Shown in pieces: positions 1 through 64,000 of a DNA stretch of 64,000 bases. The notes under the pieces were generated by a model. The model was not told where the DNA came from, did not search any database, and saw nothing but the letters and a program-made list of their open reading frames with translations. The translations under genes and the position numbers were made by a program. Location: assembly GCA_036874045.1 (NCBI GenBank), contig JAZBRI010000010.1:1570001-1634000 (forward strand), read 5' to 3'. Position 1 is the first letter of the stretch, and every line of letters begins with the position of its first letter. The DNA is from Cymodocea nodosa. Taxonomy: Eukaryota > Streptophyta > Magnoliopsida > Alismatales > Cymodoceaceae.

Positions 1-198
1 GTCATTTATAGACATGTAAAATATAAAAAAAATTATAAGTAAAAGGGCGTGTTGAGATGAGTACCACATCCATATAAAAGAAATGGAACTTGATTTAATT
101 AGATGAGATAGACTCATCACTTCTGGTTAATTGGTTTCAACTACTACCGTATATATGAAAAGAATATATATATTGATATATAAAGTGAATAATATACG

Positions 199-213
199 GA
201 GAGAGAGAGAGAG
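199..213. repeat. (GA)n microsatellite
   Basis: A run of about seven GA dinucleotides in AT-rich intergenic DNA. Confidence 0.8.
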
Positions 214-1553
214 ATGAAAATCATCATCAATTCACCCATGGGACATTGGTCTATGGAAAGTTATTAGGTTTTAATACCCAGCAATTAATTGGAACCAACC
301 GCTTTCAAACAAAAAAAACCAGTGGCCACGGTCACTTTCTGTATTCAATTCCTTCATACGGAGATTTTTCCATTTCAATTGACATTTAGATCACCGTGTC
401 CACATTGGCAGGCAGCACGCACTTCCCCCACGGCTTTGTTAGGGCGTTATTGGTGAAACCAGACTAATGTGATTAAAGAAATGTTCTTCAGGTAATTAGG
501 CAGACAATTGTGTTGGTGGGTACCTCAATACATAACAAGTCTCAAGGTGGTGGTGCCTTCTCACTTGGAATCTACCTTTGGGTTGTGTGGTAGTCCACCA
601 ATTCACATGTATGTACGCCGATGAGAGCTAGGAGACGAACAACCATACTCCGAAATATAACGAAAGGAACTTGTACTGTTTGCGGGTGTGGTCTCTCACA
701 CCAACCATTCAACAGCAACATGGATGCGATCCATCCAACAACTTCGATCTATTTCTGTGGGGGCTTCTCTTCAATCGGATTCCTTTGTTCTTTGATATTT
801 ATGCCATATGCACTGAGTGCACACTATTTTATTTTTTTGAATATTGGTTACTATTAGTAAAAGACATGAATATGAACCCACCATCAAGTCGTAGCTCATA
901 CTGGGATGCCATCTTGAATGATGGAAGACAACCAAGAAGGAAAGGCCCTGCTTTTCTCTGCTACCACCCTTGAATGAAAAGTTAAAAAATCAACTGTATT
1001 TTATTATATGAATAAGTTAGTTGATTGGAACAATAGTAATTCTTTTTAAAATTCGATGATCTTCTCGTCACCCACAAAATCGAACTTTCAAACTTGCGTG
1101 AATGTAGTTTCGAAACAACAAAGTACATTATAAAAGAAAAAAGGGAGTATTCTACTATGTGCAGTGTAGCATTTGTTTTTCATGAGGCAGTGCAACCTTT
1201 GGACTATAACCTATAGGCAATAGAAAGCAGCGCAGCAAATATGCACTGACAAAGCGTGAAATCTTCCCACCTTCACCCACCGTGCCAAACATTAATTATA
1301 TACCATAGACTAGTACTGAAGACCAGGACAAGATCCAACAAAGGCTATATTGCTACATTCATTGCTAGTGGGTTCAACTTTTTCTTTTCCCGGTGAGGGT
1401 ACAGTAAATTAGCAATAGAGTAGTGGAGCCAAGCTTTGCTTAGCGAAGGAGAAAAGGCGTAGCAGGGAAGCATCGGCACTTGTATTGAATCTTACAGTCA
1501 AATCCAAACATGATGATGGGTCGGTCACTCCCACATGACTCAGAGACGCAAAC

Positions 1554-1572
1554 CCACACACACACACACACA
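1554..1572. repeat. (CA)n microsatellite
   Basis: A pure CA run of about nine units. A longer CA run lies 225 bases downstream. Confidence 0.85.
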
Positions 1573-1794
1573 GTGAAATCATTCAAAGCAAACGCTGTGG
1601 ACAACGATGGCCGTGCCTACTATGCAGCAAGGACCACCAAACAGGAAAATAAAGGAGTGAAGCCAATGATATACACATGGAAATGGCATGGCCTGCATGC
1701 ATTGATCGATGCAGTTGAAAAACACAGATGGATGTAGGCCATCGCTATTGAAAACCCTAACGTGGTGCAGACCCCACAAGCGACCAGTGTACTG

Positions 1795-1795
<1 letters not shown>

Positions 1796-1825
<30 letters not shown>
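1796..1825. repeat. (AC)n microsatellite
   Basis: A pure AC run of about 15 units. It explains the Cys/Val-rich conceptual peptides on the other strand, which are not genes. Confidence 0.9.
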
Positions 1826-1828
<3 letters not shown>

Positions 1829-2874
1829 ATCTGTCATGGAGAAGCTAACAGTGGGATGCAACTTTCGAAGGAAAAAAAAAACAGTGAGACATGAAGTGTG
1901 AGATCGACAACTCGCTCATGCAGACACAGTGGCCATCACCAAGGGAAATGGCCAAGGCATTGCATTGTCTTGCCTGTGGGAGAAACAAGCAGACCAGAAA
2001 GGGTAAACAAGCTGTCCTAGCTTACAGATCATAATAATTATTTGGTCTTCTCAACCATATTTGTTGATGATGGAAGGAAATTAAAAGGGTTGGCGATAGC
2101 AGCTGCTCAACAAGTGTGGTTGGAACTTGCACGAGAACTTTGGATGTGGCCAGAGATGAAGGGCAACTACCACATCGCTTGGTTTAGGCCAATACTGTGA
2201 TTTTTGTGTGTTGATGCAACAATGTTTCAGCATCAGTAAATTAAAACAAAGAAACTACTAACAAACCCAGCTAGACAGTGTTGGAACTTGACTTTGCTTT
2301 TTCTGAAGTAAAATTAAATGATACGATATGGCCGGCATTCAAATCAATCACATCATTATCCATTGTAGCATAGTTTCTTTCCATGCTCTCTTCATTAACC
2401 TGGGATGTCTTCATCGTTACTTCTATCTTGATGGATATCTTCTATTCCAACCTTGTTGCAGTTTAGCCATAGATATAAAATTGTGACTAAGACTAACGTG
2501 GTTCCCTCACTAGCTGTTACATTTAACGTACATTTTCTTGTAGATAGAAGATAGCTAATATGCATGTTGTTTCTTCATATAATTGTGTATGCATTTCATT
2601 TAAATGTTATTTCTTAAGGACAGTAGAACACAAGATGCAATGCACTTTCTGATGGACATCCACATTGGACATCATTGGTTTTTGAGAAGAGGGAGAGAGC
2701 AACAGAATGCGTGAAAAATGATGCATACACTACTGTTTAATGGGCTTCACATTTATAGGCCCAGATATCGACAACCAAAACCAAAAATAAAAATACACAA
2801 CAGGTTGTTTGTAACATAAATTACATGTTTACTTCTATCATTTTCATTATCCCTTAAAGTATAAATATGCTATA

Positions 2875-3150
2875 AACTTTCTAACTTGGGCAAAAGAACA
2901 TGCAGCAATCTGTGGTTAAGTGGCTTACTCATCTTGTCTGCAAATCGCAGCTTTGTATTGACATGCAGTTGTAATCAGGCCTGATAGTATATTTTCTCTT
3001 TAATAATGTGACAATCCAACTCAATATGCTTAATTCAAATAATGTGACGGGATTAGATGTTATATGTACTGTAGCCTAATTATCACAATACATCTTAATT
3101 AATTGGTAATTGAATATTGATGCCAAGGTCATGCAGTAAGTAGTCAACCA
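2875..3150 (-). pseudogene. Ty1/copia RNase H C-terminal remnant
   Basis: Translated on the minus strand in two frames, this stretch gives the end of a copia pol: MYCDN, then a VHI..SNP block, then KHIELDCHIIKEK, then a block like the usual N/D-QLADIFTK region (here KLRFADKMSKPL), then HRLLHVLLPKL. These are the RNase H and C-terminal tail motifs of Ty1/copia polyproteins. A frame change lies between MYCDN and KHIEL, and stops interrupt both parts, so it is a fossil. No LTR is recognisable nearby. The residues around KHIEL differ from those of the two SIRE-like copia elements in this window, so it probably derives from another copia lineage. Confidence 0.8.
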
Positions 3151-4880
3151 AGCAAGGGTGAAGGTAAGGCGTGCTGTAGAGTTCAAAAAAGATCTTATAT
3201 TATTAAGGATATTACTAACGCATATGTTAGTACCAAAAAAAACTAATGCATACGTTAAAAATAAATAAAATCTTTTATGTTATGCATAAATTTCATAAAC
3301 TTATTCAAATTCATAATTAATTCAACTAGGTAACCTACTGTCTCCCTTCATTATACGCCGAATAATTGACCAATGAAGCCATAATGTAATACTTCTAGAA
3401 ATCACAAATCATTGAGGACCTTGTAGTTTCAATTCTATTGGAGTTTGGAAGGGTGATATTATTCTTAGCGGCACCTTTACGGAACATTCTCATAAGTAGC
3501 TCTCATATTCTTTCATAAATATACAGAGAGATAAAAGTATCCATATAAATTTTAGCATTATATTATTGCAAATACATGACAAAAATTTTACTTATATTAA
3601 ATAAGTATTGATCATTGAACTGAAAGCCTTCCAATTTCTTTAAATTTCCATCATGTAATATATATAGATTAACTAATTATATAATTAGATTTTAATTTTT
3701 TAAAAAGTGTTGAGCTTCTCCTATTTTGCTAGGCAAATGTATCTATATTTGTTGCAGGTCTAGAAATATACAATATTAAAAACTAAAACATAATTTACAG
3801 GATTTAGTTTGGTTTCAAAATATATAAGTACCTACACATATGTATACGAGAGCATTTTCTCGTATTTACATATCTCGTAATCATACAATAACAAAATTAT
3901 GATTTTGATCATGAGGCAGATCGATCTTGTATGTGTTTCATAATCACATGTCATTTTAGGCCTTGGGATCTGAGTTTAAAACCATCAGAAGAGGAGTACG
4001 TTAAAGTCCAGCAAGAATAATATCATATGTCAAAAATGTAAATTATTCATATAGTACAATAAATTAAAAAATGACGCGATATCATGATAGCAATAAAGAA
4101 TAGCGAATATCGAGTCTTATTATATAATTGTTAGAACATATTTATCCTTAAGTACTTACACTCAAAGACAACTATCACATAAGATATAAGTTAACTCATA
4201 TATCACATCATGTCACATACTACTTTGTGACGGAGCTTGAGAAGACTTAGACAATCTATCTTGTCGCATATTACCCTATCATGACGTAGATGTGTTAATT
4301 AGACTGAGCCATTGTGAGTCAGTCTAATTTAACTCAATTTAAAAAATTAGATTGGGTTGGTCTGTGGGTCGATTCAAGTCAGACTAGGTTGATTTAGATC
4401 AGATTAGGCTAACCTATAGGTCAATTCAGGTCCAGCTCATATTCGTAATTTCATTAAAACTTAAAAACAAACATTGTTTTCAATGTTTGTTAAAAAAAAT
4501 GAATGTTAAAACTAATGGTAAAAAAGAAAGAAATAAGTTCATTTACAAACGTTATTTCAATATTCGTAAAAAACAAACGTAATTTCAACGTTCATAAAAT
4601 AATATTCATTTTTTATGAATGTTAAATAACGTTCATTTTTCAACATTTGTAAAAAATGAATGTTGAAACAATGGTAAAAAAAAAGAGAAAAAAAAAAGGA
4701 GAAGATAAGGGATGAAAGGGAGAGAGGAATAATGATGAAAAAATTTATAAATAGAGAATAAAGTTAGAATTTTTTTTACAATTCATACTCATTCAATCTT
4801 CTCTCTTTCTTTTGTAAAATACAAAGATCATCTTTTAGGCTTCAACTTTCTTTAACTCTCAAGTCAGATTCTTTGCAAAA
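3151..4880. other. AT-rich non-coding DNA before the hAT element
   Basis: No gene is visible. From about 4450 to 4680 the sequence repeats short direct and inverted versions of AACGTTCATTTTT and AACATTTGTAAAAAATGAA, which could fold into several small hairpins. A patch at 4310-4440 rich in GGTC/GACC words could be a subterminal region of the hAT element that follows, but I found no convincing terminal inverted repeat or 8-base duplication. Confidence 0.4.
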
Positions 4881-6804
4881 ATGGCACACAACTTTAACAA
4901 CTTTATCTTCAATAACGCTGTCAATGTTGACGACAATTTTGAGTAGGAACAATAATACTCTCAAGCTCAAACTATATAATAAAGTAAAGGTGGAGCATTG
5001 ACTTCAATTAATGTTGCTAAATCAAGAAGAATGTCAAATTTAGGGTCAAAGTTTACAATAAAAATGAAAAAGCTAAGAGATGGTACTACGGTGGAGAGGG
5101 CCTATTACAACATTTGCAATGTAGACTTTTCATGTAAAGCTTTAGGTGGTACAAGTCATTTATCTAGACATGTAACAATTGTTCATATAAAAATCTTAAA
5201 AAAAAATAAAATAATTCAAACACAACTTAATTTTAACACTAAAGGTAATATAACACAATGACAATATAATCCTCGTAATGCTAGAGAATTACATGCTAAA
5301 TTTATTGCTGTTCAAAATTTACCTATTAATTATGGTGATAGTCAACATTTTCAAGAATATATTTTACAAGTTTATTGTCCACAATTTAAAAAAGTTTCTA
5401 GAAATACAACTAGGCAAGTTATTATTGAACTTTATAATAAACTTAGAATGAAATTAGTTAATATAATATGTTTTATTAACACATCTATAGTATGCACATC
5501 TGATATTTGGGAAGGTAGAAGTAAAATAGGATATATTGCTATTACTGCACATTTTATTGATGATAATTGGGTTTTACAAAAAAGCTTAATAGAATTTAGA
5601 AGAATAAATCATCACATAATGCTTAAAATATTTTTTTCTACTATTATGAAAATTTTTGAATTTTATGGAATTAAAGAAAAAGTAGATAGTATTACATTTG
5701 ATAATGCATTTAGTAATAATGCAACTATCCCTATGTTTAAAAGTAAATTAACTCCACCAAATGGTTTTGATTTATTTCACCAAAGATGTATATGTCATAT
5801 AATTAATCTATAGTTTAAGTAGGTGTTGAAGAATTAAAACCTTTTCTAGAAAATATTAGAACTACATTAGGTAGACGACAACAAGAATTTAATCATGTAT
5901 GTGATTCATTTGAATTATCACGTAAAACATTTACAATGGATGTCTCTTATAGGTGGAATTCATTATATTTAATGTTAAATAATTGTTTACCTTATAACAA
6001 ATCTATGAAAACTTATTATAATGGTAGAATAGATGATAGTGCAACATCCCTAGATGAAAATGATTTTGCAATAGTTAATTATTTTATTGAATTTTTAAAA
6101 CCATTTTATAATGCGACAGAACATTTATCACGAATATATTATTGTATATCTGTTTATGCAATTCACTACTTATATAATATTGCAAGAGTTTTTAATAATT
6201 ATAGTAATTATCCATTTTTTACACCTATAGTTTTAAAAATGAAAGAAATTTTTTTAAAATATTGGAATAAGATACCTCTCTTATATACATTAAGTACTTG
6301 TTTAGATCCTAGGACTAAAGTAAAAGTTGTTAAAAAATTAATAAATGTAATACAAACTTGTTTAAACATAGAACTTGATGTAATAATTGAAAATGTAGAA
6401 GAAAGTTAAAATATGGAACACAACAACAAACACAAAATATGTCCTATTTTTCACAACCATCATCATCATCATCATCATCAATAATTAATTATAGTGTATT
6501 TGATGATGAATATAGTGATTTTAATGTAACAAATAGGAAAGAATTAAATAATTTTAATAATACTAATCATAGTTATTTAATAAGAGATAATCTTGATTTT
6601 CTAAATTTTGATGTAATAAATTGGTGGAAAACACAAAAACACACATTTTCTATTTTATCATTAATGGTTAGAGATTTACTAATAATTCCAACTTCTTTTG
6701 TAGTATGTGAACATTTATTTAGTATTAGTGGTAATATATTAGATGATAGAAGAGCAAATTTAAAAGATGATATTTTAGAAGCCTTAATGTGTGTTAAAGA
6801 TTGA
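4881..6804 (+). pseudogene. Decayed hAT-superfamily transposase with BED zinc finger
   Basis: hAT transposases cut and paste their own DNA. The ATG at 4881 opens a frame giving MAHNFNNFIFNN and an acidic stretch, interrupted by four stops before 4998. A BED-type zinc finger follows (about 5040-5190): the NIC and FSC cysteines and a RHVTIVH pair remain, but the first expected Cys is Tyr (TAC). The middle part has SDIWEGR (about 5500), TFDNAFSNN (about 5700) and CICHIINL (about 5790). The reading frame shifts near 5815-5830 and again between 6409 and 6439. The C-terminal hAT dimerisation region is clear at 6600-6795: INWWK, then LMVRDLLIIP, then CEHLFSISG, then RRANLKDD and EALMCVKD. With at least two frameshifts and several stops it cannot be active. 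A CAT/Ser microsatellite sits at 6458-6480. Terminal inverted repeats were not located. Confidence 0.88.
6458..6480. repeat. (CAT)n trinucleotide run in the hAT ORF
   Basis: About seven CAT units. Read in the transposase frame they give a run of serines before the dimerisation domain. Confidence 0.85.
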
Positions 6805-7199
6805 GAGCTTGCTTGTGTTCATGGATAACAATAAAAAGATGACTTCATTGATGAATTTGTAAATTTAAATATTTAAATATAATAATGTACATTAAATGTA
6901 AATATATTTGATGTAATTACAAAAATAATGTATTTTTTAATTTGAATTCAGAAATAAAATAATTATTTTAACTTTATGACTTGTGTTTGAATGTATCGAT
7001 GGATGATGAATCATAAATGGTGAGTTGATGATATCTTAATATTGATTTTAATGTAATGAATGAATGATGACTTATGTTTGATGTTCATATATTTATAAAT
7101 AAAATAATGTATTTGAACGATGAATTGATTATCAGATAACGTTGTAATTTTTTTTATTTTTTATTTTAATTTAAAATAAAAAAATAAAAAAATAAAATC

Positions 7200-7958
7200 A
7201 AAAACTTAGGTTGGACTGAAGGTGACATATGGTCAAGCCAATCAAAAGATAATAAAAAAAAAAAAATTTAGTCTAACCTAAAGTGAGATACGCTTAGACT
7301 GAAAAAAGAATAAAAAAATAAAAAACTTTGGTTGTATCAAAGTTGAGCTTCGGTGTAATCGAAGGAAAAAATAAAAAATATCAGTCTCACCAAAGGTAAG
7401 ATACAGTCTAACCAAAGGTAAGATACAGTCTGATTGAATAAAGAATAAAAAAATAAAAAACTTCGGTAGGACCAAAGTTGAGCTTTGGTCTGATCAAAGG
7501 AAAAAATAAAAAACTTCAATTAGTCAGACCGAAGAAAAGAATAAAAAAATAAAAAATTGATCAGATGATCAGACCAATGAAAAAGTAAAAAACATCAATT
7601 TAACCAAAGGTAAGATATAGTCTGATCGAAAAAGAATAAAAAAATAAAAAAATCAATCGGATCGAAGTTGAGCTTCGGTTTGACCGAAGGAAAAAATAAA
7701 AAACATTGTTCTGATTGAAGGTAAGATATGATTTGACCGAAAAAAAAAAAAACTTCGATTGGACCGAAGTTGAGCTTTGGTCTAACTGAAGGAAAAAAAA
7801 ATGGTCAAACGGTCAAACCGATGAAAAATAAAAAACATCGGTCTGACCAAAGATGAGACACGATCTGACTGAAGGAAAAAAATAAAAAACTTCGATTAGT
7901 CAAACTAAAAAAATAAAATAAAAGAAAAAAAAACTTCTACTAGTCGGATCGAAGCCAA
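7200..7958. repeat. A-rich hairpin minisatellite (TTCGG/CCGAA)
   Basis: An array of imperfect units alternates A-rich spacers (AAAAAATAAAAAAC-like) with short inverted words such as CTTCGGTTGGACCGAAG and GCTTCGGTCTGACCGAAGG. At least ten hairpin-capable units can be counted, many decayed. It ends immediately before the TG start of a gypsy LTR at 7960. Similar CGGT..ACCG words recur at 40500-40830 and 50930-51190, downstream of the integrase end in two gypsy elements, so the array may derive from the same element family. No coding potential. Confidence 0.7.
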
Positions 7959-7959
7959 G

Positions 7960-9855
7960 TGTTTAGAATGAAAAAGTGCATAATATTAATGGTTAAATGA
8001 TGATTAATTTCGTAATATTTAGCTTATCATATGAGAATTATGCCATTATGTTATAATTGCATTGTTATATGCTTTAATAAAAGAATCTGCATAATTTCAG
8101 GAAATTAGCATTGATTAAGTATACTTCTAAACTGCTAGTAAGTTATAGGCTTTGAAATTCTTAAGTATCCAAATTTTCTATTATTTCGGAGAGTTATATT
8201 ACATGTACTAGACAGTTATGCTTTAAACGCTTAAAGAATATTTTATTATTTCTTAGAGGACACGTGTTGAAACCTTAAAATACGACTTAAGTGGATTTTT
8301 AGTAAGTTATCTACTAACTATCCGAAAGACATCTAAGCATTAGATAGTTAGGTTTGTAAGTATCCAAAATATTTGAACTCGTTAAGTTAGATTTATGTAT
8401 GTGTTGAATTTAAATGCTTTATTATGTCACGTGAGCTACACATGTATAACTCGTTAAGTTAGCATAACTATACGCGTTAAGTTACTTGAACATATACTAA
8501 GGTAACACATTGTGTTAGTGTTATAAGCTTATAAGTTATTTCTTTATTGCACGTGTTTTATAGTTAAATCAACAAAGTAAGTTTGTTGAGTTACACTAAC
8601 TCTACAGACCATTTATTTTCTAACATGCTACTATAGCAGTTGTAGAAATAAGAAATAAGAAATTCGAAAGAAAACCACGATTGCACGTGTCATGTAGGAA
8701 TTCCCTCGTGGAATGAAGAAGAAATCACCATCATTGAAATGAATGAAGGAAATCCAACCGCTCATTTAAGCAGAAGCAATTATTAGTGAAAGAAATATAA
8801 AAGAAGAGGAGAAAGATGAAAAGTGTGTGTGTGTATGGGTGGAGAACCGCGTTAACTGCAAGAAGCATCGGAAATTCCCTTAAGCTCCACACCACCACCA
8901 AAATCACCAACCATCGAAGGTCTGTAAGGATACTTTTCGGATGTCGGGTCAATTCCGAGCCAAACATGGTGATTGACAACCACTATGAGGAGTGATTGTG
9001 TCGCAGGAAGGGAAACCATTTTCACTAAGTAACGACTCATATCTCAAGAGATCGTAAAGCTTCTAACCTTGATTTTGGGTTGATGCTAGTATGCTGAATA
9101 AGAGATTATCTTACAATTCTTCATTCGCGATTCTATAGGGAGAGGAGGTAAGATTGTAAGTGATTAAGTTTTCAGTAGTGTAATCATGTCGCATGTAGTG
9201 ATAGAAGATTTTACTGTCGATAGAGATTTTTACATTTCACATTTCGCTCATCTTCAGGAACATATCAAAACAAAAATACCAAAAACAACTAATTGTCTGT
9301 GTTTACATTTAGTATTAAAGTGTTGTATTATTTGTTTTGTATCGTGATTAATGTTATGATTGTCAATATTGTGAATGTTTTATGTTTGTTTGATTCAGAA
9401 AATAGAAAATAGTTTTACAATTTACTGAAATTGAATCGTCTCAGATACTTAAAAATTTTAATGGTTAATGTTTGAAATATCTGAATGTTAGTATTGCTTA
9501 ATGACAAATCTAATATTAACTAACATTAAAGAGCTTAATTGATGTTATTTACATTATGTGGAACCGCCCAATGGTTGGCCGAATTCCTTTGTAGATGGTA
9601 GTATTTAATTGGAAAGAGAGGCTCGTGGAGTTAACTTAAGTCCACGAGGTTAGTCCATTGAGTTAACCATAACTACACGAACTAAGTCTGTTGTGTTAAC
9701 TATAACTCAATAGAGTGCTTAATTGAACACATATAAAATCTAATATAAAAATTAAAACAGTACACAATTCTTGCTCAATCTCTGTGGGATCAATCTGTAT
9801 ATGCACACAAATACAATATACACTATGCACTTGCAGTTAAAATACAAATTGGACT
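7960..9855 (+). repeat. Athila-like gypsy LTR, plus orientation (copy L1)
   Basis: It starts with TGTTTAGAATG, matching the TGTTTAAAATG start of the complete family LTR at 40889-42895 read on the other strand. Landmarks in order: hairpin motifs at 8300-8560, a TATA word (ATATAAAAG, 8795-8803) before a GA-rich stretch, the block complementary to CCTGCCTCCTCTCCC near 9130, and a GTGGGATCAATCTGTA block near 9785. It breaks off at about 9855, where a copia LTR begins, so the final 100-200 bases are missing. No polypurine tract precedes it, so it is either a 5' LTR remnant or a broken solo LTR. Confidence 0.8.
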
Positions 9856-9856
9856 T

Positions 9857-10470
9857 TGTTGAGTATTTTTGTTTTGATGATGTGTGCTGAATGAAAATAA
9901 TCATATTTGCTCAATTACTATTGCTTGTGAAAAGAAATTAAAATCATCAATTAATACAGAAAAAGCTTACTAATATAAATACTTGTCTGTATTGGATCGA
10001 AAGTTAATAACTAGTCGTTTCGTTGCATTAATTTCTCATTTAGCTAAACGTTAAGTTAACGTGTGTTTTTATTGAAAAGCATGATATATTTTAATGTTAT
10101 ATCTTCTGTATCATGAACAGTGCACATTTAGACAACTCGTTAAGTTAGAGTTTTGTTTGTATAGAGGTCATGTGAGAACTCATTAAGTTAGAGGCTTAAA
10201 GGTTAAAATAGGTCACGTGATAACTCGTTAAGTTAGTGAGTAAAAGAAGAGATGAACTCGTTAAGTTAGTGTTATACACGTGGTGAAATTATAAGTTACG
10301 AATGTTGTATTGTATCACGTGAGGTGCACATGTTTAACTCGTTAAGTTAACATAACTAAACGCGTTGAGTTGCTATATTGAATACTAAGGCAACGCATTA
10401 CGTTAGCGTTATAAACTTAAGTTGTTATTTTTGCACGTGGTAAAATTCTTATTATAAAAACATTTGTTTA
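9857..10470 (+). repeat. SIRE-like copia LTR 5' fragment, plus orientation
   Basis: It begins TGTTGAGTATTTTTGTTTTG, an LTR start typical of large plant copia elements. The first 270 bases recur inverted at 13868-14135, and a longer stretch recurs inverted at about 16500-17190. It carries many CTCGTTAAGTTAG units. The junction with gypsy LTR sequence near 10470 is approximate. Confidence 0.65.
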
Positions 10471-12138
10471 ATATTTTATTATTTCCAGATGTACACGTGT
10501 CAAAATCAAAATGAATGTCTTAAGTGAACTTTCGGTGAGTTAGCTGTAACTATCCGAAAATGCATCTGAGCATCGGATAGTTAGACCTGTAACTCTCCGA
10601 AATGTTATTTTATGTTTAAACTGCTGCTGACATGTGTCGAGATCTGGTAGATTTACTTAAGTTATAACTCGTTAAGTTAGCATAACTGTATGCGTTGAGT
10701 TACATGAATATACACTAAGGTAACACGTTAGGTTAGCGGCTTATTTCTTTATTGCATGTATTTTACAGTTACTTTCCAAAATGCCACTATAGTGGTTGTA
10801 GGAACAGACAGTTGGAAGGAAAAACCACGTTTGCACGTATCACGCAGGAATTCAATCGCGTAGGGAGAAAGAAATCATCGCCGTTGATTTGAAGGAAGGA
10901 AATCCAACCGATCATTCAAGCAGAAGCAATTACTACTGAAGAAATATAAAAGAAAAAAAGAAAAAAAGAAGAAAGTGTGATCGATGGACGGCTAGTGCAT
11001 ACAGAGGAGGAGCACCGAGCTTTCTGCAGACAGTATCGGCGATTCTTCGAAGTATCACACCAACCATCGTTATCACCACCATAATCACCAATCATCAGAG
11101 GTCTATGAGGATACTTGCCCGATGTCAGGTCGATTCTGAGCCAAACACAGTGCTTGACAACCATTGTGAGGAGTGATCGCGTCGCGGGAAGAGAAGACAT
11201 TTTTACCAAGTGCGACTCATATTTTAGGAGATCGTAAAGCTTTTAGCCTTGGCTTCCGGTTGATGCCTGTATGCTGAAGAGGAGATCATCTTACAATTCT
11301 GGACTCGCGATTCTATGGGGAGAGGAGACAGAATTGTAAGTGGTTTAATTTTCAGTGGTGTATTCGCGTTGCAAGTAGTGTCGGAAGTATTTACTGTCAA
11401 GTGAGATTACTTTGCATTTCACCTTTCGCCCATTTCCATGTTCACATCAAAACAAAAATACCAAAAACAATTTATCTTTGTTTGTATGTTGTATTTGAGT
11501 GTTGTATTGTTTGTGCTGTATCGTGATTAATGTTATCTGTATCAGTTTTATGATTGTTTTATATTAGTTTTAATTTTACAGTTTACTGAAATTGGTTTGT
11601 ACAAAAAAAACTTAAAGATTTTAATGGTTACTGTTTGAATCATCTGAATGTTAGTATTGCTTAATGATAAATCCAATGTTAACTAGCATTAAAAAGCTTA
11701 ATTGATGTTATTTACAATCTGTGGAATCGCCTAATGGTTGGCCGAATTCCTCTATAAATAGCAGTATTATAAAGAAGAGACAGTCTCGTGGAGTTAACTT
11801 AAGTCCACGAGGATAGTCCATTGAGTTATCCATAACTCAATGAACTTAGTCCGTTGAGTTAACTGTAACTCAACGGAGTGCTTATTGAATATAAATTTGA
11901 ATTGTTCACAATCAAACATTTCTTAAATTCGTCAGCAATTCCCTATGGGATTGACCTGTACTTGCATACTGATACAATAGACACTGTGCACTTGTAGTTA
12001 AAGTACAAATTGGAATTAATATCTAAATTGTATTAAAGGTTGTTTGTTTACTTCTAAAAGAAAGAATAGGCATAAAGATAAATTAACTAAGTAAAAATAG
12101 AAGTAACAAATCCAAGTTTTTCTAGTGTAGTGCTGGGA
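10471..12138 (+). repeat. Athila-like gypsy LTR, plus orientation (copy L2)
   Basis: It matches L1 from about 8235 onward (its first 270 bases are missing) and continues further than L1 through GTTTGTTTACTTCTAAAAG into a TCTAGTGTAGTGCTGGG block. That block corresponds to the internal PBS-like site in the LTR tail at 62229-62250. The TATA word is at 10944-10952. Hairpin motifs lie at 11785-11880. At about 12138 it runs into an oppositely oriented fragment of the element's extra ORF, so the junction is a rearrangement and not a normal LTR/leader border. Confidence 0.75.
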
Positions 12139-12139
12139 A

Positions 12140-13418
12140 AACACGAACAGTAACAACACCTTCATTCTTTAATCCTAAAACTTCAAAAATTAACTCAAGA
12201 GACAATATAAACTCCTGTTCATTTATTTGAGTTTTCAGAAAATTTCCATTCTTGACCAGATTGCTATAAAAAGCTGCAATAAACTCTGTGTATTGCTTCC
12301 ATTTCATTCTTACTGAAAGGAATGTAATGAGGCCTTGAAACTCAAACAGATCTCTTATTTCCATTAAATTTCTAAATTTTATTGGACGAGCATGCAGAAT
12401 CTGACATGTAATCAGATTATTGTATTTCTACAATGCTTCTTCAGATCTAAAATGAATTGCATTACCTTGAATGTTTAATATTGTACACAAAGAAGGTGAT
12501 ACTTGAAGCCGTGATTCAGAGTTTAATTCATCTTCAGGAACCTCTTTTTCAAAATGAATGTCATGTTGTTCCTCTTCCAAAATATTATCTTGAAGCTGCT
12601 CAGGTAAGCTTGATTCTTCAACTTCAATAGTGTTAGGAACATTGTCAATATACTCAACATTCATCTATTTAGTCTCTATAGAATGTTCAGAGTTCAATTT
12701 TTCCACAAATTCTACAACCAGTGTATCTGTTTGTAATTGTTCATTTTGTTCAATAGATAATTCTATTGATTCATGTTGTGAATTCTCAAACCCTGCTTCT
12801 ATAGATTCTGTAGAAGGCTGGTTAACTTTTAGCTCTTCTAGAGTCTTAACATTTTCAATATCTGCTACTCTAGACAATTCAGCCTGTGAACTAGTTACTG
12901 CTTCAACATTGTCAATTATATCTGCAATAACTTGTTCAATATCAAGTGACTGATGCTCTGATTTGTCAATTTCTGCATCATTAGGACTTGTACTAATAGA
13001 AAAACTTGAGCTCATATTTGACTTGGATTTCTTCTCAAGTTTTCTAGCTAGAGAAAATAAAGTCTCGTTATCTTCATCAGTTTCATTATGCTCGGAACTG
13101 ATGAGTTTATCAGATGCACAATAAGGTACAATGTCTAGACATACATTGTCCTTTGGAAATAAAATTTCATCTGATTTTCCTTTTTCAATAGACTTTGTTT
13201 CCTTAGACATAATTTTTTTTGACTTTCCTTCTTCTATAACATTTCTGTTTCTCCTTTTCAAGTATTGCTGTTTTCTTTTCAAATTGCTCCATAAAAGTTT
13301 TCTACTTTAATTCTTCTAAGGCACTTTCTATTGCAACGACCTTTCGAAGACTGTCAACTTTTGTTTTGTCTACAGCAATATCTGATTCTACTTGTGTTTA
13401 AGCTTTAATTTTGCCCAT
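12140..13418 (-). pseudogene. Fragment of gypsy extra ORF (env position)
   Basis: On the minus strand this starts at an ATG (13418), runs through a Lys/Glu/Ser-rich low-complexity region (13282-12430), and ends in a folded-looking segment: LFEFQGLITF, then YTEFIAAFYSNL, then FILSLELIFEVLGLKNE. The last segment aligns by eye with the same part of the two longer copies at 38008-40133 and 48283-50538 (LFEFQGLL, then LVPCFYENL, then HNILELKNEE). It resembles the 'putative plant transposon protein' domain found in Athila/Tat-type gypsy elements. It has in-frame stops and at least one frameshift, and is cut off at the LTR junction. Function unknown. Confidence 0.65.
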
Positions 13419-13429
13419 TTTTAATGAAT

Positions 13430-13867
13430 TTTATAAGTAATTTTGCATGATATTATCTATCTATGGTGGATAAATGATATTAATTATGGGTAATATAAGT
13501 CTTGAAATATAGTGCAATATAGAAAATTAATTAACAAGTGCATCCCCCATTGGATATAATTTTACATGGAACACATTGATTTATTTTGCATGTCCTATGT
13601 TGGCTAATGTCTCTTGGAGTTCAACTTCCATTAATTATAGGTAACATACATATGGGAGGAGCTTAATGTAAAAGACCAAAGAAGATGTAAAGAATCAAAA
13701 GTTGGTGGACTAAACTTTAAAGAAGAGGACATGCCAACACCTTATTGGCCCTCCTAGATCTATGGCATCTTATTAGCTTGGTGATAAAACCAAGGTGCCA
13801 CATCAAAGAGAGAGAAGACACAACAACATAAATACAAGGGGATAGAAATTTCGGCCAACAACTTGGT
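13430..13867. other. Unassigned, promoter-like segment
   Basis: No coding signal. The plus strand ends with GA-rich sequence, a TACAAGGGG stretch and a GGCCAACAAC block, which looks like the promoter part of some LTR, but no matching copy is present in the window. Confidence 0.3.
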
Positions 13868-14135
13868 TATTTTCATGATACAGAAGATATAACTTTAAAA
13901 CATATCATGCTTTTCAATAAAAACACACGTTAACTTAACATTTAGTTAAATGAGAAATTAATGCAACGAAACGACTAGTTATTAACTTCAGATCCAATAC
14001 AAACAAATATTTATATCAGTAAGCTTTTTCTGTATTAATTGATGATTTTAATTTCTTTTCACAAGCAATAGTAATTGAGCAAATATGATTATTTTCATTC
14101 AGCACACATCATCAAAACAAAAATACTCAACAATA
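13868..14135 (-). repeat. SIRE-like copia LTR 5' fragment, minus orientation
   Basis: It is the inverted counterpart of 9857-10125 with only scattered differences. On the minus strand it starts TGTTGAGTATTTTTG at 14135 and loses similarity at 13868. Confidence 0.75.
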
Positions 14136-15173
14136 ATTCATGATCCCACGTACTAATTTTAAATTTAAATTATCCACATTCTCCATTGTCTTTTTGAATT
14201 TCCATTATCTCTACTATATTTTTGAATTTCCATGATCTCGTATTGTAGAACAATCAAAAGTCTTCTTTTTGAAGAGTTGTAGAATATATCTTCTAAGTCA
14301 TCACTTTAGTCAAATACTTATCATTTAAGACCTGTAAAAACTTGAACACTTATTTGTAACTCTTTAAGTTTTTCACCTGCAAAACACATGATTGAAACAA
14401 ACAAACTTAACTTTTCGTTAGTCACTTTATAAAACTCAAACAGTTATCTAACTCTTTGACTTTTCTTTTCCAAATGCATATGGAAAACACATGAAAACTT
14501 AAAATGTTAAAAACATACATGTAGATAACTTAACTATATAAGTTTTTAACATATTCTTCGACTAACTAGAAAGGTTAACTTATAACTATACAACTTTTTA
14601 AAACATGTTAACAGCTAACTGTGTGACTAATAAAAAATTAGTTCATGGAATTAACATAACTTAATAGACTAACTCCATTGAGTTAACTATTAACTTAATG
14701 AACTAACTCCGTTGAGTTTTTTTTTTTTGATCCTCTAGGAGTATCCATAGAGGTGATAACATGTGAGTCTCAATGAACACTCAAATGACCTAGTACACCT
14801 TTGTCCCGCAAAAATTCTCAACTAATTGGGGGTATCGTAAGTGGCCCCATCCACCAACTCGGTTGAAATTACTGACTAAGACAAGGCTCGCAATGTTCAC
14901 ACGTGAATTGGGTAAGTGGTGCACATACCTACAACTTGCCAACGCTTAAGCAGAACTCGCACTATTGCCCATAGGCACTGCACAAGAACTTCCCAAATGA
15001 TCACTTATCTTGGTTCTGTTCCTACCCAAACGTAGTTAACTCCAGAGTTCTTACAAGAGTAGGTGCTTGGTAGTAGGTGTAAATGCACCTACTATCTTTG
15101 TTGAGTTACCACATATACTTAGACTTATTTATAGATTTAATAAAATATTCATCATCAAAACAAAATTCCTAAC
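14136..15173 (-). repeat. Copia LTR, minus orientation, split by a retroposon
   Basis: On the minus strand the LTR starts TGTTAGGAATTTTGTTTTG at 15173, directly after a purine-rich tract (AAAAGGGAGAGAT, 15174-15188), so this is the 3' LTR of a copia element. It contains GTTGAGTTA/TAACTCAAC motifs (14630-14720). A poly(A)-tailed retroposon is inserted at 14719-15099. The lower end is uncertain; I place it where the next LTR start occurs. Confidence 0.6.
14719..15099 (-). mobile_element. Poly(A)-tailed retroposon with 8-bp target duplication
   Basis: A segment of about 380 bp ends, on the minus strand, in an A run of about 12 (T run at 14717-14728 on plus). It is bounded by GTTGAGTT at 14711-14718 and again at 15100-15107. 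Removing it restores a continuous LTR hairpin motif (CTCC-GTTGAGTT-ACCAC). Its 5' end holds a 9-bp inverted repeat, TAGTAGGTG and its complement (15071-15094). I see no clear pol III box A or box B, so it may be a SINE or the 3' end of a LINE. No ORF. Confidence 0.7.
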
Positions 15174-15785
15174 AATCTCTCCCTTTTCAATGATGATAAA
15201 ACCTAATAAGTCTAACTTTCAAAATAATCTTTCTCCCCCTTTTTGTCATGATAAAAACCACTAATGTCATATAAGGAAGAAAAAAAATCTGCTAAGTACA
15301 TAATTCAAAAAGAACTTTTAAACTTGTATAAAGAAACATGGATATAAACTATTGAAATAATAACTACTTGCAATAATATATAAATCAAATAAATACAACA
15401 ATTATTTTTTTTGGTAACAAATTACAATTAATGATTTCATTAATACATAATTTGTTTTTATTTTCTCTCATAAGCCTCGTTGTCTTCAAAATATATCTAA
15501 CAAAGTGTCTGAAATTTTCTATGCTATTTCTATACTAACTCTGTTTACTTGATCAATTATTTCTTGATCTAAGTCTGTAGTTCAGATTTGTGGAGGTTGC
15601 TATATCTATTATGTTTGTCTATTTATATAATGTTGTTCTTTTGAATGTTGTATCTTTTGATGTTCTTGTTGGTGTGATTACTCTATTGGTTGTTGTTGTG
15701 CTTGCTGTTGTGGTGGTTCTTGATAATGTGCTTGCTATTAGGTTAAGTAGTACAAGTGTGGAATATGCTAAGACTATAGTAGGTG
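15174..15785 (-). pseudogene. Copia 3' internal remnant: Gln-rich ORF tail and polypurine tracts
   Basis: Next to the LTR start lie two purine tracts on the minus strand (15174-15188 and about 15230-15245, AAAAAGGGGGAG-like), a doubled arrangement typical of SIRE-type elements. Further from the LTR, 15785-15400 translates to a Gln/Pro-rich segment (QEPPQQQAQQQP) followed by LDQEIIDQVNRVSIEIA, with stops. It may be the end of a downstream extra ORF. No primer binding site lies between it and the LTR that ends at 15786. Confidence 0.45.
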
Positions 15786-17200
15786 TAGGATCAAATGGCT
15801 ACACAAGAGGGGGGTGAATTATGTTTTTCAACAATTTTAGTTATAATTGAAACTTTAAAATTAAAAACAAGTTGAGACACTATTTTAATCAAATCATTTT
15901 ATTCAATATTTCAATTACAATATACAATTCAATTTTCCTTAGAAATTGTTGATGCAATTATATAAGGATACCATGTTTCATCTAATCAATTTTATATCTA
16001 CAAATAGAGAAAACTAATTTGTGGAATTTAAAACATTTCTCCTTGTTTGAGATTTTTCTTCTTCTTCTTCTTCTTCTTTAGTAAATATTCAGTGGCAAAT
16101 ATCTGACTTTCTTTACTTCACCGAATTTGCTTTCTTTTGATTCTTCAAATCTTTAGTGACATATATTTGACTTTCTCTTCTTCACTAAATTTTCTTCTAT
16201 TTGAGAGTTTTTCCCTAGAGAGGTGTTTGATCCCTAAAAATATGTTTCTTTTGATGTGCATGAATAATTGATCAACAAGAATTTTATGCCTTTTACAGTC
16301 AATTTCCATTCCATGCATATCTTCCACATTTATCTACAATCAATCTTCCACTCTTCACGCCTTCTCTTTTTCCTTCATTGAAATACACACATTTTGATCC
16401 ACATTTTCCTCTCGAATTTTCTTTAATCATCAATCCTAGATCTTTAAAAAATTTCCTGTAAAATAAACTTTTTCATCCAAAATTTTTATCAAATAAAATA
16501 ACAAGTTGTTGTGTTAATTTAACTAAACGAGTAAAACAAGTAGATTTATAACTTAATATATCTAATTTAACGAGTTTATCATATGCCAATTCACGTGAGA
16601 TGTACTGTAGCTAACTTAACAAACTAAGTCCATGATATTATGCTAACTCAACAAACCAGCTTCGTGGTTTTATAGTTAACTCAACAAACTAACTCTGTTA
16701 TATTACTGATAACTCAATGAACCAATAATATATAAATGTTTTAAACAATAAAGTATTTACCATGTGTAAGAATAATAACTTTAAGTTTATAATGCTAACC
16801 TAACGCGTTGCCTTAGTATTCAATATAGCAACTCAACACATGTAGTTATGTTACATTAATGAGTTAAACATGTGCAACTCACGTGATACAATATAACATT
16901 CTTAAACTCTAAATTCACCACGTGCATAATACTAACTTAACAAGTTTGTCTCTTCACCTTAACATTTTGTTTACTAACTCAACGAGTTCTCATGTAACTT
17001 ATTTTAACCTTTAAACCTATAACTCAATGAGCTCTCACGTGACCTTTTTACAAATAAAGCACTAACTCAACAAGTTGGCTTAACATGCACTATACATGAT
17101 ATAGAAATATAACTTTTAAAACATATCATGCTTTACAATAAAAACACATGTTAACTTAACATTTAGTTAAATGAAAAGTTAGTTGTAAAGTATCAATTTG
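15786..17200 (-). repeat. Copia LTR, minus orientation
   Basis: The plus-strand start TGTAGGATCAAATGG with the following GGGGGGTGAATT block is the complement of a SIRE-like LTR 3' end (compare the LTR end at 18300-18331). From about 16500 to 17190 it is the inverted equivalent of 10025-10440, with many TAACTCAACGAG words and several CACGTG words. A CTT microsatellite lies at 16057-16079. The upper border near 17200 is approximate. Confidence 0.6.
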
Positions 17201-17204
17201 TGCA

Positions 17205-17341
17205 TTTTATATATGTTAATATAGATAATACAACACTTTAATACTAAATGTAAATATAGATAATTAATTGTTTTTGGTATTTTTGTTTTGATATGTTATT
17301 GAAGATGAGCGAAAGGTGAAATGTAAAAATTTCTATCGACA
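17205..17341 (-). repeat. Short gypsy LTR fragment, minus orientation
   Basis: The block from the TTTTGGTATTTTTGTTTTG stretch to CTATCGACAG matches the middle of the Athila-like LTR (compare 36830-36910 and 62940-63015). It joins a copia LTR directly at about 17342. Confidence 0.65.
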
Positions 17342-18331
17342 GGAAACTATCCGAAAGTAAGACAAAATCGAAGAGTTAGAAAAGCTAACTATCCGAACTT
17401 AAGTTATTCAATTATACATGTGTAGAAATCAGAAAATAGTAGTCGAAAGCTTAGAGGGAGAATCAAAAGGTTACTATAGCTAACCATCTGAAAGTTAAAA
17501 TGTTTTGGTAAGTTAATAGTTACAACTATCTGAACTTAAAGACTCACATGCTGAATTTAAAGTCACGTGTAGAACTTAAAGATCACATGAAAGGAACAAC
17601 TCTTGAAGGTTTTTCAAAGAGTTACAAATCAAGCATTTGAATTTTTAGAAGGTTACAACAGCTAACTATCCAAAAATCAAAGGAAATTGGAAGGTTATCT
17701 TGAAACATCTTTCTAAATGGTAACTTACCATATTTAGGACTAGCAAAGTGGTAAGTACAACAGAATACATCTATTAGACAAAATATGATCGTTGTGCACT
17801 TTGGTATAAGTATGATCAGAATAGAAAGATAACCACAACCACTTTTTATCATATACTTTTGAGAGCTACACAAAACATTCCACGATACACATTTTAGAAA
17901 ATACTGAAGAAGAAGAAGAAGAATAGCAAAAGCTCCCTACACTCACATTCTAAAAGAAAGTAAGATTGTTGGTTTGTAGACTTACACCTGAAAGTTCATT
18001 GTTGGTTCAGAACTTGCATTAGAAAGCTTAGAGGAAAGGTTGGTTCAGAGCTTTTACTTGAAAGCTCAAGTGTAGGTTTTTGCTTATACTTGAAAGCAAG
18101 TGTTGTAAGTGATAACTTACTTAGTGAAGCCCAAGTGAATCTTAAGGGTAGACTAACCAAGTTGGTGAACCACCTAAAATTCTCCTATATCGTTTATTTA
18201 TTACTACTATGAATGTTTATTTTATAACTATACTTACTAATTAATTAAATTAAGTGACTAAGTTAGAAAAGAGTTAAAATAACACATAGATTACCATTCA
18301 CCCCCCTCTAGTGAGTCATTTGATCCTAACA
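17342..18331 (+). repeat. SIRE-like copia 5' LTR, 5'-truncated
   Basis: It ends CATTTGATCCTAACA at 18331, two bases before a primer binding site. It contains CTATCCGAA/TTCGGATAG-type hairpin motifs (17345-17560), like the copia LTR at 52882-54381, and a GAA microsatellite (17906-17923). The related LTR is 1500 bp, so about 500 bp of its 5' end, including the TG start, are missing. Confidence 0.75.
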
Positions 18332-18333
18332 AT

Positions 18334-18345
18334 TGGTGTTAGAGC
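18334..18345 (+). other. Copia primer binding site (initiator tRNA-Met type)
   Basis: TGGTGTTAGAGC follows the LTR end after a two-base gap. It differs from the plant copia consensus TGGTATCAGAGC by two transitions. Confidence 0.8.
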
Positions 18346-18384
18346 TTGGTTAATCTATATAAAGATTTAACCATTTGGATTATA

Positions 18385-19350
18385 ATAGCACAATTTGTTG
18401 AGGGGAATAGCATCTACAAACCTCTTCTATTTGATGGTTCCAATTATAATTATTGAAAGAATAGAATGAAGTGTTTCCTTAGGAGTTCTGATGTAAAACT
18501 TTAGAAGATTGTTGTTCTTGGAATTACACTTCCCACCAGTAATGTTACTAACTAAACTGAGGAGGATGAGAGAATCATCCAATTGGATACTAAAGGGCTG
18601 AATGCTATATACTATGCACTTACAACTGAATAGTATAATAAGTTATCTGCATGTAAATCAGCACATAAAGCTTGGAAAATTCTCCAAGTCACACATGAAG
18701 GCACTAGTCAAGTAAAGGACACTAAAATAAGTATCTTATTGAGAAAGTTAGAATTATTTAAGATGAATGAGAATGAATCTATTATTAAAATGTTTTCAAG
18801 TTTTACTAAAATCATTAATAGTCTTAGAGGCTTAGGAAAGGAATTTTCTATGCGTAAACAGGTACAAAAAATTTTGAGGAGCTTAACTATAGAGTGGAAA
18901 CAAAAGTCCACTTCAATTCAAGACTCCAAGGATCTTAACAACTACACTGTTGAAGAGTTGTTGGGCAATCTACTAGCCCATGAGGTTCAGATGAAAGACT
19001 AGAAGGAATAGGAGGGAACTATTGAAAAGAAAGCTGAGAAGAAAAGAGAAATTGCATTTCCTTCAACTAAAAAAGCTTAGAGCTCGAATGATAATGAAAT
19101 CATGCTGTTAGCAAAAACTTTAGAAAGTTTATGAAGAAAAATAGTAAGACAAGCACCTTTAAAAGCATGATCCCCACATGCTTCAAATGCAAAAGGCAAG
19201 GACATATACAAGCCTTTTGTCCACTACAAACTAAAGCGGATCATCATGAAAAGAAGAAAAGATGGAAGAGTAAGAGAAAAATGGTCTTGCAAGCTACTTA
19301 GGATGACAGTAGTTCATCAAGTAGTTCCTTAAAATCTAAAGAGGAGGTAG
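18385..19350 (+). pseudogene. Copia gag, decayed
   Basis: Gag forms the virus-like particle. The expected start codon at 18385 is ATA. The frame then reads YKPLLFDGSNYNY, then DERIIQLDTKGLNAIYYAL, then KAWKILQ, then QVKDTKISILLRKLELFKM. The region at 18739-19002 is uninterrupted and ends in NNYTVEELLGNLLAHEVQMK. Several TGG and CAG codons have become stops. After a frameshift near 19090-19150 a CCHC zinc knuckle is intact (CFKCKRQGHIQAFC, about 19167-19210), followed by a Lys/Arg-rich tail. Sequence blocks are shared with the gag at 57984-59306, so the two elements belong to one family. Confidence 0.85.
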
Positions 19351-21070
19351 TAGCAAACGTGTGCTTTACGGCATAGGGGGTATGTTCTACATTTCCTTAA
19401 TGTTTAGATAATGAAGAAAATAATTTAGATATAAATAGTCTTCTTTGTACAGTAGAGAGTTTGTATATAAAATGTAAAGAATATAAGAAAGATGTCAAAG
19501 GTTTAAATAATTATTTAGAAAATTCTTTTGCTAAGTTGGAAAAAGCTCTTATTGAAAATAGAAACTTAAAAACAAAACTAGATAACTATAGTTGTAAAAA
19601 TTTTGATTTAAAAGAAGAAAACATAAATTTGCTATCTAAAATCCTTGATCTGAAAAATATTGTATGCAAGTTTACACAGGGACAGAAAGGATTAGAAAAA
19701 TTATAGGATCCCAACGATATACTAGAATTAAATATGGCCTAGAGTATACTACACCACAAGAAGTACCTTACGGTAATGGCATGATTCGATCTTACAAAGA
19801 TGATACTACTGTTTTTGCTATCAAAAGAAGATTTGGTCATATATAGCTACCAAGAGGAAATAAATTCAATATTTTAAGGACTAACTCTAGTGGACCCAAG
19901 AAGATTTAAGTACTAAACACCTTAATCTCAGTATGACATAGGATGGCAAGGAACTCCAAGCACAAACAACAAAATGGATCATGGACAGTAGATGCTCAAA
20001 GCATATGACAAGTAAGAAAAGACTTCTTGATTTTGTTAAAGTTTTAAATTCAGGATCGGTCAAGTTTCGAAATAATGAAAAATGTAGAATTACTGCCATA
20101 GGAAACATTGCATTAGAAAATGTCTTACTTGTTAATGGACTAAAACAAAATTTATTAAGTGTAGGACAATTGTGTGTTAGAGGATATAATGTTTTATTTT
20201 CTGCTAAAAAGTGTTATATTATTGATCATGCCACAAATGAAATAAAATTTATTGGTTTTAGAAATAATTCAATATATACACTAAACTTCCCATGTGAAAA
20301 TTCTACAAATGATTCACATTTGGTAGCATCTAGTGAAGATGATTGGTTGTGGCATAAAAGACTTGGACATGTCAATATGAAAACTCTTAGAAAGCTATCC
20401 CAAAATAATATAATTAAGGGATTGCCCAAACTTAAATTCAAGAAAGACAAGGTCTATAGTGAATATATGTTAGGCAAGTAGAAAAGAACTTCTTTACATG
20501 GCAAAAATGACATTACCACTAGAAAGCCATTAGAATTATTACATCTGGATTTTTTTGGTCCAACTCAAACATCACGTTTAGGGGGTCGAAAATATATACT
20601 TGTTATTGTAGATGAGTTCTCTAGACTAACTTGGGTCATATTTTTGGCACATAAAAATGAGACATGCAATGAATTCAGAAATTTCTACATAAGAGTTCAA
20701 AATCAAAAAGAACTAACAATAAAGAAAATCAAAAGTAATCATGGAGGAGAATTTGAGAATTCTAAATTTGAAAATATATGTAATACTTTTAGAATATTAC
20801 ATGAATTTTCCTACCCTATAACTCCAGCTCAAAATAGAGTTGTGAAAAGAAAGAATAGAACATTGCAAGAAATAGCTAGAATTATATTGAATGCTACTCA
20901 TCTACTAAAATTTCTTTGGGCTAAAGCTATTGGTACAACTTGTCATATCTCCAACAAAACTCATATCAGATCTATGCTAAATAAGACACCATTTGAACTA
21001 TGGTATGATAAGACACCAAATGTTGGATATTTTAAGACATTTGAATGTAAATGTTGTCTTAAATACTAAA
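19351..21070 (+). pseudogene. Copia linker, protease and integrase, decayed
   Basis: A coiled-coil-like linker (19461-19706) precedes the aspartic protease. The active-site triplet reads DSR instead of DSG (WIMDSRCSKHMT, 19975-20010), which should abolish activity. The GAG-pre-integrase zinc domain (WLWHKRLGHVNMKTLRKL, about 20345) and integrase core (LLHLDFFGPTQTS, then VDEFSRLTWVIFL) follow. Two integrase catalytic residues are lost: the second Asp is Asn (SNHGGEFEN, about 20735) and the catalytic Glu is Lys (VVKRKNRTLQE, about 20840). A frame change lies near 21060, inside the post-integrase segment. Confidence 0.85.
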
Positions 21071-22395
21071 GATGCCAAAGATAAGTTTGATTCAAAGTTT
21101 GAATCTACCATACCAGTTGGCTATTCTTCTAGAAGCAAAGCCTATAGAGTATATTTTGATAAAGATAGAAGAATAAAAGAAACAATTAATATTTAGTTTG
21201 TTGAAGATCTGATTCAAAATATGAGAAATCTAAAGATTGACAATGAAAGTGAAAATGAAGAACATGAAAGAGATAAATGCAAGTAGAAATCCAAACCTTA
21301 AGCATCAAATCAAAATAAAAATAGTTGGAAATTCAGATCAGATCATTCAATAAGCAAATAATTGGAAATATAAACAAAGGAGTGTAGACAAGAAGCAAGA
21401 CACAAGGTATTTGCAATTATTGTGCATTTGTGTCATAAATTGAGCCAAAATTAGTTGATGAAGCTTGTAAGGATAATTACTAGACCATAGCTATGTAGGA
21501 AGAATTAAATCAGTTCCAAAAAAATAATGTCTGAGAATTAGTGAAGAAACTAGTAGGAAAAATCATCATTGGGACTTAATGAGTTTTTAGAAATAAACTA
21601 GATGATGAAGGAAATATAGTTAGAAACAAAGCACAACTTGTTGTACAAGGATACAATCAGCAATAAGGAATAGATTGTGAAGAAACCTTTGCACATGTTG
21701 CTAGAATTGAAGCTATTAGGATGTTACTTGCTTTTGCAAGTAGTATGAAAATAAAACTCTTTCACATGGATGTAAAGACTGCATTTTTGAATGGAGAAAT
21801 ACAAGAATAAATATTTGTCAAGCAACCCCTCGGATTTGAAGATGAAGCAAAATCAAATCATGTCTACAGATTAAACAAAACTTTATATGGTCTGAAACAG
21901 ACACTCAAGGCATGGTATGAAAAATTGAAGTTCTTAACTGATAATGATTTCAGCATAGGCAAAGTGGGCAACACTTTGTTTATTAAAACTATTGATACAC
22001 ACATATTGATTGTACAAATCTATGTTGATGATATTATTTTACGGGCAACATCTAAAAAGCTATGTGATGAATTTCAAAATCTAATAAGGAATCAATTTGA
22101 AATGAGCCTGATGGGAGAATTAAAGTTCTTTTTAGGGCTACAAATCCATCAAGTGAGAAATAATATCTTTGTTAATCAAGAAAAATACTACAAGAAAACA
22201 CTTTAAAAATTTGGTTTTGAAAACATCAAACCTGCAAGTACACCTATAAGTTCAAACACCAAACTTGAGAATGATGAAATAAGAAGTGTAGTAGATCAAA
22301 AGAAATATAGAGATATGGTTGGTTCTCTTCTATATTTATCTATCAGTAAGTAGACCTGACATTATGTTCAATGTATGTTTATATGCTAGATTTCA
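21071..22395 (+). pseudogene. Copia reverse transcriptase, decayed and truncated
   Basis: After a poorly preserved connector the RT begins near 21440. TGG, CAG and other codons have become stops. Conserved blocks remain: [19 protein letters not shown] (21720-21780), [17 protein letters not shown], and the active-site loop IYVDDIILRAT (about 22018-22050) with both Asp present, then ELKFFLGLQIHQV. The ORF stops being recognisable after LLYL and a frame-shifted PDIMFNV at about 22370. At 22396 it joins a gypsy LTR in the opposite orientation, so RNase H and the 3' LTR are gone. Confidence 0.85.
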
Positions 22396-23258
22396 TCTCT
22401 TCTTCAACAAATCGACATCAACTCGACACCAAGGCTGAAGGTTTTAATCGTCTTCTAAGAGATGAATTAGTGCTTAGTGAAGAAACATTTCCTTCCTGTG
22501 ATGCGATCACTCCTCTGCAGTAATTGTCAATCACCACGATTTGATCAAAATTGACTTGACTCTGGAAAATATCTCCACAAACCTTCAATGAATGGTGAAT
22601 GGTGGTAAAAGGACATCTCAAGAAATGTCTTTATAGTGAACACTCCTTCCCCCCCTTTTTCTCAATTTCTTCTAGTCCTTTTATATTTCTTTTCAATAAC
22701 AACTACTAGCACCAAAAATGAATGGTTGGATTCTTCTTTCCTATGCATCAATGGTTGTAATCTCTTCTTCATTTCACGATAGAGATCATAAGCGTGAATC
22801 ATGCAACGTAGGTTTCCAATGTAATTCTTGTAACTACTCATAATCGCATATTAAATAAAATAATTAGTCCGTAGAGTTAACATAACTCAACGAACTAATT
22901 TCATTAGGTTAATTACTAACTTAATGAACTAATCCACTGAGTTACGCAATAACTCCACGGACTTAGTTCAATCTTACAATTTAGTAGAATAAACATGTAA
23001 TAAAATGATTTATGTAAATAATACATGTACTACACAGGTGTAAACAATATTTAATAATATTTATAGGAAATATTTTGTAATAATTTCAAAATAATACTTA
23101 GTTAACGTTAATTCCTTTAAATTATGTATATTCTTCAATTAAATCGTAGATTTTCACAAATGTAACATAATAATCTAATTCCTATCTGATTAAACCTATA
23201 ATATATCTTTAATCATTAATTTAAACTTTAAGAATTATACATTTTTTCATTGTAAACA
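22396..23258 (-). repeat. Athila-like gypsy LTR 5' part, minus orientation
   Basis: On the minus strand it starts TGTTTACAATG at 23258, then a hairpin cluster (22865-22965), and the block around CGATCACTCC..GTTGTCA seen in all copies. It ends at the copia junction at 22395. The divergence from the other copies is greater than theirs from each other, so it is an older copy. Confidence 0.7.
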
Positions 23259-23420
23259 ACTACCGTATCTTGTTGAAGATTATTACATATTAGGCCATGT
23301 TAGTGCCCATAAATGCTTATTATTGTGATTTAATGTTTAACAAAGCATGTTATCGACAACATGGACATATGAATGTTAAATGTAATTTAATTTTCTTGGA
23401 AACGCTTTTTCATGTGGGAT

Positions 23421-24142
23421 ATTGATTTCCTTATTTGAACAAATCTAAGTTGGCGTTACATGTACTTGTTGACTTTACTTGATGGTTCGATATGGTTACT
23501 ATGGACTTTGTCATAAAGTTAGTATGTGACTATGAATCTTATCATAGAATTGGTATGTGACCATAGATTCCATCACAGAACTAGTATGTTACTTAAAATT
23601 GGGTTACGTGATTGAGGCAACTGTAGCCATTATCGTAACCTTTGGACGTATTAGTCAATGTCAATGGTTTGGTTGCTTTATGTGTACTTGCTAGTGTTGC
23701 TTTCAACCATACTCATTATATACTTATATTGTTGGTAGTGTACCTTGCTCACGTACCATTTCCTTATATTGTGGATGCTTTACTCATGCTTACTAGCATA
23801 TTGATTTCCTTGTTTAAACAAATCTAAGTTGGCATTACGTGTATTTGTTGACTTTCAGTATGGCTACTATGGATTTTGTCACAAAGTTGGTATGTGATTA
23901 TGAATCTTGTTATAAGGTTGGTATATGATCATGGACTCTGTTACGAGATTAGTATGTGACTTAGAGATTGGGTTGCGTGATTGAGGCAACCATAGTTATT
24001 ACCGTAACCTTTGGACATGTTAGTCAATGTCAATGATTTGGTTGTCTTACATGTGTATTTGATAATGTTGCCTTCAACTATACTTATTATGGCAATGTAC
24101 CTTACTTATTTACCATTTCCTTATATTGTGGATGCTTACTAG
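23421..24142. repeat. Tandem duplication, period about 380 bp
   Basis: Unit 1 starts ATTGATTTCCTTATTTGAAC at 23421 and unit 2 starts ATTGATTTCCTTGTTTAAAC at 23800. Both run through CAAATCTAAGTTGGC, GGGTTRCGTGATTGAGGCAAC and TTATATTGTGGATGCTT. Each unit has an internal array of three imperfect units of about 31 bp (GTCATAAAGTTAGTATGTGA-like). No ORF is conserved between the units. Confidence 0.75.
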
Positions 24143-24499
24143 GCTTCTAGCTCACCTCTTCGTTTTCTTATAATTTTAAGCCCACTAGGTAACTCAGCAG
24201 GAGGTTAATAGCTATGATGATTATTTATTATTTTATTCGATTGCATTGCATTGTGGCAACTCTTTTACATTTTGAATGTTTTTAGTTACCAGCCTAAATT
24301 GTATTCTTGTACTAATCTTAAAATCATGTAGTGTATATTGATTTCAATGTAGATGTACGCTAAAACCATTATATATGATAGATGTGTGGGCAATGTTTTG
24401 AGCCACGTTAGTAGCTTGATTTAACACATATTCTTCGGGATTCCCATGTTGTTTGGCAAGTTTTTATGTAATACATTATTTTACAAGTATCAACCTTAC
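24143..24499. other. Unassigned spacer
   Basis: AT-rich sequence between the tandem duplication and the chromovirus fragment. No coding or repeat signal seen. Confidence 0.35.
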
Positions 24500-25744
24500 G
24501 ATAAAATAAAGAGGAGAGTTTTTCACGCCATTTTATATTGTTGCACTGTTTGAGAGCATGACAATTTAATTATCAATCTCTATAATGTTTGCCAAAAAGT
24601 CCCCAAGAACAAGTTATCCCAATCAGAGATGATTGAATTTAGAAGTCTGCAAGTGTATGACTTATTGGAAGTAGAGTCTAACTACCTCTACTATAGTGAT
24701 AGTTCTTTTACAAGTAATCAAAATGACCTTTGAAAAGCAATTCACCATAATATAAGGAAATTCGTTGCCCCTTCTCGTTGTGGGAAATCCAGTCGTTGAA
24801 GACACTCTTATGATCGAAAGGGTGTCGACAATGGTTGTTATAACCAAAGCTTCCTGTTGTTCGGTTTGACTTGGCAGCAAAAGAAAAACCAAAATACCTT
24901 AACAAGTTTCTAGTAGTTTTGTTGACACCAAAATACACAAACACCTTGGATGAGTGAGCTTCTCTCATCCAATAAATTCGGTCAGATCCTCTTAGAATAC
25001 ATAGACATTGCTCTTTTCACAACAAGCCATTGCAGATCTGGAAATCACCATGCTTGTGGTTCTCATGTTTCTAGATGTTCCAAAAATTTGGATTTCCCTT
25101 TACATATCAGAGTAGGCATCATGGGGAACAAATTGCACCTCACCACTCAAGGTAGGTGGTTGGATAGGCCAGGACAACAAATCAACCACTTTATTATGAT
25201 TACCCTGTTTGTATTTAACAAGTTGGTTGAACTACTGTAGATATGTCATCTAATTCAGGTTTCCGGCTTGTTGCAACTTTGGGTTTGTAGAAACTAGAGT
25301 CGGTGATGGCCAGTGTGCACCATCATCTCCTTGTCCAGTAGATAGCATTGCTAATGCTTTATTACTTGATGAAGAGCCAAGAGTTCCTTATCATATGTAG
25401 GATAATTCAACTTGGCTCCTTGCATAAGTCTAGAATAATAAGCCATAGGACGACGTCCTTCCTGTAAAAGCACTGTCCATTGCATATCCAAATGCATCGA
25501 CCTTTAATTCAAAAGGGCGTTAAAAGAATTGTCAGGAACAAGATAAATGCTGTATAGATTTTGTGCTTTACTAGCTTGAATGCCTCTCCATACTTTTATA
25601 TCGAAGTGACTTTGACATGGACTTTGGTGAGGCCGTAAAGAGTTACTACAATCATCGAAAAATTCTTTATGAATTTCTACAGGTATTGACTAGCACCAAG
25701 GAAACTTTGAACTTCAATGACATTTATAGGAGTTGGCCTATCTC
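24500..25744 (-). pseudogene. Ty3/gypsy chromovirus pol remnant (RT end, RNase H, integrase)
   Basis: On the minus strand, in several frames, the conserved order of a chromovirus polyprotein is visible. The RT thumb has VQSFLGASQYL and FIKNFS (25744-25660). RNase H has YDKELLAL (about 25395), then LQTQS, then FNQLVKYKQGNHNKVVDLLS (about 25190-25250) and QFVPHDAYSD. The integrase core has GNEFPYIMVNCFSKV and ITCKRTITIVEVVRLYF (24830-24665). Stops and frameshifts are frequent. It differs from the Athila-like elements further right: the HNKVVDLLS block is typical of chromoviruses. No LTR was located. Confidence 0.75.
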
Positions 25745-26241
25745 CTATGGCTTGATCTTGTTGGGATCATCCTGATGTTTTGATCTTGATCTTTATGAAC
25801 TACAAAGCTTTGGTAGAGCAGGGTCCAGAAAGAAGGAATAGGGGCAGGAAGGTGATTCTCTGAAAGCAAGCGTGCCAAAGGGCAGCAGAAAGAAATAGAG
25901 AAAAACAGATTTGTTGGGTACAAGAGAAAATAGGACTTAGAACCTGTGTTTGTTTTAAAAATTTCATTGAAAGGGAACAACTTTTTATCGATGTTCCTTA
26001 CTAAGGAAAAGAACAAAGTCCAAAAGGGAATCATATCGTAAATATCAACAGAAATTCAGATAGTAAAGACAATGCGAGGAAGGTCTAACATATATTTACA
26101 ACACTGAAGATAAATAGGTTGGATGTAATGAATGAAAGGAATTTACAATGCACAAATATGAACATGACTATTGAATGTGAAAAAAATACATGTACAAAGG
26201 CACAATAACCCGATAAGATAATATACAGAAAATGGTGACCG
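25745..26241. other. Probable 3' UTR and downstream flank of the OTU gene
   Basis: It lies directly downstream of the stop codon of the minus-strand OTU gene. No coding signal was seen. The polyadenylation site cannot be placed. Confidence 0.4.
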
Positions 26242-29200
26242 TCAGAACAGCCAATGCTTCCTACGGGGTTTGGGAAGAGCAGAGAACTCTGCAGAGCATT
26301 GAAAGAAAAAGTCGGTGTTAAAACTCTAATATGTAAACGCCAAGAATGCAAATCCCAACTTAATTGTAGCAAAACTATTTAACGAAGGAAAAATCAATCA
26401 CTATCAGACCAAAAAAGATTACCTTGAGCATCATAAATCGAATTGTAATGAACTTCAGACCAGAAGCTCAGCCAAAGTTCTGCATGGAAAATTGAAATTC
26501 TATAAGGTATATAATTTAATGAAATCAAGAATCTTATATGAAATGATTGTATGCAAACAAATATGGAAAAATACTTTAAAAAAACAATTATGTGTTAATT
26601 CATGGACAGATCTAATAAACATGTGGTGTATGGATGACATTATAATATATGTAAGATATATTCATGAGAAGTGCTTGATTCTTGCATTCCACATTATGTA
26701 CCTTGAATGCTTTAAAAAGCTGGAATTTATTTCAAATTTTCTCGGTGGAAAACTACAAATAAAAATAGGGATTTTGTGCATTTACACCTTCCTTTTTTCG
26801 AATGGTATTTTATCCTGTAATCAATTTAATAAAATATTTGCATATCAAACTGCACATGAAATATGATATGCATTAGAAGTTGTCAATGAATGTACTAACT
26901 AGGTTAAAGAATCTAAAATTAATGTTACTACATAAATGAATTGTTTAAAATACACGAAAATAAATGTATCTTTAATATATTTTCCTATTTTCTTGAGAGG
27001 CAAGAAATTCGAAGAAAAAAACTTAATTAGAAGGATCTTTAACTAAGATTTGAGCTTAAAAGATATCTATTGAATAGTCCAAAGATTTAAATATATATAT
27101 TCTAGATGATCTCATAGAAAATCTTACAACCTATAAAGTACAATATTTAGATCTAAAAGAAAAGAATCCTAAAAGGGATCTGACTTTTAAAGTTGATACA
27201 ATCTTAAAAGTCATTAGTAATTCTGATGAAGATTTACTTTTGTTGACTAGAAAATTTAAAAATTTGTTAAAGAAACATAAAAATTTTAGGTCAACAAAGA
27301 TATCTAGAAATATAGAGAAGTCATTTCAAAAGGAGAAAATCATATGCTACAAATGTAATAAGCTAAGTCACTTTTAAACTGACTGCCCTCTCAACAAAAA
27401 TAAAAAGAAAAAGAGTTTTAAATTGGACAAAGTCAAAAAGTTCAAAAAGAAAAGAATACTGAAGGTAACATGAGATGACTCTTCTTCTTCACAAAATAAA
27501 GAAAGAAGGATTCAACATTAGATAGTAAATTCATCATCAAGTACAGATTCAAAGAAGAGAATTTAGCAAATGTATATTTTATGACAAATTCCAGTAAGGT
27601 ATCTTCTGATCTCGACATTAGTTTTGATAGATTACTTGTTAAATATAATAAACTAGCCAAAAAGTATAAAAGAACAAAATCAGAAGGAAAGAACACTAGG
27701 AAATTGCTAGATGAATCTAAAAATAAAATTGATTTTTTGAATTCTACATTAAATAAATTTAAAGAAGAAATTAAAAGCATACACAGGAGATTTTAAAGTT
27801 TAAGATAATTGAAAAAGACTTGCATGTTAATTGTGAAAGTTTAGTTGTTGACAAGAAAAAAATAATTTCTAAAATTAATAAATTAAATTTGACTATTATA
27901 AATTTAAATTCTAAAATTAGTACATTAAAGTTTAAGTTTTGTAATCAAAAGATTACCTTAAGTAAATGGAATAATAGTCAAACGATAACAAATGAACTTA
28001 ACAGTAAAATATCAAATATAAAAAGATATGGTATTAGATTAAACGATATATCTTCCGAAAATTATACATTACATGATAGTACTTCTAAGATTAATGCATT
28101 ACAGTTCTGAAATTTAAAGTTAAGAGTTCTAAAATTCTTATTTAAATCAGTTTACTGAAGAAAAATATTCAGAAAAGTTTACTTAAAGAAAAATAAATTG
28201 ATTCATTATGAATATCAACAATATTTTACCTATGTATATGCCTTCATAAAGATTTTAACTAGAAAATACATAGAAAATATGTTCAATTTATTAAAGAAAA
28301 GTTTTTAACATTCTGTTAGAAAATTAAGTCTTGAGGTTGCCTCTCTTTTATTTATTTATTATCTTAAAATTTTTTATTATAATCTAAAGTTACTTGAGTT
28401 ATTAAGTTTGTTGAGAAATCTCAAACCTTAGTGATTTCAACCAACTAGTTTGGGATGTGCTAACTGAAAACTCATTATACAACTAAGATTATTAATTTAA
28501 AAGTTGTCCATTCTCACTTATCATTAAGTAACTGATTATTTTTCCCTTATGCAAGGGATTGCATTTACACCTTCCTTTTTTTAAATGGTACAATGGTGAA
28601 GCATTTTAGGTAGGGAAAGAGCCAACACGTACGAGGTACATCAAGAATCTATAATAATTTGTATTCCTTTGATTGGAAACTCTAATACAACTACAAGCAA
28701 TGCTTAATCCTACTATATAGGGTTGAGTATATGAACAATTTCTCTTCATTTATTTTTATCAATAATTAATTTTTTTGTTAAATTATATAATTTTAAATCT
28801 TTTTTTGCTATTTCTAACTAAGTTTCAATCTTCCCGCTATCTCTTTGAATTTTACCTACATTACTAATTAATTCTCTTTACTTTAGAAGAACGTCTATAC
28901 GACTTAAGGCTTCTATAAATATGATGAACGCATCTAAGATAATTTTCTCTTTTTTTCAATTATTTTAACTCCTACTCTATTTCAAATGAAATCTTGTTCT
29001 AACTTATCTCATATTGAATTTCTACTACATTAATTTTATGAACATGCTTATGTTTAACAACTTACTATTTTATGTCGAAAAGTATAGTTAAGCCTATAGA
29101 TGTTCTATAAGATCTTTTAATTTTAAAATATTCTTTTATCATGTGAAACTCCTAATGCATTTCTCTAATTCATGCAATTGACTTTAATTTTGTGAATAAC

Positions 29201-32200
29201 AACTAGTATAATTTTACCATTGTTACTTATTATTAGTCCTATATATCTAAAATTCTTACCTTTAAAGATTTTTTATTATCATTATTTTTATTATTGCTAA
29301 AATTATACTTTAAGTAGGAGTTTGTGCATTCAGAATTGGGCAAAAATGAATTTAAATTCTGTCCAATTCCAAGACTAAGTTGTTTGTGCATCTAGAATTT
29401 CAATTCTGGAAGGCATTGAAATTCTCGATTCTTTATAAATTGAAGGAAATGATTTGCAAACCTAAAAAGGTTTGCTTTTGAACCAAAAAGGTCCATAAAT
29501 CATTTTCATCGAAACCTACAAGCACTCAAGCATATCTGTACTCGCATAAGTACTCTTGCAAGCCTCCACATCCACTCCCTAGTTGTCCTCATGCATTTAC
29601 TCCCTAGTTGTCCTCATGCATTTACTCCCTAGTTGTCCTCACACATCTATTGCAATCATCACCATGCATCCAATGCAATCACTGCTCATGTGTCGTCCAC
29701 ATCATCTCCATTTCAGTCGTCTACTTGTGCATCTTCTATGTTCACTCCAATTGTCTTCACATGTCTGCTACAATTATTGTCGTGCATCCACTACAATCGC
29801 TACTCGCATGTTTGCACTTCTCAAATTTACTCTCACTAAATGTATGAATATGATCGTTGTCTTGATTACTATTCTCAATCCATTCTTATATTAAAGAATA
29901 TAACGATCAAATTTTCTTCAACATTATACAATCTATTGTACCTACTAATTTGCTAGTCTAAAAAATAAAAAGTTATCATTTGATCTACCATCAAATATCT
30001 TCTAGATCAAATAGTTCTCAATCTTCTTTGAAATCATTAAGTTATTGTTAACTTAACAAGTTGTTCTACTTATATCTCTGTAAAGACACGTTGAGTTAGG
30101 CTAACTCAACGAGTTATTCCTTCCATCTGCACGTGATATTTGTCATGTGAAATTTACTTAGTGAGTTGTTCTGTCTTATAAAGACATATTGAGTTATTTT
30201 CACTTAACGAGTTATTCCATCAATTTACACGTGATGTTTGTGATGTGATATTTTAAGTTAGCTACACGTGATATCTATTAACTCAATGAGTTGTTCTACT
30301 CATATACTTTTAATGACATGTTGAGTTATCTTAATTCAACGAGTTGTTCCTTTCATTTATACGAGATATCTATCATGTGAAATTTGCTAACTCAATGAGT
30401 TGTTTTGCCTTGTATATTTATAAAAATACGTTGAGTTATTCTAACTTAATGAGTTGTTCCTTCTGTCAACAATAAAGTATGGCTTCGATTAAGCAATTTC
30501 TCCTGTATCTAGCTTTTTATCTATACCTGTGAAATACGTTATAATACCTCACATAAATTTTTGCATTATCAAAATACAAAGGTAATTGTACATGACTTCT
30601 TATTTATGTATTTGTATTGATTTTATTATCAACTTTTATCTGAATATTTGGATTTTGTTATTAATATTTATTACGTAAGGTTATTAATAAATGATATATA
30701 AAGATCTAATTATATCATTATATAGCATATTAATTGATTAATATAATAAATTAATTAATTACATTTTTACTAACTACTTCAATTCATTAATTAAAACTTC
30801 ATCAATGAATTAATTATAAATAATTATATTATATTATTATCATAAACAAATATAAATTTCAATTCTATCCAATTCTACCATGTATACAAACATTTGAATT
30901 TTAATTTTCGTTCAATTTCTGAATGTACATAAATACTTAAATTTTAAATTCTTTTTTCATCCATTTATATAGAATTTTAATTCTATCAAATTGAATTCTA
31001 AGTGCACAAAACAGACTCAAAGTATTCAATCTTTAACCTATGTAGTCAAAACCCTTGGAATTCTAAAGTATTTCTTTACAATTTTAATTTATAATTAATT
31101 CTTAACTTACTTTTGTCAACCAAAAACAAATATGAGTCAATATGAAACCATGATATTTCAATTGATTTTTAGTAAATTATGAAATACATGTGGATATTAT
31201 TTCCCTAACATTAATTTCGACCACATGTTGGTAAAATTTTACTAATGTACATTTATATCATACAAAACCCTTGCAACATTGGAAGTAAATTCATCAATCA
31301 TGGGAGCATATTACCTACTTGTAGTTGTGCCCTATTTAAAAAATGAAGAGCCTAAGAAAATGAAAAAAAGATTGGAGTGATGCAAGATACTGGAAATAGA
31401 GATTGGGTTTAGAGATGATAGATATGATGATGCCTAATTAAATTAGAGGATGTGTTTATAAAAGGAAGCTCAGGAAGGTTTTCTTCAACATGTTCTACCA
31501 TTATAGACACAGACGCATTGGGTTAAGGAAAAAATAAGAAGAGTCCAAGGAATTATAAAGAGATTAGAGTGACACATAAGATACTAAGTAAAGAGATCAG
31601 GTTTCAAAGCACATATATATGATGATTTCAAATTATATTTTAAAAGATACTTGTATAAGGAAGCTTAGTGTTTTTCCCACATCTGTGGCTCTCAAAACAA
31701 AATGATAAATATCTGATGCATTTAGTTATGTAATGATGCATTTGTATCTCAAGGATGCAAATAAAGTAAAGGAACTTTTAGTTGGTGACCTCATCTAGCA
31801 AACTAGATATAGCTTTCCTTTAGCTGCCAAATTCTATTAAATTGCTTCACCAACAAAGTAGAATTTATTGAACATCTACCATCATACCTCGTTTAGGAGC
31901 CTGATTTTGGGGATTGATTTCCACAAAACATGTATCCCTAAATGAAGTCAAAAGGCATATCTTTGCCAAAAACTGCAAGACAAATTCATTCAATAGTTGC
32001 ATGTCAAATATTATGATTGTGCATGAGTAGATAAAACAGGAGAATATCATGTTGATGAATATCTCAAAATGGCATTTTCATAGCAGATCCATGAGTAGGA
32101 ATCTTCATGGCATTCACTTGCATGACTTAAGTATTGTCTTCAATGATGAAATAAGAAAAATAAAAAGGAAAATTATCAGTCTATCTCATGGAACTACATA

Positions 32201-34192
32201 AAAGGAAGACAAGACAGTTCCTTCTGCATGAAGAACAAATACAGTATCATTACAATGGAACAAAAAGAAAGTATTATACCAACTCATGCTAAATACAAAA
32301 TTTCAGACCTTATCAGCTGCTGCTTGTAAGGTTAAATGATCACCCCATTCACCTGACCTACAGGATTCACAGAAAAAATTAATTTCCAGATAACAAATGC
32401 AATATTCATAATTTCAAAGAATCATAATCTTAAAAAATGCATCATTCTTTATGATATATCATACTTCGCCATTTTCTTCCAATAGTGTTTGTATTTCATT
32501 GGAACATAGCCTTCATACAAAGATGGGAATTCTTTAAGCTGGAAAAAGAAAGAATGTTAGTTGTCTAGAAAATCATCCAAACAAGTCACACTTGAGAATC
32601 ATTCAGTTCCATATTATTTAAAAGAAAAAATTGGCACCAATAAAGGGAACATAACAAATGAGCCCAAGCAAATCTTTTTTTTCTTTCCAAACATGATATA
32701 TATGTCATTGAGAAATCTCCTGATACCTGTTTGACAATTTCTTTCCTAATGTATTTGTGATGTTCAGCAGACTTGAACATCTGGTCTGAAAGTGCACGAA
32801 ACTGTGTAATAAAACAATAAGAAGTTGATTTCATAGCATAATAGAACATGTAATAAGTTAAAGCTAACTACATGTATACATTAGTCATACACACACACAC
32901 ACACACACACACACATATGTATGTACATATTTATATATACCTGGCAATTTCCATCCCCAGAGACCTTTACTTCATACAAGCCATATGCACAAAGCCTGGA
33001 ATGAAGAATAACAAAGTTTAGTTTGCCATGTGGCAAGAAAAATTCAACAAAAAGTTAGAAACTATCCATTTAAAAATATTAGTAAAGTTGATATGTTTTT
33101 AAGACAGAAATACATCTGAAAGGTTAATATCACAAAAAGCTTACAGAATTTGGATCCCAAAGACTAATAACTCTATCTTCAGTATATATCAGTATGAGGA
33201 AGTATTGACTTAATTGTGGAAGCTCCTTTGCTAAAGTGAACCATATATTAATTGAAGCATAGTATCGATGCATATCAACAAAGCAGCAGTTCTCCTTGAA
33301 AAATAATGTCTACATTGAGGATGCAAGCCAAGATTTCACTGTAGAATAATGCTTTGAGGAAATATTCTTTTCTTGAAACGAAACTTTTTATTACTTTTGA
33401 AAGTATGTTCTACTTCTACATATAATGCTAGAAAGTAGAAACAGACCTAACTAGTTCTTCAGTTTGCTTGAAATCTGATACAAAAGACATGGGAAAACAA
33501 AGCAATCTACCTTTGGTGAAGGCGATAATGATCCATACTTGCATCTGATAAATGAGGAATGTATGTATTTATCCGAGGAACATGCTGAAATCATGTGGAG
33601 GATATATTAAAAATGGTTAATAGGTATTTCATCATCAAACCCAAGTTGTCCAAATTAACTGAAAAGGCATACAAAAACAAATTAAAGTTAGAATTAGAAT
33701 TTACAGAGCCATAAAATTCATTGAACGATATCCCATTGTTCCATGTTAGGAAATTTTGATTGTATCTGTATTTTTTGTGAGTGAAGGAATGTAGGACTCA
33801 TATCTACCCATTTGGAAGATTCCTAATTAAGAACAGAGCATATTACGATGCATGAAGATCCACTGCTGAACAAGATGATATTTCACTACTTTACAATCTA
33901 CAATTGTAGGATCAAATAAAAAATTATATGGAAAGAATAAACAAGTTCAGAACCTCCAAAATAACTAATAAAAGATATCATGTCAAAGACAAACTGAACT
34001 CCAAATGAACGGGAGCAATCACTTCAGAGGACGTACAGGAATGGAAGGCAAGGTCGACAAGCGCCTACCAACAGCGCCATCAATTTTGGTGTTCTCTTCA
34101 GACAGTACAAGTGCAATCATTTTGTCATCTTGAGTATCATTTTGACTTTGCCATGAAGAAGAGCTACAAGATGCATCCACATTATGAGTCAT
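26242..34192 (-). CDS. OTU-domain cysteine protease (deubiquitinase), nine coding exons
   Basis: Host gene. OTU proteases remove ubiquitin from proteins. Coding exons, high to low: 34192-34037, 33584-33511, 32995-32941, 32801-32727, 32538-32465, 32357-32309, 31972-31888, 26479-26423, 26288-26242. All introns are GT-AG and all phases join, giving 672 nt and 223 residues. The N-terminal 50 residues are Ser/Asp-rich (MTHNVDASCSSSSW). The OTU core begins at HVPRIN (53). Catalytic residues are Asp91 and Cys94 in SGDGNCQFRALSDQ and His200 in SFWSEVHYNSIYD. EGYVPM (129-134) and SGEWGDHLTLQAAAD (146-160) are conserved family blocks. It ends in a basic PKPRRKHWLF. This architecture resembles the short plant OTU proteins of the Arabidopsis At3g22260 type (my recollection). 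No stop or frameshift was found. A noncoding first exon probably lies near 34593-34690. Intron 7 is 5.4 kb and holds repeat fragments. Confidence 0.93.
26480..27049. other. Intron 7 of the OTU gene, 3' part
   Basis: AT-rich intron sequence. A 25-30 bp block near 26776 (GCATTTACACCTTCC...) recurs in direct orientation at about 28563, on either side of the copia gag remnant. Confidence 0.5.
27050..28110 (+). pseudogene. Copia gag remnant inside the OTU intron
   Basis: On the plus strand, antisense to the host gene, this gives Lys-rich gag-like sequence, a zinc knuckle (ICYKCNKLSHF, then a stop, then DCP, about 27345-27390) with the CCHC spacing kept, and long coiled-coil-like stretches at 27581-27796 and 27820-28110. 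The order matches the gag and linker of the SIRE-like elements in this window, but sequence divergence is high. Many stops. No pol follows. Confidence 0.65.
28111..29574. other. Intron 7 of the OTU gene, middle part
   Basis: AT-rich, no ORF. From 29318 it contains TTTGTGCATTCAGAATT-like words that belong to a candidate inverted-terminus element (see 29318-31017). Confidence 0.4.
29575..29645. repeat. Minisatellite, three 25-bp units
   Basis: CTCCCTAGTTGTCCTCATGC plus ATTTA is repeated nearly three times in tandem, within a longer C/T-rich stretch (29560-29850). The overlapping open frames here are by-products of the repeat. Confidence 0.85.
29980..30590 (-). repeat. Copia LTR fragment with palindromic tandem array, in the OTU intron
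   Basis: Four imperfect repeats start near 30090, 30187, 30317 and 30427. Each holds a near-perfect palindrome. The clearest has 11-base arms, CGTTGAGTTAG and its complement, around one base (about 30091-30113). CACGTG-like words lie between them. The stretch at 30520-30590 (TACCTCACATAAATTTTTGC) matches the first bases of the copia LTR at 54330-54370, showing that it is a minus-strand LTR piece. Confidence 0.65.
31018..31887. other. Intron 7 of the OTU gene, 5' part
   Basis: Ordinary AT-rich intron sequence running up to the GT of the 5' splice site at 31887. No repeat recognised. Confidence 0.5.
32888..32915. repeat. (AC)n microsatellite in a 139-bp intron
   Basis: About 14 AC units (GT on the gene strand), starting about 25 nt downstream of the 5' splice site of the exon that carries the catalytic Cys. 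Confidence 0.9.
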
Positions 34193-34692
34193 GACGCTAA
34201 ACACCTGAAAAAGATGGTTTTCTTCAATAATACGTTTTAGCAGCCGTCAATCCGAATCTAACGCAACTACCAAGCATCAAATCCGTGATCAGTCCTGCAG
34301 AAACTATCTCAGTGCGTAAAAAGAACCCAAAGTAAGGAGCAATCTCCCTCTAATCTCCATTACTCACCCGAAGATTCAAAACCCACAGCTTTCGAATCCA
34401 ACTTGAATCAACGAAAAAATAGAACAACAACAATCGATTCCTTAATCCTACCGTATGATACAGTATCGAAATTCACCCGTCACACGAAAATAACCCGAAC
34501 TAAATCCAAAAAACTGAAAAAAAAGAGAGAGATAGAAGAACGTTCCTTATTTCGCGAGAGGGAACTGTTCAGCTAAAAGCAAGACCAAATACCTCGGTAA
34601 TCTTCTTGCGGGACCTGAAGCGTAGAAAGTAAAGTGGCCCCAATTTCTTCCCTCTTATCGTGTATCTGTTGGAAGATTTCCTAAGAAGATGG
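34193..34692 (-). promoter_or_regulatory. Probable 5' UTR exon, leader intron and core promoter of the OTU gene
   Basis: The first coding exon is preceded at 34205 by a good 3' splice site (TTTTTCAG on the minus strand). A GATTACCGAG/GTATTTGG 5' splice site at 34593/34592 would give a 388-nt leader intron and a noncoding exon 1 from about 34690 down to 34593. CT-rich sequence at 34480-34560 (GA-rich on plus) is typical of plant leaders. The transcription start is not determined. Confidence 0.5.
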
Positions 34693-34899
34693 AGTGGAAG
34701 TGGCGATCGGCAGAAGAAGTGGAAGATCCTCGTCTCTCACGCGTAACAATGAATTGTCTGGCCGACCAGATGGGGGGAGGAAGGGGGAACAAGACGACGG
34801 AGCACGAATAGTTTATTTTTGGAATCGTGGGAGAAGAAGAAAGCGCCAAGGGGGACGCAAGAAGAAGACGCCGCGAAGCCGAGGGCGCGCGTGCTTTGC

Positions 34900-34950
34900 C
34901 GGGGTCACACGTGTATAAAATCACGATCTCTTGTGATTAGCACGTGTTTG
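34900..34950. promoter_or_regulatory. Two G-box (CACGTG) sites and a TATA word upstream of the OTU gene
   Basis: CACGTG occurs at 34908-34913 and 34941-34946. TATAAAA at 34914-34920 faces the plus strand. The area (34690-34910) is distinctly GC-rich for this window. G-boxes bind bZIP and bHLH factors. The role here is inferred from position only. Confidence 0.4.
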
Positions 34951-35333
34951 ACTCCTCGCCGCAGCCACAGGTTTTTCCGCGACATCAATTGTACACGTTA
35001 TCGCCCTAAATGATTTTCTTTAAACATCCTTAAGGTAATTTTAATATGGTAAATAACATAAAGAACACTCTAATACCTCTTGAGAGTACCTTAAAAATCG
35101 TTTCGAGTAAATTTACAGACGAAACTCATGCAATCATCTTTGATAGCTTCTCTAGTGACTTCATAACAAATTTTGACGACATACGATGGTTTTTTGACAA
35201 GGTCTGTGGTAGAATCAACTCTCCGCCATTTGTGCTGCCCCTTTGACGTCCATTTCTATTTGATAAGCTACAAAACCAGTCTATTACTATCCAATGATAC
35301 TCCTCTAACAAACCTGTACGGTTGAATCTAAAT
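34951..35333. other. Unassigned upstream flank of the OTU gene
   Basis: No domain, repeat or splice pattern recognised. Short open frames on both strands are not supported. Confidence 0.4.
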
Positions 35334-36380
35334 TGTATTAAGAATTATATTTTAATGATGTGTGTAAAATATTAATTAATTTTATTTAATTAAATTAATT
35401 TTACTATTTAAGAAGTAAAATTAAAAACATCGATATATATAGAAAATATTTAAAAGTTATATATTTATCTGTATTAGATCATAAAATTTGTTAAGTTAAA
35501 TAACATGTTATTTAGTTAAACTAAATTTTATACAACTTGTCATTGAATTAATTTAATGTATTTTTATAATGTTAAGCATGATATGTTTTAAATCATATAA
35601 CTCATTAAGTTAACAATGTTACATTATAATTTATATTCAAGTTATATACTATAACTCATTGAGTTAGTATAACGTATGTATTGAATTTTATTTTACAAAT
35701 GTTATTAAATATCATATGAATTATACATGTTTAACTCGTTAAGTTAACATAACTACACATGTTGAGTTGCATATTTTAGTATTAAAGCAACATAAATTAT
35801 TATTGTAAAACATTTGATTTATATCACATGTAATTAGGTTAATGTTATAAAAACTTAAAAAGAGTTATTTTTGCTTGTGATAAATTATTATTGTAAAACA
35901 TTTGATTTATATCACATGTATGTCACATGCTAAATTCGTTAAGTTAGTCACATTAAGTTACAATTTTATATTCTATTATGCAATAAGTTAATATTAATGT
36001 AACGAGATGTTATTACACTTGATGAAAAATTTAGTCAATAATGTTTATTTTGCAAAGAATTTTTCAAATGATCTCGATTCATGAATTTTGAAAAAATGTG
36101 GAATAGAATATATGATTTTTATGAAAGACTAAGATTTTTTAAATTATTTCAAATTATGAATGAAAGATCAAAATTAATTAAGAAGGGCATGGATCTAGAC
36201 ATGAAGAGTGGATGTTCTTCAAGTCATTAATGAATGTGAAAGTGTGCATATGTCAATTATTGATTATTTAAGGCATGCATTTACATTGATCAAGTACGCT
36301 TACGAGATTAGAAGAGAATAGACCCTCACTCAAGCCTCTCAAAAATATTTCTCTCCAAGATTCTCAACTTTGGTGAAGAT
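35334..36380 (+). repeat. Diverged copia-type LTR, plus orientation
   Basis: It starts TGTATTAAGAATTATATTTT at 35334, then AATGATGTGTG, an old version of the copia LTR start at 9857. It is followed by the same sequence of GTTAAGTTA/TAACTCATTGAG motifs (35480-35960) and ATCACATG words. The 3' end (CTCAAGCCTCTCAAAAATA, 36315 onward) looks like an R/U5 region. It abuts the gypsy LTR at 36381. Confidence 0.55.
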
Positions 36381-37490
36381 TGTTTGGGTTTTTAGGCGAT
36401 ACTAGAGAACTTGATTAGTTCTCTAACAACGGTGTTAGAAAACTTGTTTGGATTTGTTAACTTCTATTTGTTAAGCTACACTAGAAACCTTATTTGATTT
36501 GTTTTTATGCTTATATCAATAATTCCTTTTAGAAGTAAACAAACAACCTTTCACACAAATTAAATATTAATTCCAATTTGTGCTTTATCTACAAGTGCAA
36601 AGTGTATATTGTATTTGTGTGCAAGTACAGGTCGATCCCACAGATATTTCAAATAGTAACCATTAAAATCTTTAAGTATCTTGAACGAATCAATTTCAGT
36701 AAACAATAAAATTATTTTCTATTTTCTGAATCAAACTAACATAAAACATTCACAATACTGATAATGATAACATTAATCACGATACAAAACAAATAATACA
36801 ACACTTAAATGCTAAATGCAAACATAGAAAATTTGTTGCTTTTGGTATTTTTGTTTTGATATGTTCCTAAAGATGAATGAAAGGTGAAATGTAAAAATCT
36901 CTATCGACAGTAAAAACTTCTATCACTACATGCGACGTGATTACACCACTGAAAACTTAATCATTTACAATCCTGCCTCCTCTCCCTATAGAATCGTGAA
37001 TCTAGAATTGTAAGATGATCTCCTCTTTAGCATATTGGCATCAACCGAAAACCAAGGCTAGAAGCTTTATGAGTCGGTGCTTAGTGAAAATGGCTTCCCT
37101 TCCCGCGACACGATCACTCTTCACAGTGGTTGTTAGTCACCATGTTTGGCTCGAAATCGACCCGACATTAGGAAAGTATCCTCAAAGACCTCTGATAGTT
37201 GGTGATTTTGGTGGTGGTGTGGAGTTTCAGGGAACTTCTAACACTTTCTACAGTTAGCACGGTCCTCCACCTTTGCACACACACTTTCTTCGTCTTTCTC
37301 CTATTCTTTTATATTTCTTTCTGTAGTAACTACTTCTGCTTAATTGATCGGTTGGATTTCCTTCATTCATATCAACAATGGTGATTTCTTCTTCATTTCA
37401 CGAGTGAATTCCTGCGTGATACGTGTGATCGTGGTTTTCCTTCGAATGTCATATTTCTACAACTACTACAGTGGCATATTAGAAGTGACC
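36381..37490 (-). repeat. 3' LTR (partial) of the older Athila-like element
   Basis: On the minus strand it ends ...CCCAAACA at 36381, the same terminus as the LTR at 62190, so TGTTT...AAACA are the LTR ends. The 5' half of the LTR is missing: at about 37490 mid-LTR sequence joins the element's 3' untranslated region. A further internal gap removes the hairpin block next to GATCCCACAGA (near 36640). The TATA word is at 37306-37315 (complement). Confidence 0.75.
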
Positions 37491-38007
37491 TTATATTTTA
37501 TTATTGACCTCGTGGAGTTAAGGTTAACTCAATAGACTTACTTCGTTGAGTTAACACTTAGCAAATTTCTAAAACTTACTTCTAGTATTAACTTCTATAT
37601 ATTTTTTCTCCTGCATTTTGTCAACTTAATTAATGTTAAATACATGTCATTAATGTAGTTTCTAATCTAACTCATTTAAATCTGAATATTATATGCATAT
37701 TTAACTTACAATTCATTTCCTGTTGTGTAGAAATTACATTTTACTTTTCAACAAGCAGATATATTCATACATTAACCAATTATCATGCATTTAATCATGT
37801 CATTCATAGAATTTGTAAATATTTTAAACAGTCTTACACATTGTTCAAATAGTTATATAATATTCAATATAGTTCATCAATTATATCATTCATTCTCAAA
37901 CACGAATGTAAAAACATCTGAAAAACATTCATTCATTTATATGAATAATTTACATTTACAGTATAAGTAATCAAAATTTTTTAATACAAGTAGATGAACA
38001 ATACATT
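37491..38007 (-). other. 3' untranslated region of the older element
   Basis: It begins with a GTTGAGTTA/TAACTCAAT hairpin (37505-37550), followed by AT-rich DNA nearly collinear with 47757-48282 in the younger element. No ORF. Confidence 0.6.
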
Positions 38008-40133
38008 TTAATCTTTCTTCCTAAGTTCATCTACTTCCTTCTAGAGTTTTTCTAACTGTTGCTTTAATTGATTTATCCTCTCTATAGCTCCTGTAATGCT
38101 TCCAAAAGGTTCAGATATCTCAGCACTAGCATAATTTCTGTATTATTTCACTGAAATGGTTCTTGATCTTATCCTTTTGAATGCCCATTTCATGAAATCA
38201 ATACTATCCACCATCAGTAGTGGAATCAGATTTCCATAAAATAATGTCTTCTTTGCAAATTTTAACTTGGAGATAAAAATTGAAGACCAATTAATTTGAA
38301 TTCTGTTCATAACTACATAGTGGCCCATTTGACAAATTGACTAAGTTCAATATCATGGCCTTGTCAATGGTAGACATTTTTAATCAAAATATTAGCTACC
38401 ATGTGTGCTTTACCATTTAAGTGCTTTAGTCTGTTTAATAATGGTACAACAGGATTGATAGCTAAACAGTCCTTTATTACTTGTTATGTTCACTCGACTG
38501 TAGTTGTGCTTTCTAAAATTTCTATTCCTTCATTTTTCAGTCTGAAAATATTGTGGAGAAGCTTTGGTGTTATCTGTATCTCAGCTTGCTCCACGTTGGA
38601 AATTAATCCACTTTCTTCTTCTCTCAAATTTGCATAGAAGTAGGACACTAGATTCTCATATACTACATATCCTCTCTACTAAGAAATAAATTGCAGTAGA
38701 CCCTAGAACTCAAATAAATCCTTAATTTCTTGCATCTCGTCCCAGTTTACTAGTCTACTGTAAATAATATCATAGCCCCTAATCTCTTGATATTTATTAT
38801 ATACATCCTGACTCCAAAAGTGTACTTCATTTCAAACTATTGCTTCAATCGGGTCAGGAATTTGCATTTGTTGCTCTAGAGGGGTTTGTTCTTGAATTTC
38901 TTCTTCCTCATGCTGAACTTGAATTTGCTGGAAATGCTCAACAGATTCCTGCATTTTTGCTTCTGTTTGTAGTGGAGAGCTAGCAGAACTCTCCACTCTT
39001 CTTTCTTCTTTCTCCTGACTACCAATCTGCATTGTCACTATTCTTTTTGATTCTATGGCAGATTGGGATGGAGTCACGGGCAAATCAACTTTTGCCCTAA
39101 TTTCAGATTCTTCTATTTGTATAGGCTGTAGACTAATTTCAGCCTATTTTTCTTCTTCTCCTTGCTTTTGCTGCTGTTGCTCTTGCTCATCATCAAATTC
39201 GGATAGTAGGTTTACAAAAATTGGCTCTATAGGTCCTACAGATATTTGCATCTTATATTTAATCTCTTCTTGAGGTTTAGACACTATCTCTTTTCATTTC
39301 CTTCTTCTAATTAACTGTGTCTGGTATTCCTCTTCTTCCTTTGAGATTAAATCTACAAAAATGGGCTATATAGGCCCTCAAGCCACAAGTACTAGCTCTT
39401 CTTGTTTTACTCTTTCTATAATTGTTGGTCTCGAAGGACCAACTTCCACTTCTCTTGCAGTAGGTATGGTAGTGGCTTCTTGAGGTTGTTCAACTTTAAT
39501 TTTATATTGGGCCTTCAACTTTTCTTCGACCCTCCTTTTGTGAAGTGCATCAAACACTAGATGTGCTTTAGCTACTGCCAAATCTTCTAGTTCTCCTTGG
39601 TTTTTTCTAACTCGAACCAGTTCTTCAAATTCTCTTAATTCTTCTTCAATAGAAGGCCCCATAACTACCACCCTTTCTAGTGGTTTAGGTGGTGGAACTG
39701 AAGGTCCTAGCTGTTGTTCCTCAGGAACTAGTCTTTTAGCAGTCGGCTTTGCAGTTGTAGGTTCTTCAGCTGCCTTTTGTTGTTGCCGTCGAATTACACC
39801 CCTTGCACAACTAGCAATTTCTGGCAAAAACCATAATCTAGCCTTGCGTTGGATTAACTCTAGGGCAACTTCGTTGGTTGGCTTGATTCTTCTCTCTCTA
39901 TTCACAGCAACTTTTGTTGCTACCTTAATCCTTGTCTCCACAATCTGAGGTATTTTTATGTCTAAATTTACTAAAACTTTCCTCTAGTAGAAAAGGTCAG
40001 ATTCTACCTTTTGTAGTTCTTTTTCCCTTGTTGTATTTTTGATCTTCTACCTTGTATGTCATTCTTCAAATTCTTTGAGAAATCTTGTCGTGTCAACTGC
40101 TTCCTCCCAAAACTCTGGCATCATCTTTGTCAT
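38008..40133 (-). pseudogene. Extra ORF in env position, older gypsy element
   Basis: Starts MTKMMPEFWEE at 40133. A Lys/Arg-rich N-terminal third contains NREVRRIKPTNEVALELIQRK-like sequence, first read as VNRERRIKPTNEVALELIQR (39950-39830). A long Glu/Gln-rich central part (39760-38850) looks disordered. The C-terminal third matches 48283-49100 of the second copy, including LFEF near 38720 and the motif VVMNRIQINWSSIFISKLKF (38310-38250). It resembles the plant transposon protein domain carried by Athila/Tat elements. Frameshifts and stops make it nonfunctional. The role of the family protein is unknown; its place after integrase is that of env-like ORFs. Hairpin clusters flank it (40300-40455 and 37505-37550). 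Confidence 0.7.
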
Positions 40134-40299
40134 TGTGGAGTAATGGAATGGAACAAAATTGCTCTGATCTATATTATTCTAAGTTCTAAATGAGTCTGCG
40201 AATAATGCCTCAAAATCCTAAGTTTTAGTATAAATAAACCCTAAGTTTTTAGCAGGTAATCAGGTCATTTTCCCGCACAAAACTCTCGCTCTCTCACTT

Positions 40300-40455
40300 A
40301 CCTCTTCGTGGAGTTACAGTTAACTCCACAGACTAAGTTCATGAATCTAACTATAATAATCCATTGAATTATAGTTAACTCAATAGGGTAAGTTCGTTAA
40401 CTTATCCTAGACTCAATGGAGTAAGTTCATTGAGTTAAGCGTAACTCAACAGACT
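40300..40455. repeat. Hairpin motif cluster upstream of the extra ORF
   Basis: Several paired words of the type CGTGGAGTTA / TAACTCCACAG, CCATTGAATTA / TAACTCAATAG and CATTGAGTTA / TAACTCAACAG in series. The same cluster precedes the second copy at 50695-50875. Confidence 0.75.
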
Positions 40456-40888
40456 TTCCGTAAAGTTATAACTAATAAAAATAATTAAAATAATAATTTG
40501 TACTTCGATCAAGATCGAAGAATTTCCGATCTAATCAACTCTTAATTTTTTAACATTTTAGAATTTTCGGTCAAACCGTTATATTCCTCGGTTGAATCGA
40601 AATTAATTACTCTCTTTTTTCTTACTAGTTGAACCGATACTATGCTTCGATAAAACCGCCATGTTTACTTAATATAATATATAGATTTTTTTTTTTTTAT
40701 GTTTCAGTCAAACCGATGGATCTTGTTGGTTGAACCGCAACAATTTTTTTCTTTTAATATATTTTTCGATAAAATCGATAATTCCTTTTGGTTGAACCGT
40801 GACTATGTTAGATTTCTTTTAATATACTAGGTTTTTTTTTTTAAAAACACTTAGATAATTTCTTACTAAGTAAAGCTTGAGTAGTCCT

Positions 40889-42895
40889 TGTTTATTGGTT
40901 TGTGAAAGGTTAGATCAGACAACTGGTTTAATTTGTCTTTAAGCTTAAATCAATAATTACTTTTAGAAGTAATCTAACAAACTTTCACACAAATTAGATA
41001 TTAATTCCAATTTGTATTTTAATTTCAAGTGCATAGTGTATATTGTATTTGTGCGCAAGTACAGGTCGATCCCACAGAGATTGAGTAAGAATTGTGTACT
41101 GTTCCAGTTTTAATAATGAAATTTATGTGTTTAGTAAGCACTCCGTTGAGTTATGGCTAACTCAACGGAGTAACCTCATGGACTTGAGTTAACTCCATGA
41201 GCCTATCTTTCTAGTTTAATACTGCTATTTACAAAGGAATTTGACCAACCATTAGGCGGTTCCACAGATTCTAAATAACATCAATTAAGCTCTTTAATGC
41301 TAGTTAATATTAGATTTATCATTAAACAACACTAACATTTAGATATTTCAAACAGTAACCATTAAAATCTATAAGTATCTCGAACGAATCAATTTCAGTA
41401 CACTGTAAAACTATTTTCTATTTTTTGAATCAAACAAACATAAAGCACTCATAATATTGACAATGATAACATTAATCATGATACAAAACAAATAATACAA
41501 TACTTAAATACTAAATGTAAACACAGATAAGTTGTTGTTTTTGGTATTTTTGTTTTCATATGTTCATGAAAATGGGCAAAAGGTGAAATGTAAAAAATCT
41601 CTATCAATAGTAAATACTTCTGTCACTACATGCAACACGATTACACCACTGAAAACTTAATCACTTACAATCCTGCCTCCTCTCCCTATAGAATCGCGAG
41701 TCCAAAATTACAAGATGATCTCCTCTTTAGCATACTGGCATCAACCTGAAACCAAGGCTAGAAGCTTTACGATCTCCTAAGATATGAGTCGGTGCTTGGT
41801 GAAAATGGTTTCCCTTCCCGTGATGTGGTCACTCCTTATAGTGGTTGTCAGACACCGTATTTGACTCGGAATCAACCCGACATCAGGAAAGTATTCTCAC
41901 AGACCTCCGATGGTTGGTAATTATGGTAATGTTGGTGAATTTTTGGTGATGGTGTAGATGCTTTAGTGAACTTCCGACGCTGCCTGCAGTTAGCGCGGTC
42001 CTCCACCTCTACACACACTGCCACCCACCACTAACCACACTTTCTTCGTTTTTTCTCCTCTTCTTTTATATTTTTCAGTAGTAACTACTTCTACTTAGAT
42101 GATCGATTGGATTTCCTTCATTCATATCAACGATGGTGATTTCTTCTTCCTTCCACGAGTGAATTCCTACATGATACGTGCAATCGTGGTTTTCCTTCGA
42201 ATGTCCTATTTTTGTAACTGCTACAATGGCATATTAGAAAATAAATGGTCCATGGAGTTGTAGATAACTCAACGGACTTACTTTGTTGATTTAACTATAA
42301 AACACGTGCAATAAAGAAATAAGCTGCTAACATAACACGCTACCTTAGTGTGTATTTATGTAACTCAATGTGTATAGTTATGCTAACTTAACGAGTTAAA
42401 CATGTGCATCTCACGTGATATATTAAAGTATTTAAATTCAACACGTGCATAATTCTAACTTAACAAGTTTAGATATTTTGGACACTTACGAACTTAACTA
42501 TTCGATGCCCAAATGCATTTCAAATAGTTAATAGATGACTTACCAAAAATTCACTTAAGTCATGCATTATGGTTTCAACACGTGTACTCTAGGAAATAAT
42601 AAAATATTCTTCTATCGTTAAAAACATAACTATTCGGTACATGCAATATAACTCTCCGAAATAACAGAAAATTTAGACACTAAAGAATTTCGAAGCCTGT
42701 AATTTACTGACAATTCAGAAATGTACTAAATTAACATTAATTCCCTAAAATTATGTAGATTCTTTCATTAATGCTTATAACAGTGCAATTATAACATAAT
42801 GACTTAATTCTCATATGATAAGCTAAATATTATGCAATTAACCATCATTTAATTGTTAATATTATGCACTTTTTCATTTTAAACACTTCCCCCAT
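40889..42895 (-). repeat. 3' LTR of the younger Athila-like element (2007 bp, complete)
   Basis: The minus-strand start TGTTTAAAATG at 42895 follows a purine tract (42896-42903). The end ...CAAACCAATAAACA is at 40889. The flanking pentamer GTCCT (40884-40888) is the natural continuation of the older element's integrase end (compare AGTCCT-GTACTC at 51236-51248), which marks the insertion point. The TATA word (complement of CTTTTATA) is at about 42063-42070. Hairpin motifs lie at 41140-41210, 42245-42300 and 42325-42468. Compared with the 5' LTR (62190 to the window end), it lacks about 80 bp near its 3' end but keeps a hairpin block of about 145 bp that the 5' LTR has lost. Confidence 0.85.
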
Positions 42896-42906
42896 ACTTA
42901 AATTTT
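42896..42906 (-). other. Polypurine tract at the 3' LTR
   Basis: Minus strand TATGGGGGAAG, directly abutting the TGTTT start of the LTR. This is the priming site for plus-strand DNA synthesis. Confidence 0.8.
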
Positions 42907-44182
42907 GCAACTCCCTTAGCAAACTAAGATCTAACTAGTTGGACTTTCTAAAGTGCTAGAATTAATTCTTCACTTCGCTCTTCTTCAGAATAATAAATTA
43001 GATTACTATATAGATATTTTGTATGTTTTAGTAATCTGTTTTAACTTTGTTTTCTCTCTTCAACTTGCAAATACATTTAGAACATATGTAAATTACATAC
43101 AAAATATATCAGCATCACTTAAGTGTTAATTATATTATCATTTTTTTTCTTCTTTTTAGTATCTGTCATCCTGAATTTCCCAATATGATTTTCAAAATAA
43201 ATTTCAACTACATACAAATCAAAACACAATCCAATTCAATATGATTAAGACAAGTAGAATAAAGAATTATATCTTAGATAAACAACTTCAAAAGTCTATT
43301 CTAGATTCATACTTTAGCAATTTTAGATAACAGAACATATACTCGATTCAAAAGATATTTGTATTTCACAAAACACTTGTATCTTTTCAGAATAGTATAT
43401 GCATATTTGTACTTTAAAAGTTAATTTGACAAGCTTGAATCATACAAGAGCTTTCTAGAGTACCCATGTATCAAACTTTCAGTCAACAATCCCAGATCTG
43501 ATCAGGATCTTAGGTTGCCAGATTTAAAGAGTCCTTTTTAGGTCAACAATCCTTACATACTTATTTGCTCAAGTACAAAAGGCTTATGATCAAACAAGTC
43601 AATAAACTCTCAAAGTTTTTCTCTTTTTTCCTCTTTTTTTCTTTTCAACACAGTAAATGTACGTATTTCTTTCATACAAATGCAATAAAACACAAATCTC
43701 ATATAGTCCTACTTCTATTATTTACTGAAAATATGAATCCATATCAATAAGCTCATACTTTTTCTGTAGTTTAATAAGATCTACACATAAATTATTCTAC
43801 AAGTTTAATCAATCAAATTAAATGTATCCTTGATCATATGTATTTCATTTAATCCAAAAATCAACATTTTAGCTCTTTCAGGATTTTAGATAATTTACTG
43901 AGTTTCAGTTAAGCATTCTGATTTCTTTTTAAAATCATGAAACTGTTAAACTCATAAAATTCAACAAAAACATAAGATACTATATCTAGATTTGTATGAA
44001 TAGTAAAATTCTGTAACATCTTATATAACATTCAAGTAGTTACAGTTCTTAAAAATTTTACAATTTCAATTATTAGATAGTTACAATAAATTTATAAAAA
44101 AATTTTTCAATTTCCATAGAACTTTTGCAGTACCATTCTAATTCTTCTAATTAACAAAATTACATGGCTGTTACTTTAATTA
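42907..44182 (-). other. Non-coding 3' region of the element
   Basis: AT-rich, no ORF on either strand with recognisable content. It separates two purine tracts. Confidence 0.5.
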
Positions 44183-44192
44183 CCTCCCCCCC
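44183..44192 (-). other. Second, internal polypurine tract
   Basis: Minus strand TATGGGGGGAGG, preceded by ATTGAGGACAATGC. The pair of an ATTGAGGACAATG word and a TATGGGGGGAGG tract is, from my memory, typical of Athila/Tat gypsy elements. It sits about 1.3 kb upstream of the LTR. Confidence 0.6.
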
Positions 44193-44756
44193 ATACCTAT
44201 ATTTTGCATTGTCCTCAATGTAAAAGATTTTACAATAAATATAGTAATTGTAGTAGCATGAATATTGTTTCATTGACTTAGCACCTAACTCAACGAACTT
44301 AATTCGTTGAGTTAATGAATAACTCTACGAATTGAGTTTAAATGTAAATTCAGGATAAGTAATCAATTACATACCTTGTCCTTTTGTATCTCCTTCAATA
44401 TCTTCCAATTTTTTATTTTGAAAAACTTTTCATTCACAAATAAAAGCAGAATATATAACAACATAACAAAATATAACTTGTTAAATCAGTGTCTTGTGTG
44501 GAACCTAGGCTCCTATACCTTTGGTGGCTCACAAGCAAGCTAGTTAGTTTCCTAGAAAAGATACCAATAAACTGGATTGATGTTTTGTTTTTTTTTTTTT
44601 TTTCCTTTCTTATAAAATAAAACTAAAACTAAAAATTTTTCTTTTTTTCTTTTTTTTAAAAAAAATAAATGCAGAATACACACAACATTAAAAGCATAGA
44701 ATCATAGTTTAAGAACATGATTGAAAAGTAGTAACAAATGGAATAAACGTGTTAGT
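44193..44756 (-). other. 3' flank of the F-box ORF
   Basis: It contains a hairpin cluster at 44278-44338 (TAACTCAACGAA / TTCGTTGAGTTA) and T- and A-rich tracts (44583-44670). No ORF. Confidence 0.5.
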
Positions 44757-45737
44757 TCATACAAACCTTTTAGGCATAATTCTTCTTGCTATTAATTCTG
44801 TTTTAATGCAGTTTGCTTTCCTTTTGAGCTTGTAAACTTGCAGTATGTTGTCAATACTAAATATAAGTGTATTTCCATTAATGAAATGAAATGCAGAAAG
44901 GGATCCTCTTCTATTCCAAGATAATGTAGCTGTTTCTATTTCTACATCTATTTCAATATATTCTTCTTCCCACTTCCATTCATTTAGGTCTTTTATAATC
45001 TATATTTGAAATTTCCTCAATTCATCCCACCATCTTATCAAACATAAAGTAAGATCATCATATTCATTATACCACATTCCTAATTGAATTTTATCATATT
45101 CTAAAGATAGTGGTTTAGCTATATCACTCGGTATAGGTAATATTTCTATAAAATCATCATAATTGTCTATGCTTACTATATATAAATCAGATCTAAATGC
45201 AACTGATATATTTGTGACTAGATATATATATCCATCAAGACAAACATGCATGCTGTTAATTAATGCTTTTTTTCTTAGATATATCATAGTATTTTCAGAA
45301 AATATTAAAGTTGACCCACAATTTTCAGTTGATACTTCATATCTATTAGGCCTTCCTATATTCCATTTTTCTCTTGTGATAGGATTTCTAATCAAAATGT
45401 TGGGTAATAGAATTGCATACCTTGGTTTGGTTCTGTATATAATTAATCCTTCATCCATCCTCATAATATGATTTATTCCTTCTAATGTATTAGGTGGAAT
45501 TCCAACAGTTTCTTCCATATTCAGATATTCATAATAGATTGAACTACGATTAAATGACTTCCATAAAAATCCATCTCTAATCTTAGTCAATTTTGCAGCT
45601 TGTAATCCATTAAAATATTTTTCTCTAACACAGACTTTGATTTCCTTTGATACACAAGACAATCTGCATAGATCTTTAGCTGACAGGTTACTTAATACTT
45701 CCCTCAATGCATCCAGTGGTAATTTCATCAATTCCAT
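44757..45737 (-). pseudogene. F-box protein ORF carried inside the gypsy element
   Basis: F-box proteins link target proteins to SCF ubiquitin ligases through Skp1. The frame opens at ATG 45737 (MELMKLPLDALREVLSNLSA). Residues 5-42 form a clear F-box: LPLDALREVLSNL, then DLCRLSCVSKEIK. Later parts have IRNPITREKWNIGRP and, after residue 245, a segment starting IIKDLNEWKWEEEY that resembles the F-box-associated domain of plant F-box proteins. The frame is 327 codons long and is interrupted only once, by TAG at 45000-45002, in a position where the family usually has Trp. An earlier start at 45830 is possible, but ATG 45737 fits the family. Upstream lies a possible acceptor (TGTTATACAG). The ORF sits between a decayed gag frame and the polypurine tracts, with hairpin clusters at 45800-45870 and 44278-44338. 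The gag next to it has about six stops in 447 codons. Amber-truncated, so possibly a pseudogene. A diverged host F-box gene flanked by repeats cannot be excluded. Confidence 0.75.
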
Positions 45738-45799
45738 CTGTTGTGATTCTGTATAACATAAACAAAAATTTAACAGAGACAAACTTAACATAGCTACTT

Positions 45800-45870
45800 C
45801 ACACCCTCGTGGAGTTAGGTCATAACTCAACGGACTAAGTTCGTTGAGTTAAGTAATAACTCTATGATAC
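45800..45870. repeat. Hairpin motif cluster between gag and F-box ORFs
   Basis: CGTGGAGTTA, TAACTCAACGGA, TTCGTTGAGTTA and TAACTCTATG words in series, the same design as at 47640-47755 and 44278-44338. Confidence 0.75.
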
Positions 45871-45957
45871 TACTAACTATAATTAAACTTACATTTTTTT
45901 TTCTTTTTATATTTTTTTACTTACTATATTATACATAGTTACTTCAGTTATATTGTT

Positions 45958-47298
45958 TCATTCAGCTACCCTCCTAAAGGAAGTATCAATTTCATTAATA
46001 GTTCTATTGACAAGGTTAGGTACTGCTTGCATTGGCAATCCTTTAGTAGATCTAACTTCTATTGATTCCTTTTATCTAGGAGGTATATTTTTACTCATAT
46101 TTTGATTTTGAATTATAGTATTTCCAAATACAAGATCTAGACGATTGTTTAATTGTTGGATTATCTTTTCTAATTTCTCTATTCTAGATCCTTATTCAAT
46201 TAAAGCTTCATAACTTATATTTTTGTCATTTATATTTTCTCCTCCCTGGAAATTATTGTTTCTCCAAGATAAATTTGGGTGATTTCTCTAATTAGGGTTA
46301 TAAGAATTTCCAAAGTTATCTTTCTGGTTTCTAGCATAAATAATATCTAAATCATTAATGTTTGCATTCTTTTCTGCTAGCTTTTGATTTAATGATAACC
46401 CTTCTATTTTCTTTGTTAATTTAACTTCAAGCATAGTGCTTGAATCTATTTTATGCATTCTCCTTGGCAATATTCTTTTATCTGTAATAGCTTCAGTCGA
46501 GTTTTCCCACTATGTAGTTCTTTTTGCAAAGTTTTCTGAATATGCCCATGCTTCTTCACTACACAGTTTTAAAAATCCATTCTGACAAGTAGATTCTAAT
46601 AAAGATTTTGTTGAAACATCTATGCCTTCATAAATTATACCGATTAATTATGCTTTACTCATTGCATGATGTGGGCATTGAGTCAGTAAATCTTTAAATC
46701 TTTCAAAATATTTCTAGAATGATTCTCCCTGTTTTTGGCTACACATTAATATTTCCTTTTTCTTTTTAATCGTTTGATGTGTTGGATAATATTTTTCTAG
46801 AAAAATAGAGTAAAATTTAGTCAATGTAGAAATTGAATCAGGCGATAGAGTATATAACCATCTCTTAGCTGTGTCTTTTAAAGAAAAAGGGATATATCTA
46901 AGTTTAATAACATCTATACTCATGTTCGGCATTTTCATCATTTGACAAACTTCGTTAAATTCTCTAAGGAAATAATAGGCATCCTCTCTTTCTAATCCAT
47001 GAAAATGTGGCAATTAACTAATATAATTAGATTTCAGTTCAAACCTATCTCCCTCAAAGTTTGGCAATCGAATATATGAAGGTTCATCAACTAATTCAAG
47101 ATACAGAATTTCCCCTAATGGTTTCTCTACTGGAGTAGCCATATCTTTGTTCTCTTTTAAAGAAAGGTTAGCTATACCCCTAAGGATTTCATTAAAGTCC
47201 AATTCAGAAAATTTTTCAATACGTCTTTGTGTTGAATAATCCTGTGTAGGTGTTCTTACTAATTGTTTAGTGCTAGGAGAATGAATCCATGTGCTCAT
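45958..47298 (-). pseudogene. Gag-domain ORF, placed downstream of pol
   Basis: Starts MSTWIHSPSTKQLV at 47298 and stays in one frame for 447 codons with about six premature stops. The retrotransposon gag domain is clear: PHFHGLEREDAYYFLREFNE, then IKLRYIPFSLKDTAKRWLY (46890-46830), then FYSIFLEKYYPTHQT, then KYFERFKDLLTQCPHH, then LIGIIYEGIDVSTKSLLE. A RNHPNLSWRNNN block follows (about 46290-46250), as in Athila gag proteins. The C-terminus has a short coiled coil (SRIEKLEKIIQQLNNRLD). No CCHC knuckle was found. Its place after integrase and the extra ORF is abnormal: gag normally leads the element. It may come from another nested element or from a rearranged copy. Confidence 0.8.
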
Positions 47299-47473
47299 AA
47301 ACTCTTAACATAAAGTAAAATAGTAGAAGATTAACTACATACTAGTTTGAAGCTTTATATTTAGTAAATAGTTGTTGACGGATGAAGTTGAATCAACTAC
47401 TTCTCCTTCCATTTCCCCAACGAATTTTCTTTTCTTCTACAAGTGTTGGTAACTAGTAAATAACATGCTATTC

Positions 47474-47483
47474 TATATTTATA
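47474..47483 (-). promoter_or_regulatory. TATA-like box upstream of the displaced gag
   Basis: Minus strand TATAAATATA about 180 nt before the gag ATG, within a 340-bp leader that has no ORF. It could be an internal promoter or a leftover LTR promoter. Confidence 0.35.
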
Positions 47484-47639
47484 ATGCACATCCATAAAGT
47501 AAATGAATCTCGTTGCAAGAACGTGTCTTGTAATGTGTAGTGTGGTTCCTATTTTTATGGGTACGTGTGCCACTTCTAATTTCAAATTTTCAATAACCAC
47601 TAAACCCATGAAGTTTCGTTCATGTCTAAAAGAATAACC

Positions 47640-47830
47640 ATTTAGCTTAATCCACGAACTAACCTCGTTGAGTTACAGTTAACTCAACGGACTAGCTTTG
47701 GTTACTATTGCTAACTCCATGGACTAACTTCGTTAAGTTACAGATAACTCAACGGAGTAACCTTATATTCTATTATTGACCTTGTGAAGTTAAGGTTAAC
47801 TCAACGAACTTACTTTGTTGAGTTAACACT
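47640..47830. repeat. Hairpin motif cluster between extra ORF and gag
   Basis: Words in series: CTCGTTGAGTTA / TAACTCAACGGA, CTCCATGGACTAA, TTCGTTAAGTTA / TAACTCAACGGA, then TTAACTCAACGAA / TTTGTTGAGTTA. At about 47757 the sequence becomes collinear with the older element (37491). Confidence 0.8.
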
Positions 47831-48282
47831 TAGCAAATTTCTAAAACTTACTCCTTGTATTAACTTCTATATTTTTTTTTTTCCTGCATTTTGTCAACTT
47901 AAATAAAGTTAAATACATGTCATTAATGAAGTGTTCTAATTAAAACTCATTCAAATTTGGACATTATATAAATATTTAACTTGCAATTCATTTCATGTTA
48001 TGCAGAATTTATATTTTACTTTGCAGTATGCAGATATTTTCAAGCATTCACTAGTTATCTTGCATTTAATCTTGTCATTCATAAAATTTGTATATCTTTT
48101 AAACAGTCTTGTATATTGTTCAAACAGTTGTATAATATTCAAGATAGTTCATCCATTACATCATTTTCAAACACAACTGCAAAAACATTTGAAAAACATA
48201 CATTCATTTATATGAATAGTTTACATTACAATCAATCAGATATTTTTCATACAAATATATACAAGTAGACAAACAATACAAT

Positions 48283-50538
48283 TTAATCTTTGCTCCTAAG
48301 TTCATCTACTTCCTTCTAGAGTTTTTCTAATTGTTGCTCTAATTGATTTATCCTTTCTACAGCTCCTGTCATTCCTCTAGAAGGTTCAGCAATCTCTACA
48401 ATAGCATAATTTCTGTATTCTTTCACGAAAATGGTTCTTAATCTTATCCTTTGGGATGCCCATTTCGTGAAATCAATACTGTCCACCATCAGTAGTGGAA
48501 TTAGATCTCCATAAAATAATTTCTTCTTTACTGCTCTCAGCTTGGAGATAAAAACTGTAGACCAATTTATCTGAATTCTGTTCACAACTGCATATGTGGC
48601 CCATTTGACAAATTGACTTAGTTCTATATCATAGCCTTGTTGTTGGTAGACATTCTTAATCAAAATGTTAGCTATCATGTGTGCTTTACCATTTAAGTGC
48701 TTCAGTCTATTTAATAATGGCACACCAGGATTGATAGCTAAACAATCCTTTATTATCTGTTCTGTCCACTCGACTGTAGTTGTGCTTTCTAGAATTTCTA
48801 GTTCTTCATTCTTCAATTCTAAAATGTTGTGGAGAAGCTTTGGTGTTATCTATACATCAGCTTGCTCCACGTTGGAAATTAATCCTCTTTCTCCTTCTCT
48901 TAAATTTTCATAAAAGCAGGGCACTAAATTCTCATATACTGCATGCCCTCTCTGTTGAGAAATAAACTACAGTAGACCTTGGAACTCAAATAAATCCTTA
49001 ATTTCTTGCATCCCGTCTCAATTTACTGGTCTACTATATATGATATCATAACCCCTAATCTTTTGGTATTTATTATATACTTCCTGACTCCAAAAGTGTA
49101 CTTCATTCAAAACTGTTGCTTTAGTCGAGTCAGGAATGTGAATTTGTTGCTCTAGAGGGGTTTGTTCTTGAACTTCCTCTTCCATGTGCTGAACTTGAAT
49201 AGACTGAAAATGCTCTGAAGATTTCTACCTTTTTGCTTCTACTTTTGTTTATGGTGGTGAGCCGGTAGAACTCTCTACTCTATCTTGAATTCTTTCTAAA
49301 ATTTGCTGAAGAGTTCTTTGCTCTTCAATGGAATCTGTCGAGTCATTTCTTTCTTATTCCATTTGTATTTGTTCAACTTCTTGTTTAGTTTCTTCTTTTT
49401 CTTCTTCCTCCTGACTACCAATCTACATTGCCACTATTCTTTCTGATTCTGTGGTAGATTAGGATGGAGTTACGGGCAAATTAGCTTTTGCTTTAATTTC
49501 TGTTTCTTCTACTTGTACAAGCTGCAGATTAGTTTTAGCCTATTTTTCTTCTTCTCTTTGCTTTTGCTGTTGCTGCTCCTACTCATCCTCAAAATCAGAT
49601 AGCAGGTTTACAAAAATTGGCTCTATAGACCCTGCTGATATTTGCATCTCAGATTTAATCTCTTCTTGATATTTAGGCACTATCTCTTTTCCTTTCCATT
49701 TTCTGATTAATTGTGTCTGGTCTTCTTCTTCTTCTTCTGAGATTAAATCTACAAAAATAGGCTCTACAGGCATTTGAGCCACAAGTACTGGCTCTTCCTA
49801 TTGAACTTTTTCTGTAGTTGCTAGTCTCGAAGGACCAGCTTCAACTCCTCTTGCAATAGGTCTGGCAATGGCTTCTTGATGCTGTTTCACTTTAATTTTG
49901 TATTGGGCTTTCAACATTTCTATAACCCTCTTTTTACACCATGCATCAAACACCAGATGTGTTATAGTTACTGTTAACTCTTCTAGTTCTCCTTGGTCTT
50001 TTCCAATTTGAACTAATTCTTGAAATTCTCTTAATTCTTCCTTAATAGAAGGCCCTAAAATTGCTGCTCATTCTAACATCCTTGGTGGTGGAACTGAAGG
50101 TCTAGGCTGTTGTTCCTTAAGGACAAGACTTTCAGCAGTCAGCTCCTCTTGTTCTTCAGTTGCCTGTTCTTCATTTTCTTTCCTTTGTTGCTCCTAGATT
50201 GCCCACTGAACCTGTCTACTTATGCGTGTTTTGAACCAGAGTCGAGACTTACGTTGAATCAATTCTAGGGAAACTTCGTTATTTAGTCTGATTTTTCTCT
50301 CTCTGTTTACAGTAACTTCTGTAGCTACTCTGATTCTCGTTTCCATAATCTGAGGTATTTGTATACCCAAATCCACTAACACTTTCCTCTAGTAGAAAAG
50401 GTCAGATTCCACCTTTTGTAGCTCTTTTTCTCGTGTTGTATTTTTGATCTTCTACCTCATGTGTCATTCCTCTGAATCTTTAAGAAATTCTGACATGTCA
50501 ACTACTTTCTCTCAGAACTCAGGTGTCATCTTCCTCAT
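48283..50538 (-). pseudogene. Extra ORF in env position, younger gypsy element
   Basis: Starts at the ATG at 50538 (MRKMTPEF). Basic N-terminal part (VATEVTVNRERKIRLNNEVS, about 50340-50280), Glu/Gln-rich middle, and a folded C-terminal part: GYDIIYSRPVN, MQEIKDLFEFQGLL, LVPCFYENLREGERGL, HNILELKNEELEIL, LLNRLKHLNGKAHMIANIL, AVVNRIQINWSTVFISKL, LIPLLMVDSIDF, ending in a coiled coil (INQLEQQLEKL). The last 166 residues (48816-48316) are uninterrupted. Most stops sit where Trp or Gln codons would fit. It resembles the plant transposon protein domain of Athila/Tat elements. The whole block 47757-51245 is a second copy of 37491-40888. Hairpin clusters flank it. Function unknown. Confidence 0.75.
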
Positions 50539-50694
50539 CATAGAGTTAAGAAACGGAACAGAATCGTTGTAATCTCTACTGTTCTAAGTTCTAAATGATT
50601 CTGTGGATAATGACCCAAACCCTATGTTTAGCATAAATAAGCTCTAAGTTTAGACGAGTAATCGAGTCATTTCTCACACAAAACTCTCACTCTC

Positions 50695-50875
50695 TCATCT
50701 GTGGAATTATGGTTAACTCCATGGACTAAGTCCATGGACTTAACTACAGTACTCCGTTGAGTATAGTACTCCGTTGAGTTATAGTTAACTCAATAGGATA
50801 AGTTTGTTAACTTATCCTAGACTCAACGAAGTAAGTTCATTGAGTTAAGCGTAACTCAATGGACTTCCCATAAAG
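50695..50875. repeat. Hairpin motif cluster between integrase and extra ORF
   Basis: GTGGAATTA / TTAACTCCATGG, ACTCCGTTGAGT (twice), GTTAACTCAATAGG, CATTGAGTTA / TAACTCAATGGA. Downstream (50930-51190) lie CGGTAA..CCG and CGGTTGAACCG words like those of the 7200-7958 array. Confidence 0.75.
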
Positions 50876-51222
50876 TTATATCTAATAAAAATACTTATAA
50901 TAATAATTTCTACTTCGATCAAGATCGAAGAATTTCCGGTCTAACCAATTCTTAATTTTTCAACATTTTAAAATTTTTTTCTTTTTTTTTTCTCTATCAG
51001 TTGAACTGATACTATACTTCGGTAACACCGACATTTTTACTAAATATAATATATAGATTTTTTTATGATTTTGTGTTTCGGTCAAACCTATGGATCCTAT
51101 CAATTGAACCGCAATGATTTTTTTCTTTTAAAATATGTTTCGGTAAAATCGATAATTCCTTTCGGTTGAACCGTGACTATATTTAAATAAGTTTTTTTTA
51201 TATATATTTAGAAAATTTCTTA

Positions 51223-52881
51223 CTAAGTAAAGCTTGAGTAGTCCTGTACTCTTACTTCTTCTATAATTCCAAAAGAACTTTTTGGTATTTTCAAAATAGG
51301 TCTAAGTCTTTGTCCATTTACTTTAAATATATTCTAATTTTTAGGATTTTCAACTTCAATAACTCCATAGGAATAAATATTTCGAATTATGTAAGGTCCT
51401 GCCCACCTAGATCTTAATTTTCCTAGATGGTTATGGAGTCTAGTCATGTAAAGATATACTTCTTGTCCTATTTCAAAGGTTTTTAGAATAATTTTCCTGT
51501 CATGCTAGAACTTGATTTTCTCTTTTTCTCTTATAGTTTTCGAATAAGTTTCATTCCTAAATTCTTCTAATTCAATCAATTGTATTTTTCTATTCTTAGC
51601 AGCTTGATTTAAATTAGTGTTCAGAGTATTTAATGCCCAATAAGCTTTATGTTCAATTTCAACTAGTAAATGACAACTTTTTCCATATACTAGCCTAAAA
51701 GGTGACATACCTAAGCTTGTATTATAAGTAGTTCTATAAGCCCAAAGTGCATCTATCAATCTATTAGCCCAATCTGTTTTAGTAGGATTTATTACTTTTT
51801 TTAAGATTAACTTAATTTGTTTGTTTGCACTTTCTACTTGTCCACTTGTTTGCGGATGATATGATGTTGCAATTTTGTGGTTTACTCCATATTTCTTCAT
51901 TAAGGCTTCAAAACTTCTATTACAGAAATGAGTTCCTCTATCACTGATAATAGCTTTAGGTATTCCAAATCCAGCAATTATATTGGTTCTTATAAAATGT
52001 ATTACCACTTTATTGTTATTAATTTTTATAGGAATAGCTTTTATCCATTTAGATACATAATCCACCCCCAACAATATATAATTAAATTGATTAGACATAG
52101 GAAATGGACCCATAAAATCTATTCCTCACACATCAAAGATTTCAACCTCAACAATAGGATTAAGAGGCATCATATTCCTCTTTGATATTCTTCCTATTTG
52201 TTGACATTTTAAACAACTTAAGCAATATTTATGAGCATCTTTGAATAGTGTTGGCCAATAAAATCTACATTGTAGAATTCTAGCAACAGTTTTCCTTGAA
52301 CCAAAATGCCCTCCACATGCTTGGTCATGGTAGAAAGGCAATATGCTCTGATATTCAGTTTCTAGAGCACACCTCCTTAAAACCAAATCAGGACATTTCT
52401 TAAATAAGTATGGGTCTTCCCAATAGTAATATTTTACTCTTGAAAAGAACAATTTCTTATCCTGTCTATTCCAATCCTTAGGTGTTAAACTAGTAACTAA
52501 GTAATTCACTATGTTTGCATACTAAGGCATCGTGTTGATGGTCATTAATTGTTCATTAGGAAAATTATCCTTAATTTCAATATTTGATTTTTTTATTTGT
52601 AATCTTGATAAATGATCTGCTACTATATTCTCACAACCTTTTTTATCTTTAATTTCTAGATCAAATTCTTGTAATAATAATATCCATCAGATCAATCTAG
52701 GTTTGGTCTCTTTCTTTGCTATTAGGTGTTTTAAAGTTGAATGATCCGTGTATACTATCACTTTAGCTCCAATCAAATATGATCTAAACTTTTCTAAGGC
52801 AAACACAACAACTAACAACTCTTTTTCAGTAGTTGTGTAATTAACTTGAGCATCATTTAAGGTTTTTCTTGCATAATGAAT
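51223..52881 (-). pseudogene. RNase H and integrase of the younger Athila-like element
   Basis: Resumes at 52881 directly after the copia 3' LTR, in the middle of RNase H ([20 protein letters not shown], then [10 protein letters not shown], then ADHLSRLQ). The integrase HHCC region is at about 52340-52200 (HDQACGGHFGSRKT, then CLSCLKCQ), followed by ISKRNMMPLNP, typical of Athila/Tat. The catalytic core keeps its residues: first Asp in GIDFMGPFP, second Asp in ISDRGTHFCN, Glu in SGQVESANKQIK. The C-terminus has FKVNGQRLRPIL and ends at TAG (51223-51225). Frame is constant from 52881 to 51223 with about five stops (at RLI, TMP, FDV, IKF, PKN). Integrase inserts the cDNA into the genome; this copy is inactive as it stands. 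Confidence 0.88.
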
Positions 52882-54381
52882 TGTTAGGACCTTATGGCTT
52901 ACCAAAGGGGGGTGAATAGTAATAATTTGTTTCTTAGCCTTTTAATGGTAGATTGATATAAAGAATTAGCAAGCACACGATAAAAGAAAACACATAGAGA
53001 TTTTAAGTGGTTCACCACTAACGGCTAGTCCACCCCCAAGGGATACTTGGGCTTCACTAAACTTTCACAAACTTACAATCACTTGCTTTAAGGTTAAAGC
53101 AAGAACCAACCATTCACTTGAGCTTTCTGGTTGTAGCTCCAACCAATCTTTCTCTGAAGTTTTGATCCGTGTACTTCAATAAACACTAGCTTGAAATTAT
53201 CAGAGTTGAGTGCATGATGAGCTTCTGAAATTGAGTTTGTAAATGTTGAAGATGATTTGATCTCTAAGGCTTTCTTCTATTGAGTTTGGTGTAAATATAT
53301 GTATGAGCAAAAGCTAAGCTAATTTTGTTGTCTGTAGCTTGTATATATACTAAACATGTGTAACGATCATATTTTTCTTTCAACGGATGTATTCTATTGT
53401 ACTTGATCAGATTTCAGTCCCAAATATGGTAAGTTACCGTTTAGGAAGATATTTCAAGATATCCTTCCGATTTTCTCAATCTTTCGGATAGTTAGGTGTG
53501 TAACTCTCTGAAGGATGTTTGTAACTCACCGAAAAATCACTTAAGTCTTTCTGCCATGTAGTATTTTAGATCGTACAATGAGAGCTGTCATTCAATTGGA
53601 TACTTGCAGCTGTAACTTACCGAACTGTTATTTAATTGTCGGATAGTTAGCTACAGTAACCCTCTGAAATCCTTCATTAAGTTTCCGACTACTTTATTTA
53701 ATTCAGCACGTGCATAATAGACTAACTTAAGTTTCGGATGGTTATACCTATAACTCACTGAAACGCTTCAAGATTTCGAATAGGTAACTCCAGTAACTTT
53801 CCAATTTTCCTTTTAAGCTTCTGTTTGGATTTCTGCATGTGGGAAATTCAATGACATAAGCTTCGGATGGTTATTCCTGTAACTCACCGAAACTCTTCAA
53901 GATTTTGGATAGTTAACTCCAGTAACTTTTCGATTTTCCTTTTAAGCTTCTGTTTGGATTTCTACACGTGGGAAATTCAATGACTTAAGCTTCGTATAGT
54001 TATTCCTATAACTCATCGAAACTCTTCAAGATTTCGAATAGTTAGCTCCAGTAACTTTCTAATTCTTCATACATCCATATTTCTAACTCTCCAAAAACCT
54101 TCTAACTATTGGATACTTAATCTTCTAACTGTCTGATTGTATTGCTACTGCTTTATACTACCTTTCGGATACTTAGACTGTTAACTCACCGAAAATATTT
54201 TTCTTTCAGATAGTTAAGCTTGGTAACCTTCTAAAGTCCTTTTTATCACTTGCAGCATACTTTGAACTGTATGTATCAACTTTTGCTCTCTTGTTGACTT
54301 CTTGCTGACTATTACGCTTGAGAAATACAATTTAAAACCTCACATTGATTTTTGCATTATTGAAATCTAGAGGTCCTTTCA
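52882..54381 (-). repeat. 3' LTR of the nested SIRE-like copia element (1500 bp)
   Basis: On the minus strand it starts TGAAAGGACCTC at 54381 after a purine tract and ends GGTCCTAACA at 52882, directly inside the gypsy RNase H codons. It holds many CGGATAGTTA / TAACTCACCGAA pairs (53480-54240) and a tandem array at 53736-54066. The part shared with the 5' LTR differs by roughly one base in 15 to 20 by eye. Confidence 0.88.
53736..54066. repeat. Tandem array in the copia LTR, period about 126 bp
   Basis: About 2.6 units. Landmarks TTAAGCTTCTGTTTGGATTT at 53814 and 53940, each followed by a CGGATGGTTA / TAACTCACCGAA pair. Confidence 0.8.
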
Positions 54382-54395
54382 ATCTCCCCCTTTTT
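54382..54395 (-). other. Copia polypurine tract
   Basis: Minus strand AAAAAGGGGGAGAT next to the LTR start. Confidence 0.8.
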
Positions 54396-54736
54396 GATAA
54401 TGTCAAAAACCTTACAATATATTACATGTATTTCTCTCCCTATATATCTATACAGAAAGGCACACAAGGAATACAAAATAATGAAATTTAGAAACTCTCC
54501 CTATTTTTCTGAGATTACTCTCCCTGAGTTTCTCCTCCTATTTTATTGTAGCCTGCTACCAAAATATGGTCTTTCTCTCCCTTTTTTGCTGATTATCAAA
54601 AGGAGTGAGAAGTAAGATACTGACTTGGTGGAGCAATTATAGCTGATTATCAAAAGAATGACTAAGTTGCTACAAAACAGAGATGTTAGTTGAACAAGCT
54701 CCTAGTTGTGAGCTTGGAGAGTAGAGAGATATGAAA
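54396..54736 (-). other. 3' untranslated region of the copia element
   Basis: Repeated CAAAAAGGGGGAG-like and GGGAGAG purine words on the minus strand, as found between pol and 3' LTR in SIRE-type elements. No env-like ORF is present here. Confidence 0.6.
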
Positions 54737-56527
54737 TTATAAATCATATAAAGAGCAAATCCCTAAATTTTGTCTAATATGATTAAATGCAAATTTAGAT
54801 AATTGTTTGGTGAAAATATCTGCAAGTTGTTCTTTAGTAGAGACATATTCTAAGGAAATATGACTTTTTTCAATATGGTCTCTTAGAAAGTGGTGCCTAA
54901 TCTCAATATGTTTTTTTCTAGAGTGTAAAACTGTATTTTTGGAGAGATTGATGGCACTGCTACTGTCACAGTAAATAATGGTATTTTGAAAATTTAGCTT
55001 ATAATCTGCTAGAGTTTGTTGCATCCATAAAATCTGTGCACAACATAGGCCTACTGCTATATATTTAGCTTCAGTGGTGGATAGAGCTATAGAGTTTTGT
55101 TTTCTGTTGAACCAAGAAACAAGTGAATGACCAAGCAACTGACATGTCCCACTGGTGCTTTTTCGATCTAATTTGCATCCTGCATAATCTGCACCACTAT
55201 ATCCTGCTAATATCAAATGATTTTGTGAAGAATAAAATAAGCCAAAATCTTTGGTACCCTGTAGATATTTAAATATACGTTTAACTACTTTTAAGTGTGA
55301 TGCTTTTAGAGAGGCTTGATATCTTGCACAAGTACAAACACTAAACATTATGTCTGGTCTACTAGCTGTTAGATACAGAAGTGATCCAATCATGCCTCTA
55401 TATTTCTTTTGATCTACTGAAATGCCAGAGATGTCCTTATCAAGTTTTTCATTTGAGTTCATGGGAGTACTTGCTACTTTGGATTTATCCATACCAAATT
55501 TTAAGAGAATCTCTTTGCAAAATTTTTCTTGATTTAGGAAAATGCCATGCTGAAGTTGATGAATTTGTAATCCTAGAAAGAATTTTAATTCTCCCATAAG
55601 ACTCATCTCAAATTCATTCTTCATTAAGATTTGAAAATCATGACATAGTTTCTCATGTGTAGCACCAAAAATGATATCATCCATGTAGATCTGAATAATC
55701 AACATATGAGAACTTTTTGATTTGATAAATAAAGTGTTGTCTGCAGTTTCTATGTTAAACTGATTCTCAAGAAGGAAACTCTTCAATTTATCATACCATG
55801 CACGTGGTGCTTGCTTCAAACCATAGAGAGCTTTATTCAGTTTGTATACATGGTTTGGTCTTTCTTCATCTTCAAAACCTAGTGGCTGTTGTACATATGC
55901 TTCTTCTTGTAGAATGCCATTAAGAAATGCACTTTTAACATCCATCTGATAAAGCTTGATTTTCATACTACTTGCAAAGGCAAGCAACATTCTAATTGCT
56001 TCAAGTCTTGCAATAGGTGCAAAATTTTCTTTATAGTCGATTACTTCCTGCTGGTTATATCCCTAAGCAACAAGTCTAGCTTTATTTCTAATAATACTGC
56101 CATTATTATCAAGTTTTTTCTTAAACACCCATTTAGTTCCAATAATTGATTTTTCGATGAGCCTTTCAATTAAATTCCAAACTTCATTTTTCTTGAACTG
56201 ATTTAGTTCCTCTTGCATGGCCATGATCCAGTATTCATCATTACAGGCTTCTATAACTGTTGAAGGTTCAAGTTCAGACACAAAATCATAATAATTACAA
56301 ATATTTTGAATTTTGCTTCTTGTTTGAACACCTTGATTTATATTCCCAATAATTTGTCCAATGGGATGTCCAGACTTTGTCTTCCATGCTTTTTCTGTCA
56401 TAGTAGGTGTAGGCAGTGTTGAACTATCCTTATTTTGAGGAATTTTTTGATTTATTGATTCACTTTCACTATCTATTTTTAGCTTCTTCAATTTTTCTAC
56501 CATGTCTTCATCAAATGATACATTCAT
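54737..56527 (-). pseudogene. Copia reverse transcriptase and RNase H
   Basis: The connector and RT start (56527-56063) read GVQTRSKIQN, then EACNDEYWIMAMQEELNQF and GTKWVFKKKLDNNG. One stop follows KARLVA at about 56063. The remaining 417 codons (55990-54737) are open: [20 protein letters not shown], then AFLNGILQEE, then LYGLKQAPRAWYDKL, then the catalytic loop YMDDIIFGAT, then ELKFFLGLQIHQL and SRPDIMFSVCTCARYQ. RNase H follows with GADYAGCKLDRKSTSG, a TEAKYIA block, YCDSSSAINLSKN, KKHIEIRHHFLRD and EQLADIFTKQL. This is the best preserved pol in the window; with the 5' frameshifts it is still not functional. Confidence 0.9.
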
Positions 56528-57770
56528 TGACTCTTCTACTCTTCTTTCATGTTCAAAATAGACCTTGTAAGCCTTGCTTCTCGAAGAGTATCCAACAAGT
56601 AGAGCAGGATCAGACTTTGCATCAAATTTGTCCTTTTGATCCTTAGTATTAAGTACAAAATATCTTGATCCAAAGACTTTGAAATATCCAACATTTGGTA
56701 TTTTACCATACCATAATTCAAAAGGTGTCTTATGTAGGATAGGTCTAAGATGAGTTCTGTTTATAGAGTAACATGCAGTATTTACAACTTCAGCCTATAA
56801 AGACTTTGGTAGATCAGATGCATTAAGAATTATCCTTGCCATTTCTTGTACTGATCTATTTTTCCTTTCTACAACTCCATTTTGTGTAGGAGTTCTTGGA
56901 CATGAGAATTCATGCAGTATGCCAAAGGAATTGCATAATTCTTCAAATTCAGAATTTTCAAATTCACCTCCATGATCACTTTTGATCTTCTTCACAGTCG
57001 ATTCTTTTTCATTTTGAATTCTAATACAAAGATGTTTGAATTCAGACCAGGCTTCATTCTTGTGTGTTAAGAAAATAACCCAAGTGAATCTTGTATAATC
57101 ATCAACTAGCTGTTTGTGTAGGACCAAATAGGTCCATATGCAATAAATCTAATGGTTGATGTGTGGCAATGTCTTCAATACACTTGTGTGTTAATTTCTT
57201 TTGTTCTCCAATTGTATAGTCACTACATAATTTATCTCTCTTGAATTTGAGCTTAGGCACACCTCTAACAAGATCATGTTTGGTCAATTCTCTTAGAAGT
57301 CTCATGTTCGCATGATTAATCTTTTATGCCATAACCATTCATCTTCATTAGAAGCAACTAAACATGCATCACTAGATATATTATCACATGGAAATTCCAA
57401 AGCATAAATTGAATTATTTCTATATCCAGTAAATTTGATTTCATGTGTATCCTATTGTAATATAAAATAGTTTTCTGTAGTAAAGAGTATACTGTAAACT
57501 TTGTCACATAATTGACCTACACTTAGCAGATTCTATTTTAAACCATTTACATGTAAGACATTTTCTATTTTTCCATTTTTAGATGCAACATTTCCTATGA
57601 CAGTAATTCTACATTTTTCATTGTTATCAAACTTAACAAATCCTGAATTTATTGATTTAATAGATTCTAGAAATCTTTTCTTACCTGTCATATGCTTTGA
57701 GCATCCACTGTCAATAATCCACTTGGACATTTGAGCTTTCTTGTCCATGCAGTCCTACAAATCATGTTGA
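56528..57770 (-). pseudogene. Copia protease and integrase
   Basis: Protease: WIIDSGCSKHMTGKKRFLES (57725-57665), with the DSG triad intact. The GAG-pre-integrase part (57305-57102) is in another frame. A deletion and frame change near 57110-57130 removes the residues between HMDLFGPTQTAS and DDYTRFTWVIFL. The integrase core otherwise keeps Asp (KSDHGGEFEN, about 56980) and Glu (VVERKNRSVQEMAR, about 56870). A short frame slip lies near 56720-56790. So catalytic residues remain but the frame is broken. Confidence 0.85.
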
Positions 57771-57983
57771 AATTAAGACTTTTGGTACTCATTTTTTCTT
57801 GGGTCTATCAATGTTAGTCCTTTGTATATTGAACCTGTTGCCTTTTGGTAGCCATATAGAAGTAGATCTCTTCTTAATGACAAAAATAGTTGTGCCATCT
57901 CTATAAGATCTAATTTTTCCACCATAGTAGAGAATTTCTTGTGGTACAGCATACCCAAGGCCAAATTTACTTCTTCCTATTCT

Positions 57984-59306
57984 TTAGGATCCTATGATTT
58001 TGTTTAAACTATTTTCACCTTTAGTAAATTTACATACAGTTTTCTTTAAATTAGTAACTTCAGATAACAGATTCTTATTTTCTTCTTTCATATCAAAATT
58101 TTTACAACTATAGCTATCCATTTTAGTTTTTAATTCCCTATTATCAACTAGGGCTTTTTCTAATTCAGCAAAAACATCTTCTAGATAGGAATTTAAACTC
58201 TTTAATTCTTTCTTATACTTCTTACATTTTACATATAAGTTATCTACTATATAGAGAAGACTATCTATATCTACATCATCATTTTCCTTTTCTGAGCAAT
58301 AAGGAGATGTAGAGCATACCTCTTGTGCAGCAAAACACACATTTGCAAATGCCTCTTCATCTGAGTCTAATGAGCTGCTGGATGAACTGCTGTCATCCCA
58401 TGTGGCTTTCTAAGCCATTTTCTTCTTGTTCTTTCTCTTCCATTTTTGTTTGTCCTCCTCCTGTTGAAAAGGATAGTAAAATTGAATGTGTCCTAGTTTC
58501 TTGCACTTGTAGCATGTAGGGACTTTTGATCTTGAGGAGCTGGCTTTACCTCATTGTCTCATCATATTTCTGAAATTTCTAGCCAGCAATAACACTTCAT
58601 CATCATCCGAGCTTGGTTGGTCTTCTGTTGAAGGAAAGGCTAGTTCTTTCTTTTTCTCAGCCTTTCTTTCAGTGACTCCTTCTTTCCATTCCTTCATTTG
58701 GACTTCATGGGCCAGAAGATTTCCCAACAGATCTTCAACCGAATAGTTGTTCAGATCCTTTGAATCTTGTATGGAAGTAGACTTCTGCTTCCATTCGACT
58801 GTCAAGCTTCTTAGGATCTTTTGTACATGTTCACGATTAGAAAAACTCCTTCCAAGGCCTCTTAGTTCATTCACAATTTCTGTGAATCTAGAAAACATTT
58901 CAGTAATACTTTCTTTTTCAAGCATTTTGAATAATTCATATTTTCTTAACAAAATGCTAATTTTAGTATCTTTAACTTGGCTTGTTCTTTCATATGTAAT
59001 TTGAAGGATATTCTAAGCTTCATGAGAGAATTTACAAGCTGATATTTTATTATACTGTTCACTAGTTAGTGCATAGTAAATGGAATTAAGCCCACGAGCA
59101 TCCATCTAGATGATTCTTTCATCCTCTTCAGTCCTGTCACTTTCATGATTGATTGGAATTGGTGTACCATGTACAACCATTCTCTAGAGTTTCACATCTG
59201 TACTCTTGAGAAAGTATTCCATCCTATTTTTCCAGTAGCTATAATTGCTACCATCAAATAGGGGAGGTCGATGGATATTCTGATCCTCTGTAGTGTAAAA
59301 AGCCAT
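57984..59306 (-). pseudogene. Copia gag of the nested element
   Basis: Starts MAFYTTEDQNIHRPPLFDGS at 59306, close behind the primer binding site. One frame runs to 57984 with a few stops at usual Trp and Gln positions. Blocks: NRMEYFLKSTDVK, QYNKISACKFSHEA, QVKDTKISILLRKYELFKM, then QKSTSIQDSKDLNNYSVEDL shared with the plus-strand element. The zinc knuckle (about 58515-58475) reads CYKCKKLGHIQFY-Y, so the fourth ligand Cys is Tyr. A coiled-coil-like linker (58340-57984) precedes the protease. Confidence 0.88.
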
Positions 59307-59344
59307 GATCTCAGATGGTTAAATCTATTAACGAGATCAACATT

Positions 59345-59356
59345 GCTCTGATACCA
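59345..59356 (-). other. Copia primer binding site (initiator tRNA-Met type)
   Basis: Minus strand TGGTATCAGAGC, two bases after the LTR end. Matches the plant copia consensus. Confidence 0.92.
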
Positions 59357-59358
59357 AT

Positions 59359-59970
59359 TGTTAGGACCTTATGGCCTACCAGAGGGGGGTGAATGGTAAT
59401 AATTTATTTCTTAGCCTTTTAATGGTAGATTGATATAAAGAATTAGCAAGCACACAATAAAAGAAAACATAGAGATTTTAGGCGGTTCACCATTAACAGC
59501 TAGTCCACCCCCAAGGGATACTTGGGCTTCACTAAACTTTCATAAACTTACAATCACTTGCTTTAAGGTTAAAGCAAGAACCAACCATTCACTTGAGCTT
59601 TCTGGTCATAACTCCAACCAATCTTTCTCTGAAGTTTTGATCCGTGCACTTCAATAAACACTAGCTTGGAAGTATCAAAGTTGAGTGTGTGATGAGCTTT
59701 TGAAATTGAGTCTATAAATGTTGAAGATGATTTGATCTCTAAGGCTTTCTTTTGTTGAGCTTGGTGTAAATATATGTATGAGCAAAAGCTAAGCTAATTC
59801 TGTTGTTTGTAGCTTGTATATATACTAAACATGTGTAACGATCATATTTTTCTTCAAACGGATGTATTTTGTTGTACTTGATCAGATTTGAGTCTCAAAT
59901 ATGGTAAGTTACCATTCAGGAAGATATTTCAAGATATCCTTTCGATTTTCTCAACCTTTCGGATAGTTAG
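59359..59970 (-). repeat. 5' LTR of the nested copia element, 5'-truncated
   Basis: Matches 52882-53500 base by base with scattered differences, then stops abruptly at about 59970 (after CGGATAGTTAG) and joins gypsy RT sequence. About 890 bp of the LTR 5' part, including its TG start and presumably the promoter, is missing. Confidence 0.88.
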
Positions 59971-60331
59971 CTGTCAAAAGTTAGATTGGACTAACCCATG
60001 AGCTATTAGAAATCGGATAAATTATGTCATTATCTAACCATTTCACTATTTCCTTCTTGACTACTTCTTTAAGGTTTGGATTTAATCTCCTCTCAAGAAT
60101 TCTAACAGGTTTAGCATTCTCTTCTAAATATATGTGGTGACAGCATAAAGTTGCACTTAACCCTTTTATATCAGTCATAGTCCATCCTATCGCTTCTTTA
60201 TAAGTTTTTACTACATCTTTTAATTTAGCAATTTGATCTTCTTTTAAATCTAAAGCAATAATGATTGTACATATTCATTTCTCTTCCAGAAATATATAGG
60301 TTAATTTAGGAGGTAAATGCTTTAATTCTAA
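59971..60331 (-). pseudogene. Start of reverse transcriptase of the younger Athila-like element
   Basis: In frame with the protease upstream: MTDIKGLSATLCCHHIYLEE, then RRLNPNLKEVVKKEIVKWLD, then IIYPISNSSWVSPI, the canonical N-terminal RT blocks of Athila/Tat pol. It ends at the copia junction. The catalytic RT core is absent from the window: the frame resumes only in RNase H at 52881. Confidence 0.88.
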
Positions 60332-62083
60332 CTATTGCCCATCAGAAGCTAGAGCTCCTAATTGAACATCATCATTTTCTAAATTAATTTCTTCTTGATC
60401 TCCTTCTATATTTATGCTTTCACTTTCTTCTAAAGTTTCAGAATTGAGTTGCCTATTTAATTCTTCTTGAATCACATCATTTGACATATCTCCTTCATCC
60501 TCTAAAAAGTCTATAATATGTAAGGACATTTCTAACTCCTTAAACTTTTCTAGTTTGAAAATGTTTAATTGAGTATCCTCATTACCATATGGTAACTTCA
60601 TTACTTTAGTTTTACAATTAATAATAGCCCCTGATGTTGCTAAAAATGGTCTTCCCAAAATTAAAGGTGTATCACTATTTTTATGCTTAATTTGTTGGGA
60701 ATCCAAAATTACAATATCAATAGGATATATGAAGTTTTTGATTTTAATTAAGACATCCTCTATTTTTCCTCTAGGATATCTTATACTTCTATCAGTTAAT
60801 TGAATAACAGTCCTAGTAGGAATTAAGCCTTCTAATCCTAAGGATGCAAATATATCACTTGGCATAACATTTATACCTGCACCTAAGTCTATTAAGGTTC
60901 TTTCTAGAATGATATTTCCTATGATGCATGATATAACAGGAATTCCAAGATCAGATAACTTTTTAGGAATTTGTGGTAGAAATAGGGAACTACTTTGCTC
61001 AGCTAAAAAGACTTTCCTTAAAACTTTTCGCTCTCTTTTCTTAGTACACTAATCCTTAAGAAATTTAGCACAAGGTGGCATTTTCTACAATAAATCTAAC
61101 AAAGGAATGTTAACTTGTACTTTTTCAAAAATTTCTCTAATTTTTTCTTGTTTTTCAGGAAATGTTTGTTTTAATATTTCAGGATAGGGTGCTAATGATT
61201 GCGATTTAAAAGATTATTTTTCTTTCATTTGATTTGTTTGACCATTTGTAGTCTCATTTTCAAATTAAGACTTTTCTTCATTGATTTCTATATTTTCAGA
61301 TATTACATTTTCATTATCATTTTGATTTTTGTTCTTATCCACCTTCATATTATTTTCATTTTGAATTCTTGATGGTATATTAGTTCCAAATCTTAATGTT
61401 ATATATACATTTTCCAGATTTTCGTTACTTTCTTGATGTTCTTGTATGTCATTTTCGTGATTATGATCTTCAACTATTTTTAGTTTTAAATTGCATTCTT
61501 TAAATTCTATTGTATTGGTATTTTCTTTTGTTTGTATGTCTTGCAAATTATGCAGATCTGTAACATTAAAATTTTCATTTGTGTTGTCTTGTTGCATAAC
61601 TTGTAATTTCATTGTAAATTCATCCAATGCTTTTAGTTTTCTTTCCAGATCATCTAATCTCATAGCATTCAATTTTTTATCAATTTTCATTATGATTTTT
61701 TTAGTTTCGTAAATGATATCAATTTTAGGTTCTGAATATGCTTTCTTATAGTTTAATTGGTTAACTTCTTGTTGCTGACACATATATTGTTCTAGTTTGT
61801 CCATGTTTTGCTCTAAGCTACGCTCTAGTCTATCATACCTATCCCAAACTTCCTTGTCTTTCAACATATTACACATTCTAAATAGACCATCAGTTGGGTA
61901 AACCATAGGATTCTCATACTCAGATCTATTATAGTGAAGATAATTCATTCGTTGTTCATGTGATCTAACCATCTGCAATCGTCTCAGTTTCAAACAATCA
62001 GAAATGTCGTGACCTTCCAAATTGCAGAATTCACATATGCTAACTATAGGTTTCAGAAATGTTTAAGCATAAGCATATGCCAT
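60332..62083 (-). pseudogene. Zinc knuckle and protease frame of the younger Athila-like element
   Basis: Starts MAYAYA at 62083, then a stop, then a CCHC knuckle CEFCNLEGHDISDC (about 62035-61994) at the very N-terminus. A long coiled-coil and Asn/Glu-rich segment follows (61900-61270), then EIFEKVQVNIPLLDLL and MPPCAKFLKD, then a retropepsin-like domain with LIDLGAGINVMPSDIFASLG (about 60920-60835) and PLILGRPFLATSGAII (about 60690-60640). The whole stretch is in one frame with RT, with about six stops. The usual gag domain that should precede the knuckle is missing here; a gag domain is found instead at 45958-47298. Confidence 0.82.
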
Positions 62084-62160
62084 ATTCTCAATTATAGAAG
62101 AAAATACACAACACTCATCCTACTATTAAAACAAAACAACACTCACAGTTGCTTAGTTTT

Positions 62161-62182
62161 TCAATCCCCAGCAATGGTGTCA
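62161..62182 (-). other. Gypsy primer binding site
   Basis: Minus strand TGACACCATTGCTGGGGATT, eight bases after the LTR end. It matches the TGGCGCCGTTGCCGGGGATTG-type sites of Athila/Tat elements with transitions. A near-copy (CTAGCGCTGTTGCTGGGGAA, 62229-62250) lies inside the LTR tail. Confidence 0.75.
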
Positions 62183-62189
62183 GAAAACT

Positions 62190-64000
62190 TGTTTGGGTTT
62201 TTAGGTGACAATAGAGAACTTGATTAGTTCCCCAGCAACAGCGCTAGAAAACTTGTTTGGATTTGTTAACTTTTGTTTGTTATGTTGCACCAGAAATCTT
62301 ATTTGATTTGTTTTTATGCTTATATCAATAATTCCTTTTAGAAGTAAACAAACAACCTTTCATACAAATTAGATATTAATTCCAATTTGTGCTTTAACTG
62401 CAAGTGCACAGTGTATATTGTATTTATGTGCAAGTACAAGTTGATCCCACAGAGATTGAGTAAGAATTGTGTATTGTTCCGATTTTTATATTGGAGTTTA
62501 TGCATGTTCAGTTAAGCACTCCATTGAATTACAGTTAACACAATGAACTTAGTTCGTTGAGTTATGGCTAACTCAACGGACTGACCTCGTGGACTTAAGT
62601 TAACTCCACGAGCCTATCTTTCCAATTAAATACTGCTATTTACAAAGGAATTCGGCCAACCATTGGGCGATTCCATAGATTGTAAATAACATCAATTAAG
62701 CTCTTCAATGTTAGTTAATATTAGATTTATCATTAAGCAACACTAACATTCAGATATTTCAAACAGTAACCATTAAAATCTTTAAGTATCTAGAACGAAT
62801 CAATTTCAGTAAACAATAAAACTATTTTCTATTTTCTAAATCAAACCAACATAAAACATTCACAATACTAACAATGATAATAATAATCATGATACAAAAC
62901 AAACAATACAACACTTAAATGCTAAATGTGAACACAGATAATTTGTTGTTTTTGGTATTTTTGTTTTGATATGTTTCTAAAGATGAATGAAAGGTGAAAT
63001 GTAAAAATCTCTATCGATAGTAAAAACTTTCGTCACTACATGCGAGGCAATTACACCATTGAAAACTTAATCACTTACAATCCTGCCTCCTCTCCCTATA
63101 GAATCGTGAATTCAGAATTATAAGATGATCTCCTCTTCAGCATACTGGCATCAACCCAAAACCAAGGCTAGAAGATTTACGATCTCTTGAGATATGAGTC
63201 AGTACTTGGTGAAAATGGCTTCCCTTCCTGCGACGCGATCACTCCTCAGAGTGGTTGTCAGTCACCGTGTTTGGCTCGGAATCGACCTGACATCAGGAAA
63301 GTATCCTCATAGACCTTCGATGGTTGGTGATTTTGGTGGTGGTGTGGAGCTTTAGGGAACTTCCGATGCTTCTTATAGTTAGCGCGGTCCTCCACCTCTG
63401 CACACACACTTTCTTCGTCTTTCTCCTCTTCTTTTATATTTCTTTCTATAGTAACTGCTTCTACTTAATTGATCGGTTGGATTTCCTTCATTCATATCAA
63501 CGATGGTGATTTCTTCTTTGTTCCATGAGTGAATTCCTACGTGATACGTGTGATCGTGGTTTTCCTTTGAATGACCTATTTCTGCAACCACTATAGTGGC
63601 ATATTAGAAAATAAATGATCCGTGGAGTTACAGATAACTCAACGGACTTACTTCGTTGATTTAACTAAAAACATGTGCAATAAAGAAATAACTAGTTTAG
63701 ATATTTTGGATACTTAACTATCCGATGGTTAGATGCATTTCAGATAGTTACTAGATAACTTATCGAAATTTCACTTAAGTCATGCATTATGGTTTCAACA
63801 CGTGTACTTCAGTAAATAATAAAATATTCTTCCATCGTTAAAAACATAACTGTCCGATACATGCAATATAACAAAAAATTTGAATACTTAAGAATTAAAA
63901 TCCTACAACTTACCAACAGTTTAGAAATGTACTAAATTAATATTATTTCCTTGAAATTATGCAGATTCTTTCATTAAAGCATATAACAATGCAATTATAA
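62190..64000 (-). repeat. 5' LTR of the younger Athila-like element (continues past the window)
   Basis: Ends AAACCCAAACA at 62190. It is collinear with the 3' LTR at 40889-42895, apart from an 80-bp segment present only here (62205-62290) and a hairpin block absent here (junction near 63690). By comparison with the 3' LTR, about 100 bases of its start lie beyond position 64000. Confidence 0.85.
63431..63439 (-). promoter_or_regulatory. LTR TATA box
   Basis: Minus strand AATATAAAAG followed by a GA-rich initiator region. The same word is in every family LTR in the window (8795, 10944, and complements at 37306 and 42063). Confidence 0.5.

Follow-up and report, generated by a model that had tools for sequence, protein, structure and literature searches.

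The F-box gene described here is almost certainly an integral part of an Athila-like retroelement family of high copy number, which carries it as a standing, spliced accessory gene. It lies in a window, that is, the whole analysed stretch of 64,000 nucleotides from Cymodocea nodosa, and further copies were sought in the genome (374.6 Mb in 28 contigs).

The F-box frame and the element that carries it

In the window the F-box frame runs on the minus strand from its Met at 45737 to 44757 and comprises, in translation, 327 codons including the final stop, with one internal amber codon. The preliminary description had placed an F-box ORF inside an Athila-like retroelement, on the strand of the element and between a gag frame and the polypurine tract. 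Both the domain and the placement are borne out: the ORF matches Pfam PF00646 with E=1.9e-10 (40.7 bits, curated cut-off 20.5) and sits within an Athila-like LTR retroelement, on the element's strand. The features of the window copy are listed below in the direction of the element.

62254-64000, minus strand: 5' LTR, cut by the window end; the inner end is a reading of the sequence (LTR comparison)
62226-62246, minus strand: primer-binding site, tRNA-Asp-like, mutated (5 mismatches to the tRNA-Asp complement; shuffles at best 8)
61265-62062, minus strand: 5' ORF with a CX2CX4HX4C knuckle (by eye), without a capsid match in the domain scan
60332-61048, minus strand: protease (Asp_protease_2, E=0.0051, below the curated cut-off)
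52879-59974, minus strand: nested Copia element, outside the F-box unit (its two LTRs are 93.6% identical)
51505-52521, minus strand: integrase, two open frames (rve, E=1.8e-11 for 51505-52125)
48316-48849, minus strand: extra ORF after the integrase, a relative of PF20167 (Transposase_32 in the L049 copy, E=6.8e-6, below the curated cut-off)
47343-47436, minus strand: last part of the upstream exon, whose frame runs on into the F-box once spliced (422-codon joined frame of L002)
45749-47342, minus strand: GT-AG intron of 1,594 nt that holds the capsid ORF (GTATGT start, ATACAG end; absent in L002 and L009; 49 junction copies)
45958-47298, minus strand: gag capsid ORF, 7 internal stops in the window copy (Retrotrans_gag in the L047 copy, E=1.4e-19)
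45738-45748, minus strand: 5' end of the F-box exon, 11 nt ahead of the Met (comparison with the spliced copies L002 and L009)
44757-45737, minus strand: F-box ORF, one internal stop, decayed copy (Pfam PF00646, E=1.9e-10; translation)
42886-42899, minus strand: polypurine tract, abutting the LTR start at 42885 (sequence)
40900-42885, minus strand: 3' LTR, low-coordinate end approximate (LTR comparison)
44267-44338, 45807-45867, 47648-47826, 50762-50863, 62522-62610, 9624-9710, 11787-11897 and 22870-22931: sites of a palindromic motif in the window

The window copy is decayed. Compared with the copy L018, its F-box frame lacks 108 nt internally (in frame) and 48 nt at the end; no reverse transcriptase was identified in it, and this domain is present in the relative L035. 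The single amber codon had been set against the many stops of the neighbouring frames, and the contrast with the seven stops of the gag frame holds for this copy but is partly local to it: among copies chosen by F-box similarity we counted 54 stops in the F-box frame (30 copies of 378 codons) and 102 in the gag frame (22 copies of 420 codons). The LTRs of the window differ by a K2P distance of 0.128, if both belong to one element, and the LTR pairs of two other copies by 0.070 and 0.088. The primer-binding site shows 3 mismatches to the tRNA-Asp complement in L031 and 6 in L049, numbers that likewise lie below the 8 of the best shuffle.

Some other features of the window are recorded here. A second fragment of the same kind of element occupies 36380-40888, where the LTR is joined straight to the extra region and the gag/F-box part is missing. 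The short palindromic motif, around TAACTCAACG/CGTTGAGTTA, occurs scattered in the LTRs, in the extra region and on either side of the F-box. Within the nested Copia element a 129-bp unit stands in three tandem copies (53689-54075), and plus-strand hAT-like transposase frames are found at 5262-6804 (hAT-like RNase-H, E=1.5e-9 for 5819-6409). Rfam gave nothing in the window at the gathering score.

An F-box protein picks what the disposal machinery of a cell destroys, and F-box/FBA proteins are SCF receptors. In open copies of our element the F-box lies near residues 4-42, and it was found in all seven open copies and in L051. The F-box-associated-like C-terminus of the preliminary description stands as a resemblance: TIGR01640 is matched weakly by the window copy (E=0.0058) and better by three open copies (E=3.4e-8 in L028, 33.1 bits; 2.4e-7; 5.9e-5), and FBA_1 by 2 of the 7 open copies (best E=0.0012), but every TIGR01640 score stays below the curated cut-off of 37.9. 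As far as these domain matches tell, the protein resembles plant F-box/FBA proteins and is probably an SCF ubiquitin-ligase adaptor.

A search of 5.8 billion proteins, which reaches only proteins with shared short exact words, gave no relative of the F-box at E<=0.001, either with the window ORF (129 candidates) or with an alignment of seven copies (2,696 candidates). For the integrase, searched in the same way, 7,744 of 7,975 scored candidates were relatives, many of them unnamed, plant integrases of that kind being there in thousands. No relative of the F-box protein was found in viral contigs, and the PDB yielded nothing with the window ORF and five weak matches with the seven-copy alignment (E=0.38 or worse). 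A host donor gene of the F-box was not found among the 150 of 6,236 candidates scored in the genome search.

Genomic copies, the intron and the capsid gene

The protein search of the genome gave at least 299 matches to the F-box (150 of 6,236 candidates scored), and those shown, the window excluded, are 80-88% identical. A 29-nt pattern over the intron end and the F-box start occurs at 1,380 sites (730 + 650) and its reversed control at none. The first survey took 10 F-box copies together with flanks of at most 10 kb on the upstream and 6.5 kb on the downstream side, and in all 10 the F-box is followed by the 3' noncoding block and an LTR. Upstream of it stand the extra region in 9, gag in 8 (2 partial) and integrase in 7 (1 partial); the protease is found in 6 copies, and 2 have a 5' LTR together with its primer site. 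These counts are limited by stretch length, insertions and deletions. When 30 copies were viewed with 1.5-kb flanks, gag and F-box were in line over ~1.4 kb or more in 20, two were spliced and eight were interrupted or rearranged upstream.

The copies of both surveys were chosen by their F-box. The second sample consists of 10 elements chosen by their integrase. They are spread down a list of the best 150 of 10,397 candidates, of which 149 lie outside the window. The F-box follows gag in 9 of these 10, although in one of them it breaks off after 61 nt; the remaining element has LTR sequence alone at the F-box offset. The order of integrase, extra ORF, intronic capsid gene, F-box, polypurine tract and 3' LTR is fixed. 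The genome thus confirms that several element copies carry the F-box at the same place. The notion of a single locus, or of ordinary host DNA, fails with an F-box common to many element copies, and a nearby host gene is excluded by the counts of the copy surveys. The preliminary description had also suggested recent capture; this is unsupported, because three subfamilies ~12% apart carry the F-box.

Two contigs deserve a separate remark. On C2 (8753701-9653497) eight F-box start sites lie on one strand with the same rare variant and spacings of 60-226 kb, a cluster which appears to be local amplification rather than independent insertions. On C1 three element 5' ends (9103259-9224181) recur ~523-527 kb further on (9626110-9751043), with identical printed sequence and the same strands and order; this repeat looks like either a segmental duplication of large size or a duplicate in the assembly.

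Among the first 30 copies two, L002 and L009, are without the whole gag block. Unspliced copies have a GTATGT donor (47342) and, 1,594 nt away, an ATACAG acceptor, the end of which at 45749 is 11 nt ahead of the F-box Met. The donor GT is there in all 6 unspliced copies where the site was found, and the acceptor AG is kept in 22 of 28. The junction pattern occurs at 49 genomic places (19 + 30; control 0), which is ~3.6% of the unspliced count, and these 49 copies lack exactly the intron and are joined at the predicted junction. L002 and L009 are separate events, because their acceptor variants differ. Therefore, spliced element RNA has returned to the genome through reverse transcription dozens of times, and the F-box is an exon. 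Each spliced copy directly documents which RNA underwent splicing and reverse transcription.

Both forms, gag-bearing and gag-less, are present in more than one subfamily. The joined frame of upstream exon and F-box in L002 is open over 422 codons from stop to stop, and every one of the 30 copies viewed retains the Met with which the F-box starts. The spliced unit L031/L032 has GTCAC on both sides, a 5-bp target repeat given our reading of the LTR end. Two other gaps in L031, one from protease to integrase and one in the extra region, were considered as further introns and rejected; they are without GT-AG ends.

The capsid ORF, its own Met included, lies wholly inside the intron, and an open stretch of this frame in L047 gives the Retrotrans_gag match listed above. 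In the 7 of 10 F-box copies where the integrase was found, the capsid domain is downstream of it, except in copies 0 (spliced) and 5, where gag is missing. The 5' ORF, which starts some 60 nt past the primer-site region (an arrangement matched exactly at 490 sites, 243 + 247; control 0), shows no capsid domain in the scanned pieces. According to the accessible text of PMC6317226, plant Ty3/gypsy elements have the order GAG-PROT-RT-RH-INT. The F-box element, with its capsid behind the integrase, does not follow this order; next to the F-box itself, the intronic, displaced capsid gene is what sets it apart from the usual Ty3 layout.

Proposed function and selection on the F-box frame

The capsid gene is carried by the unspliced RNA, and in the spliced RNA the upstream exon is joined to the F-box. 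We propose that the former most likely serves for capsid and polyprotein, and the latter for the F-box protein. The domains suggest that the F-box protein would join SKP1 and CUL1 as an SCF substrate receptor. In the least certain step it may mark a host restriction protein for degradation, and this protein would most likely belong to RNA silencing or to chromatin repression. Translation of an F-box deep inside the RNA would need a further upstream splice or an internal promoter. Taken together, an integral spliced accessory gene and an SCF adaptor make a combination that we consider likely. A host restriction factor as the target is conceivable by analogy, with the balance rather against it. 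This guess at the target class is informed by the anti-silencing VANC proteins of VANDAL transposons and by polerovirus P0, an F-box protein that is encoded by a parasite and targets AGO1. The likeness to P0 is that of a parasite-encoded F-box protein; P0 is viral and is likened by protein kind alone. An anti-silencing role of our protein is speculation. Even more tentative is the complete picture, in which a host F-box gene was taken as a standing weapon, with a retrovirus-like splice switch between the intronic capsid and the F-box exon and an adaptor that would remove a silencing or restriction factor. If this picture were true, we would be dealing with a retroelement that encodes an SCF substrate receptor and has its layout rearranged, the capsid moved behind the integrase into an intron.

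One would argue that the SCF adaptor degrades the element's own capsid or integrase and so limits copy number. Since splicing leaves the RNA with the F-box exon free of the capsid ORF, the two could be balanced. However, more than 1,000 copies argue against an efficient brake, and we regard such self-control as unlikely.

It is less probable still that the F-box is a functionless passenger, a host gene which an ancestral element took up on one occasion and which has been copied with the element ever since. This would agree with the fact that just 7 of the first 30 copies, in two subfamilies, are open over at least 345 codons, and with constraint that is weak or missing in some comparisons. A codon model in which internal and terminal branches each have their own omega speaks against it: in 38 copies the F-box omega is 0.27 on internal and 0.40 on terminal branches (2dL 9.7), and an internal omega of 1 is rejected (2dL 107). 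The C-terminal part of the F-box protein, which was not used to select copies, gives 0.33/0.51 (internal/terminal; 2dL 6.5). In 8 integrase-chosen copies the difference is not significant (0.33/0.43, 2dL 0.54), and the 11 copies of the first sample show none (0.37/0.39, 2dL 0.07), the N half of the F-box in these 11 being just short of significance (0.19/0.29, 2dL 3.5).

The same model gives 0.26/0.53 for the capsid (2dL 16.7), 0.18/0.63 for the integrase (2dL 5.9) and 0.29/0.48 for the extra ORF (2dL 2.5, not significant). The noncoding controls show no such difference (3' block 0.60/0.69, LTR 1.12/0.90), and fits in wrong frames gave 2.02/0.95 for frame 2 of the F-box and 0.79/0.74 and 1.53/1.00 for gag. 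Left out of the codon fits were the shifted frame 1 of the F-box (unconverged, negative 2dL) and gagZn (116 stops, frame probably wrong).

Because the decay of methylated C biases omega, we calibrated on noncoding variants. Private changes of the F-box are then near neutral (0.82 of neutral; C part 0.99), as against 0.57 (C-B, 30 N : 16 S) and 0.42 (S-B, 11:8) of neutral in two of three subfamily comparisons, which again argues against a mere passenger; the third comparison, C-S, shows no constraint (1.28 of neutral, 21 N : 5 S). For gag the private changes are at 0.70 and the S-B difference at 0.26 of neutral (7:8). By codon position, private F-box differences are evenly spread (124:103:117), subfamily differences amount to 19:9:19 (C-B), 7:1:10 (S-B) and 12:8:7 (C-S), and a two-group split of 8:3:10 is not significant. 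Among the indels, 3 of 4 shared ones and 3 of 13 private ones have a length divisible by three. Copies open over at least 350 codons are present in three subfamilies, which also tells against copying without function; L051, from the third, is open over the 377 codons covered. These comparisons suggest that modest purifying selection keeps the F-box frame in active lineages. The preliminary idea of selection is supported to this modest degree, though some comparisons show none.

The remaining explanations deny the splicing or the element itself. If the gag block had been inserted between exon and F-box in some lineages, the gag-less copies being the older, both forms could well occur in more than one subfamily; however, the block spans GTATGT to ATACAG, copies that differ in their acceptor variants lack it precisely to the base, and gag-less junctions number 49 versus 1,380, so that we find this very improbable. 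An ordinary host F-box gene lying between retroelements by chance, for which the domain itself and nothing more would speak, is hardly credible with the F-box at the same place in 9 of 10 integrase-chosen elements and with 1,380 start-site copies.

Known counterparts and meaning of the finding

Sense additional ORFs between pol and the 3' LTR (env-like; Athila, Bagy2) are described for plant LTR retrotransposons in the accessible text of a review, which also reports splicing for Bagy2 (PMC7264820). Our element is among these known additional-ORF retrotransposons; what is new, and sets it apart from the elements in that text, is the F-box product and the capsid gene within an intron. It shares the tRNA-Asp primer site with Athila and has a retrovirus-like trait, a GT-AG intron removed from element RNA, as seen in genomic copies. 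The word F-box is absent from the accessible text of this review and of a Retand survey (PMC11963269), and a search by title and abstract start, with a literature scope short of most subscription journals, found no report of an F-box gene resident in an LTR retrotransposon.

Diaspora, Calypso and Athila, as far as the available part of PMC1142308 describes them, are large Ty3/gypsy elements with a primer site for tRNA-Asp, and env loss via reverse transcription of spliced RNA was proposed for this lineage. The F-box element resembles them as a large Ty3/gypsy element with such a primer site, and the proposed event is of the kind seen here in 49 copies. In contrast, their gag and pol form one ORF with gag first, whereas here the capsid is behind the integrase. 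Ogre elements also have an intron inside the element and, in the accessible text, splice part of their transcripts only (PMC6317226). VANDAL transposons, in the portion available of PMC13317346, counter silencing with VANC proteins, and some copies carry an Ulp1 domain. In both cases a mobile element of plants carries an extra gene from the ubiquitin-like pathway; VANDAL is a DNA transposon with an Ulp1 protease, ours is an LTR element with an F-box, and anti-silencing is shown for VANDAL alone.

Additional ORFs are common in plant LTR retrotransposons, but many of them are without a recognisable domain, which is part of the reason why their function is an open question. Here the F-box domain is recognisable, thus the target should be findable through F-box biochemistry. 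Should this target turn out to be a silencing factor, the viral F-box suppressors would have a cellular counterpart in the element; should it be the capsid, the F-box would be a built-in brake.
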